64,000 nt of DNA from positions 11,251,278-11,315,277 of the forward strand of contig CAIIXF020000008.1 of NCBI GenBank assembly GCA_903813345.2. The letters are read 5' to 3'. The position numbers were made by a program, and so were the translations under genes. Source of the DNA: Owenia fusiformis. Its lineage: Eukaryota; Annelida; Polychaeta; Sabellida; Oweniidae. Of the stretch, positions 1 to 64,000 are shown in pieces. Each line of letters begins with the position of its first letter. Position 1 is the stretch's first letter. Below the pieces are notes generated by a model. It was not told the origin of the DNA, did no database searches, and was given only the letters and a program-made list of their open reading frames with translations.

Positions 1-262
1 ATCCCTTTGTCATGATTCTCTTTAGTTATTCACTCTTTCTTACAATTGAGTTATTCTTGGAGGATTGGGAATACATCCTTTTGTATGACATTTTATTGGA
101 TCGACCATGTATTCTTTTTTACATGATTCTCATTGAAGATTGGGTCAGATCCTTTTGTACAAGATTCTCTTTAAAGATTGTGCATGCAACTGTTCTTACT
201 TGATTCTCTTTGAAGATTGGATCAGCATAATTTTGAACAAGATTCCCTTTAAAGATTGTGAA
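1..262. repeat. Diverged tandem repeat, unit about 50 bp
   Basis: About five imperfect copies of a unit built on 'gattctctttgaagattg' followed by 'ggaatgcatccttttgt'-like sequence run from the window edge. Copies differ by substitutions and small indels. Short open frames through it are products of the repeat. The array probably continues to the left of the window. Confidence 0.6.
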
Positions 263-2449
263 TGCATCCCATTATGTATAACGATTTGCTGAAACTAAGC
301 TTTTAATTAGGTCTCTCAAAAATAGGATAACTGAAACAGTATGGATCAAAATGGATGCAATTGATATGTGTGTATCCTTTCATATAGATTTAGCTTTCAG
401 GACCTGTATTTGACAACATAAGATACTAATTCGTCCTCATCATTATCTTGAAAAGTACCCATCATAACACATTCCTTCAAAAAATGTACATCTAAGTTAT
501 GAAACACCCTATATTTAACTCAAAACTATATGTGTACCAAATGACTTATACGGAAACCTCTCTAATGTTACCAACTGGTACCTAACTTATTATCAATCAT
601 CTTTAATTAATCACATTATACCATTGTAATTAATTGTTACATAAGAGTACTCATAAGGCATATGTTGAATTAATATGCTGTAGGCGTCGATTTATTAGAT
701 TTTCCATGAAGTTGCGAATTTTCTTAAGTTTTCCGGGATAGGAAGAAGGAAGTAGGATGCATTAATCTAGGACTGCTGTACATCTTTCATTTTAGTTATC
801 TTTAACACCCGGTTGCTTTATCTTAGGCCATTTCCTCATTGACCTTCCTGAAAATATTATTTTCGGATTCAACAAGGAAGACTCTATGACATTTTAAAAA
901 AGCTCCCGGAAATCACTTTTTCCTTGTCCATCGTTTTATTGTACATTCATATTCCCGATTGTGAAAATCACAAATTCCTACTGATCTCCAAAAATAACAT
1001 TGAAGCTTGACATATTGTTGATAAAAGTGTGCTTATCAACCAGCTAACTTTTTTTCACTAGACACTAAATAAAAATAAAATTCTTTAAAATGCAGGTTTA
1101 ATCAGCAGAGATCAGCTTTAAAGAATATTGTATACAAATAATATACCAAAATTGCAAAGACTATATAATAACTCTGGTTACGAGGTTGATTTATATTTTT
1201 TCATAATACTAATCAAAAAGTATTAGATGTTTAATCTGGCTAGGGAGATTGTAATTTAGGAAATCTGTAATGAAAGGGATGATTTGCGTCAGAACCATTT
1301 GGTATAGTTGACATAAACTTTATAATCCCAATATTTCAATGAATGTTTCTGTGATCTTTGTGGGGCGATCAGTTGAATACTTGGTACAGAACACGTATCA
1401 ACCCACAAAATACCATCATATATTTCCTGCTTGTGTGCCATCCCTGCAGATACTTTGTTTGATGAAAGAAGCATATATCTTCAAGGCATGTTAATTTTCT
1501 AGTGATATTATAGCCAATTATTGAATACATCTTTAATAGGTCTGTACTTATTGGTCCTTTGATGTCATAATGTGGATGAATTTATTTGATATGTAAGCAA
1601 ATAGTATGATCTGCATACCTTGTGTGGGGGGCACCTGAAGAGGGTACTTATATATGCAGATGGTTCTCAGAGCTCTCAATCATTTCACACTGGAGAAAGA
1701 GTGTGAAGCATGGAATATTTATATTGTATAATGGTCTATTATGCTGAAATGAATTTGCTGGCCAAAAGTTTATCAATTTGATAAGAATGTTTGCCTTAAT
1801 CATTCCATATTAAATGTTTGATTTTGTAATCTGTACACCACCAATTTTAATTGAATTTTCTAATTTTTCAATCATGTGCAATTTGTTGTTATTCATTGTC
1901 TCAATTTTCTCATTAGAGTCTACTTTTCAAAATTACTCCTCCTTATGCTTTTGTTTGTGTTAAGTAGCATTCATGTTTTCAGGAGAAAATAAGAAAACTG
2001 TTTGTGATATGAGGACATGCCAAAGATCATATATAATTCATACATTTAATGTTGTTATTGCTTTGAATCTAATTTATATGATAAGATTAATGATATCATT
2101 TGCTCAGTAAGTAGGTAATGCTTAAAACATCTTTTGAGTAAGGATATAGAAAGAAGTAGTCAATCCATCTGTTCATCTATCTGGCCTTCGTCTATTCGTT
2201 CTTCCGTCCATTTGTCCATCCTATACCAGTTGACAGATTTGTAGAAAATATAATCTTCAATCCATAACACCTTATACTACCATCTGAGATATATAATCCT
2301 TTAATCTAGACTTACCCAATCAGGAAATGATATATAATATAATATGATATGATAGAATATATAATATAATATAATATAATATACATGTAATATACATGTA
2401 ATATGATATAATGGTAAACTTTATGATTTACTTCTCCTATTCATTATTA
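263..2449. other. Intergenic, no gene recognised
   Basis: AT-rich sequence with stops in all frames. No coding exon, RNA gene or clear repeat boundary was recognised. A TATAA-type microsatellite fills about 2325-2412 just before the first Helitron-like element. Confidence 0.6.
2325..2412. repeat. AT-rich microsatellite, (TATAA)n-like
   Basis: Imperfect repeats of 'atataata' and 'tacatgtaatata'. It lies about 40 bp upstream of the 5' end of the Helitron-like element at 2450. Confidence 0.75.
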
Positions 2450-3901
2450 TCCCATCGAACGAAGTTCGGAGGGATATAGGGAACGCCTCCGTCCGTACGT
2501 CCGTCCGTCCGTCCGTCTGTCCGTCCGGGCAATAACTCAAATACCGTTGGCCCGATTTTTTTCATATTTTGTACACATATACCCCATGTGTGTAGAAGTT
2601 CTGCTCGAAAGCCGATTTTCAAAATGGCCGCTCATTTCAAAATGGCGGCCATTTTAGTGCCGATTTTACAGTAATTTAGGTGCAATATGTAAAACTGTAA
2701 TAGCAATATGTTTTAAATGTAAAAAAGTTATAAAGGACATTAATAATGCTACAAATGTAGATATTAAAGAAGCACATGGCAGCCATCTTGAAAAATGGCG
2801 GCCTTTACTCGTCATTTTACGATTTTTGCTGTAACTCAAAAAAATAGTGGAGCGAATTTGTTCATATTTGGTATGTGAATACTATAAGCATTGCACACTG
2901 TCTAAAGACACTTTTGGTAGAAGGTGGCCATTTTGAAAAATGGCCGCCATTTTAACGTATTTTACTATAACTCGAAAAGTAGTGGAGCGATTTTGTTCAT
3001 ATTTGGTGTGTGAATACTATAAGCATGGCACACTGTGCTATGACACTGTGGGAAGGAGGTGGCCATTTTGAAAAAAAATTGAAAAATGGCCGCCATTTTA
3101 ATGTATTTTACTATAACTCGAAAAGTAGTGGAGCGATTTTGTTCATATTTGGTGTGTGAATACTATAAGCATGGCACACTGTCCTATGACACTTTGGGTA
3201 AAAGGCGGCTATTTTGAAAAAAAATTTAAAAATGGCCGCCATTTTAACGTATTTTACTATAACTCGAAAAGTAGTGGAGCGATTTTGTTCATATTTGGTG
3301 TGTGAATACTATAAGCATGGCACACTGTCCTATGACACTTTGGGTAAAAGGCGGCTATTTTGAAAAAAAATTTAAAAATGGCCGCCATTTTAACGTATTT
3401 TACTATAACTCGAAAAGTAGTGGAGCGATTTTGTTCATATTTGGTGTGTGAATACTATAAGCATGGCACACTGTCCTATGACACTTTTAGTAGAAGGCGG
3501 CCATTTTGAAAAATTTTTTGAAAAATGGCTGCCCTTTTAATGTATTTTACTATAACTCGAAAAGTAGTGGAGCGATTTTGTTCATATTTGATATGTGAAT
3601 ACTCTAAGCATGGCACATTGTCTAATAAAACTTTGGGGAGTAGTCGGTCATTTTGAAAAATGGCCACCATTTTTATGTGTGTTATTTTACAAGTACGTGT
3701 GCGATTTTTCAAAAAATTTAGAGGTGGCTACTTAAAAGCATATTATATTTCTTCTGATGACAACTTGGCTAGTGAGCAACCATTTTGAAAATGGTGGCCT
3801 TTCTGGTTAGTTGTTTTATGATATTTGCTATTCGTTTGTAAAAATGCCAGCCATTTCTGTTCGATGGGATTCGCTACGCTTTGGCGTTGCCGTTGTTCTG
3901 G
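2450..3901 (+). mobile_element. Non-autonomous Helitron-like element, copy 1, with six ~146-bp internal repeats
   Basis: The element begins TC (2450) after an A and ends CTGG (3898-3901) before a T. A 3' hairpin has stem ACGC/GCGT (3876-3879/3884-3887), followed by exactly 10 nt and then the terminal CTGG. These are canonical Helitron features: 5' TC, 3' CTRR, 3' hairpin about 10 nt from the end, insertion between A and T. A second inverted pair, CCCATCGAAC (2451-2460) and GTTCGATGGG (3859-3868), lies just inside the ends. A GTCC-repeat tract follows the 5' end. The core is a tandem array with period about 146 bp, anchored by 'actataagcat' at about 2881, 3015, 3162, 3308, 3454 and 3601. Each unit carries an 'aaaatggcggccatttt'-like palindrome. 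No Rep/helicase is present, so it would depend on an autonomous partner. Assignment to Helitron rests on structure only. Confidence 0.8.
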
Positions 3902-4124
3902 TTAATTTCCACTATCCTCCAGACCTTGGGGTAGATTTCAAAAGGCATTTTTATTTATATTTTATCATTATTTAGTATTGGCTTAAGGTCCAGTCAAACA
4001 CTAATATGTCTACTAAATTATAATATTATTTCTACTTATAGCTGTGCTTTCAAATATCTTCTATCATGTGTATGAATGTTTGTGTGAATGTACCTCTGGT
4101 GTGTCTGAGTGCTAACACCTATTC

Positions 4125-4235
4125 CCTCTAGTCAGATTGGCTGATAAAAACCTGTTTTCGTGTTGTCAAGTTGGCCAACTGGTCTAAAGTGTGTGGCGAG
4201 GTGCAGATCCTGTAACCACAGGCTGTCCCAACTGT
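4125..4235 (+). repeat. Possible tRNA-derived SINE fragment, copy 1
   Basis: Shares a diverged block of about 60 bp with 10515-10625: 'gtcagattggctgataaaaacc', then 'gttgtcaagttggcc'. The 'agttggcc(g/a)a' core resembles a tRNA Leu/Ser A box. A convincing B box was not found, so this is a weak call. Confidence 0.3.
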
Positions 4236-4464
4236 CCCAACTGTCAATTTGCGTATTTGTCACGCATTTGCTGGAAAATTTGAAGTCTCACCAGTTTACC
4301 TGATTATTGTCAAGCAAAAATATTTCTGTAGAAAAACTTCAAAAGAGTGATCGCAGATACAGCAAAAAACAAACGCATTTCGTTTTGACTATTCACACGG
4401 ATACAGTATATGTCACAAATTTTCCTCAAAATATTTGAACGCGAGTGTAGCAAGTGTGAAAAAT

Positions 4465-4580
4465 TTGAGGTGTCCAAAATTTGGTTAATGCAATAAAATT
4501 TGAACCAAGTTGTTCAAACTGTGGGCTAAGGTGTTCAGATTTGGACCAAGGTGTCCACAATTTGAAGAAAGGTGTTCCAT
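4465..4580. repeat. Short tandem repeat, ~21-bp unit
   Basis: About five imperfect copies of a unit like 'aaggtgtccacaatttggacc' (for example ggtgtccaaaatttgg, ggtgttcagatttgg, ggtgtccacaatttg). No coding potential. Confidence 0.55.
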
Positions 4581-4687
4581 GGATCCAACATTTGTAAGTC
4601 ACTCATGTTAGGTGTTCCCAAGTTGACAGGCCTGTAACCATGAGGTCTTATTCATTCATATGAGAAATTGTTTTACCATAAAGCATA

Positions 4688-5213
4688 CTGTAGATTAGGT
4701 TAATTTGGCGCTACTTAATTTGGCGATTTTGCCATTTTTGGCATATTGGCGGCTATTTAAAAAATTTAATTTAAAAAAAACTTTAAACTTATGCGCTGTT
4801 TGCGAATTACCATGTAAATGGGCATGTTTGGCTATGTTCATTTTTCTTTTGAGGACCACTGGCGATATTCACCACGTTTGTACATTTTTGTGAGATCATC
4901 CTTTACATTTTGCACCTCGATCGATGCTGCTACTATACCGCGCTTTTCCTCGATCGATGCTGCTACTATACCGCGCTTTTCCTTTCTAGTTTTCGCTGAG
5001 TATTAATGAGTGACTGACCAGTTCTGAGCCTATTTATGAGAGACATCTTTTCATATTTTTGGAAAAAAATAAACCGGATGTGACCTAAATACACTGGACG
5101 AAATACACTAGATAATTCCCGGGGATTCATTCTAAATTTTGGCGAAGATTTATATTGGCAAATTTTTCGATTTCGCCAAATTAAAGCGGTTGCCAAATTA
5201 ACCCAATCTACAG
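4688..5213. mobile_element. 526-bp non-autonomous TIR element, TA target site
   Basis: Terminal inverted repeats start CTGTAGATTAGGTTAATTTG at 4688 and are matched by the reverse complement of the right end (CTGTAGATTGGGTTAATTTG) at 5213. TA flanks both sides (4686-4687, 5214-5215), as expected for a Tc1/mariner-type or similar MITE. Inside is a perfect 33-bp tandem duplication at 4917-4949 and 4950-4982. No transposase is encoded. Confidence 0.75.
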
Positions 5214-5465
5214 TATATTGATTACAATTACTGAGTTTTATAGCCAATAATTAACCTACTTTTTGTAGATCATCATCATCTTCAATAACATTATTTGATC
5301 TTTTAGTAGGTCTTGAACTATTATTGACTTTTGCAATAATATCTATCTATAATCAAGAGTGTTTTCCCCTACCTCTGATCTAATAATGATCCATAAAAAA
5401 TATATCATATTTATCTTTTGGAAATATATGATATAATGTATATGGATTTTCATTTATATCTCATT

Positions 5466-5560
5466 TAATTATGTTACCACCACAAGTGGTGATATATTGT
5501 CATAGATCCAAACTTTTTGTGGATGGCGTTTGACAGTTGGTCCCACTTGAAAGTAAGTAA
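5466..5560 (+). mobile_element. 5' fragment of the 'TGTCACCACC' element family
   Basis: 'attatgttaccaccacaagtggtgatatattgtcat' closely matches the left end of the element at 44773 (attatgtcaccaccaaaaagtggtgacatattgttat). Both carry an internal hairpin. No matching right end was found nearby, so this looks truncated. Confidence 0.5.
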
Positions 5561-5793
5561 CATCATAAGCACATTTGACCAACTTTGACCAGGATTTAAA
5601 CATGAAAATCACCCATATTAGGAAAAACTCCTAGAGAGAACACTGTTTTAGCAAATATAAATTTTGGTTTTGATGAAGGTAACTTGATGAAAAACTTGTT
5701 CTGGTTTGTATATTGAATCTGGGTACAGTGTGTTAGTAGAATATGAGGTTTTATATTCTGTTTATCTTTCTATAATTACTTACAACATAATTA

Positions 5794-6752
5794 TCCCACC
5801 GAACGAAGTTCGAGGGGGATATAGAATAGCCGTCCGTCCGTCCGTTCGTCCGTCCGTTTGTCTGTCCGTCCGTCCGTTCGTGTGTCCGGGCAATAACTCA
5901 AATACCGGTTAACAGATTTCATTCAAATTTTATAGGCTTATGCCTTATGGGTGTAGGACCTCTGCTCGAGAAGGAATTTTCAATATGGCTGCTAAATTCA
6001 AAATGGCGGCCATTTTTCGGAAAAAATATAATCTTTGATTACTCAAATACTAGTGGATGGATTTGGTTCAAATTTTATATGCTGTTGTCCGGGTACAAAG
6101 GAGCCCTGCTGAAGAAGACATTTTCAAGATGGCCACCATATTTCAAAATGGCGGCCATTTTTCGTAAAAAAACGTTATCTTTGATAACTCAAATACCATT
6201 GAATAGATTTGGATCAAATTTTATATGCTGTTGCCTGGGTACAAAGGAACCTTGCTCAAGAAGACATTTGCAAGATGGCAACCATATTTCAAAATGGCGG
6301 CCATTTTTTGTAAAAAATGTTATCTTTGATAACTCAAATACTATTGAATGGATTTGGTTTAAATTTTACATGCTGATGCCTAGGGACATCGGAGCTCTGT
6401 TCGAGAAGGGATTTTCAAGATGGCAGCTAAATTTCAAAATGGCCGCCATTTTTCGTTAAAAAACATAAGTATTGATAATTAAAATACCAGTGAATGGATT
6501 TGGTTCCAATTTTATATCCTGATGGAAATAGGAGATCTGCTTCAGAAGAAATTTCAAAGGGGTCAGCTGAATTTCAAAATGGCTGCCATTTTTCATAAAA
6601 AGGTAATCTTTGATAACTCAAATACCATTGGACGGATTTACTTCAAATTTTATATACTGATGCCTATAGATAAAGGAGCTCTGCTTGAGAAGAAATTTTC
6701 AAGGTGGCTGTTCGGTGGGATTTGCTACTCCGTGGAGTTGCTGTTTTTCTAG
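5794..6752 (+). mobile_element. Non-autonomous Helitron-like element, copy 2, with ~146-bp internal repeats
   Basis: Begins TC at 5794 after an A and ends CTAG (6749-6752) before TT. The 3' hairpin is ACTCC/GGAGT (6727-6731/6734-6738), again exactly 10 nt from the terminal CTAG. Subterminal inverted pair CCCACCGAAC (from 5795) and GTTCGGTGGG lie inside the ends. A run of GTCC/GTTC repeats follows the 5' end. The core is a tandem array of about five units anchored on 'gataactcaaata' at about 5894, 6041, 6187, 6332, 6477 and 6615, a period of about 146 bp. Each unit contains 'aaaatggcggccattttt'. The long + frame at 5947-6459 is the repeat read through, not a gene. Confidence 0.82.
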
Positions 6753-9700
6753 TTATTTTTGTTTGGTTCTTCAGGGTTCAATTACAAAACTTTAGATTGC
6801 TATCCAAACACTTTTACTTGTAATAAATACAAGCACTGTCTAGGTTATCAGAATCTTAGAATTAACCCATTTCTACAAGTATATTACTTTTACAGTTTAC
6901 CTATCTGTACCCCCCCCTCACTTTACAAAGGGATGTGTCAATAGACCTGATACATGCGCTCCACCGAATGATTCTAATATCTTTGGTGTCATATCACGAT
7001 ATCAGTCCGGCAGGAGGAATTCCAGGACATTATGTTATGCAAAACAACTGAAGTAATGTCATGTAAACTTCCTGCTGATTTGCATCAATTTGTACCACGA
7101 GGTGGGCTTGTTTTACCTCAATATGTGTCAGCAGAACATGCTGACACTGTAGAAGTCATCATTATTATTGGAATTATTTGCGTCATTTTGTATAGATTTG
7201 TCAGTAATAGATGAAATTGAAATTCACTTGATTTGAAACATGAGCTCGCAATTGTTGATGAGATTAATTGACATACTCCTCAAATCTGTGACAGCAGAAA
7301 ATAATCAGATAATTTATTTTATTTCATTCTTCATATATGATAGCATATACACTGGTGGTTCAGGATGTTACTGTTGTGTAATTTTAAATGTTTGATTTAA
7401 AGGAAGAAGAAGAGATAGAGAGGGTAGCATGTTGGAAGCAATCCTTGGAAAACATACCAAAATTTCCCTTATAAACATTTTTTCATTTTCTGAAAAACAA
7501 ATTAAAGTTTCTGATCAAACATAAAAGTTTTTAACAATTTAAAATGCAGAAATGTTAATTCATAAGAATTGAAAAATGGATAATTCCCTTTTCCATTTTT
7601 CCTGATAACCTCAAAATTGAGGGATTTTCCTGAAATGGTGAATGTAGGTTTGACATGGAATACATCCTCCGATCACAGGGCTTCAAAATCCAGAATATCT
7701 TCTTTTTTACCCCCTACGATAAGCAGTTAGCATTTCCCCGATTGAGAACTCGCAATTTGATTCGCTGTCGCAACAATGCGACAGCAATCGTGTGCACGTC
7801 ATCGGCGCATAATAAGATCACATGATTCAGTTTAATCGGGCGCTTCAAAATTGGTTTTAGCAGGGGGAAGAAGGAGGTACGGATTCTGGACACCTGCTTA
7901 GGAGGATGCATGGAATAGTGAGAGCAAAGAAATGTTGTAATATTATTCTAGTTCTTCTAGTTCCTTTATTTAAAATTATCTTTCTGATTATTTAGGCATT
8001 GTAGAAAAATTAATTATTTTTTTGGATAAACATTTACAATAACTGACTCAGAAATTTTGTTCAAATATTTTGGAGATGTCATTTGTAGAAGATATTGAAC
8101 CAGTTACATGATATAGTCTAAAATACACCTGTTATAATCCCATTGACTCAATAGATCAAGTGCCTGAATCAAGTATGTGGTTTCTGTACCGGATTAGAAT
8201 GTTTGTTCAACAGAATTGGTTAATGGTAAGTTTGCTATGTTTTGTCATTGTTATTTCAACAAAGGGATTGTATTTTCTTAATATATATGTATATGAACTA
8301 ATCTTTAGTAGTAATTATCAGACTCTTCTGTGGTACCAACATTTATCTAAGAAGGGACTTGGGTCAATATGTTTATCTTGTCCCATAAAGTCCAATAAAT
8401 CACATTTCAAATTGACCTCACCCCCTTAATAATTTTATTTATTTAGAATTTATTGATTATTTATCAAAATAAAAATCAATACACCTTTGCAGAATATAAT
8501 GCAGTTTTACCCCCTCCCCAAACATAAGTAGATACATTTGTTGGTATTCAGCAATATATTGACATTATCCCTTAATCATCATAAACACAGACTGTGAGTT
8601 CTATTTGTGTTGAGAAGTATAATTTATGAGAACTCAAATACCAGATATCAAATTTGGTTCTAATTTTTTAGGCTGATGCTTCTTGGGTATGTGACCTTGA
8701 GTCAAAAAGGAATTTCTATAACATTACCGTTGCCAGGCTGTTAAATCATGGATGGGTATAAATTTTGCAAAAAGGAGACAAAACTACTGCTTTGTTATTT
8801 TTGTAATGAAAAATATTCTAAATGATGAGTGATTGGATAAAATACTTTTTTTTATCGCCAGAGTTGATACTGTGAGTCAAATTCTTCATATCTGCCTTCA
8901 ATCATTATCTAATTCCCATTACATGACAAACTTGCTCTCTGAAACTGAGAATGTTATGTAATGGATGAACAGTGCCACTTTATTAACATTCACAGCTTGT
9001 TTATAATGTATATATTATTTTTAGCTCTGTTTGTAAGCCATGTTGTCATGTAGACGTTGTACTGAGTTGTTTACTAGTTTCATTAGAGTATTTTTAGAAT
9101 ATAACTTTATTTTTACAATATAAGGCCATTTGAATTGAATTCATTGTTTCATTAAGTCAAAATAAAAAAGTACATGTATTAGTCAAGCAGGAAGAATAAC
9201 AACATATTAACATCATTTATGCAACCTTGCATGCATGATCTGGGGAGGCTTGAGTGAACAAGATCTTACTGCTGTTTAGATTATATTGGATGAGGATTTA
9301 CTTAAATTCTTCAAGTTAAGAAATAAATGTCTAGGTATTAAAAGGTAATCCATTACTCCTGGTGCACTAAATGAAACTTTTGAGGGCAAGCTACCAATTT
9401 CCAGGACTAATTCCTAGAGATTGACCAAATTTACATAATCCTTTGTCTGTTTTGAAAATGTGGCAAATCGTGCAAGAAACAATGAATTTAATCCATTGGC
9501 CTAATATTCCTATATTTGTTTACAATGTGAACTAGTTTTGTTGCGTGTTTAAAACTCTACATTTTCAAGAGATCTATGTCAACTTGGTCTAAGAACTATG
9601 TTAATTTTGTTATCTATTTTGACACTCATCTCATCTTCCTTACTTCATAAAGAAGGAAGGATATGCCACAGTTTATCATGATGATTTGTATCGCATTTGT

Positions 9701-10043
9701 AGTGAAACCTTTCAAAATGTTACATAATTTATATTGGTTAAATCTCTGTGTTCCCTTTTCTGTTCAAAATATCTCGCTTCAAAATAGTCAGCTAGATTAA
9801 TGTTTTTAGTGCCCTTTAATATTAAAACATAAACATATTTCTGGGTTTGTCACTCTGGTTGACACCACTAGGGTTCATGTCATCTTGATCTTATTTTTGA
9901 AATAGGTCAATAATTTGATTGGGGAAGAAGAAGTTTTACTGTATAATGCTTTTGGACTGTTCTTCCTTGATATAAGACATATACAAATAATACAACTCAT
10001 TTGTTTCTGATTTGTTCCTAAATCAAACAAATATGCTTAATTA
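6753..10043. other. Intergenic, no gene recognised
   Basis: No exon or RNA gene was recognised. A perfect 9-bp-stem hairpin (GCTGTCGCA-acaa-TGCGACAGC) lies near 7763-7784. A short fragment related to the Helitron-like internal repeat lies at about 8625-8730 ('aactcaaatacc ... ggctgatgc'). Confidence 0.5.
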
Positions 10044-10969
10044 TCCCAGTGAATAAAGTTCAGAGTATTAGTGAAGCCCTTATCATCTGTCAATCTGTCT
10101 GGATGGTAAATCAAATTCAAGTGGACTGATTTTCTTTATATTTGATGGAAACATGTTCAATATATAGTATAGGTGAATGCAAGAATAAATTCTTGTAAAA
10201 TGACCACCACTTCAAAAATCTTAGGTATTTTATGAAAAATAGTGAGTATTACTGCATGTATTTTGAAAGTATACTTAAGAGGATAAAGCTGATATTTGGT
10301 CTGTATTTTAAGCACTTAATGTCATCTTTGAGTGTGTAAATTTTAAGAAGCAGGTGTAAAAGAATTCCGGAGATATCGAGTGTCAAAGTATGGCCCATTT
10401 TATGCTCACCCGATATACATAAAATATATCTATTCAATATTTATTTCCCTTTGGAAATTTGTGGAAATCTTACAATAAATGTCTTTCTTAAGGACAGTTG
10501 AACAACGTCAGCTGCCTTTAAGTCAGATTGACTAAAAAACAACCCTTTTTGGGCTTGTCGAGTTGGCCGAGAGGTCTTGAGCATGGGTACCATAACCCAA
10601 GGTTGTAACTTTGTGATGCTTGTGCTCCTTGTATGTATTCATTTATACAAAAAGAGTAAATTGCAAAGACTGACAATGTTCACATTCAAGAAAATTCTTT
10701 TAATTGAATCATGCGAGTTTTAAGACCAATCCCAAGGGTTGTGTATTGCGGCTTGAAAATTGCTTATTTTCATTCATTTGAGATATCTTAGATCTATTGC
10801 TTGACAATGAATGAAATGCTTGATAGACGAAATGCTTGATATTTTCAGTCTTTTTTTATATTGAATTTTCTTGTGAACAATTTATAGCTATATATACTTT
10901 TTAATGTTTTAGAAACAATATATTGTCGTTCATTGGGATTTGCTACTCGGTGGAGTTGCTGTTCTCTAG
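10044..10969 (+). mobile_element. Non-autonomous Helitron-like element, copy 3
   Basis: Begins TC at 10044 after an A and ends CTAG (10966-10969) before T. The 3' hairpin ACTC/GAGT (10945-10948/10953-10956) lies 9 nt before CTAG. The right subterminal motif is GTTCATTGGG. The left counterpart CCCAGTGAAT has drifted. The internal sequence is largely unlike copies 1 and 2 and lacks the clear 146-bp array. It includes a possible SINE fragment at 10515-10625. The conserved 3' 35 bp nearly match copy 2. Confidence 0.75.
10515..10625 (+). repeat. Possible tRNA-derived SINE fragment, copy 2
   Basis: Matches 4125-4235 over the 'agtcagattgactaaaaaac' and 'cttgtcgagttggccgagaggtc' segments. The second resembles a tRNA Leu/Ser A box ('tggccgagaggt'). 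No clear B box. It lies inside the copy 3 Helitron-like element. Confidence 0.35.
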
Positions 10970-13685
10970 TTTTGTAACAGTCATTAGTCTTTATTATAAA
11001 GATCTTATAAGAGAAGATTGATGAATTTAATAGATGAAGGAATTAATGATGCACTTTTTAGATGCGTTTTCAACATTTTCTTTGCGTCATAACCAAAAAT
11101 TAAAATTCTATTGTGTCAGCCAGTTTGTTCTATACTAGGCTATATTCTGAGATTTTACGGAAGTAATTACTCTATCTATCTACTTCATTGAATAGATTAG
11201 CACAATGTTCTCTAATAAGAGAAATTACTGTGTTCAATCGCCAATGACTTTGTCTCATTCACTAAATATTTCCTCCTTTCTACAAATTCATTCATTCATT
11301 TTACTTTCTAATGATTTTGTTTATTTGTTTGTTTTTACTTGCTTATTCATTTCAAAACTTGATTCATCTTCCAAGTAATTTTATGGTATTGTTTGGTTTG
11401 AATTCATATTGATTTATCTTTCCTGTTCATTTTGCAGTGTATTCTTGTAGTAATTGCTAGTATTGGTGTTTTGTTTGGTTTTGTTAAGTTGGGTGACCTG
11501 GTTCATTTATTTAAATTTGGAAAAGAATTATTCAATTTTGACAGAATTATCCTGAACACTTGTCCATTTCATTCAGCATTGTTTTGCCACTCTCTAACAA
11601 GGCTTATGATTAAAAAAAATCAATCAGGCCCATTCTAGTAAATGAAGTACATCTCATGATATCTAAAAAATGTGAAAGTATCTTCCATGTGATTACACAA
11701 TATGATTTGGTATTTAAATAAATCATATGGCGAAACATTTATTTAGTTTTAATATCATTTATTTTAATCAACTTATTTTAATCTCATAGTTTCAGGGGGG
11801 GGGGGGGGTATTGACATGTGTTTGTATGTTTTTCAAGTTTTTCATTGTTCGAATGTTTTTCAAGATTACCACGTGAGTATGTTTTTCAAGTTTACCAAAT
11901 CAAATGAGGTCTTTGGACTTGGTCTTTTCTATAGAGTGTATCATTCCCATAAACTTAAAATTAGGATATACTTACCAGACTATACATTTCATAAACACAA
12001 GTATCTCTTCATCTGGAAAATAGATAGATTATATTCAATCAATTTGATTTGCCTTTTAATTTGACTTCTATGTTTTTTAAGGTAAAATTATGACTAAACC
12101 GCAGAATCAATGCCACCACTTAACCGTGATAATTTCCAAGTGCCCTGATGTTGTGGTCATAATTATTATGAATACATGCCTGTATATTAAATCAATAAAA
12201 AACAAATGATAAGAGTTTTCCTTATGATTTGCTGACAGACTAAAATGGAACTAGTTTCAGCAAGTTAACGACATGCATTGATTGATTGGTGTAGATTCCA
12301 TCAGCGGGCTCTGACTAACCCCAATCAATTGCGAAACAACTTTAATGCCATGTATTTAAGATGAAACAACTCAATTGAAATTAATTGATAGCGCTAGATT
12401 AGGCAAATGCAAATTTCGCTACCAAGATGTTTTGATTGGAGTATGACTCAGGTACAATTCTACACAATCAGGATGACATTGGAGTTTTGGAATAGATTAT
12501 CGAAGAGACATATTTATAATAGAAAGGAGTGAGAATCCTACATTATGAGCAAGAATTATAGTGAAGTTAACCGCAAGTTTTTACCTCGGGATCAATGACA
12601 CGATTTGATTGATGAACTTCACAGCAGGTGCAATGGGTATGTAGAAAACTACAAATAATGATTTTTAACATTCCTTGAATATGACGTTTCAAAAATGATA
12701 TATAATATAGAACTGAAGAAAACTTTTACTGCTACGTTTTTATTGGATATGTAAGAGTGTTCCATTAATGTTTAACGGTAACATGACACAAGTCACAATT
12801 AATACCAAACATACAGCACAAATATTTCTCAATTTCAGTTAGAAAGTAATTAGTATTTATTTGGTACTTAGTGCCGTTGCTACACAGTAGAGTTACAACA
12901 GTAAAAATATTAATTAGAAAATAGTTATGTTACACAAATAAGATTTTGATATAATTAATCAACCTTGATCCAATCAATGATGTATAAAATTCCCACACCC
13001 TTAAGCTCTTACTTAAAGGTATGATGAAATTGAAATTATAAAACTTCATCCCACGATGTTACATTGCTGCGCTGTATTTGATAAGAACACTGGGTAACGT
13101 CATGCTCTGCCTACAGATATGATGATTACTGTTTACATTAGGCAATCATGGAAAACTTCACTTCACTCTGCATTTGATAGAGATATCTGGGGGAGGTATT
13201 GCAACACATATGTTCCATCTTCTATTTCATGGTCTGTCATATAAAATAAACACACAATGAGGAATATAAACATAAAGCAAGAGGAGTGATAGTTTTCTAC
13301 AAAGGTAGGGATTAACTTAGATATTATAGAGAACTAATAATCTGGTGGTATACATGGTATGTATCTATAAATGCTTGATAACACATTGCTATGACTATGA
13401 AGTATAGGTACATTGATTTAAGATAAGGTGTGAAGAAATTAATTGTCCTCTTATTATCGTGAAATTTCATTTATAGTTTATGCATATTCAGTGTTTACAT
13501 TTTTATCATTTGGCTTTGTGCTGATTTGCGTTTTTAAATTTTACTTGTTAGTGTTATAGGGATTGTTTAATTTACCATTTATTCATTTTTGGTACATTTC
13601 AATTTTCAACACAAAAAAAATTAAAATTAAAGTATTAAATTAGTATTAAATTAAGTATTTTATGTGTAATTACTAAATACAACAC
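10970..13685. other. Intergenic, no gene recognised
   Basis: AT-rich sequence with no recognisable exon. A 14-nt G run occupies 11795-11808. Confidence 0.55.
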
Positions 13686-14230
13686 ATTGTATGTAGTGTA
13701 GTGTTGCGTAGTTAATGTTTTATGTTATCTATGAAGTTATGTGTTGTGTTGTGTAGTATTGCATTGTATTGTCTTGTATAGATTGTGTTTTGAAATTTTA
13801 AATTTTATGTTATATTCTGTAGTCTTGTATAGTTTATGTGTTATGAAGTTTTGTGTTGTGTAGTATTGTATAGTTTATTTGTTATGAAGTTTTGTGCTAT
13901 GTTGTGTAGTATTGTATAGTTTATGTTTTATGCCATATGTGTATCATTGTGTTATTTTGTCATTTGTTTTGTAGCATTGCATTGTATTGTCTTGTATAGA
14001 TTGTGTTAAGAAATTTTAAATTTTATGTTCTGTAGTCTTGTATAGTTTATGTGTTATGAAGTTTTGTGTTATGTAGTATTGTATAGTTTATGTGTTATGA
14101 AGTTTTATGCTATGTTGTGTAATATTATATAGTTTATGTGTTATGACATATGTGTATCATTGTGTTATTTTGTCATTTGTTGTGTAGTGTTGCATTGTGT
14201 TGTAAAGTATTGTGTAGTAAATATGTTTTT
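13686..14230. repeat. Low-complexity TG/TA-rich higher-order repeat
   Basis: Repeated 'tgtgtagtattgtatagtttatgtgttatgaagtttt' words fill the block. A longer unit of about 210 bp occurs at least twice: 'agcattgcattgtattgtcttgtataga' recurs near 13764 and 13975. It is strongly T/G biased on this strand, with almost no C. Confidence 0.75.
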
Positions 14231-15773
14231 TATGTAATAAGGTGTACTGAAGTATAGTACAATATGTGCTGCACAACATGATAGAAAGCTTAAATTCCTA
14301 TATGTTGACTAATTATGTAGGCATGTAGATGAAGGGTGGGCTGGAATGCAACATATGAAGTATCCTTGTTATGTATATCTCTAAATATGGTCATTCCCTA
14401 ATTACAAACATTTTGTTTGTGTTAATATCTAAAGCATTGCATAACACCACTTGTCTTGATTGCAATAATACTACATGATACTATGTTTATGGGAAGTTGG
14501 AAATAAAACACTTGTATCAGGGCAAAGTGTCTGTGAAATGATTAGAACATAAGAAGTAACGATCCACACAGGATATCTTTGACATAATCATTTTATCTGT
14601 GAAGGAATCACAGCCAATTCAATTACAAACTCCCTTAATATCTAACTTATTTTAGAAATTGCCTTTGGGAGTAGTTCATGACTGTCATACCCCCATTTTT
14701 ATATACCATATGAAAGCTAGTGCTACTGTGGATTCATTGAAGCAACTTTGATTGAGCTCAAGAGCTTCCAAAATGTGCTGCATATATCTATAAAAGGCAC
14801 CATTTTGACACTTTGGCATTTAATCTAAGATCAATATATTTTCGCAAAAGTTAGCCTTGTACCCTGCTAAGAGCTGAGGTAACCATGCCTAAGAACTCTC
14901 TTACCTGTTATGATATACAAATAACATGTTATTGATGCTAGGGATTTATATCTGAATGATATTTGAAACATATGTTAATTAATATTTCAAAGAAGTACCC
15001 AGAAAATATTAAATAGGGATTCACCCAGCTCTTGATATGAGTATTGAAGTAGACATAAATCGAGTAAATTGGGGTGATAATGACATCAATATAAACTCAA
15101 AATAATGTAAATTTTGGAAAACTGCTCTCTCTTGCAAGTTGCAATATACTTTTTAAAAACCTTTGTACTTTTAGAATTGCTTTCACACTTTTCTTGAGAC
15201 ACTGGATGAATTTGCTTCATGAATATACTTCATTTTAAAAGTTACACTTTTAATCCTATATCATACATGGTTTTTAAAGGTTCAACAGCAGTCTTTTGAA
15301 AGGACTTAAACCATGTGAGCCTATTACCCATTAGTACTATCTATAAACATATTAGTCAGAAAATATCAACAGAAACATGGAAGTTTAAAAATTTTGTGAA
15401 AATCTGGAGAAAATATTTCTTATTATTAAAAATGCTATGAAACTGGGAAGTAAAATGAACCTGAATTCTGCGTATAATAGTCTTGTTTTATGGAAAAGTA
15501 ACATTGAAACTAAATTTGATTAATTTCTTGGATAAAAGGTTGTTGTGCATATCATAATGAAAGCAAAAGTAAATGTTTTTCATTTCACTTTCACCCAGTC
15601 TTCAATTTAGAAAAGTGTATATTTGAAAGACAGTTGTAACTAATAACGAACAATATGAATTTGTTCTAGCTCTACAAAGAATAATCTGAGTTGTCTAAAA
15701 AGTGCCAAAATGCGTATCACTATGTGGAATGTAAACCATAATGCTGTAATTCCATTGCTGTTAGTTGAATATA
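14231..15773. other. Intergenic, no gene recognised
   Basis: No coding exon, RNA gene or repeat boundary recognised. Confidence 0.55.
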
Positions 15774-15840
15774 TAGGGTGTCCATAAAGGTTTCTTTACA
15801 CAGACTTTTTGTAATTTAAAAAGATGTTATGGACACCCTG
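15774..15840. mobile_element. ~67-bp mariner-type MITE
   Basis: Left end TAGGGTGTCCATAA and right end TTATGGACACCCTG are inverted repeats flanked by TA. 'Agggtgtcc' is a frequent end of mariner-derived miniature elements. No coding capacity. Confidence 0.65.
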
Positions 15841-17279
15841 TATAAGTTTGCTTACAAACTGGTTTTCGTGGTTTGAATTAATTATCAAAGCAATCAATTG
15901 TTAAACATTCTGTCACCAAAATGTATGTTATTTATTTTCTGTGTATTTAAAATTAATTGCATACAGATACATTGTTATCAATAAATTCTTTTTAATGCGC
16001 GCACAAGGGGAAGGACAAAAAATTGCCACAGAACCCAGCACGAAAAAAAAACATCGAAGTGAACACCAGTCATAAGAAAAACAAACCCCAACTATCCCAA
16101 AATACCTAGCATGGTTCAACAAGCCTATACAGTATCTTCTAGCAATTACAGTTTATTTATTAAACTTACAATAACATATTTACAATTAATCCCTTCCTGT
16201 AATATGACTGTAAGGCATAGAATATCCAATTTTAGTTGAGACGTGTTATTATGCTCAGAAAACATCTCCTTGAATATGTGTCCTTGTGTTTGAAATAACA
16301 TATTAATTTTAACAGTATGTTTTACATTTTTACTATTTATTTCATATGAAAAATTAGAAATTAAGAACTTAAATAACACTCTTTGAACCTACACGCACAC
16401 TCAAATCAAATCATCCATAAATCATAGGATATCTTCCTGAATTTTTTCACTTTGAATCGTTTACCATTTTCTATCAGATCTCATATTTGGACTGTGTGTT
16501 TGTCCATTTCGCCACATTCTAATTGGTCCTCAGAGAGGAATAATTCTTGATGCTAATCAGTAATTGGGATCTGTAATAACTAACTAGCTTAACTGGTAAT
16601 TTTACTTGACATCTCAAGCATGGTCAGTCAATGAAATATATTTTAACCCCATCTATTGCTTTGGTCGTGTATGGGGTGATGTCTCAAAAACTTCACTCTA
16701 TTCTATACATTTAGTCATGTAATCCATTTCTGTGACTCATTAGTACATCCACCACCCTTCATAATGAAACTAATTTTTTTGAAGGTACTTACTAGTTCAA
16801 ATGAAATCAGTTTTCTAATCTACATTTTTTCAACGAGATCAAAATGATGAAAGATAGAACTTAAAGGCAGTTCTTAAGGATGACCATATGTTGATGGAAA
16901 AGAGACCCATGAATGTAGGAATTATTTTGCCAACTGCAGATACTTCTTGTGTCATATAGCTCAACAGTAGAGCAGTGGTCCACATTCATTCCATGGATCA
17001 GGCAAGGGTATTTGTGATTACTTGCTTGTTACATCAAGAAATTCAGGTTATTTGTTTGCTTGACTGATCCACAACTCATGCTGTAGTGTGTTCTTATATG
17101 TTTATATGCTTGTATGAGTGCACATAAAAGAATGCAGAACTCCTTCAAAGAGTTGGCCTAGGTCTTTCCTTTCTTATTAAATGCAGGTATGACTCACCAT
17201 CATCATCGGTAGAAGACAGTACGAGAATGAATGTGTAAAATATTAAACCGCCAATGATCTCTCCATTTTCTATTTGCAG
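15841..17279. other. Intergenic / GPA2 upstream region
   Basis: No coding exon recognised. The right end, 'ttctatttgcag' at 17268-17279, is a good splice acceptor and may end a 5'UTR intron of the GPA2 gene. Confidence 0.45.
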
Positions 17280-17572
17280 ATTAAAAACAAAGAAGAACCA
17301 CAAGCTCAAGATCACAATAAAATAATAAACATCACCATCTTAATAACAAACAGAAACTGATTGATATTACTGACAACGATATCAGACACGTAGACAGAAG
17401 GTTGGCTTAAAGATTCCCACTCAAAACAAGAGGAACAAGTTCTAACTGCCCAACAAAAGCAGTGTAGAAGAACTACGTGGCCTGGTAGGGCATAAAGAAA
17501 TAACAGAGAGTGGTGTTGCAGGACATATATTTATATAACAATATGAGATTACCAAATAAGTATATTTATATC
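17280..17572 (+). other. Putative 5'UTR part of the first GPA2 coding exon
   Basis: Runs from the AG of 'tatttgcag' (17271-17279) to the GPA2 start codon with no in-frame upstream start giving a longer protein. It implies an untranslated upstream exon not identified here. Splice-site inference only. Confidence 0.4.
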
Positions 17573-20500
17573 ATGAAAGCATTGATAGTGACACTGACTG
17601 TACTAGTTACAGTGATAAATGGACATTCTTGGGAGCAGCCAGGGTGTTTTAAATTAGGTGGGTAGCTTTAAAAATCTTTGCTTTGTACTTTTCTCTCATT
17701 TTTACTTTTTAGTATGAAAATTTAAGTTCTGAATCAAAATTGTGTTACGACAAGTGTTTCGACTAGCAGGTGTTTACAGCTTTAGATTTCTAGGTTTCTC
17801 ACTGTGTGAGTCTATCGGAGATACTGAAATTGGGATCAAGGAGAAGTGTTCGCTTTTAGAGGTGTTTTGATATAGGTTCAATTGTATATTGAAAGTCAAT
17901 ATTGAAAGATTCACCTTATGGCACCTTTACTACATTTAGATCAAAGTCTTCAAACATGTTGAAATCATAGGGTTAGATCACAGTAGACAGACTTGATATA
18001 GTATCAGCAAGTTTGAAATTATTAAGTGATAACTTTAGATCTTTGAAAAATGAGAAAAATGTTGGCACTTAATAACACAAGCTTGATAACATATCTACAT
18101 TATAAAGAATTAAATATTCATAGTTCAATTTAGCTAATTTGGTCAGTTTAAGTACTACTCTTTCCAAACTTTGAAACTTTCCCCCACAGTCCATTTGTGG
18201 ACTTGTTGTGACAAATCACTGGACACATTGACAACAGGCTTTCAAAATTATACAAACCTCTAGAGGATATATAAAGATAATCAAAATACTTAACACAGAG
18301 TCCATTACCTCACCTATCCAATATGAACCTCACCTATCCAATATGAACCTTCATGGATTAATTTGGGACGTCACTTAGTTTGCAATATTGTGTGGAGGTG
18401 GAATGGGAATTGCGTGGTCAATAAGAGCTTTAATCTTCTATTAATATACAAGTCCTGCAGCTGTCTGTCATGTTTTGAATTATGTGACTTCACTTGACCT
18501 TGGGAATGAAGGACAGCTTAATACTTCTTCTATTCATCAACTCATTCACCGGAAGGGAATTTCAATGGGCAGAAAAGGAAAGGGAACCACCTTTCTAACT
18601 TAAATGATGTATAGTTATGGACTTTTAAGCTCCTTGGTGTGGAGATTAGTCTAAGGACACTTGAGATAATGATTTAATCCATAGCTTCATTGGTATAATA
18701 TTACAATTTATATTGTTATAGGTTTGAATTACTGTCGACTTACCTGGCTATTAACATATGATTTTATCCCAATATTAATCTTCTTTTCAAAAAAGAGTGT
18801 AGAATGATCTATCAGTGTCAATATGTCAACATCATAGTTTTCTAGATCTCCAATCTAGGTCAGTTAATTTGTAGGTACTGTAGAATCAGACATTTAGGGT
18901 TGAAAGAATTTCCAGTAACAAACCAATAAGTAACTTCCAATTCATCTTTATCCCATTCATTTTTTCCCATTCATCTTTCTCCAATTCATCGTTCTCCTAT
19001 TTGTCTTTCATATTTGAAAAAGAAGTAGGGAAATTTTCTGGAATATATACACAGAGAATGTTTCCAAATTCTTCAGATTTAACAAAGCCGTTCATTTTTT
19101 TTTCATCTTATTCTGAAGCGAAATCTATATCAGTGACTTTCAATATTGACTCATTCTGTTAAATTAAACAAAATCAAAATTGGAATTATTTTGCAAAGAA
19201 TGTTTACAAATGAAACTGATTGCTTCACAAGACATCACAATAGCTTCATAAAGTCTAATCAGCCTTGTGGGTGGGATGTCTTATATTTCCAAATGGATTC
19301 TTTCACTTTCAATTTGAGTAAGTAAAGCTTATCAAGAATAGAAACATATCTTCCATGGCATCCAATATATTATGACTTGCTAGATCAGTGACTTCACACG
19401 TGTTCAGTATGTTGATCTGCCATTTAACGTATCTTAACAGGACCTGAAAGGGAAAGTTAAAGATTAGAGAAAAAATGAAATATACACCTAAGAGTACAAC
19501 TATTCAAGAGGAAAACAAACCACACTATCCCAAATGATGATTTTAACACACAAAGAAACAGTGTTTAATCTAATACATTCTTCACCACCACAATGAATCA
19601 TTATAATACATGTAGAAAAATAAAAGAATTCCAATATACCTATATACAGTACACCTGTACTTTATTTCAAACAAGATGCAGCATTCAGTCTCAAATAATG
19701 TGTGATAGACAAAATCCCATAACTGTTCATCTAATGCACTCTCAAAGAAATAAATTCTGTTGATGAAAAAAATTCAAATGGAAATGTGAAATTATTCTCT
19801 GTTTTCAGGCCACACACGAAAAGTCCATATTCCTGGTTGTGTCTCATTCCAAGTGACAACTAATGCATGTCGGGGATTCTGTATGTCGTATGCAGTGCCT
19901 TCCAACAGTCTTACACAAGAAATTAATCCAAATCACATTCTTACTAGTCGGAGCTCTTGTTGCAGTATAGACCAAACACATGATGTAAGTACATGTACAA
20001 TTTCTCCAAGGCATAATTTTTATTTTCTTCTTTGGAAATAAGTTGTTTCTTCCTTAGAAATAATCAAGTTTCTCCTGTGGAAATATAAGTTGTTTCTCCC
20101 TTAGAAATTATTAGTTTCTCCTGTGGAAATATAAGTTGTTTCACCCTTAGAAATAATTAGTTTCTCCTGTGGAAATATAAGTTGTTTCTCCCTTAGAATA
20201 ATTAACCCATTGAACAAAGTTCAGGAAGTTATAGAGAATGGTTCAGTTCATACATATGTCCGTACGTACCTTCTTCCATCCGGGCAAACTCAAATAACAT
20301 TGGTTTATTTTCGTTTATATTTTATACGCATATGCCCTATGGGAGTACAAGTTCTGCTCGAAAATTGATTTTCATATTGGCCACCGTTTTCAAAATGGCC
20401 ACTGTTTTTGTCTCAATTTTATAGGTACAACAATTATAAAATTGTAATATTAATATCTTTTAAAAGCAAGAAAAAGTATATGGTATTGACACAGTTGAAA

Positions 20501-23371
20501 ATCTAAATATTTAAAATAAACATGGTGGTCATATTGAAAAATGGTGGCTATTACATGCTATTTTATGATTTTTGTTATTTCTCCAAAAGCAGAAGAGTAA
20601 TTTCGTTCATATTTGATATGTGAAAACGTATAAGCATGGCACACTGTCTTGTGACACTTTGTCTACTACGAGTAATAACTCAGATAGTGTTGGAGCGTCT
20701 TTGTTGAGATTTTATATGTCCCTACTTCGGAATATATTACACTTTCTTATGACCATTTGGCTAGTGAGGTGCCATTTTTATGTGTGTTTTTCTTGATTTT
20801 TGCTATAACTGGAAAAGAAGTGGAGCCATGGCTGTTTAGAATAACTAGTTTCTCCTGTGGAATAAGCTTCTTCAGCTTCAAGATATATGTTTTTCTTGGG
20901 GGAGTAAAAAGCTTTAGGACTAATTACTATAGTTTATCTTGTTGGAGCTTTTCCTTTGAGAGGAATTAACTTCCCTGTGAGATTAACTTCTTCATCAGGA
21001 GTAATCGGTGTCTTCAATGGGAGATATTATTCCATTCATTTTGGTTAAAATTTGTAGATTCTGCTTCAAAATTATAGATTTTTTGGAGTGTACTTCTAAC
21101 ATTCTGGCACAGGCTCACAATTCAAATACAGTTTAAGTCCACTTCATTGAATCTTTTATATTTAATTGAAATCAGTCCAGGACTCAAACTTAAAGAAAAT
21201 TGTGAACAAAAAATATCTATAGTCCTACAGAACAAAAGAAGATGCTTGCAAAACTCTAAACTCAAATTTAATATCTAACAGCAAGGCCAATATGTCTTAA
21301 TATCATATTTTATTGCCGGTTGTAATTGGTCTATAGGACATATGGGAAATTAAAAAAACATTTTCAGTAAAAAGGGTTAATCTTCTAATTAGATAATATC
21401 CAATATAATCAGGCAAGAACTAAAGGGAGGGTGTGTTCTGGTACAATTTTTAGATAAATTGACCAAATTTTAAACCAATTAAAGAAATAATCTTTATTAT
21501 GTAACATCTAGGGAGCAATAATAATACTTTATTCGTATCCTCTATGAAGAATTATACTCAATTACCATAGAGTAAAACCTGCCTAGGAGGTTTACAGATG
21601 TGTTTCATTTCATAGGTTTAACTGTACTCACAAAAACAATAGGTGTAAGCTCCCCATTATCATCTTGTTACATCTGCCATTTTACACCTCCCTGATCCCC
21701 TCTAAAGGAATTCTTATTATATAGGCCTAGACAAGATGTAGAGATATATAGAAGATGCCTGTCTGTCCAATTGGCAATAACAAAAATATTATTTGATTTG
21801 ATTGAAATTGTAAAGGCTTATGGCTTATGGGCATGGGACCTCTGCTCAAGAAGGAATTTTCAATATCTTTCAGAAAGAAATAACTGTTTGGACCAATCGA
21901 GTGAGGATTTGCGTAACAATTTAGCAATAGTATTGATGATATAACAATGCAATTGCACATGTGCTTGTACTTAGGATATACAAAATCAATTCTGTCCAAA
22001 AGTGAACTCGATCATGATGATGAGGCAATATTACCTGGGTCTGGAGACAATAATTCTACTCATAATGCATCATTTAATATCATATTCTACCATTAAAACT
22101 AATGATCCTCTATTCAGAAACCTGATCCTGGTACATCAATTTTTGAACAATGGATTTTTCCTCTAGAGCAAATGTTTTGGACAAAAATATCTCGATTCAT
22201 ATGGAGAGAAATAGGCTGTTCCTGCTAGGTCTTATATTTTTAAATCTTAGATGGTGAAAACGAAAATGCTGTAGGCTTTGATAAAATAACAAATACAAAA
22301 GTTGTTTATGAGTTGAATAGTTGGGTTCCTCCTATTAGCAAAGTATCTGCCCCTTGAGGCAAACTGGCGCCTGAAATGTATCATTTTCAATACAATGAGT
22401 TGGCTTTGTAATATTGGGACATTAACCTGTTTTTAGTTTATCATTGATTGAACTCGATTATATCACATCTACGTGTATTGTTCTTATGTTTAAGTTCTAC
22501 ATTAGTGGCATGAGTCAAATTATATTCTTCAATCCCAATGGAATTATGCATTTGTGTGTAACAAGAGTTCATTTGCAGGGAAAATGTGAATGCTTGGTCA
22601 ATAATAATCTGTCCTCATCCTGAAAGGTAAATGATAAAACCGATACCTATTATAACTGCCCTTATCCCGTATGGTAAATGATAAAACTAAAACCTATTGT
22701 TCTTTACATCAGTGTCATTGCTTCTAACGTGATAATGATGTCTCAGTGCCTCAAGCAAGGAATTTATCTCCAATATTTGATAATTAATGACACCTGCTTG
22801 AATATGCATACCTTATTGCTTATTCACACATGTATCTTAACAAAAAATGTGCTTTCTTGATTAATGGCAGATACATGTATATAAAACTTTTGATTTTTTT
22901 CTTATTTATTTATTTTACATTTTTAATACAATTTTACATAACTTTTGATTATTTATCTCTTTTGAGAAGAATCTCTTTCTTCCCATGCGAGTTAATTTTT
23001 TTGACAATCAATGAATCACAGTGATTTGTGGTCATATACAATAAAAACTGTCTCAGTGTCCACTTTGGAGGTGTTCCCTTTATAGGGGTTCGTTTAACAT
23101 TAAGTCAATTGGTTTTGGGACTCTTAAAAGTATTCCACTAACAGAGGTGTTCAATTTGTGGAGATGTTCCATTTTGCAGGTTTTCTCTGTATTGAGCCAT
23201 AAACTTTGAATCTTTGACCTCCTTCTTAAAAGACTCCAATCCATCTGTATTTATACTTAACTTTGCTTTTACTTGCAGGTGGTGGTTAATGTACGTTGTA
23301 TAGATGGAATGAGAGAGTACACCTTTAAATCAGCAGCCAGCTGTAAATGTTCCATCTGTCGCAGAGGCTAG
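17573..23371 (+). CDS. GPA2: Glycoprotein hormone alpha-2 subunit (thyrostimulin alpha)
   Basis: Three coding exons: 17573-17657, 19809-19984 and 23279-23371, all with GT-AG introns and phases that join in frame, give 117 residues. Residues 1 to about 19 (MKALIVTLTVLVTVINGHS) are a signal peptide. The mature part has ten cysteines in the cystine-knot order, including the stretches 'IPGCVSFQVTTNACRGFC', 'SRSSCCS' and the end 'AASCKCSICRRG'. These match invertebrate GPA2. Family knowledge: GPA2 is secreted and pairs non-covalently with GPB5 to make thyrostimulin, which acts on an LGR1-type leucine-rich-repeat GPCR. The start is the only ATG in frame before the signal peptide. The first coding exon probably continues upstream as 5'UTR to an acceptor at 17279. 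AATAAA lies at 23594-23599, about 220 bp after the stop. The partner GPB5 lies 4.8 kb downstream in convergent orientation. Intron 2 holds a minisatellite with a Helitron-like insertion. Very confident in the family; the UTR boundaries are inferred. Confidence 0.94.
18308..18348. repeat. Perfect 20-bp tandem duplication
   Basis: 'cctcacctatccaatatgaa' occurs twice in a row inside GPA2 intron 1. It looks like recent slippage. Confidence 0.7.
20036..20204. repeat. 46-bp minisatellite in GPA2 intron 2, left part
   Basis: About four copies of a 46-bp unit made of 'gttgtttctcccttagaaat' and 'aattagtttctcctgtggaaat'. The array stops at 20204 and the next unit resumes at 20849 beyond an inserted element. 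It shows little divergence between units, so it is young. Confidence 0.85.
20205..20848 (+). mobile_element. Helitron-like element, copy 4, inserted in the minisatellite
   Basis: The left end 'acccattgaacaaagttcag' aligns with the 5' end of copies 1-3 (TCCCA..GAACGAAGTTCG), with the first T changed to A. Internal sequence matches copy 1, including 'ttcgttcatatttgatatgtg' and 'taagcatggcacactgtct'. A 3' palindrome AGCC-AT-GGCT (about 20824-20833) is followed by 11 nt and CTAG (20845-20848). The flanking minisatellite reads 'ttagaataatta' before the element and 'tttctcctgtgg' after it, which rejoin as one unit. There is no clear target-site duplication, as expected for Helitrons. Confidence 0.7.
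21820..21870 (+). mobile_element. Small fragment of Helitron-like internal repeat
   Basis: 'aaaggcttatggcttatgggcatgggacctctgctcaagaaggaattttcaatat' matches the start of the copy 2 core (about 5933-5987). Ends are missing. It lies in GPA2 intron 2. Confidence 0.55.
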
Positions 23372-26300
23372 TTGCATCAATACACAGCTCCCCCTGGTGA
23401 ATGACTCAGTGACGATACAGTTGAAAGCAAACTCTCTGAATCCTTTCCATCCCTGCGAGTAACTCTGAGTCATCAAGCTCATGAAAGTAGCCCTCTCAAG
23501 AGCCTTGTGAATTTTAATATTCGAACCTTGAATCTCCAATATCTTCACAAATATGTATGTGTTCAGACTGACAAAATATCTTATTCTCAAAGGAATAAAT
23601 CTAACTGAGAACATCTAAAGGACAATCTTCCCAGAATGCAATTCTCATCTGGCGATACCATTTTTGTTGAGACATAAGAATCATGGGAGGCAATCAACTA
23701 CTTTGCACATCCCTTTGTATTCGGGACATCTAGCTGATGCCACTGATAGATGAGTTAAAGCCTGATGAAATTAGACAAGTGTGTAAGTGTTCATTGTTTC
23801 CCTGATAATGGACATTAGTGGGACACATCATCAGGAATTTTAACAAAAACCTAATGGAGTCTGTCATTTCTAAAAGGTATATTATTTGTTGTAGACTCAA
23901 TCAATAATTTCTTTGTTTAATTGGCTCTGACTGCCAATGTTTAATTGGTGTTATTAAGCGCAATTAGACTTCAAAGTAAAGTTTATATTAAATGACTGCT
24001 AAATATAATATGATTTTTGTTAATTTTGAAATTGATAGCATTGATGCCATCCCCACTTTCACATTATATATATATATTATATCGTAGGTTGAAACAATGT
24101 GATCATGTCATTGAATACTCACATGGACATTATCATGAACAACTCAACAACTCATCATTTTATCATAGCCCTTCTCTTCTTTCTAATTGCAAATCGGAGA
24201 ATCTTCTCTTCCAATTATGGAGATTTGATATCAAGAGAATTTCATACTTATTGGACAAATCTGACTAGCGGGCATGTTATTTTCGAATACATGTACATGT
24301 TTAATGATAAATGTATGCTTGTCCAGATCATACAGTAAGTAATTGGCCCCGTGCTGTGCTAATGTCTTACGTATGCAATGAGAATCAAAATGCTAGTATT
24401 AGTTTTCTAAACTATATTTATTTATTAGCTAAACTGTATTTATTTACCTTATCCATAAAGCCTTCATGTATTATTTAACTCAGCAGATTTTTGTAGATTC
24501 TTGAGAGATTGCACAAATTTCAGTATTGTAAATCATCGTGATTCATTAAGGGGTACTGAGCTGTAACAAGGCCATATTGTTACGGATGTGACACAATGTT
24601 ATGGATGTAACTCAATGTTACGGATGTGACAACATTAAAGATGTAACATAATATTACACATGTGAAACAATGTTACTGTTGCGGCGATAATTGTGTGACA
24701 CAGTTATTTTAGTATGACATATTTGCAGTGCCATAATACTGCAGATGTTACTGATGTGAATTTTACAAACAATTCTACAGATGTGATAGAATGAATTTAA
24801 TTTTTATGTGACCCACTCTATTAAATACAAAAATAAGTACATTGTATTACAAAAATGTGTATGGAATACTCATTCTTGATGTTACTCAAATAGCATATAA
24901 AAGTAATGTCCAAAATGCTTTCAGTGATGTGGAACGATGTAACTGTTGTACTGAATCTGATATAAAATGAATGCAGAATGTAAGCTCCCATAATCCTGTA
25001 TGCTGTCTAAAAGCCAATTATGAATATTAGAAATAAATTCACATAGCTAGGCAAGATTATCAAATGTAAGCCAATCAGAACACAGTATTTAAAAATAAAT
25101 GCATTCTATATTTTTCAACAGAGTGAATGGCTATTTTTAGATTCATTGAAATTGATAACCCTTTCAATTTCATAAATCCTTTAGTATTTAATTCTTATGA
25201 ATTGTATATTTTTATTTATTAATTGATTATTAGAATTTCAACAAATGATAGGATAGTAGATGCAATGACAATACAATTACCAGTATGTGTATGCATATCT
25301 TACAGAATAAGATTACTTCAAATCAAAATAGTTAGTGTAGCTTTAATGTAAAATGTTGTTGAAGGAAATATGAATAAGTAAATTGTTGCCATGGTAACAT
25401 GTACAAATATATTCATTGGAAAAATGATGGTATGCAGGGTCTGTTTTGCCTTGACCATCTTTATTTTGAATGTACATGTTTAGGTGGTGCCTATTTGCCA
25501 TACTTGATGTTGTTAAGACAAACACAACATTTCTTCTGAATATAGTGAGCTATATTTTAGAATTGATGTTGCGTTGAGCCAAAAGCAAAGTATCCACAAT
25601 GATGTACAACTAAATCTCCAAATAAATGCTATCTGTTTACTACTCTATACACAATCATGTTGTTTTTCTAACATTTTATTTAATAATTGGACAAAAATAT
25701 TTTGTTTTGTAAGGAAGTTTGATTTTTTAATTCCGGAGAACAGGTTTTGTATTTTGATTTGCAGAATTTCTGTTATAACAATTTGGCGATTCAGCTGTTT
25801 TATTCTGCTCTATAGAAGTTGTCAACTTGTCATAGTAACTTGAAATAGTGTTCAGTGGAGCAAATCATAACGTCACTGATTATAAAAAAGCAGTTACTCT
25901 TTTAACAGGATCTCTGATCTGTTGATCTTTTCAAGCCATTCTATTGACCAGTCAATCAATTTCTTTTCATGAGTTTATACTAATGGTTTTGAACACAACG
26001 CCTACTAACAAAACGTCAGTAGAACTGTCAAAATGGAATCAGAATACGACTTTTGACAAGAGATATCAGAAAAAGAGTGACCATCTTTCCTTGTAAGTGG
26101 GATGAGGATTTGCTCTTGAACAACCTGTATTTCCTGTTTTATGGTAAAGATTAAAAGGTGGATTGCATCGAGTGGATTGGATTCATGTAAAAGGAGGACT
26201 GGATTGAGAATCTTAAAAATATAGAATTTTAATTTATTTTTTTGTCTGTTGATCTCCCTCTAAGAACATTGTTGCTCACATCCACAATGTGAAATAACAG

Positions 26301-28145
26301 ATGTAATATTATTTTGCTTGGGTGGGCTAGAAGGGTGACCTGGTAGCTGCTTTTCGATACACAATCTCATTCATTCCAAGTGTAATTTTAGGCAATTCAT
26401 AAATCATAAGGCTGTAAGGAAGATTTGCTTTGAAGATCCATATCAATCCAAACAGAACATAGCAGAATTTGTTTTGGGAATATCCATACATCATTATATG
26501 GTGACCTCTTTGTGCTCTTTCCATAATTATCTACACAATCAGGGCCAGTAAGTGCCTTTAAAAGGGGGGACCATAATCCCCGGGGGACCATAATTTCTTT
26601 CACACCGGGTTCTTGATAAGGCTAAGCAAAAAAATTATATTTTCTTACTCAAAGACAAGGCTCTCTATTTAAGTTGCTCAAAACGATAATTTCTGAGTGA
26701 AGCAATAACTAAGATGTAGCCCGCCCCAATTGTTTCATTTTTGGACCACCCTGTATCCGGTGTATTAAAATGTCACGTGGCTTGCATGCAAATTGGCCAC
26801 CATGTCACAAAAGCATCTTCCATTATTCTGTGATATCATTGTCAGATTCAATTCATTTTAATAAATAGCTTGAGCGTATGAAGGCTAACTGAAAGGATGT
26901 GTTGGTGTATATAAGTGATTGCGATCCACGTGATTAAAGAACACACATGGCGGGTTTACATGAAAGGTGGTCGAATGGCTGGAATTGAATAACAAAATGG
27001 CGGTATGGCGTTTTTATTGAAATAACATAATATACCATCGTGTAGAAAAATAAAAAATCTATTTCAATATACAACATATATATTTACAATAATTGTGATT
27101 AATTATTTATTCATAACATATGTATTGTATTACACTCGTTAACATTGCATTACATTCATTTGACATTAATATCCATTGAACATTGTTTACCTTTTCGACT
27201 CGTCGCTTTGGTTTTAGCTTGCACTGTTACTGGCCTTATCTGTTATATGAAACGTACTCTAATAACATCTTAATATCAAGCTAATTGTTCAATTCAATAT
27301 TTGTCTACCAATATGAAATGCAATAAGTTGGAGAGAACTGTTAACGTTATTAATCTCAGTCTTGTGAAATGAGTATTCGCATGGTATGTACGGTGTACAC
27401 ACCAGGCCGCAAGTTTAGAATATATAGCGTTCTCCTTTTTTGTCCATAATAACCTCATGTGAATAAGTGGAATAAAGTTGGCTAGAGCTACCTGTGTTAA
27501 CCACGGGGCGTACTAGATGTTCGAAAATCAAAGATGGTCAAGCTCAAAATGCATTGTTTCATTTTTGAACTTGTGGCAATAAATGTATCTTAGTAATTTC
27601 AATACGCCCCTTAGTTGACCCAAATAGCTGTGGGCTATGTGACATATAACCGATATAAGATCGTTCTATTCATTTAACATCGACTTTATATTAATCAAAC
27701 GCTAATTATCCCCTTCTGTTGCTTTGACTTATATTTTTAACATAACCCCAAGACATCGATTAGGCCTTGAAATGGTGATTAAATAAGAATCAGTTTGATA
27801 GAGTAGGTGTAGACAGAACGTAATGTGATATAAACACGCGACCCACACCAAAATGTCAGCGTCGGGTTAAATAGAACGTATCAGAAAAATATACATCACA
27901 ATTCATGTCGACAAGTATCAGGTTATAAAATTGCTTGGGCGCATGGGTTTTGATGTTTTGAGCATTCTCAAGTCTTAGAAAACTAGCGCCGCTTCGTTCA
28001 CAAATTGCCGCCACATGGAATGCATCTCAACTTCTTGCCTGAACTCCCTGTCTCTCCAAGGAAAAACAACGAGGGACAAGTATGTTCGAAAGGTCCACCA
28101 TCAAGCTCTTTCTTTCATTTTTGAAGTCGTTTTAGCAGGATACCA
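23372..28145. other. Intergenic between GPA2 and GPB5 stop codons
   Basis: Contains both 3'UTRs, whose ends are not determined beyond AATAAA at 23594 for GPA2. A degenerate tandem of about 20 bp ('gttacggatgtgacacaat') lies at 24575-24680. A direct duplication of 'gggggaccataat' lies near 26567-26596. No other gene was recognised. Confidence 0.5.
24575..24680. repeat. Degenerate tandem repeat, ~21-bp unit
   Basis: About five copies of 'tgttacggatgtgacacaa' with substitutions ('atgttatggatgtaactcaa', 'atgttacggatgtgacaac'). Confidence 0.55.
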
Positions 28146-28908
28146 TCAGCCGTGTAAGCTCTCGCAACTGGTGTAGTCCGGGTCACATTTGGTACACCTG
28201 CAGTCAGCTGCACTATATACGGTGTAGTATGGGTCGGGATGCCTGGGATCACACCTCATTAATCTTACAACTCGCTTAACTTTTTTTGTAAAAGTACATA
28301 CATTGTGGTTGCTTATTTTGTAGGGAATCTCATAGTCGGGAATCTGAAAAACATCAAGATCTCAAATGAGCTCAAATAAAAACGAGGATAGCAATTTACA
28401 TGATGTATTACTGTTTGGCGCAACCTAAATGATTTACCTATTGACGTTTAATTAGGGAAACATCGCATCCCTTCCTCAAAATTGCTTTCTGGTGTTGGTA
28501 CCTATCATATAAATATATTCATCCTTATTACCAATGTATGGCCAAAAAAGTTCAAAAACTTGAAAAAATCTTCGACGTTCATATAGCAAAGAAAGAGATA
28601 TGATAGACTATAAATTTATTAAATAATAATCCACTAAACCACGCGGGTAAACTTGTAATGAATACTCTGACAGTACTCACCTCGCTTGTGTCACAGCGTC
28701 CCCAACATGAATTGACGCTCACAACATCCCAGCATTGTAAGACCTCTCCACTTGGGAGAGTATGGGGTTTGTTCACCTTAAAGTTGTACTCCCTAACAAG
28801 GCAAGATATAGTCGTTTCCTCATTGATGTAGTCAGTAGCATGGGCAGATACTGCTAGACAAAATATCGCCAAAAATATCGCACTGACGTCGATGTCGCTC
28901 ATCCCCAT
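28146..28908 (-). CDS. GPB5: Glycoprotein hormone beta-5 subunit (thyrostimulin beta)
   Basis: Two coding exons on the minus strand, 28908-28681 and 28343-28146, joined by a phase-0 GT-AG intron (donor GTGAGT at 28680-28675), give 141 residues. The N-terminus is a signal peptide; translation could start at ATG 28908 or at 28902, two codons later. The mature part has ten cysteines: 'ISCLVREYNFKV' opens the knot, 'SCWGRCDTSE' is the CxGxC-type loop that identifies GPB5, and 'AADCRCTKCDPDYTSCE' is the C-terminal half with the extra cysteine. Family knowledge: secreted partner of GPA2. The AG of 'cttttcag' at 28919-28917 suggests a 5'UTR intron directly upstream, so the upstream in-frame ATG at 28953 would be intronic. 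The exon layout is compact compared with GPA2. Very confident. Confidence 0.94.
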
Positions 28909-28953
28909 TTCTGTTTCTGAAAAGTCATAAAAAGTGAAGTTGGGTTTAGACAC

Positions 28954-31804
28954 AGTTTCGAAAATGAAATGCAGCGATTGTAGTCTCGATGTTCTATAGT
29001 TGTTTTATATGTCAGGGGAGCGATTATTCTGATAGAGAGAAATAAAAATGCTTGATCAGCTCTGTGATTGACATTTTGAACGTACATCAAACCAAGGACG
29101 TCTATCTCTTCTTCCCACAATGCATCGCTTTTCCTTCTATTTGGATCCGCTAGAAAAACTTATTAAACAGTCCAACCGACTTTATTAAGCACATACTAAT
29201 TACGATTTTCTTGATATTATACATATCCTATATTTCCCATTAGGGAATTGAGTGCCATACCTTTCAAGATTAATTTTGGAATAATTCTGCTGCAATGAAT
29301 TTTCAATGATCATCTTTATCAACAAATGGTAATTTTGATACATCATTAGCACAACCACAACGTATTTGTTATTAACTAATGGCAAAACTTGTAAATCTAT
29401 CTTTAATAGTCTATACCCGGGAGTCTATATTATAATACACTGTAAAAATTGTCTAACTTGCGCTCAATGGTAAGAAGAAGCATTTAGATAGCAGAACACT
29501 AGTTATAGTGCTTTTGTATTCCCTAATAAAACTTGGAATACTATAGACACCATTGATCGGTTAATCAAAATAATACTGTATTAAGTTTCCATCATAATAA
29601 TGTACATGTACTAAAGATATAAAGAGACGTTTTTACATCTAGATATAAAAAATAATTCAGTATTTCCAAAATCAGTTTAATTTCAGTTTCCAAAATCAGT
29701 GTAATTACCGAAGCTTGAGAAATTATTCTTAAAGAAATTGAAAATGTGAAAGTATTTTCTAAACTGCCCGAGACTCTTGATCGTGTACAAGTTCAAAAAA
29801 GAAGTTATGCCCGAGCGCGAGTTTCTTGATCGTGTACATATCATTATGGAAAAATAGTTGAGTTTTTTAGAAGGAGAATTAGCCATTAACCCTTTAATTT
29901 CAGTTCACATATTAGGGCATAATAAGACATATCTTATGCACTGGATCTAATCAGCTCATAAAAATCGTCTTTTCTAAATAGCAATTGCATATTCAATTCA
30001 ATGAAACATCACAGTTCTTTCCGATTCTTGTCAAATGACACTAAATACCTCAAACATTATTGATGTTACTTACGTTCAAATGTTTCCTCCAAATAAATTA
30101 CTTTCCTATCTAATAAAAAACAGTCAGTGTGTTGCGTTTTATTTACTTAAATATATCTGGATATCATCACAAGTTATGACACTTAGAATGCTCTCTGTAA
30201 TCTCTTGTAGTATTCTATGGATTGGTTCACCGGAAGTTTGAATCATCCTTATGATTTGTGGGGGAGTTATTCATCCAACTGAACGCTTGTCTCAGACATG
30301 CCCCCTTCTTACGTCATCATAATCAATGAACCACTTTCGTCACTGAATCAAGTGAGACGAGGCCCGATCGTAATTTTAAAGCTAACACGATTGGACATTG
30401 ATTCATTTCAATAAAACGATTTCTTTATTTAATGTACTTGTCTTTAACAAGTGAAAACAATAAGGGCGAGGCATTATAAATACCGTGGTTATATCGACAA
30501 GAAAGCTTTAATTTTCTGTTCAAACATTGCTGATATCGAAACTCGAGGCGTACTGATATAAATACTGTTGAACAATCTACCGCCATACGGCGATCATTAT
30601 AAACTTAACATTATCTTCAAGCCATACAATTCTATTGCTTTTCAGATCAGACTTACCGAAATTATTCCTTTGTTCGAATCCAGCTCCCCAATAAGTACTG
30701 TCATCATCTCAGAAGAGTCATTATGCATAATGCATATATCTAAGCATAATAAAACCGAATCTGGAATTCTTCAAATTACTCTCTCCTGAGCTGGCTGACT
30801 CCTGTGATATGTGGCAAAGAACCAAATAACCTTATTGAGTGTATTCTTTGAAAAATCTCACTTAACCACTTTTTCTTTTACAATAACAAAATTGATGGTA
30901 TCTTGCACCCGAGTTATTGCAAAACTGATATTTCTGAACCTGAACTTTACAAATAGTTCCACTAATGATCAATTAAACTGTAAGCCTTGCTCTTTTCACA
31001 GCGTGTACATCTTCAGCCAAAGTATGAAATTATATCAGATAAAATATCACTAGACATACAAGATAACCTCAAGTATTACCACTTATCCAGTTTGGAGTAT
31101 GTAGCTAACACAGATAAGTAAACCTGCGAAGAGCGGCTAATTTAAATTAAGCTATCGACATGACATCTATATGAGTTTATCACGATAGAAACATATTCTC
31201 CTGTTGCAAAATTAAAGTTGTACTAAAACCATTTTACTCGATTTAGATATATTTATGCTACCTTACCGTATGGAGGCCACACTTTACGATGGTGAACCAT
31301 CAATTCCAAATGTTCATTTTGTCATAATATCGGGAATGTGATAAAGTCAGCACTAGTCTGTTTTCGCGGCGAAACTGATTTCACTTTCAGAGCAGAAATT
31401 TTTACGCCGCGTGACATGAGGTCGCGAAATACGATTTTGTAAATAAAAATGAAACCATGGCTATCAAAAACGATCATGGATTTATTTTCTCTTATATTGA
31501 GCCAATTGCAAGGATTGCACGCGGCTATTCTCATCAATTTTGCGAAGGGTATAATATCACTTGGAACTGAGTGTGGAATCAATCGAGCTGAAACACGGGG
31601 TACCATCGAATAATTTTGGGAACGTACCGGAGAACGACATTTTACTAAGAAATGGCAATGATTTAGCACAATATATTTTTTAACTAGAGTTCTACTTTGA
31701 TTTTGACAAAAGTAAGTATTCCATGCAATGGCTATTTCATTCATGAGTTTGTAGGAATTCTGTTGGAACCCAGGAGGAGTGAGTAGCTCCCATAATTCTT
31801 TCAT
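28954..31804. other. GPB5 upstream region, no further gene recognised
   Basis: Probably includes the GPB5 promoter and first non-coding exon, not located. A diverged tandem duplication of about 60 bp repeats 'cttgatcgtgtaca' at about 29775 and 29825. No other coding exon was recognised. Confidence 0.45.
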
Positions 31805-31869
31805 ATTCTATCGTATTCGGGGATTCCCCATTACATCATCTCTTGCATCATCTCCAATCAAATTGCAGG

Positions 31870-31930
31870 ATTCGATCACGTGAACAATCATGAGCACGTG
31901 CTCTCTCAGTGCTGCGCATGCGCAGAGTTA
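31870..31930. promoter_or_regulatory. Promoter-like cluster: NRF1 palindrome and two E-boxes
   Basis: TGCGCATGCGCA at 31913-31924 is a perfect 12-bp palindrome matching the NRF1 consensus. CACGTG occurs at 31877-31882 and inside GAGCACGTGCTC at 31893-31902. Such clusters mark CpG-type promoters, often of mitochondrial genes. The mitoregulin-like start codon is 1.3 kb to the right on +. The target gene and direction are inferred, not shown. Confidence 0.5.
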
Positions 31931-33226
31931 AATTTGAAATCCTGGGAGCGTTAACATCAGTTCAACATCATCATTTCAAACCTACGGTAATACTATTGAA
32001 GTTACTCGATCCATACTCGTAGAGAATACTCATAAAACTACAGTGAACATTTGGAGAACCATTTCAATGGCAATTTGAGGCCTGCTTATAAAATTTGTTT
32101 TCGAACGTGCTAATATGATAGGGCATCTTTGGGAAATCTCCCCCCCTGGTTGGAACCCAGTTCTGATCAAGTACGAAGTTATTGAAATCGGCGCAGTCGG
32201 ACTTTACTCCGAAAGACGGTTTTTCGATTATAACTTTTTACAACATTTAAGTATAGACTTTTGAAAAAAGTACAGAATAGTCCTTATACTGTTGAATAAT
32301 TCTGTTATTTCTGATTCACACGACTCTAATTTGTTTAATTAAAAAAAAGTTTTAAAAATATTACTTAGGAACGTAACCGGAGCTGGGTACGTAACTAAAT
32401 TATATCTAATTTATGCTTTACCCTTCGAAAAAGAGAAAGTTTTCAAAACTATAATATATTTAGATAAAAAATACATCGGTTACAAAATAATTTCTAAAGA
32501 AAATCTCAAAGTCTCTCGATGTGTCTAAACATTTTCAAGGTATAGAGGTTATAGATTTGCACGATGCTTTGCATTTCTAAGAATTAAAGTGAATTCCTTA
32601 GGCACATTTCTTTGAAACAAAATAATATATGGAATATAAATAAAAATAGAGCCTTGCTTACACCCTCAATCATGTTTATGTACTCTCATCGAATGACCCG
32701 ATTTAATAAATCAATAAATGGCCATATTCTGCTTTCCAATAAGTAAAGTGTGTAGTTACTTGTGTTATATCTCAGTTGATTTCTAGATTGGATTTTTTAA
32801 AAGAGGACCTCATGATTAATTTGTAAAAATAAATCAAGGGTTTTCTATTTTATTGTTTCAATATAATGAAAAAAAGGTTCTGCAACAGGAAAAATAAAAC
32901 ATAACGGAGCTTTGACACTATGTATAGGCCTATATGATATCGTTGGTACTTGACTAGCCTACCTGTAGGCCTATACACATTACGCCGACGGTCAAGAAAA
33001 CCACTGGCATTTCCCGGGTCCGATCATTGTTACTGTAAAGATTCACATATGCTCGTGATTATCATTGTAAGTAAATACAAGGGATGTAAGTTAAGATTTT
33101 CTAAAGTACACTAAGCGTATTTAGTTCAGTAAATACTTTTTCAGTACGTTTTTTCCCCTCTAATGAAATCAGTATATTTTCGTCCAGTGAAAATTTTTCT
33201 AACGAGTGTAAACTTCCTGTACAATA

Positions 33227-33409
33227 ATGGAACTTTCGGGGAGAGAATCTCTTTTATTCTTCTCTGTATCATTCGGATTGGGATGTATAGCAGGTTATCA
33301 TCTATGTGAATTGAGGATACGATATCTGAAGTCAAAGCGGGACCGATTAATAGATAAAGCCAAGGCTGCACAAGCTAAGATAGAAGCAGCAAGTGGGGGA
33401 TTATTTTGA
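33227..33409 (+). CDS. MTLN: Mitoregulin-like mitochondrial membrane microprotein
   Basis: A single-exon frame of 60 codons. Residues about 8-26 (LLFFSVSFGLGCIAGYHLC) form one hydrophobic membrane segment. A basic, helical tail follows with 'RIRYLKSKRDRLIDKAKAAQ'. This layout and the 'RxRYL..KRxRLxDKxxAxQxK' pattern match vertebrate mitoregulin, a 56-residue inner-membrane microprotein that affects fatty-acid oxidation and respiratory complex assembly. Length is nearly the same. The start ATG has A at -3 and G at +4. It is followed by a TGA and an AT-rich tail. A splice acceptor 'ttttcgtccag' about 40 bp upstream is compatible with a 5'UTR intron. Risk: short frames can match by chance, but the whole length aligns. 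Confidence 0.75.
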   Translation: MELSGRESLLFFSVSFGLGCIAGYHLCELRIRYLKSKRDRLIDKAKAAQAKIEAASGGLF

Positions 33410-33844
33410 AAATTTTATAAAAAATTGACTCTTGAGTGAAAGTGAGTAGGCCTAAACATCAGTAACTGTAATCTCTATAAGTGTTGTTATGCAACAGCCT
33501 GATCTCGGGTAAGACTGGTCTAGTCTAGCACTTACTCAGTTGAACTTAATCTGAAAGATGACTGCTGGAGATCTATCAATCAATCTGACAGACTGACAAC
33601 GAATCCAATCCTATTCTGGTCTTGGAAGGGTTCAATAGACACTCATGTTAGATTTCTAACTTACCTTAATTGATTCTAAAAACAAGCATAAACGTTCTCC
33701 CAATGGCAAAAAGACATGACTGGCAGGAAGTGATATCAATGTAATCCATGTATCCATAGTGGAAATTTTGAGATACATGTACTTGTCTTACTTCCTGCGA
33801 AAGCTATTTGGATTTTGATATAATAGCTTTCCCACGGAGCATTT

Positions 33845-34326
33845 GGACAGCTCAATGATCGTGACCTTTGAAATCGAATTAAGTCGATCCGCGGCTTACT
33901 TTTGGTCTCTAACTGTGTCTTACATCAGTATCATCAATCCGTGTAAGTATTGGAGCGCTGGAGTACTTCTTTTTCGATCAAGACTTGTAATTGTTAGTCG
34001 AGTGAATCGTTTTACTGCCAAATTCCAATATGGCGGTTTCTGCTCGGACATTTTCGTAAATCTCCGGAGATTGTCCGAACCTAACTAATTCTCAAAATTC
34101 ATTTCGTTCGTTGCGTATCTCACACCTAGCAAACCGCCATATTGGAAATAGGTCTGTAAAACTTTAACTCGATGAACAATTTACAAGTCTTGATCGAAAA
34201 AGAAGTACTCCAGCGCTCCAATACTTACACGGATTGATGATACTGATGTAAGACACAGTTAGAGACCAAAAGTAAGCCGCGGATCGACTTAATTCAATTT
34301 CAAAGGTCACTATTGATCAGCTGTTC
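33845..34326. mobile_element. 482-bp hairpin (fold-back) element
   Basis: Two inverted arms of about 200 bp (33845-34045 and 34131-34326) are nearly identical. They share 'gtaagtattggagcgctgga', 'agtacttctttttcgatcaa' and 'ccaatatggcggttt', with a loop of about 85 bp. The single-stranded form would be one long stem. The frame at 33843-34088 is arm sequence, not a gene. No transposase. Confidence 0.85.
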
Positions 34327-34901
34327 ACTTCTCCGTTTGAGAGCCATAAGTTTCAAAATCTAACATGGCTCTCGAAGTGAGTAATACTTGTCCATTTAAA
34401 GATTGAAGTGTATATTAGTAGTTTAGATTGTAGTTTAGATATTGTATTATATTATATTGTTTAGATGTAGTTTAGTGCCAGTTGCACATCTAACCTCTAT
34501 TTATATTGTATATTTGTAGGACCAGTAGTTGGAAACATGCAACTAAGATGCTTCGCTTCATGTCATTTAGAAAGATCAGCTTCTCACCATGTAATGAAAT
34601 ATACTAAGCAGTCTATAGTCTATAAAGAAGAGACAAGGAATCTTAAGAATCATTTTGAAGGATCACATGGAACATTATTGATTGAAATATGCTTGGATGG
34701 GCATTATCTGTCATTTCTGGATTAACATACAACACATATTTGTAACATTGAATATACATCTCATACTTCAATACCACAACATGTTTGTGACGGACAATAT
34801 GACATGTATGAACTTGGATGAAAAGGATTTTTATATGTGAACTTGTGAAATATGTAAAAAGAGATTGTATTTACACTGACATATGCAGTTCATACTGGAA
34901 G

Positions 34902-36512
34902 GGCTTTGTATAAAAAACCTCCTACCTCATACCTCCCCAAGTACGTGGAACATGATACAGTCATTGAAAGGTTCAATTTTAAAGATAATTAAATCTCACA
35001 AAATAGCTCAAATTATTAACATTTCTACAATTCCTGGGGAATAAATAACTCAACGACCGCGAGCATAGGTCCAACCAAGGGCGTTACAATACCCGGGAAT
35101 TTATCGGTTCGTGCAGTACTTGTTTATGATAGCGCCCTCTGTAGGTCACAGTGCTTATAGCCTACAGTAATACGGGGTAGGATATCGGGAATTCGGTCAG
35201 TTTCTATCCGTCGATTTCGCTATGAATTGAAGCAAGTGTGACCACTTTATCCACTTAAACAATTTGATAATTGATTAAATATTTAAACAAAATCGATAAA
35301 CACGTTATACACTTCCTATCTCCTTAGAAATTAGCATGTATTTATGGATTGTGTTTTCGAACAAGGCTCGACCCAAACCAATAGGGAAATCCTTATGCTA
35401 ATTAGTATGACGTCATATTTTCCTGGGGAATCCTAGATTTCAAAGCCTCAGTCTGTTATTGTGTCAAATGTAAACGCTCTTTTGCAGACAGAAAATTGAC
35501 AGATTAGCTTTTAACTTTCAGCTTTGATGTTTAAATATTCTGTATTTCTACCGGACTTCTTGCTGAATATCATATAATGTTATAACTTGATTTGGATCAT
35601 TGCCTGATTGCTCATTCTGAAATTTTGATTGTGGTTCATGATTGATTGGCAAGAAAAATAATTCCTATTGTTTTCCAGCGAAGTCAAAATGTTACAGCAT
35701 GAGTTATAATGTCGAGTTTGCATTATGTTAAATTCTGCTAGTGATTAGAAGTCCATGCACAAGCATACACATAAGAGACAAACACACCCAGGCTCCAGGC
35801 CGTGGATGGAAATATAAAACTATTTAAGGCACAAACTGGTATTAATAGACCGATATGTAGTGTCTGCCATGTATTGAAGGTAAACCAATCTGCATTATTA
35901 ATGTTTCTTCTATCAATACATGGATTGTGCAATGGAAAAGCAATGCCACAATCAAAAATGTGCATATCAATCGTGAATATCTCTCGGTTCAAAGCTTATT
36001 TCCAACAGAATCGTGTCAAAATATGTGTCTGAGTAACAGTTATACATTATAAGATCGCAAACTCTTACCAATTATCAGCCGAATGGCTCATTTCCAACGA
36101 AATGTCCTTAAGACAACAGCCCTGGGTCGCGCCTGAGACCAAAAACTATTTCAAATAGCCCTCCCCTAATTATATTGGATAATCACATTTATGCGTGCGC
36201 GCGCAGCTCATCCACTGAACGAAACGCCACTTCCCGCTGAAATCACCGGGTATTGATCTTTCCCTTGGTCCAACAAGCCAGATAAAGAAATTGAAAGAAA
36301 GTTTGCTAAATTCGATGCTTTGAGTGGGAATCAAACCCAGCTGGGATGTAGTAACAACTTGCTATCAAGGGTTGTTACAAATGCATCTATAATTCATCAT
36401 AAACTAAGATTTAATAAACTTAGATCTTTAAAATTGAACCCTTCAGAGACTGCATCATGTCCCACGTACTTGGGTAGGTGGGTATGATGTAGGAAGTTTT
36501 TTATACAAAGCC
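34902..36512. mobile_element. 1.6-kb TIR element with 9-bp target-site duplication
   Basis: Inverted ends of about 95 bp begin GGCTTTGTATAAAAAAC at 34902 and finish as its complement at 36512. The 9-bp direct repeat TACTGGAAG flanks both sides (34893-34901 and 36513-36521). A 9-bp duplication with long TIRs suggests a Mutator-like (MULE) non-autonomous element. The interior of about 1.4 kb has no recognisable transposase. Small frames at 35738-36032 do not match any family I know. Confidence 0.85.
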
Positions 36513-36521
36513 TACTGGAAG

Positions 36522-38400
36522 TACAAATATAAAAGTTCAGTAAAATACATGTTCACTCAAACTGAGGGGAGTACAGCTGTGCATCTTTCACAAGTAATAT
36601 TCTACAATTTCTGGAGGGTGAGACTAGCCCTGATGCGCAGAAGAAATGCTGAAAATTATTTCTGAAAATAATTAAAGAATTCTTTGATTTTGAATAAAAA
36701 AAACACAAAAATCAAGAAACAATGAAAAGTCTGGAAATTATGATTTGCAAATGTTGTAGCATCCCTTTCTGAGTTCTGTAAACCCTTGATGGCTCAAAAA
36801 TTGATAATTTATCTCAAAATAAACACCCATTCCTGAGGTTATTTTATTTTTAATGCAATGCCCATTGGTCAACAAAGGGGTATAGTTAGGTTGAAAGCCC
36901 TTATGTTATAGGAGGTTTACAGTTTATGATATAGAATTCTTTCGAGATATATGAGATAATATTTCCACCAGGACAGGATAAATCATGTATTCAACACCTC
37001 CCATTACATAACGCTCATATTTTGCATGCATTAAGAGCATTTTACACCTCACTTTAGAAAAAACATTTTCTGTAACTTTACATTGTCATCTAAATATATG
37101 CAGTGATCTATCCAGCATTAAAGGAAGTGGGCGCTGCAGTCATTTGAGATTTTGAAGATAGGCTTGCACCCACCATTTATACTCACTTGGAAATGAGAAA
37201 AATCATGAAATGTTTTGGTAATAATTGTGAAATCAAAAATTTTGCACCCACTCAGGTCTGTCTCATGGTGCTTTTCAATCTTCTTTCAATGAGGCCATCA
37301 TATTTGCAAGAATTTGTCAGATTATCCATTATTTTGTTATACAAACACCACATGTGTCAAATACTCATTTTTCTGAGTAACATGTACATTGTACATAGAT
37401 TTGTACAATACTGGATATTGTGTAAATAAATCTTTGTTATGAATTTATTATTAAAATAAAGTAGGTGGAATACTGTGTGTGCTTAAAATTACTTTGATTT
37501 TAAACTTTGATTTGTCAATTGAATTGTTCTGTTTGTAGACGCACAAGTCGTGTTTGATTCTCACTGACTGAAACCAACTCTGCAGTTTTGTTTCAAAAAA
37601 TGATGAATAATCAAACAGTATTGAAATATTTTGGAAATAGATGTAGTATTGCAGGCCCGTAGCCGGGGGGGGGGGGGCTTCGATGGGTACGAACGACCCC
37701 CCTGGCCAAAAAAATCTTTCAAAATCATGCAGTTTTTCACCATTCTGAGCACTTTTTAAGTTACTTTGGCCATTTTTGGACCAAAATTGTCACATTTGAA
37801 TCCCCCTGGAATCTTTAAAAATCCTGGCTACGGACCTGTATTGTATTTGAAATTGTAAATGAACCAATTTTAAAGATAAATGGGAATCTTTATTTCAAAA
37901 ATTAGATTAACCTTCATGACATCACTGCATAATCTAGTGGCACAGCAAAAGCAAAAAGATCTACATCTTTGCACATGTACCAATGGCATTGAGAAATTAT
38001 AATGTATAACAACATAGCTGAGTAGTCATTAATGCGCAAAATCCTTACTTACGGTGTTAAAATCCATTAATAGTTAAAAAAAATTAAATTTCTTTTCTAA
38101 AAATAGCTCAAATAACCTTCAATTCAAGACAATTTATACATTTCTCTCTATATAGTAAAAATATATTGGATATATACTTCGAGAATGGAAACCCAAACGA
38201 CCAATACTAGTGCATCGTTTCTCAAAGATTTCTCAATTCACTTGTCATTAATCTCACATTTCTCCATATTTACCTTCAATTCTTGCTCCAGAATCCCCCT
38301 TCATACAAGAATATCATTCTACATTTCACTAAAAAAGAGATTGATTTGTATTCAAATATTTTACCCGTATCTTAATAGTAACATTACGTTACTGAAAACC
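36522..38400. other. Intergenic with one TIR element
   Basis: No gene recognised. Contains the miniature element at about 37649-37842. Confidence 0.5.
37649..37842. mobile_element. ~190-bp MITE with GCAGGCCCGTAGCC ends
   Basis: 'gcaggcccgtagcc' at 37651 is matched inverted by 'ggctacggacctgta' ending at 37840. A 13-nt G run (37665-37677) follows the left TIR. A related right end 'cctggctacgccactgta' occurs at about 49562. Confidence 0.6.
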
Positions 38401-38411
38401 AAGTCAATCAC

Positions 38412-38608
38412 GTGCAAATGTATTCAGCAGCTCAAATAATCGAATCACTTCAGCAACCAGGACGTTATCTGATGAATTTCATAACGCCTCGATTGCGTCG
38501 TATTAACGCCCTGGTTGCCAACAGGCTTAATATATTTTGCCAAAATATTCCAAAGTGCACCCTGACCTTAGTAACGAACTGGCCATTGACAATCTGCTTT
38601 TCTACATG
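38412..38608 (+). other. Putative 5'UTR exon of ASRGL1 copy A
   Basis: A strong donor GTAAGT at 38609 follows 'ctgcttttctacatg'. The same segment with the same donor precedes copy B ('ctgcttttctactacgtg' then GTAAGT at about 44521), and the following intron sequence is conserved between copies. It would join to the acceptor at 38868. The 5' limit is not known. The spliced junction would make a very short upstream ATG frame. Confidence 0.5.
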
Positions 38609-38875
38609 GTAAGTTCACATTTTAATCAGTGTTTTAGATAACATAGTAGTATAATATGTAAATATAAATGTACACCACACACAGTCCTGAGTCGTTGTTA
38701 ATTATATGTTACGGTGTAAGTACATATTTTATATTTTTCACAAAAATCAATCAACTATATATCAAATTGAGCATTTGAAAATGTATCACAAGTATATAAT
38801 GTACCTGTATTTGTACTTTGTACCGGCACATTTACTTTGTAAATAATCTGTAATTTACTTTATGTTAGATTTCAA

Positions 38876-41800
38876 ATGGATGATAAAACCGGAAAAATAA
38901 CCCCTACAATTTTGGTACATGGAGGTGCTTGGGGCATCCCAGATACTTTAGCCGAAGCTAGTGTTGAAGGGGTTAAAGCAGCAGTTAAGGTCGGCTATGA
39001 GGTCTTAGTAAATGGTGGTAGTGCTGTAGATGCGGTAGAGAGGGCTGTGCGTAGTCTGGAAGATAACCCCGCTTTCGACGCTGGTTAGTTTATTTCTATT
39101 CATTATATACCTTATGCATATTTTGAACACTCATTGACTAAATATCTTATTCATATGGTATGGAGAAAAAGACAACTTTCCTGAATTTCACTAACCTGAG
39201 ATTAAAGTACTTATAACCAGTCATTAGTGTGACCTATCGATACTTCATAGCTCACATATGCATGGTGTAGCTATGTATCACCCACTCGTCTGTTTGTCCG
39301 TTCGCATATCTGTCAGTCAGTAATTTTCTTACAAATCAAATCTTAATCTGACTTAATGTACAGGTCACGGTTCAGTTCTGAATTCACTGAAGCAGGTAGA
39401 AATGGATGCTGTCATTATGGAGGGGGACCACTTAAATGCTGGGGCGGTTGCGTGTGTACAGAACATTGCAAATCCTGTTAGCCTGGCACGACTGGTCATG
39501 GATAAGGTAACAATCGTTTTCTTATCAACCTATATTCAATTTTGACGTAAAAGAGAACAGGACTAAAATGTTTCCATAGATTGAACATGTTGAACAGTAC
39601 CAATATCACAGTCCTCCCCGCCCAATTTCCCGTCTGTTAATCGGAGGACATTTTGGACTTCCAGATGCACTAACTTAATAATATTTGTATACTCTATCTT
39701 TATATCTATTACAGACAGACCATGTATTACTAGTGGGACGAGGTGCCAACATGTTTGCAACTGAAATGGGTGTCCCCAGTGTACCCATGGAGACATTAGT
39801 AACACCCAATGCAGTAAAAGAGTGGGAGGAAATGATGGCATACAATCAAACAATTAGATCTTGTTTCAAAAATAGGTATAATTGCTAGTTGCATGATATA
39901 AGGTTATACTATTTCGATGTGCAAATATGAATTTCATAATCCTAGATTCCAAATAGGAGCATTGCAAATCATTACTTAAACTGGCTGTGTAATGAAAAAA
40001 CTAATTTTAGTTTTATTAATTGAGGAAAGTGACTCAAAATGCAAAACATCTTGAAAATTGTATTTTTATTGGAATGTGTTCCAGAAAAATAACCCGCCGT
40101 CTTTGTTCACTTTAATCAATGTAAACTTATTTTAAATATTTGTCCTTATGTAGTAGTATATATTACACTGCAATTAAGTCAATTTAAACCCCACTTAGGT
40201 AGCAACACAATATAATTAACTGTAGTTTATTTTCAAGAATGTACAGTTGTAATAGAATACTTTCGGGACACCCTGTACGTTGACTCTTCTTTTATCACTT
40301 TGCATTCTTTAATAAAACAATTTATAATTTTTAGTTGCTACCTGAAGTATTGAGCTAAGCTAACTTACAATTTCTCCTTCATGATATCCATGTCTAACGG
40401 CTACTCTGTAGCTTGCCTGTTACATGGACACCCTAATCCCTCTCATACATGTATTAACTCACGATCAACATATACATACTGAGCCTTATGGCCTTGGGCT
40501 TTCGGCCCTTTGCCATTATTTCACCAAATACCAAATGCTCAGGGTCTATCCATTTCGTAACATGCCATTTCTATAGAACATCCATGGTATTGCTATCCAA
40601 TCCGGGAAAACCATGATGCCATAGTACCTGTACGAGTGGAGAAATATTAATCAAGTTCCCCGAGGTAGAATCGTGTGGTATAACACTCTCATAAACAAAA
40701 TTCTAGTCTAGCTGCAAACCCCTGTGACCCCTCTCCCATTACTTGACTACACACCTTCTAACACAGGGAAGGTGTATAGTGGGATGGGGTGGGGGAGTCA
40801 CATGCATGGGCTTGTAACTAGACTATTAAAAGTCCTTGTATTGTAGGAACATCGACGAGGCTGTGCCAGTACAGACAGGTCACGATACTGTAGGTGCAGT
40901 TGCACTTGATTCAAAAGGAAATGTAGCATTTGCAACATCCACTGGTGGTATCACTGCCAAGCGACCAGGGAGGGTAGGAGACAGTCCTTTAATTGGTGAG
41001 TAATGGCGCGTGCATGGACTTTCAATAGTACTGGTGATCCACTCGATTACGCTGGTTACCGAAACGGGTCGTTTCGGTAACAAAATGTCGGAACGTCGAA
41101 GGTATGATGCCAAATCTCAGAGCAATTTATCTCCATTTAAGAAAAATATTGAAGAAATTGAGGGTTGCATTTTTGGGGTCACCCTGTAAATTATTATAAA
41201 AAAAGAAAACATGGAAAAATTTGATTATGTTTTGATTTATATATAGTGTATTTGAAGTTTTTGATGGCTCCCTTATATTTTAAACATATTGAAAGGTTTA
41301 CTTCAAGGGACGAAATCAGAACACACCCATCATCCCGTGGCTCCTTTCCATGATTTGTCCCGATTTTATGGGTGTACTGTATATTATATCGACCCAAGTA
41401 TGGTGTGTTTTTCAGGTAGTGGTGGATACTGTGACAACAGAGTCGGTGCCGTTTCTACCACAGGGCATGGGGAGGCTATCATTAAAGTATGTCTCGCTAA
41501 ACATATAATGCAGTATATGGAGCAAGGTATATAACATCGTATATTTAGCACATTTTCTGCCATGCATGCATGTTATGGTTTTATTTTCGATTATCATCTT
41601 TTAGAAGAGAGAAGGCTAAAATTTTCAAACATGACTCATGTTATGCAGTTAATAACAACAAAATACTTTATTTATTCTCATTTCAGGCTATACAGCACAA
41701 GAAGCATCTGATAAAGCTATACAGTACATGACTGATAGAGTACAAAGCTCAGGTGGAGTAATAACTCTGAAGAACAATGGGGAGATCGGGTTGAGCTTTA

Positions 41801-41895
41801 GTACAGAACGTATGGCTTGGGCATCTCTGCAGAGCAATACTTTAAATTACGGACTTAATCCCGATGAAAAATGTTCAGAGAAATTTATCATTTGA
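38876..41895 (+). CDS. ASRGL1: L-asparaginase / isoaspartyl peptidase, tandem copy A
   Basis: Six coding exons, 38876-39083, 39364-39506, 39715-39875, 40847-40995, 41416-41526 and 41687-41895, all with GT-AG introns and consistent phases (1,0,2,1,1), give 326 residues. It is an N-terminal nucleophile hydrolase: the precursor cleaves itself before the catalytic Thr, which here is T185 in '[10 protein letters not shown]'. Other active-site residues sit at the expected spacing: T203 ('STGG'), R213 and D216 ('GRVGDSP'), T236-G237 ('TTGHGE'). The N-terminal 'LVHGGAW' (H15) and '[10 protein letters not shown]' are also present. The family hydrolyses L-asparagine and beta-aspartyl dipeptides. ATG 38876 follows an acceptor at 38868. 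It appears intact. Copy B lies 5.2 kb downstream in the same orientation. Introns hold small hairpin elements (40704-40824, 41055-41081). Confidence 0.95.
40704..40824. mobile_element. ~120-bp hairpin MITE in copy A intron 3
   Basis: Left 'ctagtctagctgcaaacccc' and right 'gggcttgtaactagact' are inverted. The centre 'ccttctaacacagggaagg' closes the stem. It is absent from copy B at the same place, so it inserted after the duplication or was lost there. Confidence 0.65.
41055..41081. repeat. Perfect 12-bp-stem hairpin in copy A intron 4
   Basis: GTTACCGAAACG, loop GGT, CGTTTCGGTAAC. Not conserved in copy B intron 4. Confidence 0.8.
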
Positions 41896-42005
41896 CAAAT
41901 TTTGAAAATTATTGAATGAGCAAAATCAACAGGTCGATCAATACGTAAATTAACAGATCAATGCGATTCATGGATGGTGCATCTAATGGAAATTGTTGTG
42001 TTGTA

Positions 42006-42277
42006 CCAAGGAGGATTGGCTCCCAGGATCGAAACTCGATATTTTCCAACAATGAAATCGTCGTAAAAGATCGTTATTTTCTGATATCAAAACCGACTAT
42101 AAATTCAAGATAAACAGTTCAAAAGATTCGAACCAATATCTGGATCATTTCTTGTCAGTTTTGGAATTTTTCGTAAGGAAACAAGATAAGGCTGTTTGAA
42201 TTCGAATTTTGAATCACGATATGCCCATTTATGTGACAGAATATCGATGTTGCACTCTCGGAGCCAATCCTCCTTGG
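42006..42277. mobile_element. 272-bp TIR element
   Basis: Ends 'ccaaggaggattggctcc' at 42006 and its complement 'ggagccaatcctccttgg' at 42277, with imperfect continuation inwards. No coding capacity. It lies 111 bp after the copy A stop codon, so it may fall in that gene's 3'UTR. Confidence 0.75.
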
Positions 42278-42319
42278 TTCTGTGCAGTCGACGATAAATG
42301 TAAGGTGTATCATTGTCGA

Positions 42320-43775
42320 AATATCACGCCTAAGTAACCATCGACAACGTACAGTGACAAAATATACCGTCGTACACTTTAGATGTACAGTGCGGTGTCA
42401 CTATTTAACCGATTTGAAGCAAAGGCGATGATGTAGGTTTGATGTAGGTTTTAAAAGAAATAATCTGAGGAATGCATTACGTATATCATGTTTGATTTTG
42501 TGTGTATTTGTTTGGGAAGAGATTTAACTTCCGAATAACGTTAAAAGAGTTTCGAAAAGTGCTCGATTTTTTCGTAGTCAATCTACCCATATGATTGGTC
42601 GGTTAGAAAATGTTGTTTTCACACATTTCCTTTGATCATTTCCTCGCCTGTCGTCTAGGAGTGTCGAATATGTCTATGAGAATATGTTTCTTTAAGCTAC
42701 ACAAACAAGGTCTGTTGAAGATTAAATAAGTATTAACGTTATAATTTAAAAAATCATAAGTGTACGTTGTCAACTCGAATGTACGTTGTCCCATTGAACT
42801 TACTCAATTCACAGTTAACCCTAATGCAGGCAACGTATTTTCATTATTTAACAGACAGGGGGTCAGATGCATTCAAAATTGAAACAGAACAATTACAGAA
42901 TTACTTCAATTTGATTGAACTTTTGAAACTATTGAGCACTTTCCAGATATATCATAAACGGGATTTTAAAAAGTCATATTCAATAATCTAGTATAGATTT
43001 ATCTATCAATGTAACTAACAAACGTAAGGTACAGACGCCAAATAATGAAAGAGGCTGAAAGCAAACTCTGTTGCGGTGCTAGTCCTCAACATATTCTATT
43101 CCGAGAAATGGGCGCAAATTAACCACCACAACAATAATACTTTCATAAAATGAAAAAGCAAAAAATCACATTTAGCCTACCTTATCTTTAAAATCATGTA
43201 GATCTGTACAAAAGATACTTGAACATGTTCGTTAAAGATCACTTGTTACTCATAAAAACCTTAATGAATTTTGAAAAGTAATCATTATATTGTTTAATAT
43301 TATATCTTATGAATTTCAATTACAGGGACAACGTACATTCGAGTTGACAACGCACATTTCTGATTTTTTAAAATTACAATAAATACTTGAATATTTATTT
43401 ATCTCCACCTCTCCTAAATTGTTTAGTTTAGAGAAAAATGTTCTCATAAAAATATTCGACACTCTTAGACGACAGGCGAGGAAATAATCAAAGAAAATGT
43501 GTAAAAATCAACATTTTTCAACCGACCAATTATATGGATAGATTAACCACGAAAAAGAGTTAAGAACAGAGCACTGTTTGAAAATATTTTAATGTTACTA
43601 GAAAGTTAAATGTCTTCCCAAACGAGCTCAGATATCTTTTTAAAACCTACATCAAATCTACATCATTGTCTTTGCTTCAAATCGGTTAATAGTGACACCG
43701 TACATCTAAAGTGTACGACGGCGTGTTTTGTCACTACGTTGTCGATGGTTAGGCCTGAATATTACACGACGAAAC
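42320..43775. mobile_element. ~1.45-kb fold-back element between the ASRGL1 copies
   Basis: Two inverted arms of about 460 bp (about 42320-42791 and 43324-43775) surround a loop of about 530 bp. Shared arm sequence includes 'accatcgacaacgta', 'cgtcgtacactttagatgta', 'aaccgatttgaagcaaag', 'gacaggcgaggaaat' and, at the inner edge, 'gttgtcaactcgaatgtacg'. The arms have diverged by scattered changes and indels. No transposase frame was recognised. It sits between the two asparaginase genes. Confidence 0.8.
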
Positions 43776-44500
43776 AGTGTGGAGACTGATGATATAGCTT
43801 ACAAACCCACATAAAATGTTTCAAATGGACGGCTTTAAACGCGGTGCTATACGTTGCCATGCAATGCCAGTATTATCGGAGACCTATCTTAATTTGAAAT
43901 AGAAACAAATGCAAATGAAAAAAGGGAAATTTTACTCTTGAATTGGTAAATGAATAGGCGCTCGGAATTGGACAATATGTTAGGTATTCTAGGATTTTTT
44001 TTAAACCAATGCGCTTCTAAGATATGAGATCTATTAAAAAGGCGCATCGTCACCGACGTGCAGCGGTCAATTGAGATCATTTCTCGCTGATTTATGAACC
44101 ATTTTTTTAAATTTTTTGGCAAAAATTAGCACGTAAAGATAAATGCTGTGCATTGGTGGGTAATTGGTGTAACGTATTGCTTATTAAACTATACGTGCGG
44201 CCTGTGAAAGTAAGTTCTGATAAATTTACGATTTTTCAAACGAAAATCCTTCAAAAACCTCTATTTGAGATTTAAAAAAATTACATATCACACTTTGATA
44301 TCATTGGGTAAGACAGCAATTCAAGCCAAAGTGGTTTAAACTTTATACGGGGGCTTTAAAATACAAAAACTAGACGGAATAAGATCACTTTTCCCTCGAG
44401 GGTCCAAGTCTGTCCAAGCCTCTATGTTGAAACCAATTGGAAACCAACCAGATGAAACCAAACTTTTGATTTAAGTAATAAACTGGATAAAAAGATTCAA
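43776..44500. other. Intergenic between the asparaginase copies
   Basis: No gene recognised. The duplicated copy B segment starts near 44500, where similarity to the sequence upstream of copy A begins. Confidence 0.5.
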
Positions 44501-44772
44501 TTCTGCTTTTCTACTACGTGGTAAGTTTACATTTTAATCAGTGATTTAGAAAATACACTTTACATGATATTTAAAGAAGAATATACAGCACAGTCTTGAG
44601 TCAATGTTAATTATATGTGTAGTACTTACCTTTTTTTTTATCTTTTCACAAAAACCAATCAACTAACTATATACATTCATCGAGAATTTGAAAATGTAGT
44701 ACAAGTTCATAATGTACTTGTATTTGTACTTCGTATAAGCACAAGTACATGTACAGGTAAATAATCTATATT

Positions 44773-47104
44773 ATGTCACCACCAAAAAGTGGTGACATAT
44801 TGTTATGGTCTCCGTTTTTTGTGGCGGCTGTTGGCGTCTGTAACGAATCTTGGCGTCTGTAACAAATTCTTAAAACTTCCAATAACTTAACAATTACTGT
44901 CAAGACTGACTCCAGTTCGTTTCAAAATCATCTACAGGTTACCAGAAGTTCAAATCTGACTTTAGATTAAAGATTTGACCTTCTTAAAGATGTTAATTTA
45001 AGAGCAAAAAAGGCTCCAAAACTTAATGAAATATGTAGTTTGGATGTTCATTTATGTCTGTGGATTATATTTTATACCACAAACACTTTATAAATACCTG
45101 AAATTTGCAATAAAAGTGCCCAAAAATTGTTGTTTGGAAATTCCCCATTTTTCCTGTATCGCGCTAGCCACGTGACCATTACGCGTAGCAGGCAATGTAC
45201 AGATGATTACAGTACATATAATATGTTCAATATGGCAAACATCAGCGATTCTGATTCCCGGGTTCTGGGAAATGGCTATATAAATCGGCGAGAGGGTGTA
45301 ATTTGAATGAAGACAATTTAAGGAGGGGAAATGTGTGCAAGTATGGCAGTAAGAGAGCAGATATGGGGACTTTAGACAAGAACTATGACGGAGAATCAAC
45401 TAAAAATGTGAGTTCTGGAATGAAGACCCGTTGCCATTGACTGAAGATTCCAGCGATCCTATTATCATACTCAGTTTGAATCTAGACGCGGAAAACAGAT
45501 TATGAAAACAGGTTTTCTGCAAAGTTATCAAATTTAGAAAATATGGATCTTGTTTTTGAGTGGCTTAACAAGCATTTAGATACAAGACTTGGCGCTATCT
45601 CTTGTCAAATACATGCACTGGACTTGCAGTAAATTGGCCATTGCAAATTGCAAAATCAGATCGTCAAATTAATCGCTTCGTTTTTAAACCTACGCTTCAT
45701 ATCTTCTTCCAAAACTTTAGGATTCGATAGAGATAAGTTATAACTTGTACAGGAAAAAATGGCAGATCCTACCTTAATTTAGAATCGCTGATTTCTCTGG
45801 ACAAATTCCGAGAACAAATTGTTCAACATCGCGATCACCTCAGACAACATGTCGCGTGCGTGTCACTCTGAACTCATGTGATAAAATACGGCATCTTGAT
45901 TGGTTACAACTCGAGTTGTCATGACGCGAAAAGCAGTAGTAAACACTGAATATGTTAATGAACTGCCATATATGGAACAATTGTATTTCTGATTGGTTAA
46001 CTTTACACGTGTCCTAAATGAATATAGTAGTCGTAGTAAATGATTCATTGATAACTCTGAAAGTGGGCGTGACCAGCTTCATTTTGACACCAAATTCAAG
46101 ATGTTTCAAATCAAAATGGCCTCGCAAGACGAGGTTGAAATATCAGCAATTTGATACTGATATGGTCTACGATAGATCAAAATTGCCTTCCCCGCGTCAC
46201 ATGTCACGTGAGCCTATATTTGTTGAAAAATGAAAGAGATAGTGACACTTTTTAATCTTAAGTTTATATCAATATTACAAACACATATCTATTTTTTCAT
46301 TATATATTTATTTCTTCATTATACATACATTTGTTTTATACTACATTGATTTATTTTTGCAAAACCTTTGCTATTAGATCTTTAAGGTCAAAATGTATTT
46401 TTCAACTTGCTTCAAAGGACGATTCTCGGTTTGGAGAACAGTCTCCTGGGCTAATAATTTTTTCATGAAAAATATAGAAATATTACCCAAATTAAACTAT
46501 GGATATTCAAAAGAGGACATTTAAATCTACAAGTTGTAAAGATAACAACTTGGTCTGAAGCAGGGATAATGCTAAAATAGACCGATTCAATATAAATACA
46601 AGTCTCGATTTGGGGAAAGAAGTTCATCAGTGTACTGCGCTAATATTTTTTTGCGAAAAATCTAGAAATATTACCCAAATTAAATTATAACTATTCAAAA
46701 GAAGACATTCAAATCTTTATTATGTAAAAAAATCAAATTTGTCCGAAGCAGGGATAATGCTCATTTAGATTGATGAACTTCGTTCTCCAAACCGAGAATC
46801 GTCCTTTACCATTTTTTCAAAATCATCTACAAGTTCTCAGAAGTTCACACCTGACTTTAGATTTGAGATTTCACCTTCAATGACCTTCTCAGTAGTTCAA
46901 ATCTGACTACATATTTGACCTTCAGTGACATTCTCAAGGTTAAGAAAATATTTCACCTTCAATGACCTTCTCGGGTTCAAAAAGGCCATTTTCAAGTTGC
47001 TTCAAATTGAACAATTTTTTTTCAGTTCTCAGAAATTCAAATCTGACTTATGATTTAACTAATAATATTGTGAGCAACTTAGTGGTGACACTTGGTGGTG
47101 TCAT
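44773..47104. mobile_element. 2.3-kb element in the 5' intron of ASRGL1 copy B
   Basis: The left end ATGTCACCACCAA (44773) and right end TTGGTGGTGTCAT (to about 47104) are inverted. The left end also holds its own hairpin TGTCACCAC/GTGGTGACA. Repeats of 'agttcaaatctgactttaga' and 'tcaatgaccttctc' lie near both ends. The matching intron of copy A runs 'aaataatctgtaatttactttatgttag' without it. No transposase frame was recognised. The long + frame starting at 46962 enters this element and is not the true N-terminus of the asparaginase. The superfamily is undecided. Confidence 0.7.
46414..46807. mobile_element. 394-bp element with perfect 26-bp TIRs and two internal repeats
   Basis: The terminal 26 bp at 46414-46439 and 46782-46807 are exact inverted copies (starting AAAGGACGATTCTCGGTTTG). 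Inside, two direct repeats of about 180 bp share 'gaaatattacccaaattaaa' and 'gaagcagggataatgct'. It is nested in the 44773-47104 element. Confidence 0.8.
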
Positions 47105-47138
47105 GTTAATGCCTTGTTTAATATATGTTAGACTTGAA

Positions 47139-50100
47139 ATGGATGATACAACCGGAGAAATAACCCCTACAATTTTGGTACATGGAGGGGCCTGGGCTAT
47201 GCCAGATGAAACCGAATTAGCCGAAACCAATGTTGGAGGGGTTAAAGCAGCAGTTAAGGTCGGCTATGAAGTCTTAGTAAATGGTGGTAGTGCTGTAGAT
47301 GCGGTAGAGAGTGCTGTGCGTTGTCTGGAAGATAACCCCGTTTTCAACGCTGGTTAGTTTATTTCATTATATACTCCATATGCTCCTTATCTCAAAGAAC
47401 GAAGTTCGGTGGGGATATAGCGAAGCCCTCCATCCGTCCGTCTGGTAGATAACTTGAATACTTGCGAATGAATTGCCTTCATATTTGGTTAAAAAATTGA
47501 TGATGACCGCCGCTTTAAAGATAGCTGGAATTTTTCGTGAAAACCTTAAGTTTTATGGGGTTCCATACTTTTAATTTACATAATTGGTCCTAATTATTTG
47601 CCTCGGTTGGAGAAATTAGCTAAACTGATAAAAAATATTACATTTTTGACAGTATCCGATTCTTTAGTTTTATTTGTGTTTTAAAATAAGATACTGTTGA
47701 TATATTAGAGTCAACAAAAAGTTCTGAAAAGCAAGCCCAATGTCTTGTTTAGAAACCCCCATTATTAAAAATGGATTAAAAGGCTAATTAAATACTAATT
47801 AAAAAAAAAAAAAATACTCTCCCATATGATCGATCAGCTCGAGTTTTGAGAAAATGGGGATTTCAGCAAGGATGCATACTGTATACATATATATCAATTA
47901 ATGATATCATTGTGAGTTTCCATTTTGAACTGTGAGAATTTTGGCAAAATGGTGGACCCATTCTTCTACCATCATTGGCCTCATTGTCTAAAATACCTAT
48001 ATTTTATCATGAAGGGTCATTCACTTATGATATACAGGTCACGGTTCAGTGCTGAATTCACTGAAGGAGGTAGAAATGGATGCTGTCATCATGGAGGGGG
48101 ACCACTTAAATGCTGGAGCGGTTGCGTGCGTACAGAACATTGCAAATCCCGATAGCTTGGCACGACTGGTCATGGATAAGGTATAAAGTGTTTTTTTTAA
48201 TTTACTTGTATATTAAAGGTTAGACGTAAAAGAGAACTTAACACGAGTAAGAATTCTTGCATAGAGTGAAAAAAAACAATATCACTGTCATATTGAATAT
48301 ATCTCATCCAGACATACTGACTTGTTCATATAAAATACTTCCACAGCTCACGGACCACCAGGCGAAAATAATTAATTTTACATACACGTACCAAGTAAGA
48401 ACAGTGGTCCTCCTCCCCACGCATTTCCCCGTCTATTATATCGGAGGTCATTTTGGATTTTCAGAGGCATAGTATTTGTAGTCAACTCTTATATATTACA
48501 GACAGACCATGTATTACTGGTGGGGCAAGGTGCCAACATGTTTGCAACTGAAATGGGTGTCCCCAGTGTACCCATGGAGACATTAGTAACACCCAATGCA
48601 GTAAAAAGGAGGGAGGAAATGAAAACATACAATCAAGCTATCAAAAAACAATACGAAATTAGGTATTTTGGTTAAAGTTAGATCTCGTTGTTTTATATTA
48701 GAGTATGTTATTTCAATGTTCAACTGGAAATTCCATCTTCCTGGATTTCAAATATGAGCATTGCAAATTTTGTCTTGCATGCTGTCTGTGCAATGAATTT
48801 TTTATTAGAATTGAGTGAAGTAAGTCAAAATGAGCATCTTGAAAAATTGTATTTCAAATATGTTATTTGCTATTAATTATTCTTCAATTCAGTAACTAAA
48901 TGTAAGTTCATAAGGTCATTATGAATGGACACTCCTCTATTATAAAATGAAATACCAAATAAAATCTTTTGATTTGGAGTTTTTTTTAGAAAAATCATAA
49001 TCTCAGTATTAAAGTGTGGGAATTGCATGTTTCAGAATTTGACATATCTTTGTGAGAACTCTAAAGTCTATTTCAATAAATTAGAAATGAGGATTTCTCC
49101 CTAAAGTAGCTCATTTTAAAAAGATGCATATGCTCCTTAAAGATGTGCTAGGATTTGCCCTTAAACTTAACTCAATATATGTTAACTCTTGATTTGGATT
49201 TCATTAAACAAATGCAATATTAAAATCATGACCTTGCCTATTTTAACATAGAAAATCAAATTGTCTAACTTCAAATTCAATTGTATTTTGCGAAAACAAT
49301 ATGGAGGTATCGGACATGATGTCAATTTATTTTTTCCAGCACTAAAAACAGTTTTATTCTTTACACTGTACATATTGTACGAATAATAATTCAAACATAA
49401 GGAGGCTTAAACACTCCATGGGGGACTTTACGGTTGACACACCTTTGGAGGGAGTGTAAATTGTATGTAAGAAAATTACAAAAATGGTTTTATATGAGGG
49501 ACCCCAATGAAGGTGGAGATTTGTGGATAATATAAAAAATTGAACCCCTGGTCACCAAATCCTGGCTACGCCACTGTAAATTTATCCAATGAACTATATT
49601 GATAGAACACATATCACATGTAAGTCATAGAAAACCGTGAATGCATGGTACCTGATAACCAAACTCGTCTGGCCCAGTTATCTACTCCCTGATTCTAAAA
49701 TGTCGTAGATACGACGTCAGGAGTAGATAACTGGGTCAGACGGGTTTGGTTAGGTACTTGACTACATGTAGGGGTTGGCAAGATAGTTATCAAAATGCAG
49801 AATCCTTATATTGCAGGAAGATCGACGAGGCTGTGCCAGTACAGACAGGTCATGATACTGTAGGTGCAGTTGCACTTGATTCAAAAGGAAATGTAGCATT
49901 TGCAACATCCACTGGTGGTATCAATGCAAAGCGACCAGGGAGGGTAGGAGACAGTCCTTTAATTGGTGAGTAATGGCGTGCATTGATCTCAATAGTAGCA
50001 AAAGTGGGTTTAATTGCATACTTTAACAAAGATTTCTTCAAAAATCTACAGAGATAAAATTTCATGAAAATATCGAAAACCTTATAATTTTGAAACATAT

Positions 50101-50819
50101 TACTAAATGATTAAAAAGAGAAATGTGATATTATTTTGATTTATATAGTGTATTTGAAGTTTTAAACAGCGATTGTGGAATCCTGGTTAAAATTGACATA
50201 CAAATATTCCCAATATATGCTTCGAAATGATGAAATCATAACACATCCATCATCCCGTGGCTCAGTTTCATGATTTTTCCTGATTTTATGGGTGTACATA
50301 TCACAGTGCATATATTGACCCAAGTATTGTGTGTTTCTCAGGTAGTGGTGGATACTGTGACAACAGAGTCGGTGCCGTTTCTACCACAGGGCATGGGGAG
50401 GCTATCATGAAAGTATGTCTCGCTAAACATATAATGCAGTATATGGAGCAAGGTATTTAACATATCGTATATTTAGCACATTTTCAGCCATGCATATTTT
50501 GGTTTTATCTCATTTTCGATTATCATCTTTCAGAAAAAGGGTAAATCTTCAAACGTGACTCATGTTATGCAGTTAATAACAACAAAATACTTTATTTATT
50601 CTTATTTCAGGTTATACAGCACAAGAAGCATCTGATAAAGCTATACAGTACATGACTGATAGAGTACAAAGCTCAGGTGGAGTAATAACTGTGAAGAACA
50701 ATGGGGAGATCGGGTTGAGCTTTAGTACAGAACGTATGGCTTGGGCATCCCTCCAGAGCAACACTTTAAATTACGGACTTAATCCTGATGAAAAATCTTC
50801 AGAGAAATATACTATTTGA
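47139..50819 (+). CDS. ASRGL1: L-asparaginase / isoaspartyl peptidase, tandem copy B
   Basis: Six coding exons, 47139-47352, 48038-48180, 48502-48662, 49817-49965, 50342-50452 and 50611-50819, have the same phases as copy A and give 328 residues. Exon lengths equal those of copy A except exon 1, which is 6 nt longer ('[14 protein letters not shown]' region). The catalytic Thr is T187, and the equivalents of T203, R213, D216, T236 and G237 are all kept, so it should be active. Differences from A concentrate in the linker before the nucleophile (end of exon 3, residues about 159-172), a segment that is variable in the family. The start is the ATG after the acceptor at 47131; frames extending further upstream read through an inserted element. 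Introns carry a Helitron-like fragment (47390 on) and a hairpin element (49656-49752) that copy A lacks. Confidence 0.95.
47390..47540 (+). mobile_element. Helitron-like element, 5' fragment in copy B intron 1
   Basis: 'tctcaaagaacgaagttcgg' followed by 'ggggatatagcgaagccctcc' and GTCC repeats matches the 5' ends of the elements at 2450 and 5794. The internal 'cttcatatttgg' and 'gaccgccgctttaaa' are diverged core sequence. No 3' hairpin or CTRR end was found. It is missing from copy A intron 1. Confidence 0.65.
49656..49752. mobile_element. 97-bp hairpin MITE in copy B intron 3
   Basis: 'taaccaaactcgtctggccc' pairs with 'gggtcagacgggtttggtta', continuing through 'agttatctactcc', with a short loop around 'aaatgtcgtagatac'. 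Absent from copy A. Confidence 0.8.
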
Positions 50820-52270
50820 TGGATTTTAAAAATTGATCGCGCCTCTAAATACGTTGTCAGTTGTATTTGACTTTAACCCCTAAGGAATTTGTTCGATAAC
50901 TTTTTCGTAGTTTGTCTTTTGATTTGAAACTTCTCGCTTTTCTTAAAATTTAATTAAGCATGTTTGAGCGAAAACATTGTGAATGTAACCCCCCAGGAGG
51001 AAAGTCAGGGCTGGTCAAAGCTACTGAAATACCCAAATTTTCAGTAGTTTTGACTTGAAACGATCCAAATGTTCTTAGAATATGAAGAATATTTTCATCA
51101 ATAATGGCTCAACATAATCCGCTCAAAATACTAGCAATTGAAAAACCTTCCCAATGACACTTAAGGCACCCTCATATTATTGATCGTTTCCGAGAGCAAA
51201 CGGTGGAGGGGGGGGGGGGGCAGATCTGCTCCCTAACCGTTGGTGTAATTCTATGTAGCTTAACTGTTTAAAGGGTAAAGTTTAACAATCTTGATTCATT
51301 GGATACGTACATCTTTTCAACAACACAGATGGGAGTAGGTAGTTACTAGTCTCACCACCAGGATCAGATAGGATGGCAGGTACTTTAGAAAGTTTCCTTT
51401 CCATCGTTTCAGTCGATAAATTTTCATAACACCCTTATGTATCTAATAGTTATGCAAAGTGAAAAATGTCCAGTAAAGGAAAATAATATCTGTCCGATAC
51501 AAGAAAAGATATTTCACTTTTTGCAATTTTATAACATGGGTTCTATGGAGAATCTTCCCGAACTACAAGTAGATGTCACATTTTCAAAAAAATTAAAAGT
51601 CTATGAAAAATTTTTGAAATCACATTTCTAGATGAACTCCTACACGTATATTTCAAATATGACATCGCTTTGACTGAATTTTGAATATTGAGTTACGTAA
51701 ATTAGCGGGATAAATAGTGTAAAGTAATCGCCGTTTGCGGAACAAATCGTGAAACTTTCCTCAAATGATCACTGATTGCTACTCTTTAAATAAAGCAACT
51801 GTGCCAAAAAATCGCTCCATAGGAACTGCCCTAATTTTACAATTCTTACCCCCCCCCCCCATGGTCACGGAGGGGGGGGGTGCAATAAAAAAATTTTGAC
51901 ACAATTTTTTTTACTAAATTATGCTTAAACTTCAAATTTAATATCACCTTATCATGTTAAGAAGTTAATGTTGAACTAAAAATATGAAATACCATTGATT
52001 TTCAATTGCTATGTTAAAGGGTGGTGATGGGCGACGCCCACTTTTCTTGTATTGAATATTTTGCACCATATCACAGTTGCAGGAGTAAATCAAATAAGTG
52101 ATATATGATTGTAAAATTACATCAATATCTAATGGTTCACATGACTATTATTTTTCACCTTTTTCACTCTTAAAGGCTTGTTTTGAGTCACACCCATCTT
52201 TTAGACATACAGAAAAAATGGAAGATACGGTTTGACTTGTGGTTTTTTGGGCTTCCAAGGGCAGTAAGAC
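50820..52270. other. Intergenic with homopolymer G/C runs
   Basis: No gene recognised. G13 lies at 51208-51220. C12 at 51849-51860 faces G9 at 51872-51880 across 'atggtcacgga', forming a potential hairpin or quadruplex. Confidence 0.5.
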
Positions 52271-54165
52271 TCACTTGCATCGTGTTGATATGCATTGGTT
52301 TTTGCAGCTACACTTTATGTGAGCCTGGCAAACGTCTGATGCTTGAGGTAAAGTCGTCCACCTTGGTATCCATTTGATGTCTTCAAATATCCAGCCCCAC
52401 TCAGCTGGGGAAGGAACTTGAGGATTCGCTGTAAGTGCTTGCCCCCAAATAAATACAGCTTGGTATATGACTCTCTTCATATGCTGTAACAGGGCTTCTG
52501 ATGTTGGAGGAATGTGTGATTTTATTGAAGTCCTCTTTGTGAACATCTCCTTCCTCGCAGCATTGATTGATGTTTCATTGCTTGTTTTGTTGTAGACCAG
52601 AATAATAAACCGCTGTAAAATAAGCATGGCATCAAGCAGGGTATTGGGTCGTATGGAGATTTCTTTTAATACTGTAGTCAATTCAGGGTAGGTACTCCAT
52701 TGGTTCCAGGCTGATGTCTTAAACTTTCCATTAAATCCTGATGTGGTGTCACATCCAGTCATAGCATGGAATATTGGGAAACATATAGCTTTCTGAGGAG
52801 TCATTTCATGGGCAATTTCGTGGGCTGGAAGGTATCTATAGGACTTTCCCTTGCCAAAGGCGAGCCAGATTTGAATGTTAAGTTGTGCAGCTATACTAAC
52901 TGCCAGAACAACAATGTCTGAATCAACTGTTCTAATCATCATTTTTGTGAAGCCTTATTCATTGCATCATATATGTGCAGAAAGATTCAGGAATCTGCCT
53001 CTTCATGGGATGATCTCAGAAACATGCTGCTTAGGATATGCCTCTGCAGTATTCCCAATTGTTGTAATCAGGATTTTATATTCTCTGGTACTGGAATGGC
53101 TGAGACATTTGATGCAAGGAAAGTAAAGAGATCACTTTTGTTGTCATCCGAGCATAGAAATTCTGGCCAATTCCCTGGCAATTTGTTTACTGGATAAACT
53201 ATTTGACGCTTTCCAGATCCACGCTTTTTTCTTGTTGAAGATTTGAGACTATTTGGTATATATTAATCCCATACAATATCAAGTCTTTGTACTTTATTAA
53301 GTTGATATGCAACATACTTATTAAATATGTCATCTGAAAATTGTAGGAAGGTTCTTGCTTCTTGAGTTTTCAGCAGGTGGACTATTATGGCACCATCAAG
53401 AAACATGGCTTCAACATCTGGTGTATTGATCTCTCTATTTGTAACAAGGTCTTCCACTGGTTTTAAGATATCTGCTTTGAGTCCAGTCTTGATTGTGCCA
53501 TCTTGTGAAAGGGATGGAGGGAATGCCTGGTTCTCATGTCAGAAAAATTCATCTAAGTTGCCGTCTCTATTCTGGCACGCTATGTATAGTTGTCAAAATA
53601 GGGCAGTGTCATTTTTCAAGCTTGCTAGCTTTGAACTTGAGTTAGATTTCTTCTTTTGTTGTTTGAAAATCTTGAAATTGTTTCTCTTGATAGGGTCTGT
53701 GATGGCTTTTGATCTTTCAATAATTCTCTCCTTTATATATACTTCACATTGACTTTTCCCCTTTTCCTCAATTTTGTTCAATGTGTCAACAGCACTGTTT
53801 GACATTACATCTTTAGTATCAAGTGTCCAAAGTTCCTTTGATGTTGCAATAAAGGGGTTTCCTAAATCATTGATAACCTCAGTAAGGGAATTGACATCTT
53901 TCTTGAAACTGGTTTGATAACTAACACTGTGCTCATAGTTTGCAAGGACTTCATCATCATTATCCTTCATCTCATCCTCAAACTCAGTTAACATTCTTGC
54001 CATCTTTGGACCACCGACCATCCACTTCTGTAATGCGGTTAGATTGTCTAAACCCACAGCTCCACCCTCACTTTTGATCACACTATTATTTAGCTCATGG
54101 GCTTGGTAATTGGAGTACCATGTACCAGAATTTGAATATAGGCAACCCTGTTTCTTAACTCTGCT
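52271..54165 (-). pseudogene. Decayed multicopy (probably transposon-borne) protein of marine-invertebrate type
   Basis: Read on the minus strand, several segments form one ancestral protein: 'SRVKKQGCLYSNSGTW' and 'ALQKWMVGGPKMARMLTEFE' (from about 54165), 'EAMFLDGAIIVHLLKTQEA' (to 53263), 'SSHEEADS' (about 52995), 'RTVDSDIVVLAV', 'HAMTGCDTTSGFNGK', and at the end 'PPTSEALLQHMKRVIYQAV' with 'CSCKNQC'. I know this arrangement (HEEADTR, TVDTDV, TGCDT, WxxWT, C-terminal cysteine cluster) as a widespread repeated gene in invertebrate genomes, with a PIN/FEN-like nuclease look. Here it carries a TAA after 'DIVWD', further stops near 53076 and 52987, and a one-base frameshift near 52940. No TIRs were delimited. 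The mobile nature is inference. Confidence 0.65.
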
Positions 54166-54395
54166 GGGTATCTATCCAAGATTCAAAATCAAGAGACAAA
54201 ATTGAATTGATTGGCAATCTACCTGAAATCTACCCAAGTAATAAGACCCCCTCCCAACTCACACAACACTCCTTCTTAATTCAAAACTGCCCTTATTAGA
54301 TCAACAATATCATATTTTCAAACATAACACAGTTCAGCAAAATAAGCAGAACTACTTCTTGATTATTTTTATCAATCATTTAGGTCAAAATCATA

Positions 54396-55288
54396 CAAGG
54401 GTTCATCCAAAAGTCTTGGACTACCTGCTCTAATTTTGTTGGTTTTTGATAAAATTATTTTAAACTTTCCAATAATAAAGTCCAACAGTCTAACTACTTT
54501 GTGTATTAATTTCATGGAGAAAGGATATATTTTATGTAGTTTTCTAGATAGTTGTTAATATAGGGACCTTGCCACCCGGAACAGTATTCGCACATGGCAA
54601 CTTTCAGCCTCAAATGTTGCCGCCATTTCACTTGTTTCTGCTGAAATGCAGAACATGAAAGAAATCAAAGTAGAACAAAGAATACGACAAGATATTTTCA
54701 CTATTATTGAACTTGAGCAGCTACCATATGCACGATACAGCCTAGCCTCCGTGTGATTTTCCCTCTTTTCTCCAAGTTGAAAAGGAGGGTTGAAAGAAAA
54801 TATTTTTTACTCATTGGATGAGATTTAGAGTGGCACTCCAGCAGCATTTGTATAACATAAGCAATGGCGGTTTCATAAATGTCTTCCATTCATTGGTAAA
54901 GCGGTATGAAAAATGTGTTCAAATTCGTGGAAAATATGTTGAAAAGTAGGTCTTAATACGTGAATATGATGATGGCAGATGACACTCAGACTGAAAATTG
55001 GAAATTCTCTCATATCATGACTGATGTTAGGTTGCGCATCTGCACCTAAAGTATTTGCCATATTATAACAGTTGTGACGTAATTTGCTATATTTAAATAC
55101 CATTCTGTGTGGCCGGGACCCAGTATTAAGAATTATTTGGAAAAGTAGCTAAAATATATCATTTTCTGTTGAAACTTATACACAAAGTTGTTAAGATGTT
55201 GATCTTTATTATCTGAAAATGTCATGTAATTATATTAGAAAATAGCAAAGTTAGAGCGGGGCGTCCAAGACTTTTGGATCACCCCTCG
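54396..55288. mobile_element. 893-bp mariner-like non-autonomous element
   Basis: The left end CAAGGGTTCATCCAAAAGTC and the right end (reverse complement CGAGGGGTGATCCAAAAGTC) form TIRs that continue imperfectly for about 150 bp, sharing 'ataataaag' and 'actttgtgtat'. TA flanks both sides (54394-54395, 55289-55290). The ends look like mariner TIRs. Small minus-strand frames inside do not resemble a DDD/DDE transposase. Confidence 0.8.
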
Positions 55289-55290
55289 TA

Positions 55291-55982
55291 CTTACAAAAA
55301 CTGATCTAGATTCTATCCTAAACGTTGATGCTCATTGTCACTCAAGCATGACCTTGTCAAAAACAAGAAGTGATTTTGGTAGTTGTTATAGTAAGAAAGA
55401 TACACTTTTTGCTAGATTATTCTGTATTTGGATTCAAGTCACTCATCAGATGTCACATAGTTTGTCAAACTTTATTTTCAATTAAAATTACAATATTTAT
55501 CATGTCGAAGTATATGCCACTCTGGCAAAGAGATAAAAGGAATTATTAAAGATAAGTAGATATTCATTTTACTAAAAATTGACTGCAATCTCAATCATTA
55601 TCATGTGTATCATGGTAGAAGGTCCCAACATTGAAATTATGATACTATTTAATGATCATCCTAAAATGTTATGGCTGGTCATTAAGCCTACCCCTATAAA
55701 TTTTAGGGGTAGGGGTAAAAATTGCGAAAAGTCGATAAAAAATGGAGGAAATTTTCAGCACAGTTGCTTTTTACACCCAGGAAGGTTGCCTGGTCATATC
55801 TGGAAAGTTCCACGATTTGTTCCGTTTTCGGCGCTTTCACCCTTTTTTATGTCACTATTTATCTCGCTAAATCCAAATTATTTATTCTCACACCTAGTCT
55901 ATTGTTCAAATTCATTAAAAGGTTTGTTTTTTGGCTTAAAGGTATAGTGAAAATGTTTACAAATTATGATAGCATTAGGAGT
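55291..55982. other. 3' flank of the DUF288 gene, no other gene recognised
   Basis: AT-rich, with open frames on + that have no family resemblance. Probably the 3'UTR of the minus-strand gene starting at 55982. Confidence 0.5.
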
Positions 55983-57965
55983 TTACAGATCGTTTTCAAA
56001 ATGATGCGTAAAGTGCTGGCTATTCATAGCTGCACAGAACATTTTAGTGATTTCACTTTTCTTCTTTGCTATGCCACTTAGTTTCACAGGATGCAGGAAT
56101 GTTAGTGAACTGTTCAAAAATGACGAGAATATTAACCATGGCTTATCACGTATTCCACCAAAGTCCCAGTTATATGCAGCCATGCCAACGTTGCTGTACT
56201 TTACTCCTAAGGAATGTTGAAGTGTCGGGACTGCAAGCTCAAGGAATATCTTATGCCTGAAGAAGACATCCAAAATGGGTATGGCTATTTCGAAATGTTT
56301 CCGTGGTATGTAATACATATCTGAAGCCTGCCATGCCTTCCTTTTACTACCGAACAAATGTTTAGAGAGATTAACAAGAAATGTTTGAATTAGTTTGTTC
56401 GAGTTTTGTAATTGGTGAAGCTCGTCAAGTGCATTTGTGATATTTTTTTCAAAGTTTTTGAAGTGCATGCTACGGGTGATGATTTCACATTTGCCTTGCA
56501 AGTTTGACATATTGCACGTTGTAATGTTACCATGTTCCACTGATGCGATTTCGCTAATACCGCTGTTGTTTCCTAGTATGAGAGGATCCCTCATGCCAAT
56601 TTTCGAGGTTTCTTCAACAACTTTTGAGAATTGTTCTACTGACTGAAAATTTCTCGTGTTAAACCATACCTCATCTAAAGGTAGCTTGGCGATTGCTTTA
56701 ACTTTCATAATCGCGTCATCAGCGATAGTTAAGATACCTTCCACGCTCAATCCAAGTTTCAGGACCTTCAGTAGACACTCATAATTGGAACTACCCGGTA
56801 AATAATTCACTGTTTGCTTAAATGTGATAAAATTAATTTCCCATTCACGAAGGATAGATTTGCTTGGCTTATTTGGTCCACAATAAATGGTCTTTACAAA
56901 ATGACCATCATAAAGTGCCTCTAAGTATGGGATACTCTCATAAACTGGCGTGTTGAATATAATCAACAGCAAAATGGGGTTTGGTTGTATCAGTTGCTGC
57001 TTATAGGTATGTCTAGATTTAGAGGAATTGTACATGTAGCATGTATTGTAAAGTAGGTTTTTGATCTTTGATGTTCTACCTCCAATATCAATCAATTTTG
57101 AATTTGATGGAAGCGACACGGGGAATCGATTATTAGATTGAAGAGTGATAGGAAAATCAACAGATTCATCAAGATGCTCTTTTGCAATAACCGGAAACTT
57201 GTATCCAATGTTAACAAGATCTTGTAACCATGCGCCTATTAGTTCAGCATCGGTAATTTCCCAATATCCTTTGTGCGCCATAGCATCTGCTAAGTTTTGA
57301 ATACACAAAGGAAGGTGATTTGCTTTACATTTCCAACTAGATAAAAACTTGATAAGTTCACCGGCTTGGTAGTACAGCCTTTTTTCTTGTTTTGCATCAT
57401 CTATGTACGAGTGATAATTTCGGAACTGGTAGCAATTCGGGGGCATATAACTTAAATGACCATCTATAAGCCAAAGAAGAGTCTGTGTGAAATAACTTCT
57501 CCATATGTCAGTTACACGGGATGTCACTGCTACAGGCAATATGAGGCCCCAGAATGCATCATAGTGGAATAAAGTATTCTGGGAATTCCATGGAACAAAA
57601 GTGCCTTTTGGGTAAATCAATGGCGGCATAAAATCATCGTATGTTAAATTCAATAAATTTGAATTTGATTTGCGTGTCAGTCGATAGATGGCATCTACAT
57701 CCGGGTCACCATGAACTGCCCCTTGTTGTATAAGAGTTGTGTTCCAGTGCACAGCATTGTACTCACTCGTGATATTGCCCCCGATGTTCTCCAAGGGATA
57801 ACCTCTTGGCCATGTCGTTGGCTGCCCATAATAAGCGTATGGGTTGAATAGTGTGGTGTTTGTTGTTGGCACGACGCCGTACATCTTGTCAGTAGTTATG
57901 AAACCTTTGAGGCCATCAGTTGGATGGTTGTCATCATCTGTTTCATAGATAATATTGGCACCATG
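55983..57965 (-). CDS. DUF288/STELLO-like glycosyltransferase, 3' exon (partial)
   Basis: A 660-residue open exon from the acceptor 'gtttttcag' (57966) to the stop at 55983. The frame entering from 58007 is intron. It opens with 'HGANIIYETDDDNHP', the DxDD-type sequence of the family, then 'YPKGTFVPWNSQNTLFHY' and 'AFWGLILPVAVTSRVTDIWR', which are diagnostic of DUF288 (plant STELLO1/2 and many invertebrate proteins). A second half has 'YCGPNKPSKSILREW' and 'GILTIADDAIMKVKAIAK'. Many NxS/T sites suggest a luminal (Golgi or secretory) position. STELLO proteins bind cellulose synthase in plants; the animal role is not established. The N-terminal signal/anchor and the first part of the domain must be in exons beyond the window, since a LINE fills the sequence to the right. 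Reading frame is intact. Confidence 0.85.
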   Translation of the reverse strand, partial: HGANIIYETDDDNHPTDGLKGFITTDKMYGVVPTTNTTLFNPYAYYGQPTTWPRGYPLENIGGNITSEYNAVHWNTTLIQQGAVHGDPDVDAIYRLTRKSNSNLLNLTYDDFMPPLIYPKGTFVPWNSQNTLFHYDAFWGLILPVAVTSRVTDIWRSYFTQTLLWLIDGHLSYMPPNCYQFRNYHSYIDDAKQEKRLYYQAGELIKFLSSWKCKANHLPLCIQNLADAMAHKGYWEITDAELIGAWLQDLVNIGYKFPVIAKEHLDESVDFPITLQSNNRFPVSLPSNSKLIDIGGRTSKIKNLLYNTCYMYNSSKSRHTYKQQLIQPNPILLLIIFNTPVYESIPYLEALYDGHFVKTIYCGPNKPSKSILREWEINFITFKQTVNYLPGSSNYECLLKVLKLGLSVEGILTIADDAIMKVKAIAKLPLDEVWFNTRNFQSVEQFSKVVEETSKIGMRDPLILGNNSGISEIASVEHGNITTCNMSNLQGKCEIITRSMHFKNFEKNITNALDELHQLQNSNKLIQTFLVNLSKHLFGSKRKAWQASDMYYIPRKHFEIAIPILDVFFRHKIFLELAVPTLQHSLGVKYSNVGMAAYNWDFGGIRDKPWLIFSSFLNSSLTFLHPVKLSGIAKKKSEITKMFCAAMNSQHFTHHFENDL

Positions 57966-58315
57966 CTGAAAAACCAAGACAGTAAAGTAACAGTCATATA
58001 AAGTCATAAAAGTAGACAGTTAAATGCAGAGAGCAATCTTTGCAGAGATAGAGAACATGCTAATTGGATGTATGAAACGTTGGGTGCTGTCGCATCCCCA
58101 ACTAAGATGTACAAAGGGCATGAATATGTATGTGTAAATACAGCATATGCAACATGAATAATGCATCTCTAGGACCCCACCTTGATTCACAAGGCTTCAG
58201 TTGCTCCTAATTCAAAGGTGTGGGGCCTCTTAAACTGAGTGTGTGATGGACTATGTAAAATAAAACCAGGATGTCTCAAAATATGTAAAACTATGATTCC
58301 ACTTTTTACAGCATT
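57966..58315 (-). other. Intron of the DUF288 gene upstream of its last exon
   Basis: Starts with a pyrimidine-rich acceptor. No upstream exon was recognised before the LINE 3' end at 58316. Confidence 0.5.
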
Positions 58316-59011
58316 TGTTTATGTTTATGTTTATGTTTCTTTATTTTCCTCCGTGTTGGGGAGAGCATAAAAATGTACATCAAATTAGATTAAATAATAT
58401 ACAAAGGTTAAAAGTATAAAAAGGAGATTCAACATATTTACAGAAGCATGTTCTTCAGATGTACTATTTACATTGTTTAGGATGAGGGTATATTCAAGTA
58501 TACTCCTCAAGACTCGTGGAATCCTGTGGAACAAACCTGAAGAAACCTTTAATGTCAAACAGGCTTACGCTACACATTATTATGAATTGCTCAAATATCA
58601 AATCATCCAAGAACAAATCTGACCTACTGCCTAGGAGTGTGTGAGTTAGTTTTTCATCGTCGAGGTTAAACAGGTTTACACCCACACAGATGGTCGATGA
58701 GTTTTTCAAAGAAGATGTTCCTATGCATTGAAAAATACTCGCACTGCAAATAATGCACAATGATACGTTCACATAACCTCAGGCCTCCTAGACTTCCAAC
58801 AACGCGAACATCAGTTCTGATACCGCGAACTACGTTCCTTGCACTCGAACCACGGATCTCATATCGCGAACGTGAAATCTTATGTCGCGCACCACCATTT
58901 CCTTGTTTCCGAACATATTTCTTGTACCTCGCACAGAGATCCGTTACCACGAACAATTTGTACATAATACATCCGGGTGTTTGGGATTCCAAGTTACATG
59001 TATATACCAAT

Positions 59012-59373
59012 ATGCAACGGAGTGAAACAAGGAAACGAAATTCAGTTTCTCCTCCGGACTTTCGTTCCTTTGAAAAGCATGCAAGATTAACATCCACGCC
59101 CCGAGTTGGCAGGGCTTTAAATGATGTGTCAAAGGATAGCACTGCGTCCCACAGTCATTCATTTTTTGGATCAGAGAGTATCTGCGCACGGTGTGGTGTA
59201 ATAGGAGATGTCATTTGTAAGAACCACAACGAAAGTGTAGAGGTGTGTGATAGCTGTGGTTGGACCAGAAACTGTCTTGACACTAGTATATCAAACGCTT
59301 GCACCGATGATCATGTCCCCGACATCCATTTTTGTGACTCATGTGGATGGCAGAGAGACTCAGCTGATTTCAG
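59012..59373 (+). CDS. Exon for an unknown CxxC-rich, probably zinc-binding protein
   Basis: Open from ATG 59012 to a donor CAG/GTAGAT at 59373-59374, about 121 residues. The N-terminal half is basic and Ser/Arg rich ('MQRSETRKRNSVSPPDF'). The C-terminal half has paired cysteines: 'CARCGVIGDVICKNH', 'VCDSCGW' and again 'FCDSCGWQRD'. The DSCGW word is duplicated about 35 residues apart, suggesting two similar zinc-ribbon-like modules. The frame continues upstream through the TIR, but that part reads repeat sequence. I do not recognise the family. It lies wholly inside the 58780-61690 transposon, so it could be element-encoded or captured host sequence. No downstream exon was found. Confidence 0.45.
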
Positions 59374-59559
59374 GTAGATCAACTGTTTTTGTATAGTTAT
59401 CTTTTTTCTTACACTGGTTTAGGTGCCATGGTAGTTAACAGGAAATGACAAAACAGGAAGTGACAAAACCATGCCGGAGTTCAAACGTTTTTTGAACCAA
59501 GATATCAGAGTTCTGCTTTGACCTCCAGTCAGTTTAACTAGTTCCACATACCATTTACA

Positions 59560-60038
59560 TGACCATGATCACAATGACCATGGTCAGATTGACCCTAGAC
59601 ATGATGAAATTAATTTGTCAGCCCTCTGAAATTTGTGACTGAAAAATAGATAAAAGTAGGAGCTTAGGAAAGGTCACTGAACAGAATCTCTTGCATTTTT
59701 CAGAAAATGTGCCTAATATATTGCTCTCAGTGATACAATCTTGGGAAATTTGACATCATTCGTTGAGAAAGAAAAAAATGAAAAAAATGAATTGAAAAGC
59801 GATGTTTTTCCTTTTAAGACCGCCATTTTTTCAGACAAGTTTCTAAAATTTTAAGGATTGTATCATTTAGAACAATATATTGGGCACATTTTCTAAAAAA
59901 TTCAAAAGATCCTGTTCATTGATCTTTCCTATGCTCCTACTTAAAGCTATTTACATTGACCTTTTCAGAGGGCTGAAAAGGTTATTTCATCATGTCTAGG
60001 GTCATTCTGACCATGGTCAGTGTGATCCTGGTCACCCT
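59560..60038. mobile_element. ~480-bp hairpin MITE nested in the transposon
   Basis: Arms 59560-59750 and 59850-60038 are inverted. They share 'gaccatggtca', 'gaccctagacatgatgaaat' and 'taggagca', with a loop of about 100 bp. Confidence 0.75.
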
Positions 60039-61515
60039 GCATCATGCGACCTTAAACTACAAGGTTTACTTTTATACAGTGCACCTACATTGTAGTAATC
60101 AGTTATGGCTGTATTCTGTGTAGATGCACTGGCCCGCCCCTCCCTCCGAGATGGGCCCAGAAAAAAGGTCCGACATTTTAGCGCTCCACATGTCTTGGGT
60201 CAGATATCGCCCTGGTTTGCTGATCAAGTAAGGAATTCTTTGGGAACATGGGGCAGAACGGCCCTCATAATAATTTGATCCGTGCAGACGTTTTTCTAAT
60301 CTGTCAATCATCGCGAACTTTCATGTTCCATCTTATGAAGAGATTATATTTCACATTTTCTGTGATTTTTCAGTGTGTTCGAAATTAATGTTGAGAGTAG
60401 GGCAAAATGGTCCATGGGTGGGGCAGAACAGCCCACAATGAAAGCTTCGGTTTTAAAACCAAGATTAATTTACTACATGACTCGTCAACACACATTTATC
60501 TCAGACGGTCAAAGATTAGACAGATAAAGTATTCTTAGCCCTTACCCTAAAATTACGATTTAGTAGTCATTTGATATGTTTTGAAACAAAAACCAAGTGT
60601 TAAAATCTTTATCAGGATGATAGATTGTTATTTTCCTGTATGTAAACAGTTAATCCCACAAGCCGTTATGGGGGGGGGGGGGCAACATTTAAAGGTGCAA
60701 TAATAAGTGCAGAGGGGTTATTCAAAGATCGTGGACCAGTGTCAAAATATATTTAAGTTTGGATATTTAATCAAGACTTACATCTATTTTTATTATCTAC
60801 AAAGAAACCCCCTAGATAAACATTATTTAAGCTGATATTCCTCTTGAAACATGGTGGATCTTAAAAATATAAAAGTGGAAGTCCCTTTTCTGAAGCTTTG
60901 AACTGAATTTACACTTCTTAATGCTGAAATTGATAATTTATGCATACATTTTAAAAAAATAGGTATGTCAAAGAAGATGTTAAACCAAATGTTGCCTTGA
61001 TAGCTCAGAAAAAATGAAAAAACGTTCCTATTTTCTCTACAGTCCTTATTGCCCCTTTAAGTTAAGTTTTCATGGCAAAGGGTAGCATCTTCAAATAACC
61101 AGTAGCTGGAGCTACAGATATAGCACATCAAGTATTCTATAAAATCAGGAATATTGTACATACATGTAGGGTAACTCATTTCTTTATTATGATGCAATCA
61201 TCGGCTCAAATGGACAAAATTGGAAAAAGCTGTCACTAATTTGGCCATACGTGTTGTTACTCAAAAGTCAGGTTTTTGTTTTTGTTGTTATTACCCAGCC
61301 CTTTCACTGGAAATGTCAATGCGCGTGATTGCAAGGTAGTCCCAATATTTTGTGTTTCCTAGAGCTTAAAAATACTGTTATCGTCAATGAGTGGATATTC
61401 ATTCACATGCGGGAAAATATTTCTTCCGAATTCCATATGAAAACACCTCCTTGGAATTTTACTTGTGCGTAATAATACGAACAAAATTACGGACTTTTTT
61501 TCGATCAGATGCGTG
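60039..61515. other. Transposon interior, no gene recognised
   Basis: No transposase or other coding exon was recognised. A 13-nt G run occupies 60670-60682. 'ggggcagaa' phrases recur near 60250 and 60420. Confidence 0.45.
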
Positions 61516-64000
61516 GTTCGCGGTAACGGATCTCTGTGCGCGGTATAAGAAATATGTTCGGAAACAAGGAAATGGTGGTGCGTGACATAAGATTTCACGT
61601 TCGCGATATGAGATTCGTGGTTCGAGTGCAAGGAACGTAGTTCGCGGTATCAGAACTGATGTTCGCGTTGTTGGAAGTCTAGGAGGCCTGAACCTGTGGC
61701 AACTGTTACAACGATACATTTTATAACCTGGATCTGTGGCCAGGTTAATGAGGTTACCAAGTGACCACGTGTATTTTGGAAACTTAAGACCTATTTGCCA
61801 TGCGAAACACGGTTTAATATTTTGATGAATATGTTGAAATATAACAAGGTTTGAGTTTGCTTTGACTCGATTTTTCCACGACTCTTCTTCTTTGAGACGT
61901 ATTTGGCCTTTTACAATATTTTTGAAAAGCCTTTTTTGAATGATTTGACCGCTTTTTACAAAACCGTCAACGTATTCCTTGAGAACGTTGTGCTCTGCGA
62001 CAATACTCATGATATCGCTAATAAAAATGGTCAACAGGATGAAGAATGTACGAGGCTAGTCTGTAAAGAAAAATGAATCGTGTAAAGGAATGTTTACAGA
62101 CACAAAGTCTGTGCCAGAAATTCAATTTCATTATCGTAATAGAATTACATATTGACGTGGCTCCTAAGGTTGCCAGAACTACATCTGAGGAGACTCGACT
62201 TTCAAGCCCTTGTACAGTTTTGAAAATTTTCCTCTGGGTAACGGTCAGGGTGTCCTCATCAGCAGGAGAGAGACACCACATTTCAGCCCCGAAAATGGCA
62301 CGCGGGAGTATGATCGTGTTCCAAATTTTGGAAAAAAATCAGTGGATTTGATCCATTTTTGTGTAGCTTAAGCACATTTTTCAAAGAATAAAATTTTGCA
62401 TTGAGTTTCTTTTTGGCCGATGTGGCCAGAGGTTTTGAATCGAAATTTGGAGTAACTTCGTTACCAACATATGTGACCTTTCTGGTTTCGTGAACTGACT
62501 CAGCTCCAATGTGCCATTTACGCATGCCTTGATTTTTTACAAAATTTCTTTTTGACTCATTAAAAATCACAATATTACTTTTGCTGCCTTTACCTGCATG
62601 ATAAATCATGCGCCATTTTGCGCTGTAAGAAAGAACAATATCTAGGAGTGCTTGTAGAGCATTTGGGGTTGTCGAAATAAGAGTGGTGTCGTCGGCAACG
62701 AGTATACATGGTATATGTCGATCCCCTAGCTGAAGACCAGAATTGGAGTCAATTAGATCTTTAATTAGGGCGTCGATATAAACCAGAAACCAAAGTGAAC
62801 TGGTAACTCTACCCTGGCCAACGCCTTGATTAATACAGAATTGTCGAGAGTATGTACCATTGTATAATACCATGGCAGTTGTATCAGTATAACTGTCCAC
62901 GATGAGTCGCCATGCTTTACCATTAATACCTAAAGAAAATAGCTTGTAAAAGAGGCCCTTGCGCCACAGAAAATCATATGCCTTGTGGTTGTCCAAAAAT
63001 GCAGCAAAAACTACACTATTTCTTTCTTTAAAATGAAGGATTATTTTAAGGGTTAAGATGCGTTCCCATAACTTGTACATACAACTGGTTAAAGTGAGGC
63101 CTCGATAATTATCAGTAATTGTCGACTGCTTACCCTTACCTTTAAATAAGGAAATGATAATTCCCAACTTAAAGGCCGGTGGAATTTTGGCAATTCTAAT
63201 CATCGCGTTAAAGATCCTACATAAATAATGAAGAACAATTGTATCACAAAATTTGAAGTGCTCAATAGTAACTAAATCGTGCCCTGGAGCTTTGCCGTTG
63301 TTGAAAGTGCTCAAGCTATGCGATAATTCGTCAAACGTGATTGGATCCTCAAAAATTCCATCATGCATGCTATGAGACTTTTCTAACATTAATGGGAATT
63401 GGTTTTCTATGTAATCATGAAAATTATTATCAAAGTGATGATGATTAGATTCTTTACCCAAACGTTCATAGTGGTCTACCCAAGCGCCACGGATTAAATC
63501 TGGATCGCGAATCATAATACCATCAACTAGTAACTCATGGCCAATATTAAGATTGCATTTAGAATGACCATTGTGATTTTTTACTAATCTATAAAACAAA
63601 GCGCTGTCAACTTCGGCTGCATCTTGTAAATCTTTGAGTTGTTTCTGATCGTATTCAAATTTTAATCTTTTTAGTTGTCGAGTGAAGGCACGTTTTTGTA
63701 ATTTGTAATTGCGAAATGAATCAAAGGCAAGGCCACGAGGACTACCATCACGAATCCAAATGGTTCTTGCCTGTTTCATGGCTTTGTGCAAAGGACCCAG
63801 ATTGCCTGTCTTCCAAAATGGTTTAAGGAATTTACGAAATTTTGACTTAGGAATAACTTTGTTGCTGCACTGTGTTAAAACACTGCTTAGATTAGAGACG
63901 GCACTATCAATTTGCTCTATGGAATCTAATGGTACATTTTCATAATGTGAAATATGATCAGTAACCATATTGGAATATAAGTCGAGTTGCTCAGAATTGG

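Follow-up and report, generated by a model that had tools for sequence, protein, structure and literature searches.

A convergent GPA2/GPB5 gene pair in Owenia fusiformis: very probably an intact, ordinary invertebrate thyrostimulin locus

The locus and its gene models

The window, by which we mean the whole stretch of 64,000 nt that was analysed, contains two genes for cystine-knot proteins: GPA2 on the forward strand and GPB5 on the reverse strand, which converge and are separated from stop codon to stop codon by 4,774 bp (Table 1). A preliminary description of this DNA had proposed three short plus-strand exons for GPA2 and two minus-strand exons for GPB5, and both models could be reconstructed with GT/AG borders and open frames, the junctions given there (17657/19809, 19984/23279 and 28681/28343) being exact in the sequence; the tail-to-tail order at a distance of 4.8 kb and the remark that most exons are shorter than 200 nt (four of the five coding exons) were likewise borne out.

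Table 1. Coordinates of the two subunit genes and of other features of the window
Feature	Position	Strand	Remarks
Tandem array	2932-3660		146 bp x 5.0
Tandem array	5893-6708		145 bp x 5.7
Tandem array	13747-14203		213 bp x 2.1
GPA2 coding exon 1	17573-17657	+	85 nt; probable signal peptide and first Cys
GPA2 coding exon 2	19809-19984	+	176 nt; Cys 2-6, including knot CRGFC and the CC pair
GPA2 coding exon 3	23279-23371	+	93 nt with stop; Cys 7-10 (CKCSIC)
Gap between stop codons	23372..28145	.	4,774 bp, A+T-rich
GPB5 coding exon 2	28343-28146	-	198 nt with stop; last three knot Cys, Cys IV and V
KVKR, GPB5 codons 97-100	28272..28283	-	possible convertase site between fifth and sixth mature Cys
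GPB5 coding exon 1	28908-28681	-	228 nt; probable signal peptide and first three knot Cys (CWGRC)
Mitoregulin-like ORF	33212-33406	+	single exon, likely start 33227, about 60 aa; MTLN (PF22002) 36.0 bits (cut-off 27), E 6.3e-09
Isoaspartyl peptidase/L-asparaginase	38843-41892	+	multi-exon copy
Isoaspartyl peptidase/L-asparaginase	46944-50816	+	multi-exon copy
STELLO glycosyltransferase ORF	55986-58019	-	678 aa; PF03385 122 bits (cut-off 27.8)
ORF with repeated residues	58754-59374	+	about 58 residues in common with the next feature, by eye
ORF with repeated residues	61462-62055	-	about 58 residues in common with the preceding feature, by eye
Long ORF	62286-63998	-	resembles the reverse transcriptase region of a non-LTR retroelement, judged by eye

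Splicing joins the three GPA2 exons into an uninterrupted reading frame that codes for 117 aa, among them ten Cys (positions 25, 39, 49, 53, 79, 80, 94, 109, 111, and 114), of which those in C49-RGF-C53 and C109-K-C111 form the knot motifs, and the introns, of 2,151 and 3,294 bp by the coordinates, have the borders GTGGGT...TTTCAG and GTAAGT...TTGCAG, respectively. In Pfam, the spliced protein clears the cut-offs of DAN (33.4 bits against 22) and Cys_knot (30.5 bits against 24), and exons 2 and 3 without exon 1 still pass both models, with 29.5 bits on Cys_knot and 27.9 bits on DAN, exon 1 contributing 1.0 bit on Cys_knot and 5.5 bits on DAN. Taken alone and unspliced, the ORF of exon 2 reaches 19.6 bits on DAN, below the cut-off of 22, and that of exon 1 matches no Pfam family. 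Exon 1, which lies 2.15 kb upstream and has an additional in-frame ATG ahead of it at 17543, is the least-supported element of both gene models. By a simple rule (an ATG, a hydrophobic start, and a phase-1 donor), it is the sole signal-peptide-like phase-1 first exon within the 6 kb upstream, with two nested ATGs at 17543 and 17573; on both strands of the whole window the same rule yields 13 candidates, the two nested ATGs of GPA2 included, and this count corresponds to a chance rate of about 0.6 first exons per 6 kb, or 0.4 when a Cys is required.

The spliced GPB5 coding sequence has two coding exons that encode 141 aa, and its single intron of 337 bp (GTGAGT...TTTCAG) is placed four residues past the third knot Cys. 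The precursor contains 11 Cys, of which C17 falls within the probable signal peptide as read by eye and ten follow it (36, 59, 68, 72, 92, 107, 124, 126, 129, and 136), with six residues between the last two Cys and the C-terminus five residues past the last; the ten Cys per subunit of the preliminary description therefore apply to GPA2 and to mature GPB5, but not to the GPB5 precursor. The signal peptide that it had ascribed to each subunit is probable in both cases by eye and, for GPA2, also by the hydropathy rule. The spliced GPB5 protein scores 43.0 bits on Cys_knot (cut-off 24) and 14.5 bits, below the cut-off, on DAN, and while its exon 1 ORF alone matches no Pfam family, the exon 2 ORF, alone and unspliced, already scores 38.2 bits on Cys_knot (cut-off 24), so that part of the Pfam signal is independent of splicing. 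The position of the intron also has a published counterpart: in a TSH-beta variant without its first coding exon, all three knot pairs lack one Cys (PMC8522476), which implies the same three-and-three split of the knot Cys between exons that is seen here in GPB5.

Identity of the two subunits

We consider it very probable that this is an apparently intact, ordinary invertebrate thyrostimulin locus, with GPA2 on the plus strand and GPB5 convergent to it on the minus strand. The gene models, the fold family, and the subunit class are the directly supported part of this reading, which draws on the GT/AG borders, the intact frames, the Pfam scores (a cystine-knot domain being present above the cut-offs in both proteins), the PDB matches, the Cys features, the position of the GPB5 intron, the human reference sequences, the usual linkage, and the single copies. 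With respect to the Cys features, GPA2 has been described as having ten Cys, an 8-residue ring (CxGxC and CxC), and, unlike GPH-alpha, no extra Cys inside the ring (PMC3224965), all of which is found in the present protein; the features published for GPB5, namely ten mature Cys, the absence of cys II, a cys IV and cys V seven residues apart, and the absence of the seatbelt Cys (PMC3224965), are all four found as well. Vertebrate GPH beta subunits (FSH, LH, and TSH), in contrast, have twelve Cys including the seatbelt pair (PMC3224965), a pattern that differs from the ten mature Cys of GPB5 here. A vertebrate-type GPH alpha/beta pair was rejected on the Cys layout and on the reference scores given below.

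Searched against the PDB, GPA2 returned seven distinct sequences at E <= 1, headed by 8enb_A (3.3e-06) and followed by two von Willebrand factor sequences (0.064 and 0.15), MIB1, two NBL1 sequences, and norrin, all six at 0.064 or above, and GPB5 returned six matches, comprising FSH-beta and TSH-beta at 1.6e-07 to 9.1e-07 and 8enb_B at 1.1e-04. The chain 8enb_A carries the PDB name 'Bursicon'; we take it to be the C. elegans alpha-2 subunit and 8enb to be the structure that Gong et al. (2023) described for alpha2/beta5. The preliminary description had named a best match to bursicon or mucin-like proteins among the outcomes that would speak against its identification, and what is found is, for GPA2, this chain of presumed alpha-2 identity, with von Willebrand factor only at the values just given, and, for GPB5, FSH-beta and TSH-beta. 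A C. elegans alpha2/beta5 structure is described in PMC10319355, where it is cited without a PDB code.

A rough comparison with reference proteins used five sequences: human GPA2, human GPB5, common alpha, FSH-beta, and Drosophila bursicon alpha. GPA2 scored 36.5 bits with human GPA2, 25.9 with GPB5, 11.2 with bursicon alpha, 9.4 with common alpha, and 2.0 with FSH-beta, and GPB5 scored 59.6 bits with human GPB5, 33.9 with FSH-beta, 10.1 with GPA2, 1.3 with common alpha, and -2.0 with bursicon alpha, so that among these five references each subunit appears closest to its human namesake. The spacing between the first two mature Cys of GPB5 is 22 residues, against 13 in the human GPB5 reference (nine extra). 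The GPA2/GPB5 identity that had been proposed for the pair is supported.

By tblastn, no further subunit copy was found in the window: outside the five exons there are 12 rows, six per protein, at E 0.72 to 7.2, one row for each protein being the knot of the other subunit, and further copies of GPA2 or GPB5 in the window were rejected on these values. What we count against the very probable thyrostimulin reading is the weak support for GPA2 exon 1 and the lack of a Pfam match in both first-exon ORFs, together with the higher score of GPA2 on DAN than on Cys_knot, the name 'Bursicon' on its best PDB match, and the absence of sequons.

Candidate processing site and glycosylation

Cleavage of GPB5 at the KVKR site would be predicted to leave a C-terminal part of 41 aa (4,725 Da, pI 6.0) and a larger N-terminal part (8.8 to 9.1 kDa, pI 5.5 to 6.3, with the signal peptide end set by eye), each carrying five Cys. 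A KR site in GPB5 is, according to PMC4200219, kept only in oysters among the molluscan sequences compared there, and elsewhere it has been seen in scallop and oysters and considered possibly bivalve-specific (PMC5996578). Judged by this site alone, a bivalve source of the DNA would be plausible; against it count the ten Cys of GPB5 here, where scallop GPB5 has nine, an N-terminal part that is not basic, and the possibility that a single dibasic site arises twice.

Neither GPA2 nor GPB5 contains an N-x-S/T sequon (x not P), and the N-S-C at aa 66-68 of GPB5 uses a knot Cys; the N-glycosylated subunits known from vertebrates and, for GPA2, from flies and mosquito are therefore without a counterpart here. 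Protostomes have been described as having one N-glycan site in GPA2 and none in GPB5 (PMC4341566), from which GPA2 here differs in having no sequon, and loss of secretion or of expression has been reported for mutants that lack N-glycan sites (PMC12691860). In the sea hare and the tick, however, both subunits are without N-glycan sites, and invertebrates vary in this respect (PMC8522476), so that such sites are not a defining feature in invertebrates.

Arrangement, linkage, and surroundings

In the gap between the stop codons the first A[A/T]TAAA after each stop lies at 23594 on the plus strand and at 27111 on the minus strand, and since these signals are 3.5 kb apart, the two transcripts need not overlap; the motif is weak evidence of 3' ends, because the A+T-rich gap contains 15 of them on the plus strand and 22 on the minus strand. 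That the two genes are linked in other invertebrates, which the preliminary description mentioned, is right (PMC4079206, PMC4200219, and PMC8522476). GPA2 and GPB5 are described as lying almost always close together in bilaterians, with the human and limpet subunits as exceptions due to translocation and with shared regulation suggested as the reason for the linkage (PMC4079206); a tandem organization is reported for most invertebrate species (PMC8522476), and the ancestral chordate locus is described as linked, with teleost GPB5a adjoining GPA2 (PMC3280201 and PMC6752823). The linkage of the pair in invertebrates is already well known rather than new, and the preliminary description had correctly annotated a locus of a familiar type. 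Our literature search found no statement of a tail-to-tail order of GPA2 and GPB5, and among the literature matches listed, none beyond the opposite strands in Aedes concerned the orientation of the genes. The earlier suggestion that the arrangement bears on the ancestral layout stands in part: the ancestral linkage has already been argued in print, and on orientation the present locus contributes a single further observation.

To the left of GPA2, no gene was recognised among ORFs of at least 42 aa read by eye, and the ORF at 8112-8426 had no match in Pfam. The region to the right of GPB5 contains an ORF resembling mitoregulin, an asparaginase gene in two copies, a STELLO-type ORF, and a retroelement-like ORF. 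Mitoregulin is a mitochondrial micropeptide known from vertebrates, and the match here is in an invertebrate. The asparaginase exon ORFs matched Asparaginase_2 in all five cases tested, and for one of these ORFs the top PDB match is isoaspartyl peptidase/L-asparaginase. We take human ASRGL1 to lie at 11q12.3. The environment of human GPA2 has been described as a block at 61-67 Mb of chromosome 11 (PMC3280201), and an asparaginase gene next to GPA2/GPB5 may be an old synteny, to judge from a place of ASRGL1 inside that block. Genes named in print as neighbours of the chordate locus were absent from the ORFs examined, 20 of which were tested with Pfam. Further right, the ORFs at opposite strands that have about 58 nearly identical residues in common (RPPRLPTTRTSVLIPRTTF...) point to an interspersed inverted repeat. 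Three tandem arrays lie in the left part of the window, and in the stretch there were no Rfam matches at the gathering threshold and no tRNAs in a tRNA scan.

Proposed function and alternative readings

Each gene encodes a cystine-knot subunit of the secreted type whose ring has 8 residues. By analogy with relatives, from which secretion, dimerisation, the receptor, and any shared regulation are carried over, GPA2 and GPB5 would pair non-covalently, without a seatbelt. The receptor of the resulting thyrostimulin would be a GPCR with leucine-rich repeats, of the LGR1/TSHR type (type-A LGR), and the hormone would serve a neuroendocrine or paracrine role, for example in the control of ion transport (PMC3896475). 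No gene for an LGR1/TSHR-type receptor was found among the ORFs of the window that were read by eye or tested by Pfam.

The pairing step is where an alternative has to be weighed, namely that the subunits are genuine GPA2 and GPB5 but act mainly singly, as monomers or homodimers, rather than as a heterodimeric hormone. We hold this to be unlikely. In its favour, GPB5 has no seatbelt Cys, GPA2/GPB5 dimers have been argued to dissociate on dilution (PMC3224965), in Aedes the heterodimer band was detected only with tethered subunits (PMC7137729 and PMC8522476), and the expression patterns of the two subunits differ in other species (PMC7137729 and PMC3224965), whereas the C. elegans subunits are reported to be heterodimeric in solution (PMC10319355) and the co-conservation of the pair with its receptor has been used to argue against separate roles (PMC8522476).

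A further alternative, that the locus has decayed or that an exon, above all GPA2 exon 1, has been wrongly assigned, and that one subunit is therefore not produced in the form given here, appears improbable to us. Such a reading could appeal to the small addition that this exon makes to the scores (1.0 to 5.5 bits) and to the chance expectation of about 0.4 to 0.6 such exons per 6 kb, but neither spliced frame is interrupted, none of the expected Cys is missing, and the exon 1 junction is in phase and brings a hydrophobic start together with the first knot Cys. A chance splice or a pseudogene was rejected on the intact frames, on the passing of GPA2 in Pfam without exon 1, and on the passing of GPB5 exon 2 alone, although the Pfam cut-offs are reached neither by exon 2 of GPA2 taken alone nor by the first-exon ORF of either gene.

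Finally, we consider it very improbable that the genes encode a different pair of cystine-knot proteins (bursicon alpha/beta, for example) or DAN-family BMP antagonists. These readings were rejected on Pfam, PDB, Cys counts, and reference scores, the comparison with bursicon being based on one reference sequence and published Cys counts: the slight excess of the DAN score of GPA2 over its Cys_knot score, the 'Bursicon' name, and the weak NBL1 and norrin matches are opposed by ten mature Cys in each subunit against 11 in most bursicons (PMC5996578), by the DAN score of GPB5 below the cut-off, by its cys IV and V spaced as in published GPB5 (PMC3224965), and by human GPA2 and GPB5 outscoring bursicon alpha in the rough reference comparison. 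A resemblance of GPA2 bridges to DAN bridges has been noted in print (PMC3224965).

Returning to the thyrostimulin reading, a more far-reaching version of it would hold that the ancestral bilaterian layout was convergent and has been kept here and, as regards strands only, in the mosquito, that thyrostimulin is unglycosylated here, and that GPB5 is cleaved at KVKR into two chains that stay joined by disulfides, giving an active hormone of three chains; as a whole we regard this combination as quite doubtful.

Significance and comparison with known systems

The locus cleanly illustrates the two-gene layout that is regarded as ancestral to the vertebrate alpha/beta hormone subunits (PMC3280201 and PMC8522476). 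It adds one data point on orientation, one on absent N-glycan sites, and a GPB5 whose dibasic site is of the kind that has been proposed for bivalves; it overturns none of the published views, and its main use lies in surveys of orientation and of the bivalve-type KR site.

Among known systems, the structure 8enb, which we take to be that of C. elegans GPLA-1/GPLB-1 (flr-2 and T23B12.8), provides the top PDB match of GPA2 and one of the six matches of GPB5, and is distant in sequence from both. A GPLA-1/GPLB-1 heterodimer has been reported (PMC10319355). In the oyster Crassostrea gigas, GPA2 and GPB5 are linked 'in tandem' (PMC4200219), and they are linked here too. The GPB5 precursors of C. 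gigas and Pinctada fucata have 137 and 133 residues, respectively, compared with 141 here, and the KR site of oyster GPB5 separates a basic part of 8,193 Da from an acidic one of 4,708 Da, both containing five Cys (PMC4200219), to be set against about 8.8-9.1 kDa and 4,725 Da, again with five Cys in either part, in the present case; the N-terminal part, however, is called basic in the oyster and has a pI of 5.5 to 6.3 here. Scallop GPB5 has nine Cys, whereas GPB5 here has ten. GPA2 and GPB5 of Aedes aegypti occupy opposite strands, like the pair here, with less than 9.9 kb between them, and each subunit has ten conserved Cys, as here, but each cloned gene has one intron, that of GPA2 being 14,378 bp long, against two introns in GPA2 and one in GPB5 here, and the mosquito GPA2 is N-glycosylated, unlike the sequon-free GPA2 of this locus (PMC3896475).

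Human GPA2 and GPB5, as judged from the rough reference comparison, belong to the same subunit classes as the two proteins here. The human genes have moved apart (PMC4079206), whereas the genes here are linked, and the vertebrate subunits are N-glycosylated (PMC8522476), in contrast to the two subunits described here; teleost GPB5a, on the other hand, is located next to GPA2 (PMC6752823 and PMC3280201) and thereby shares the linkage of the present pair.
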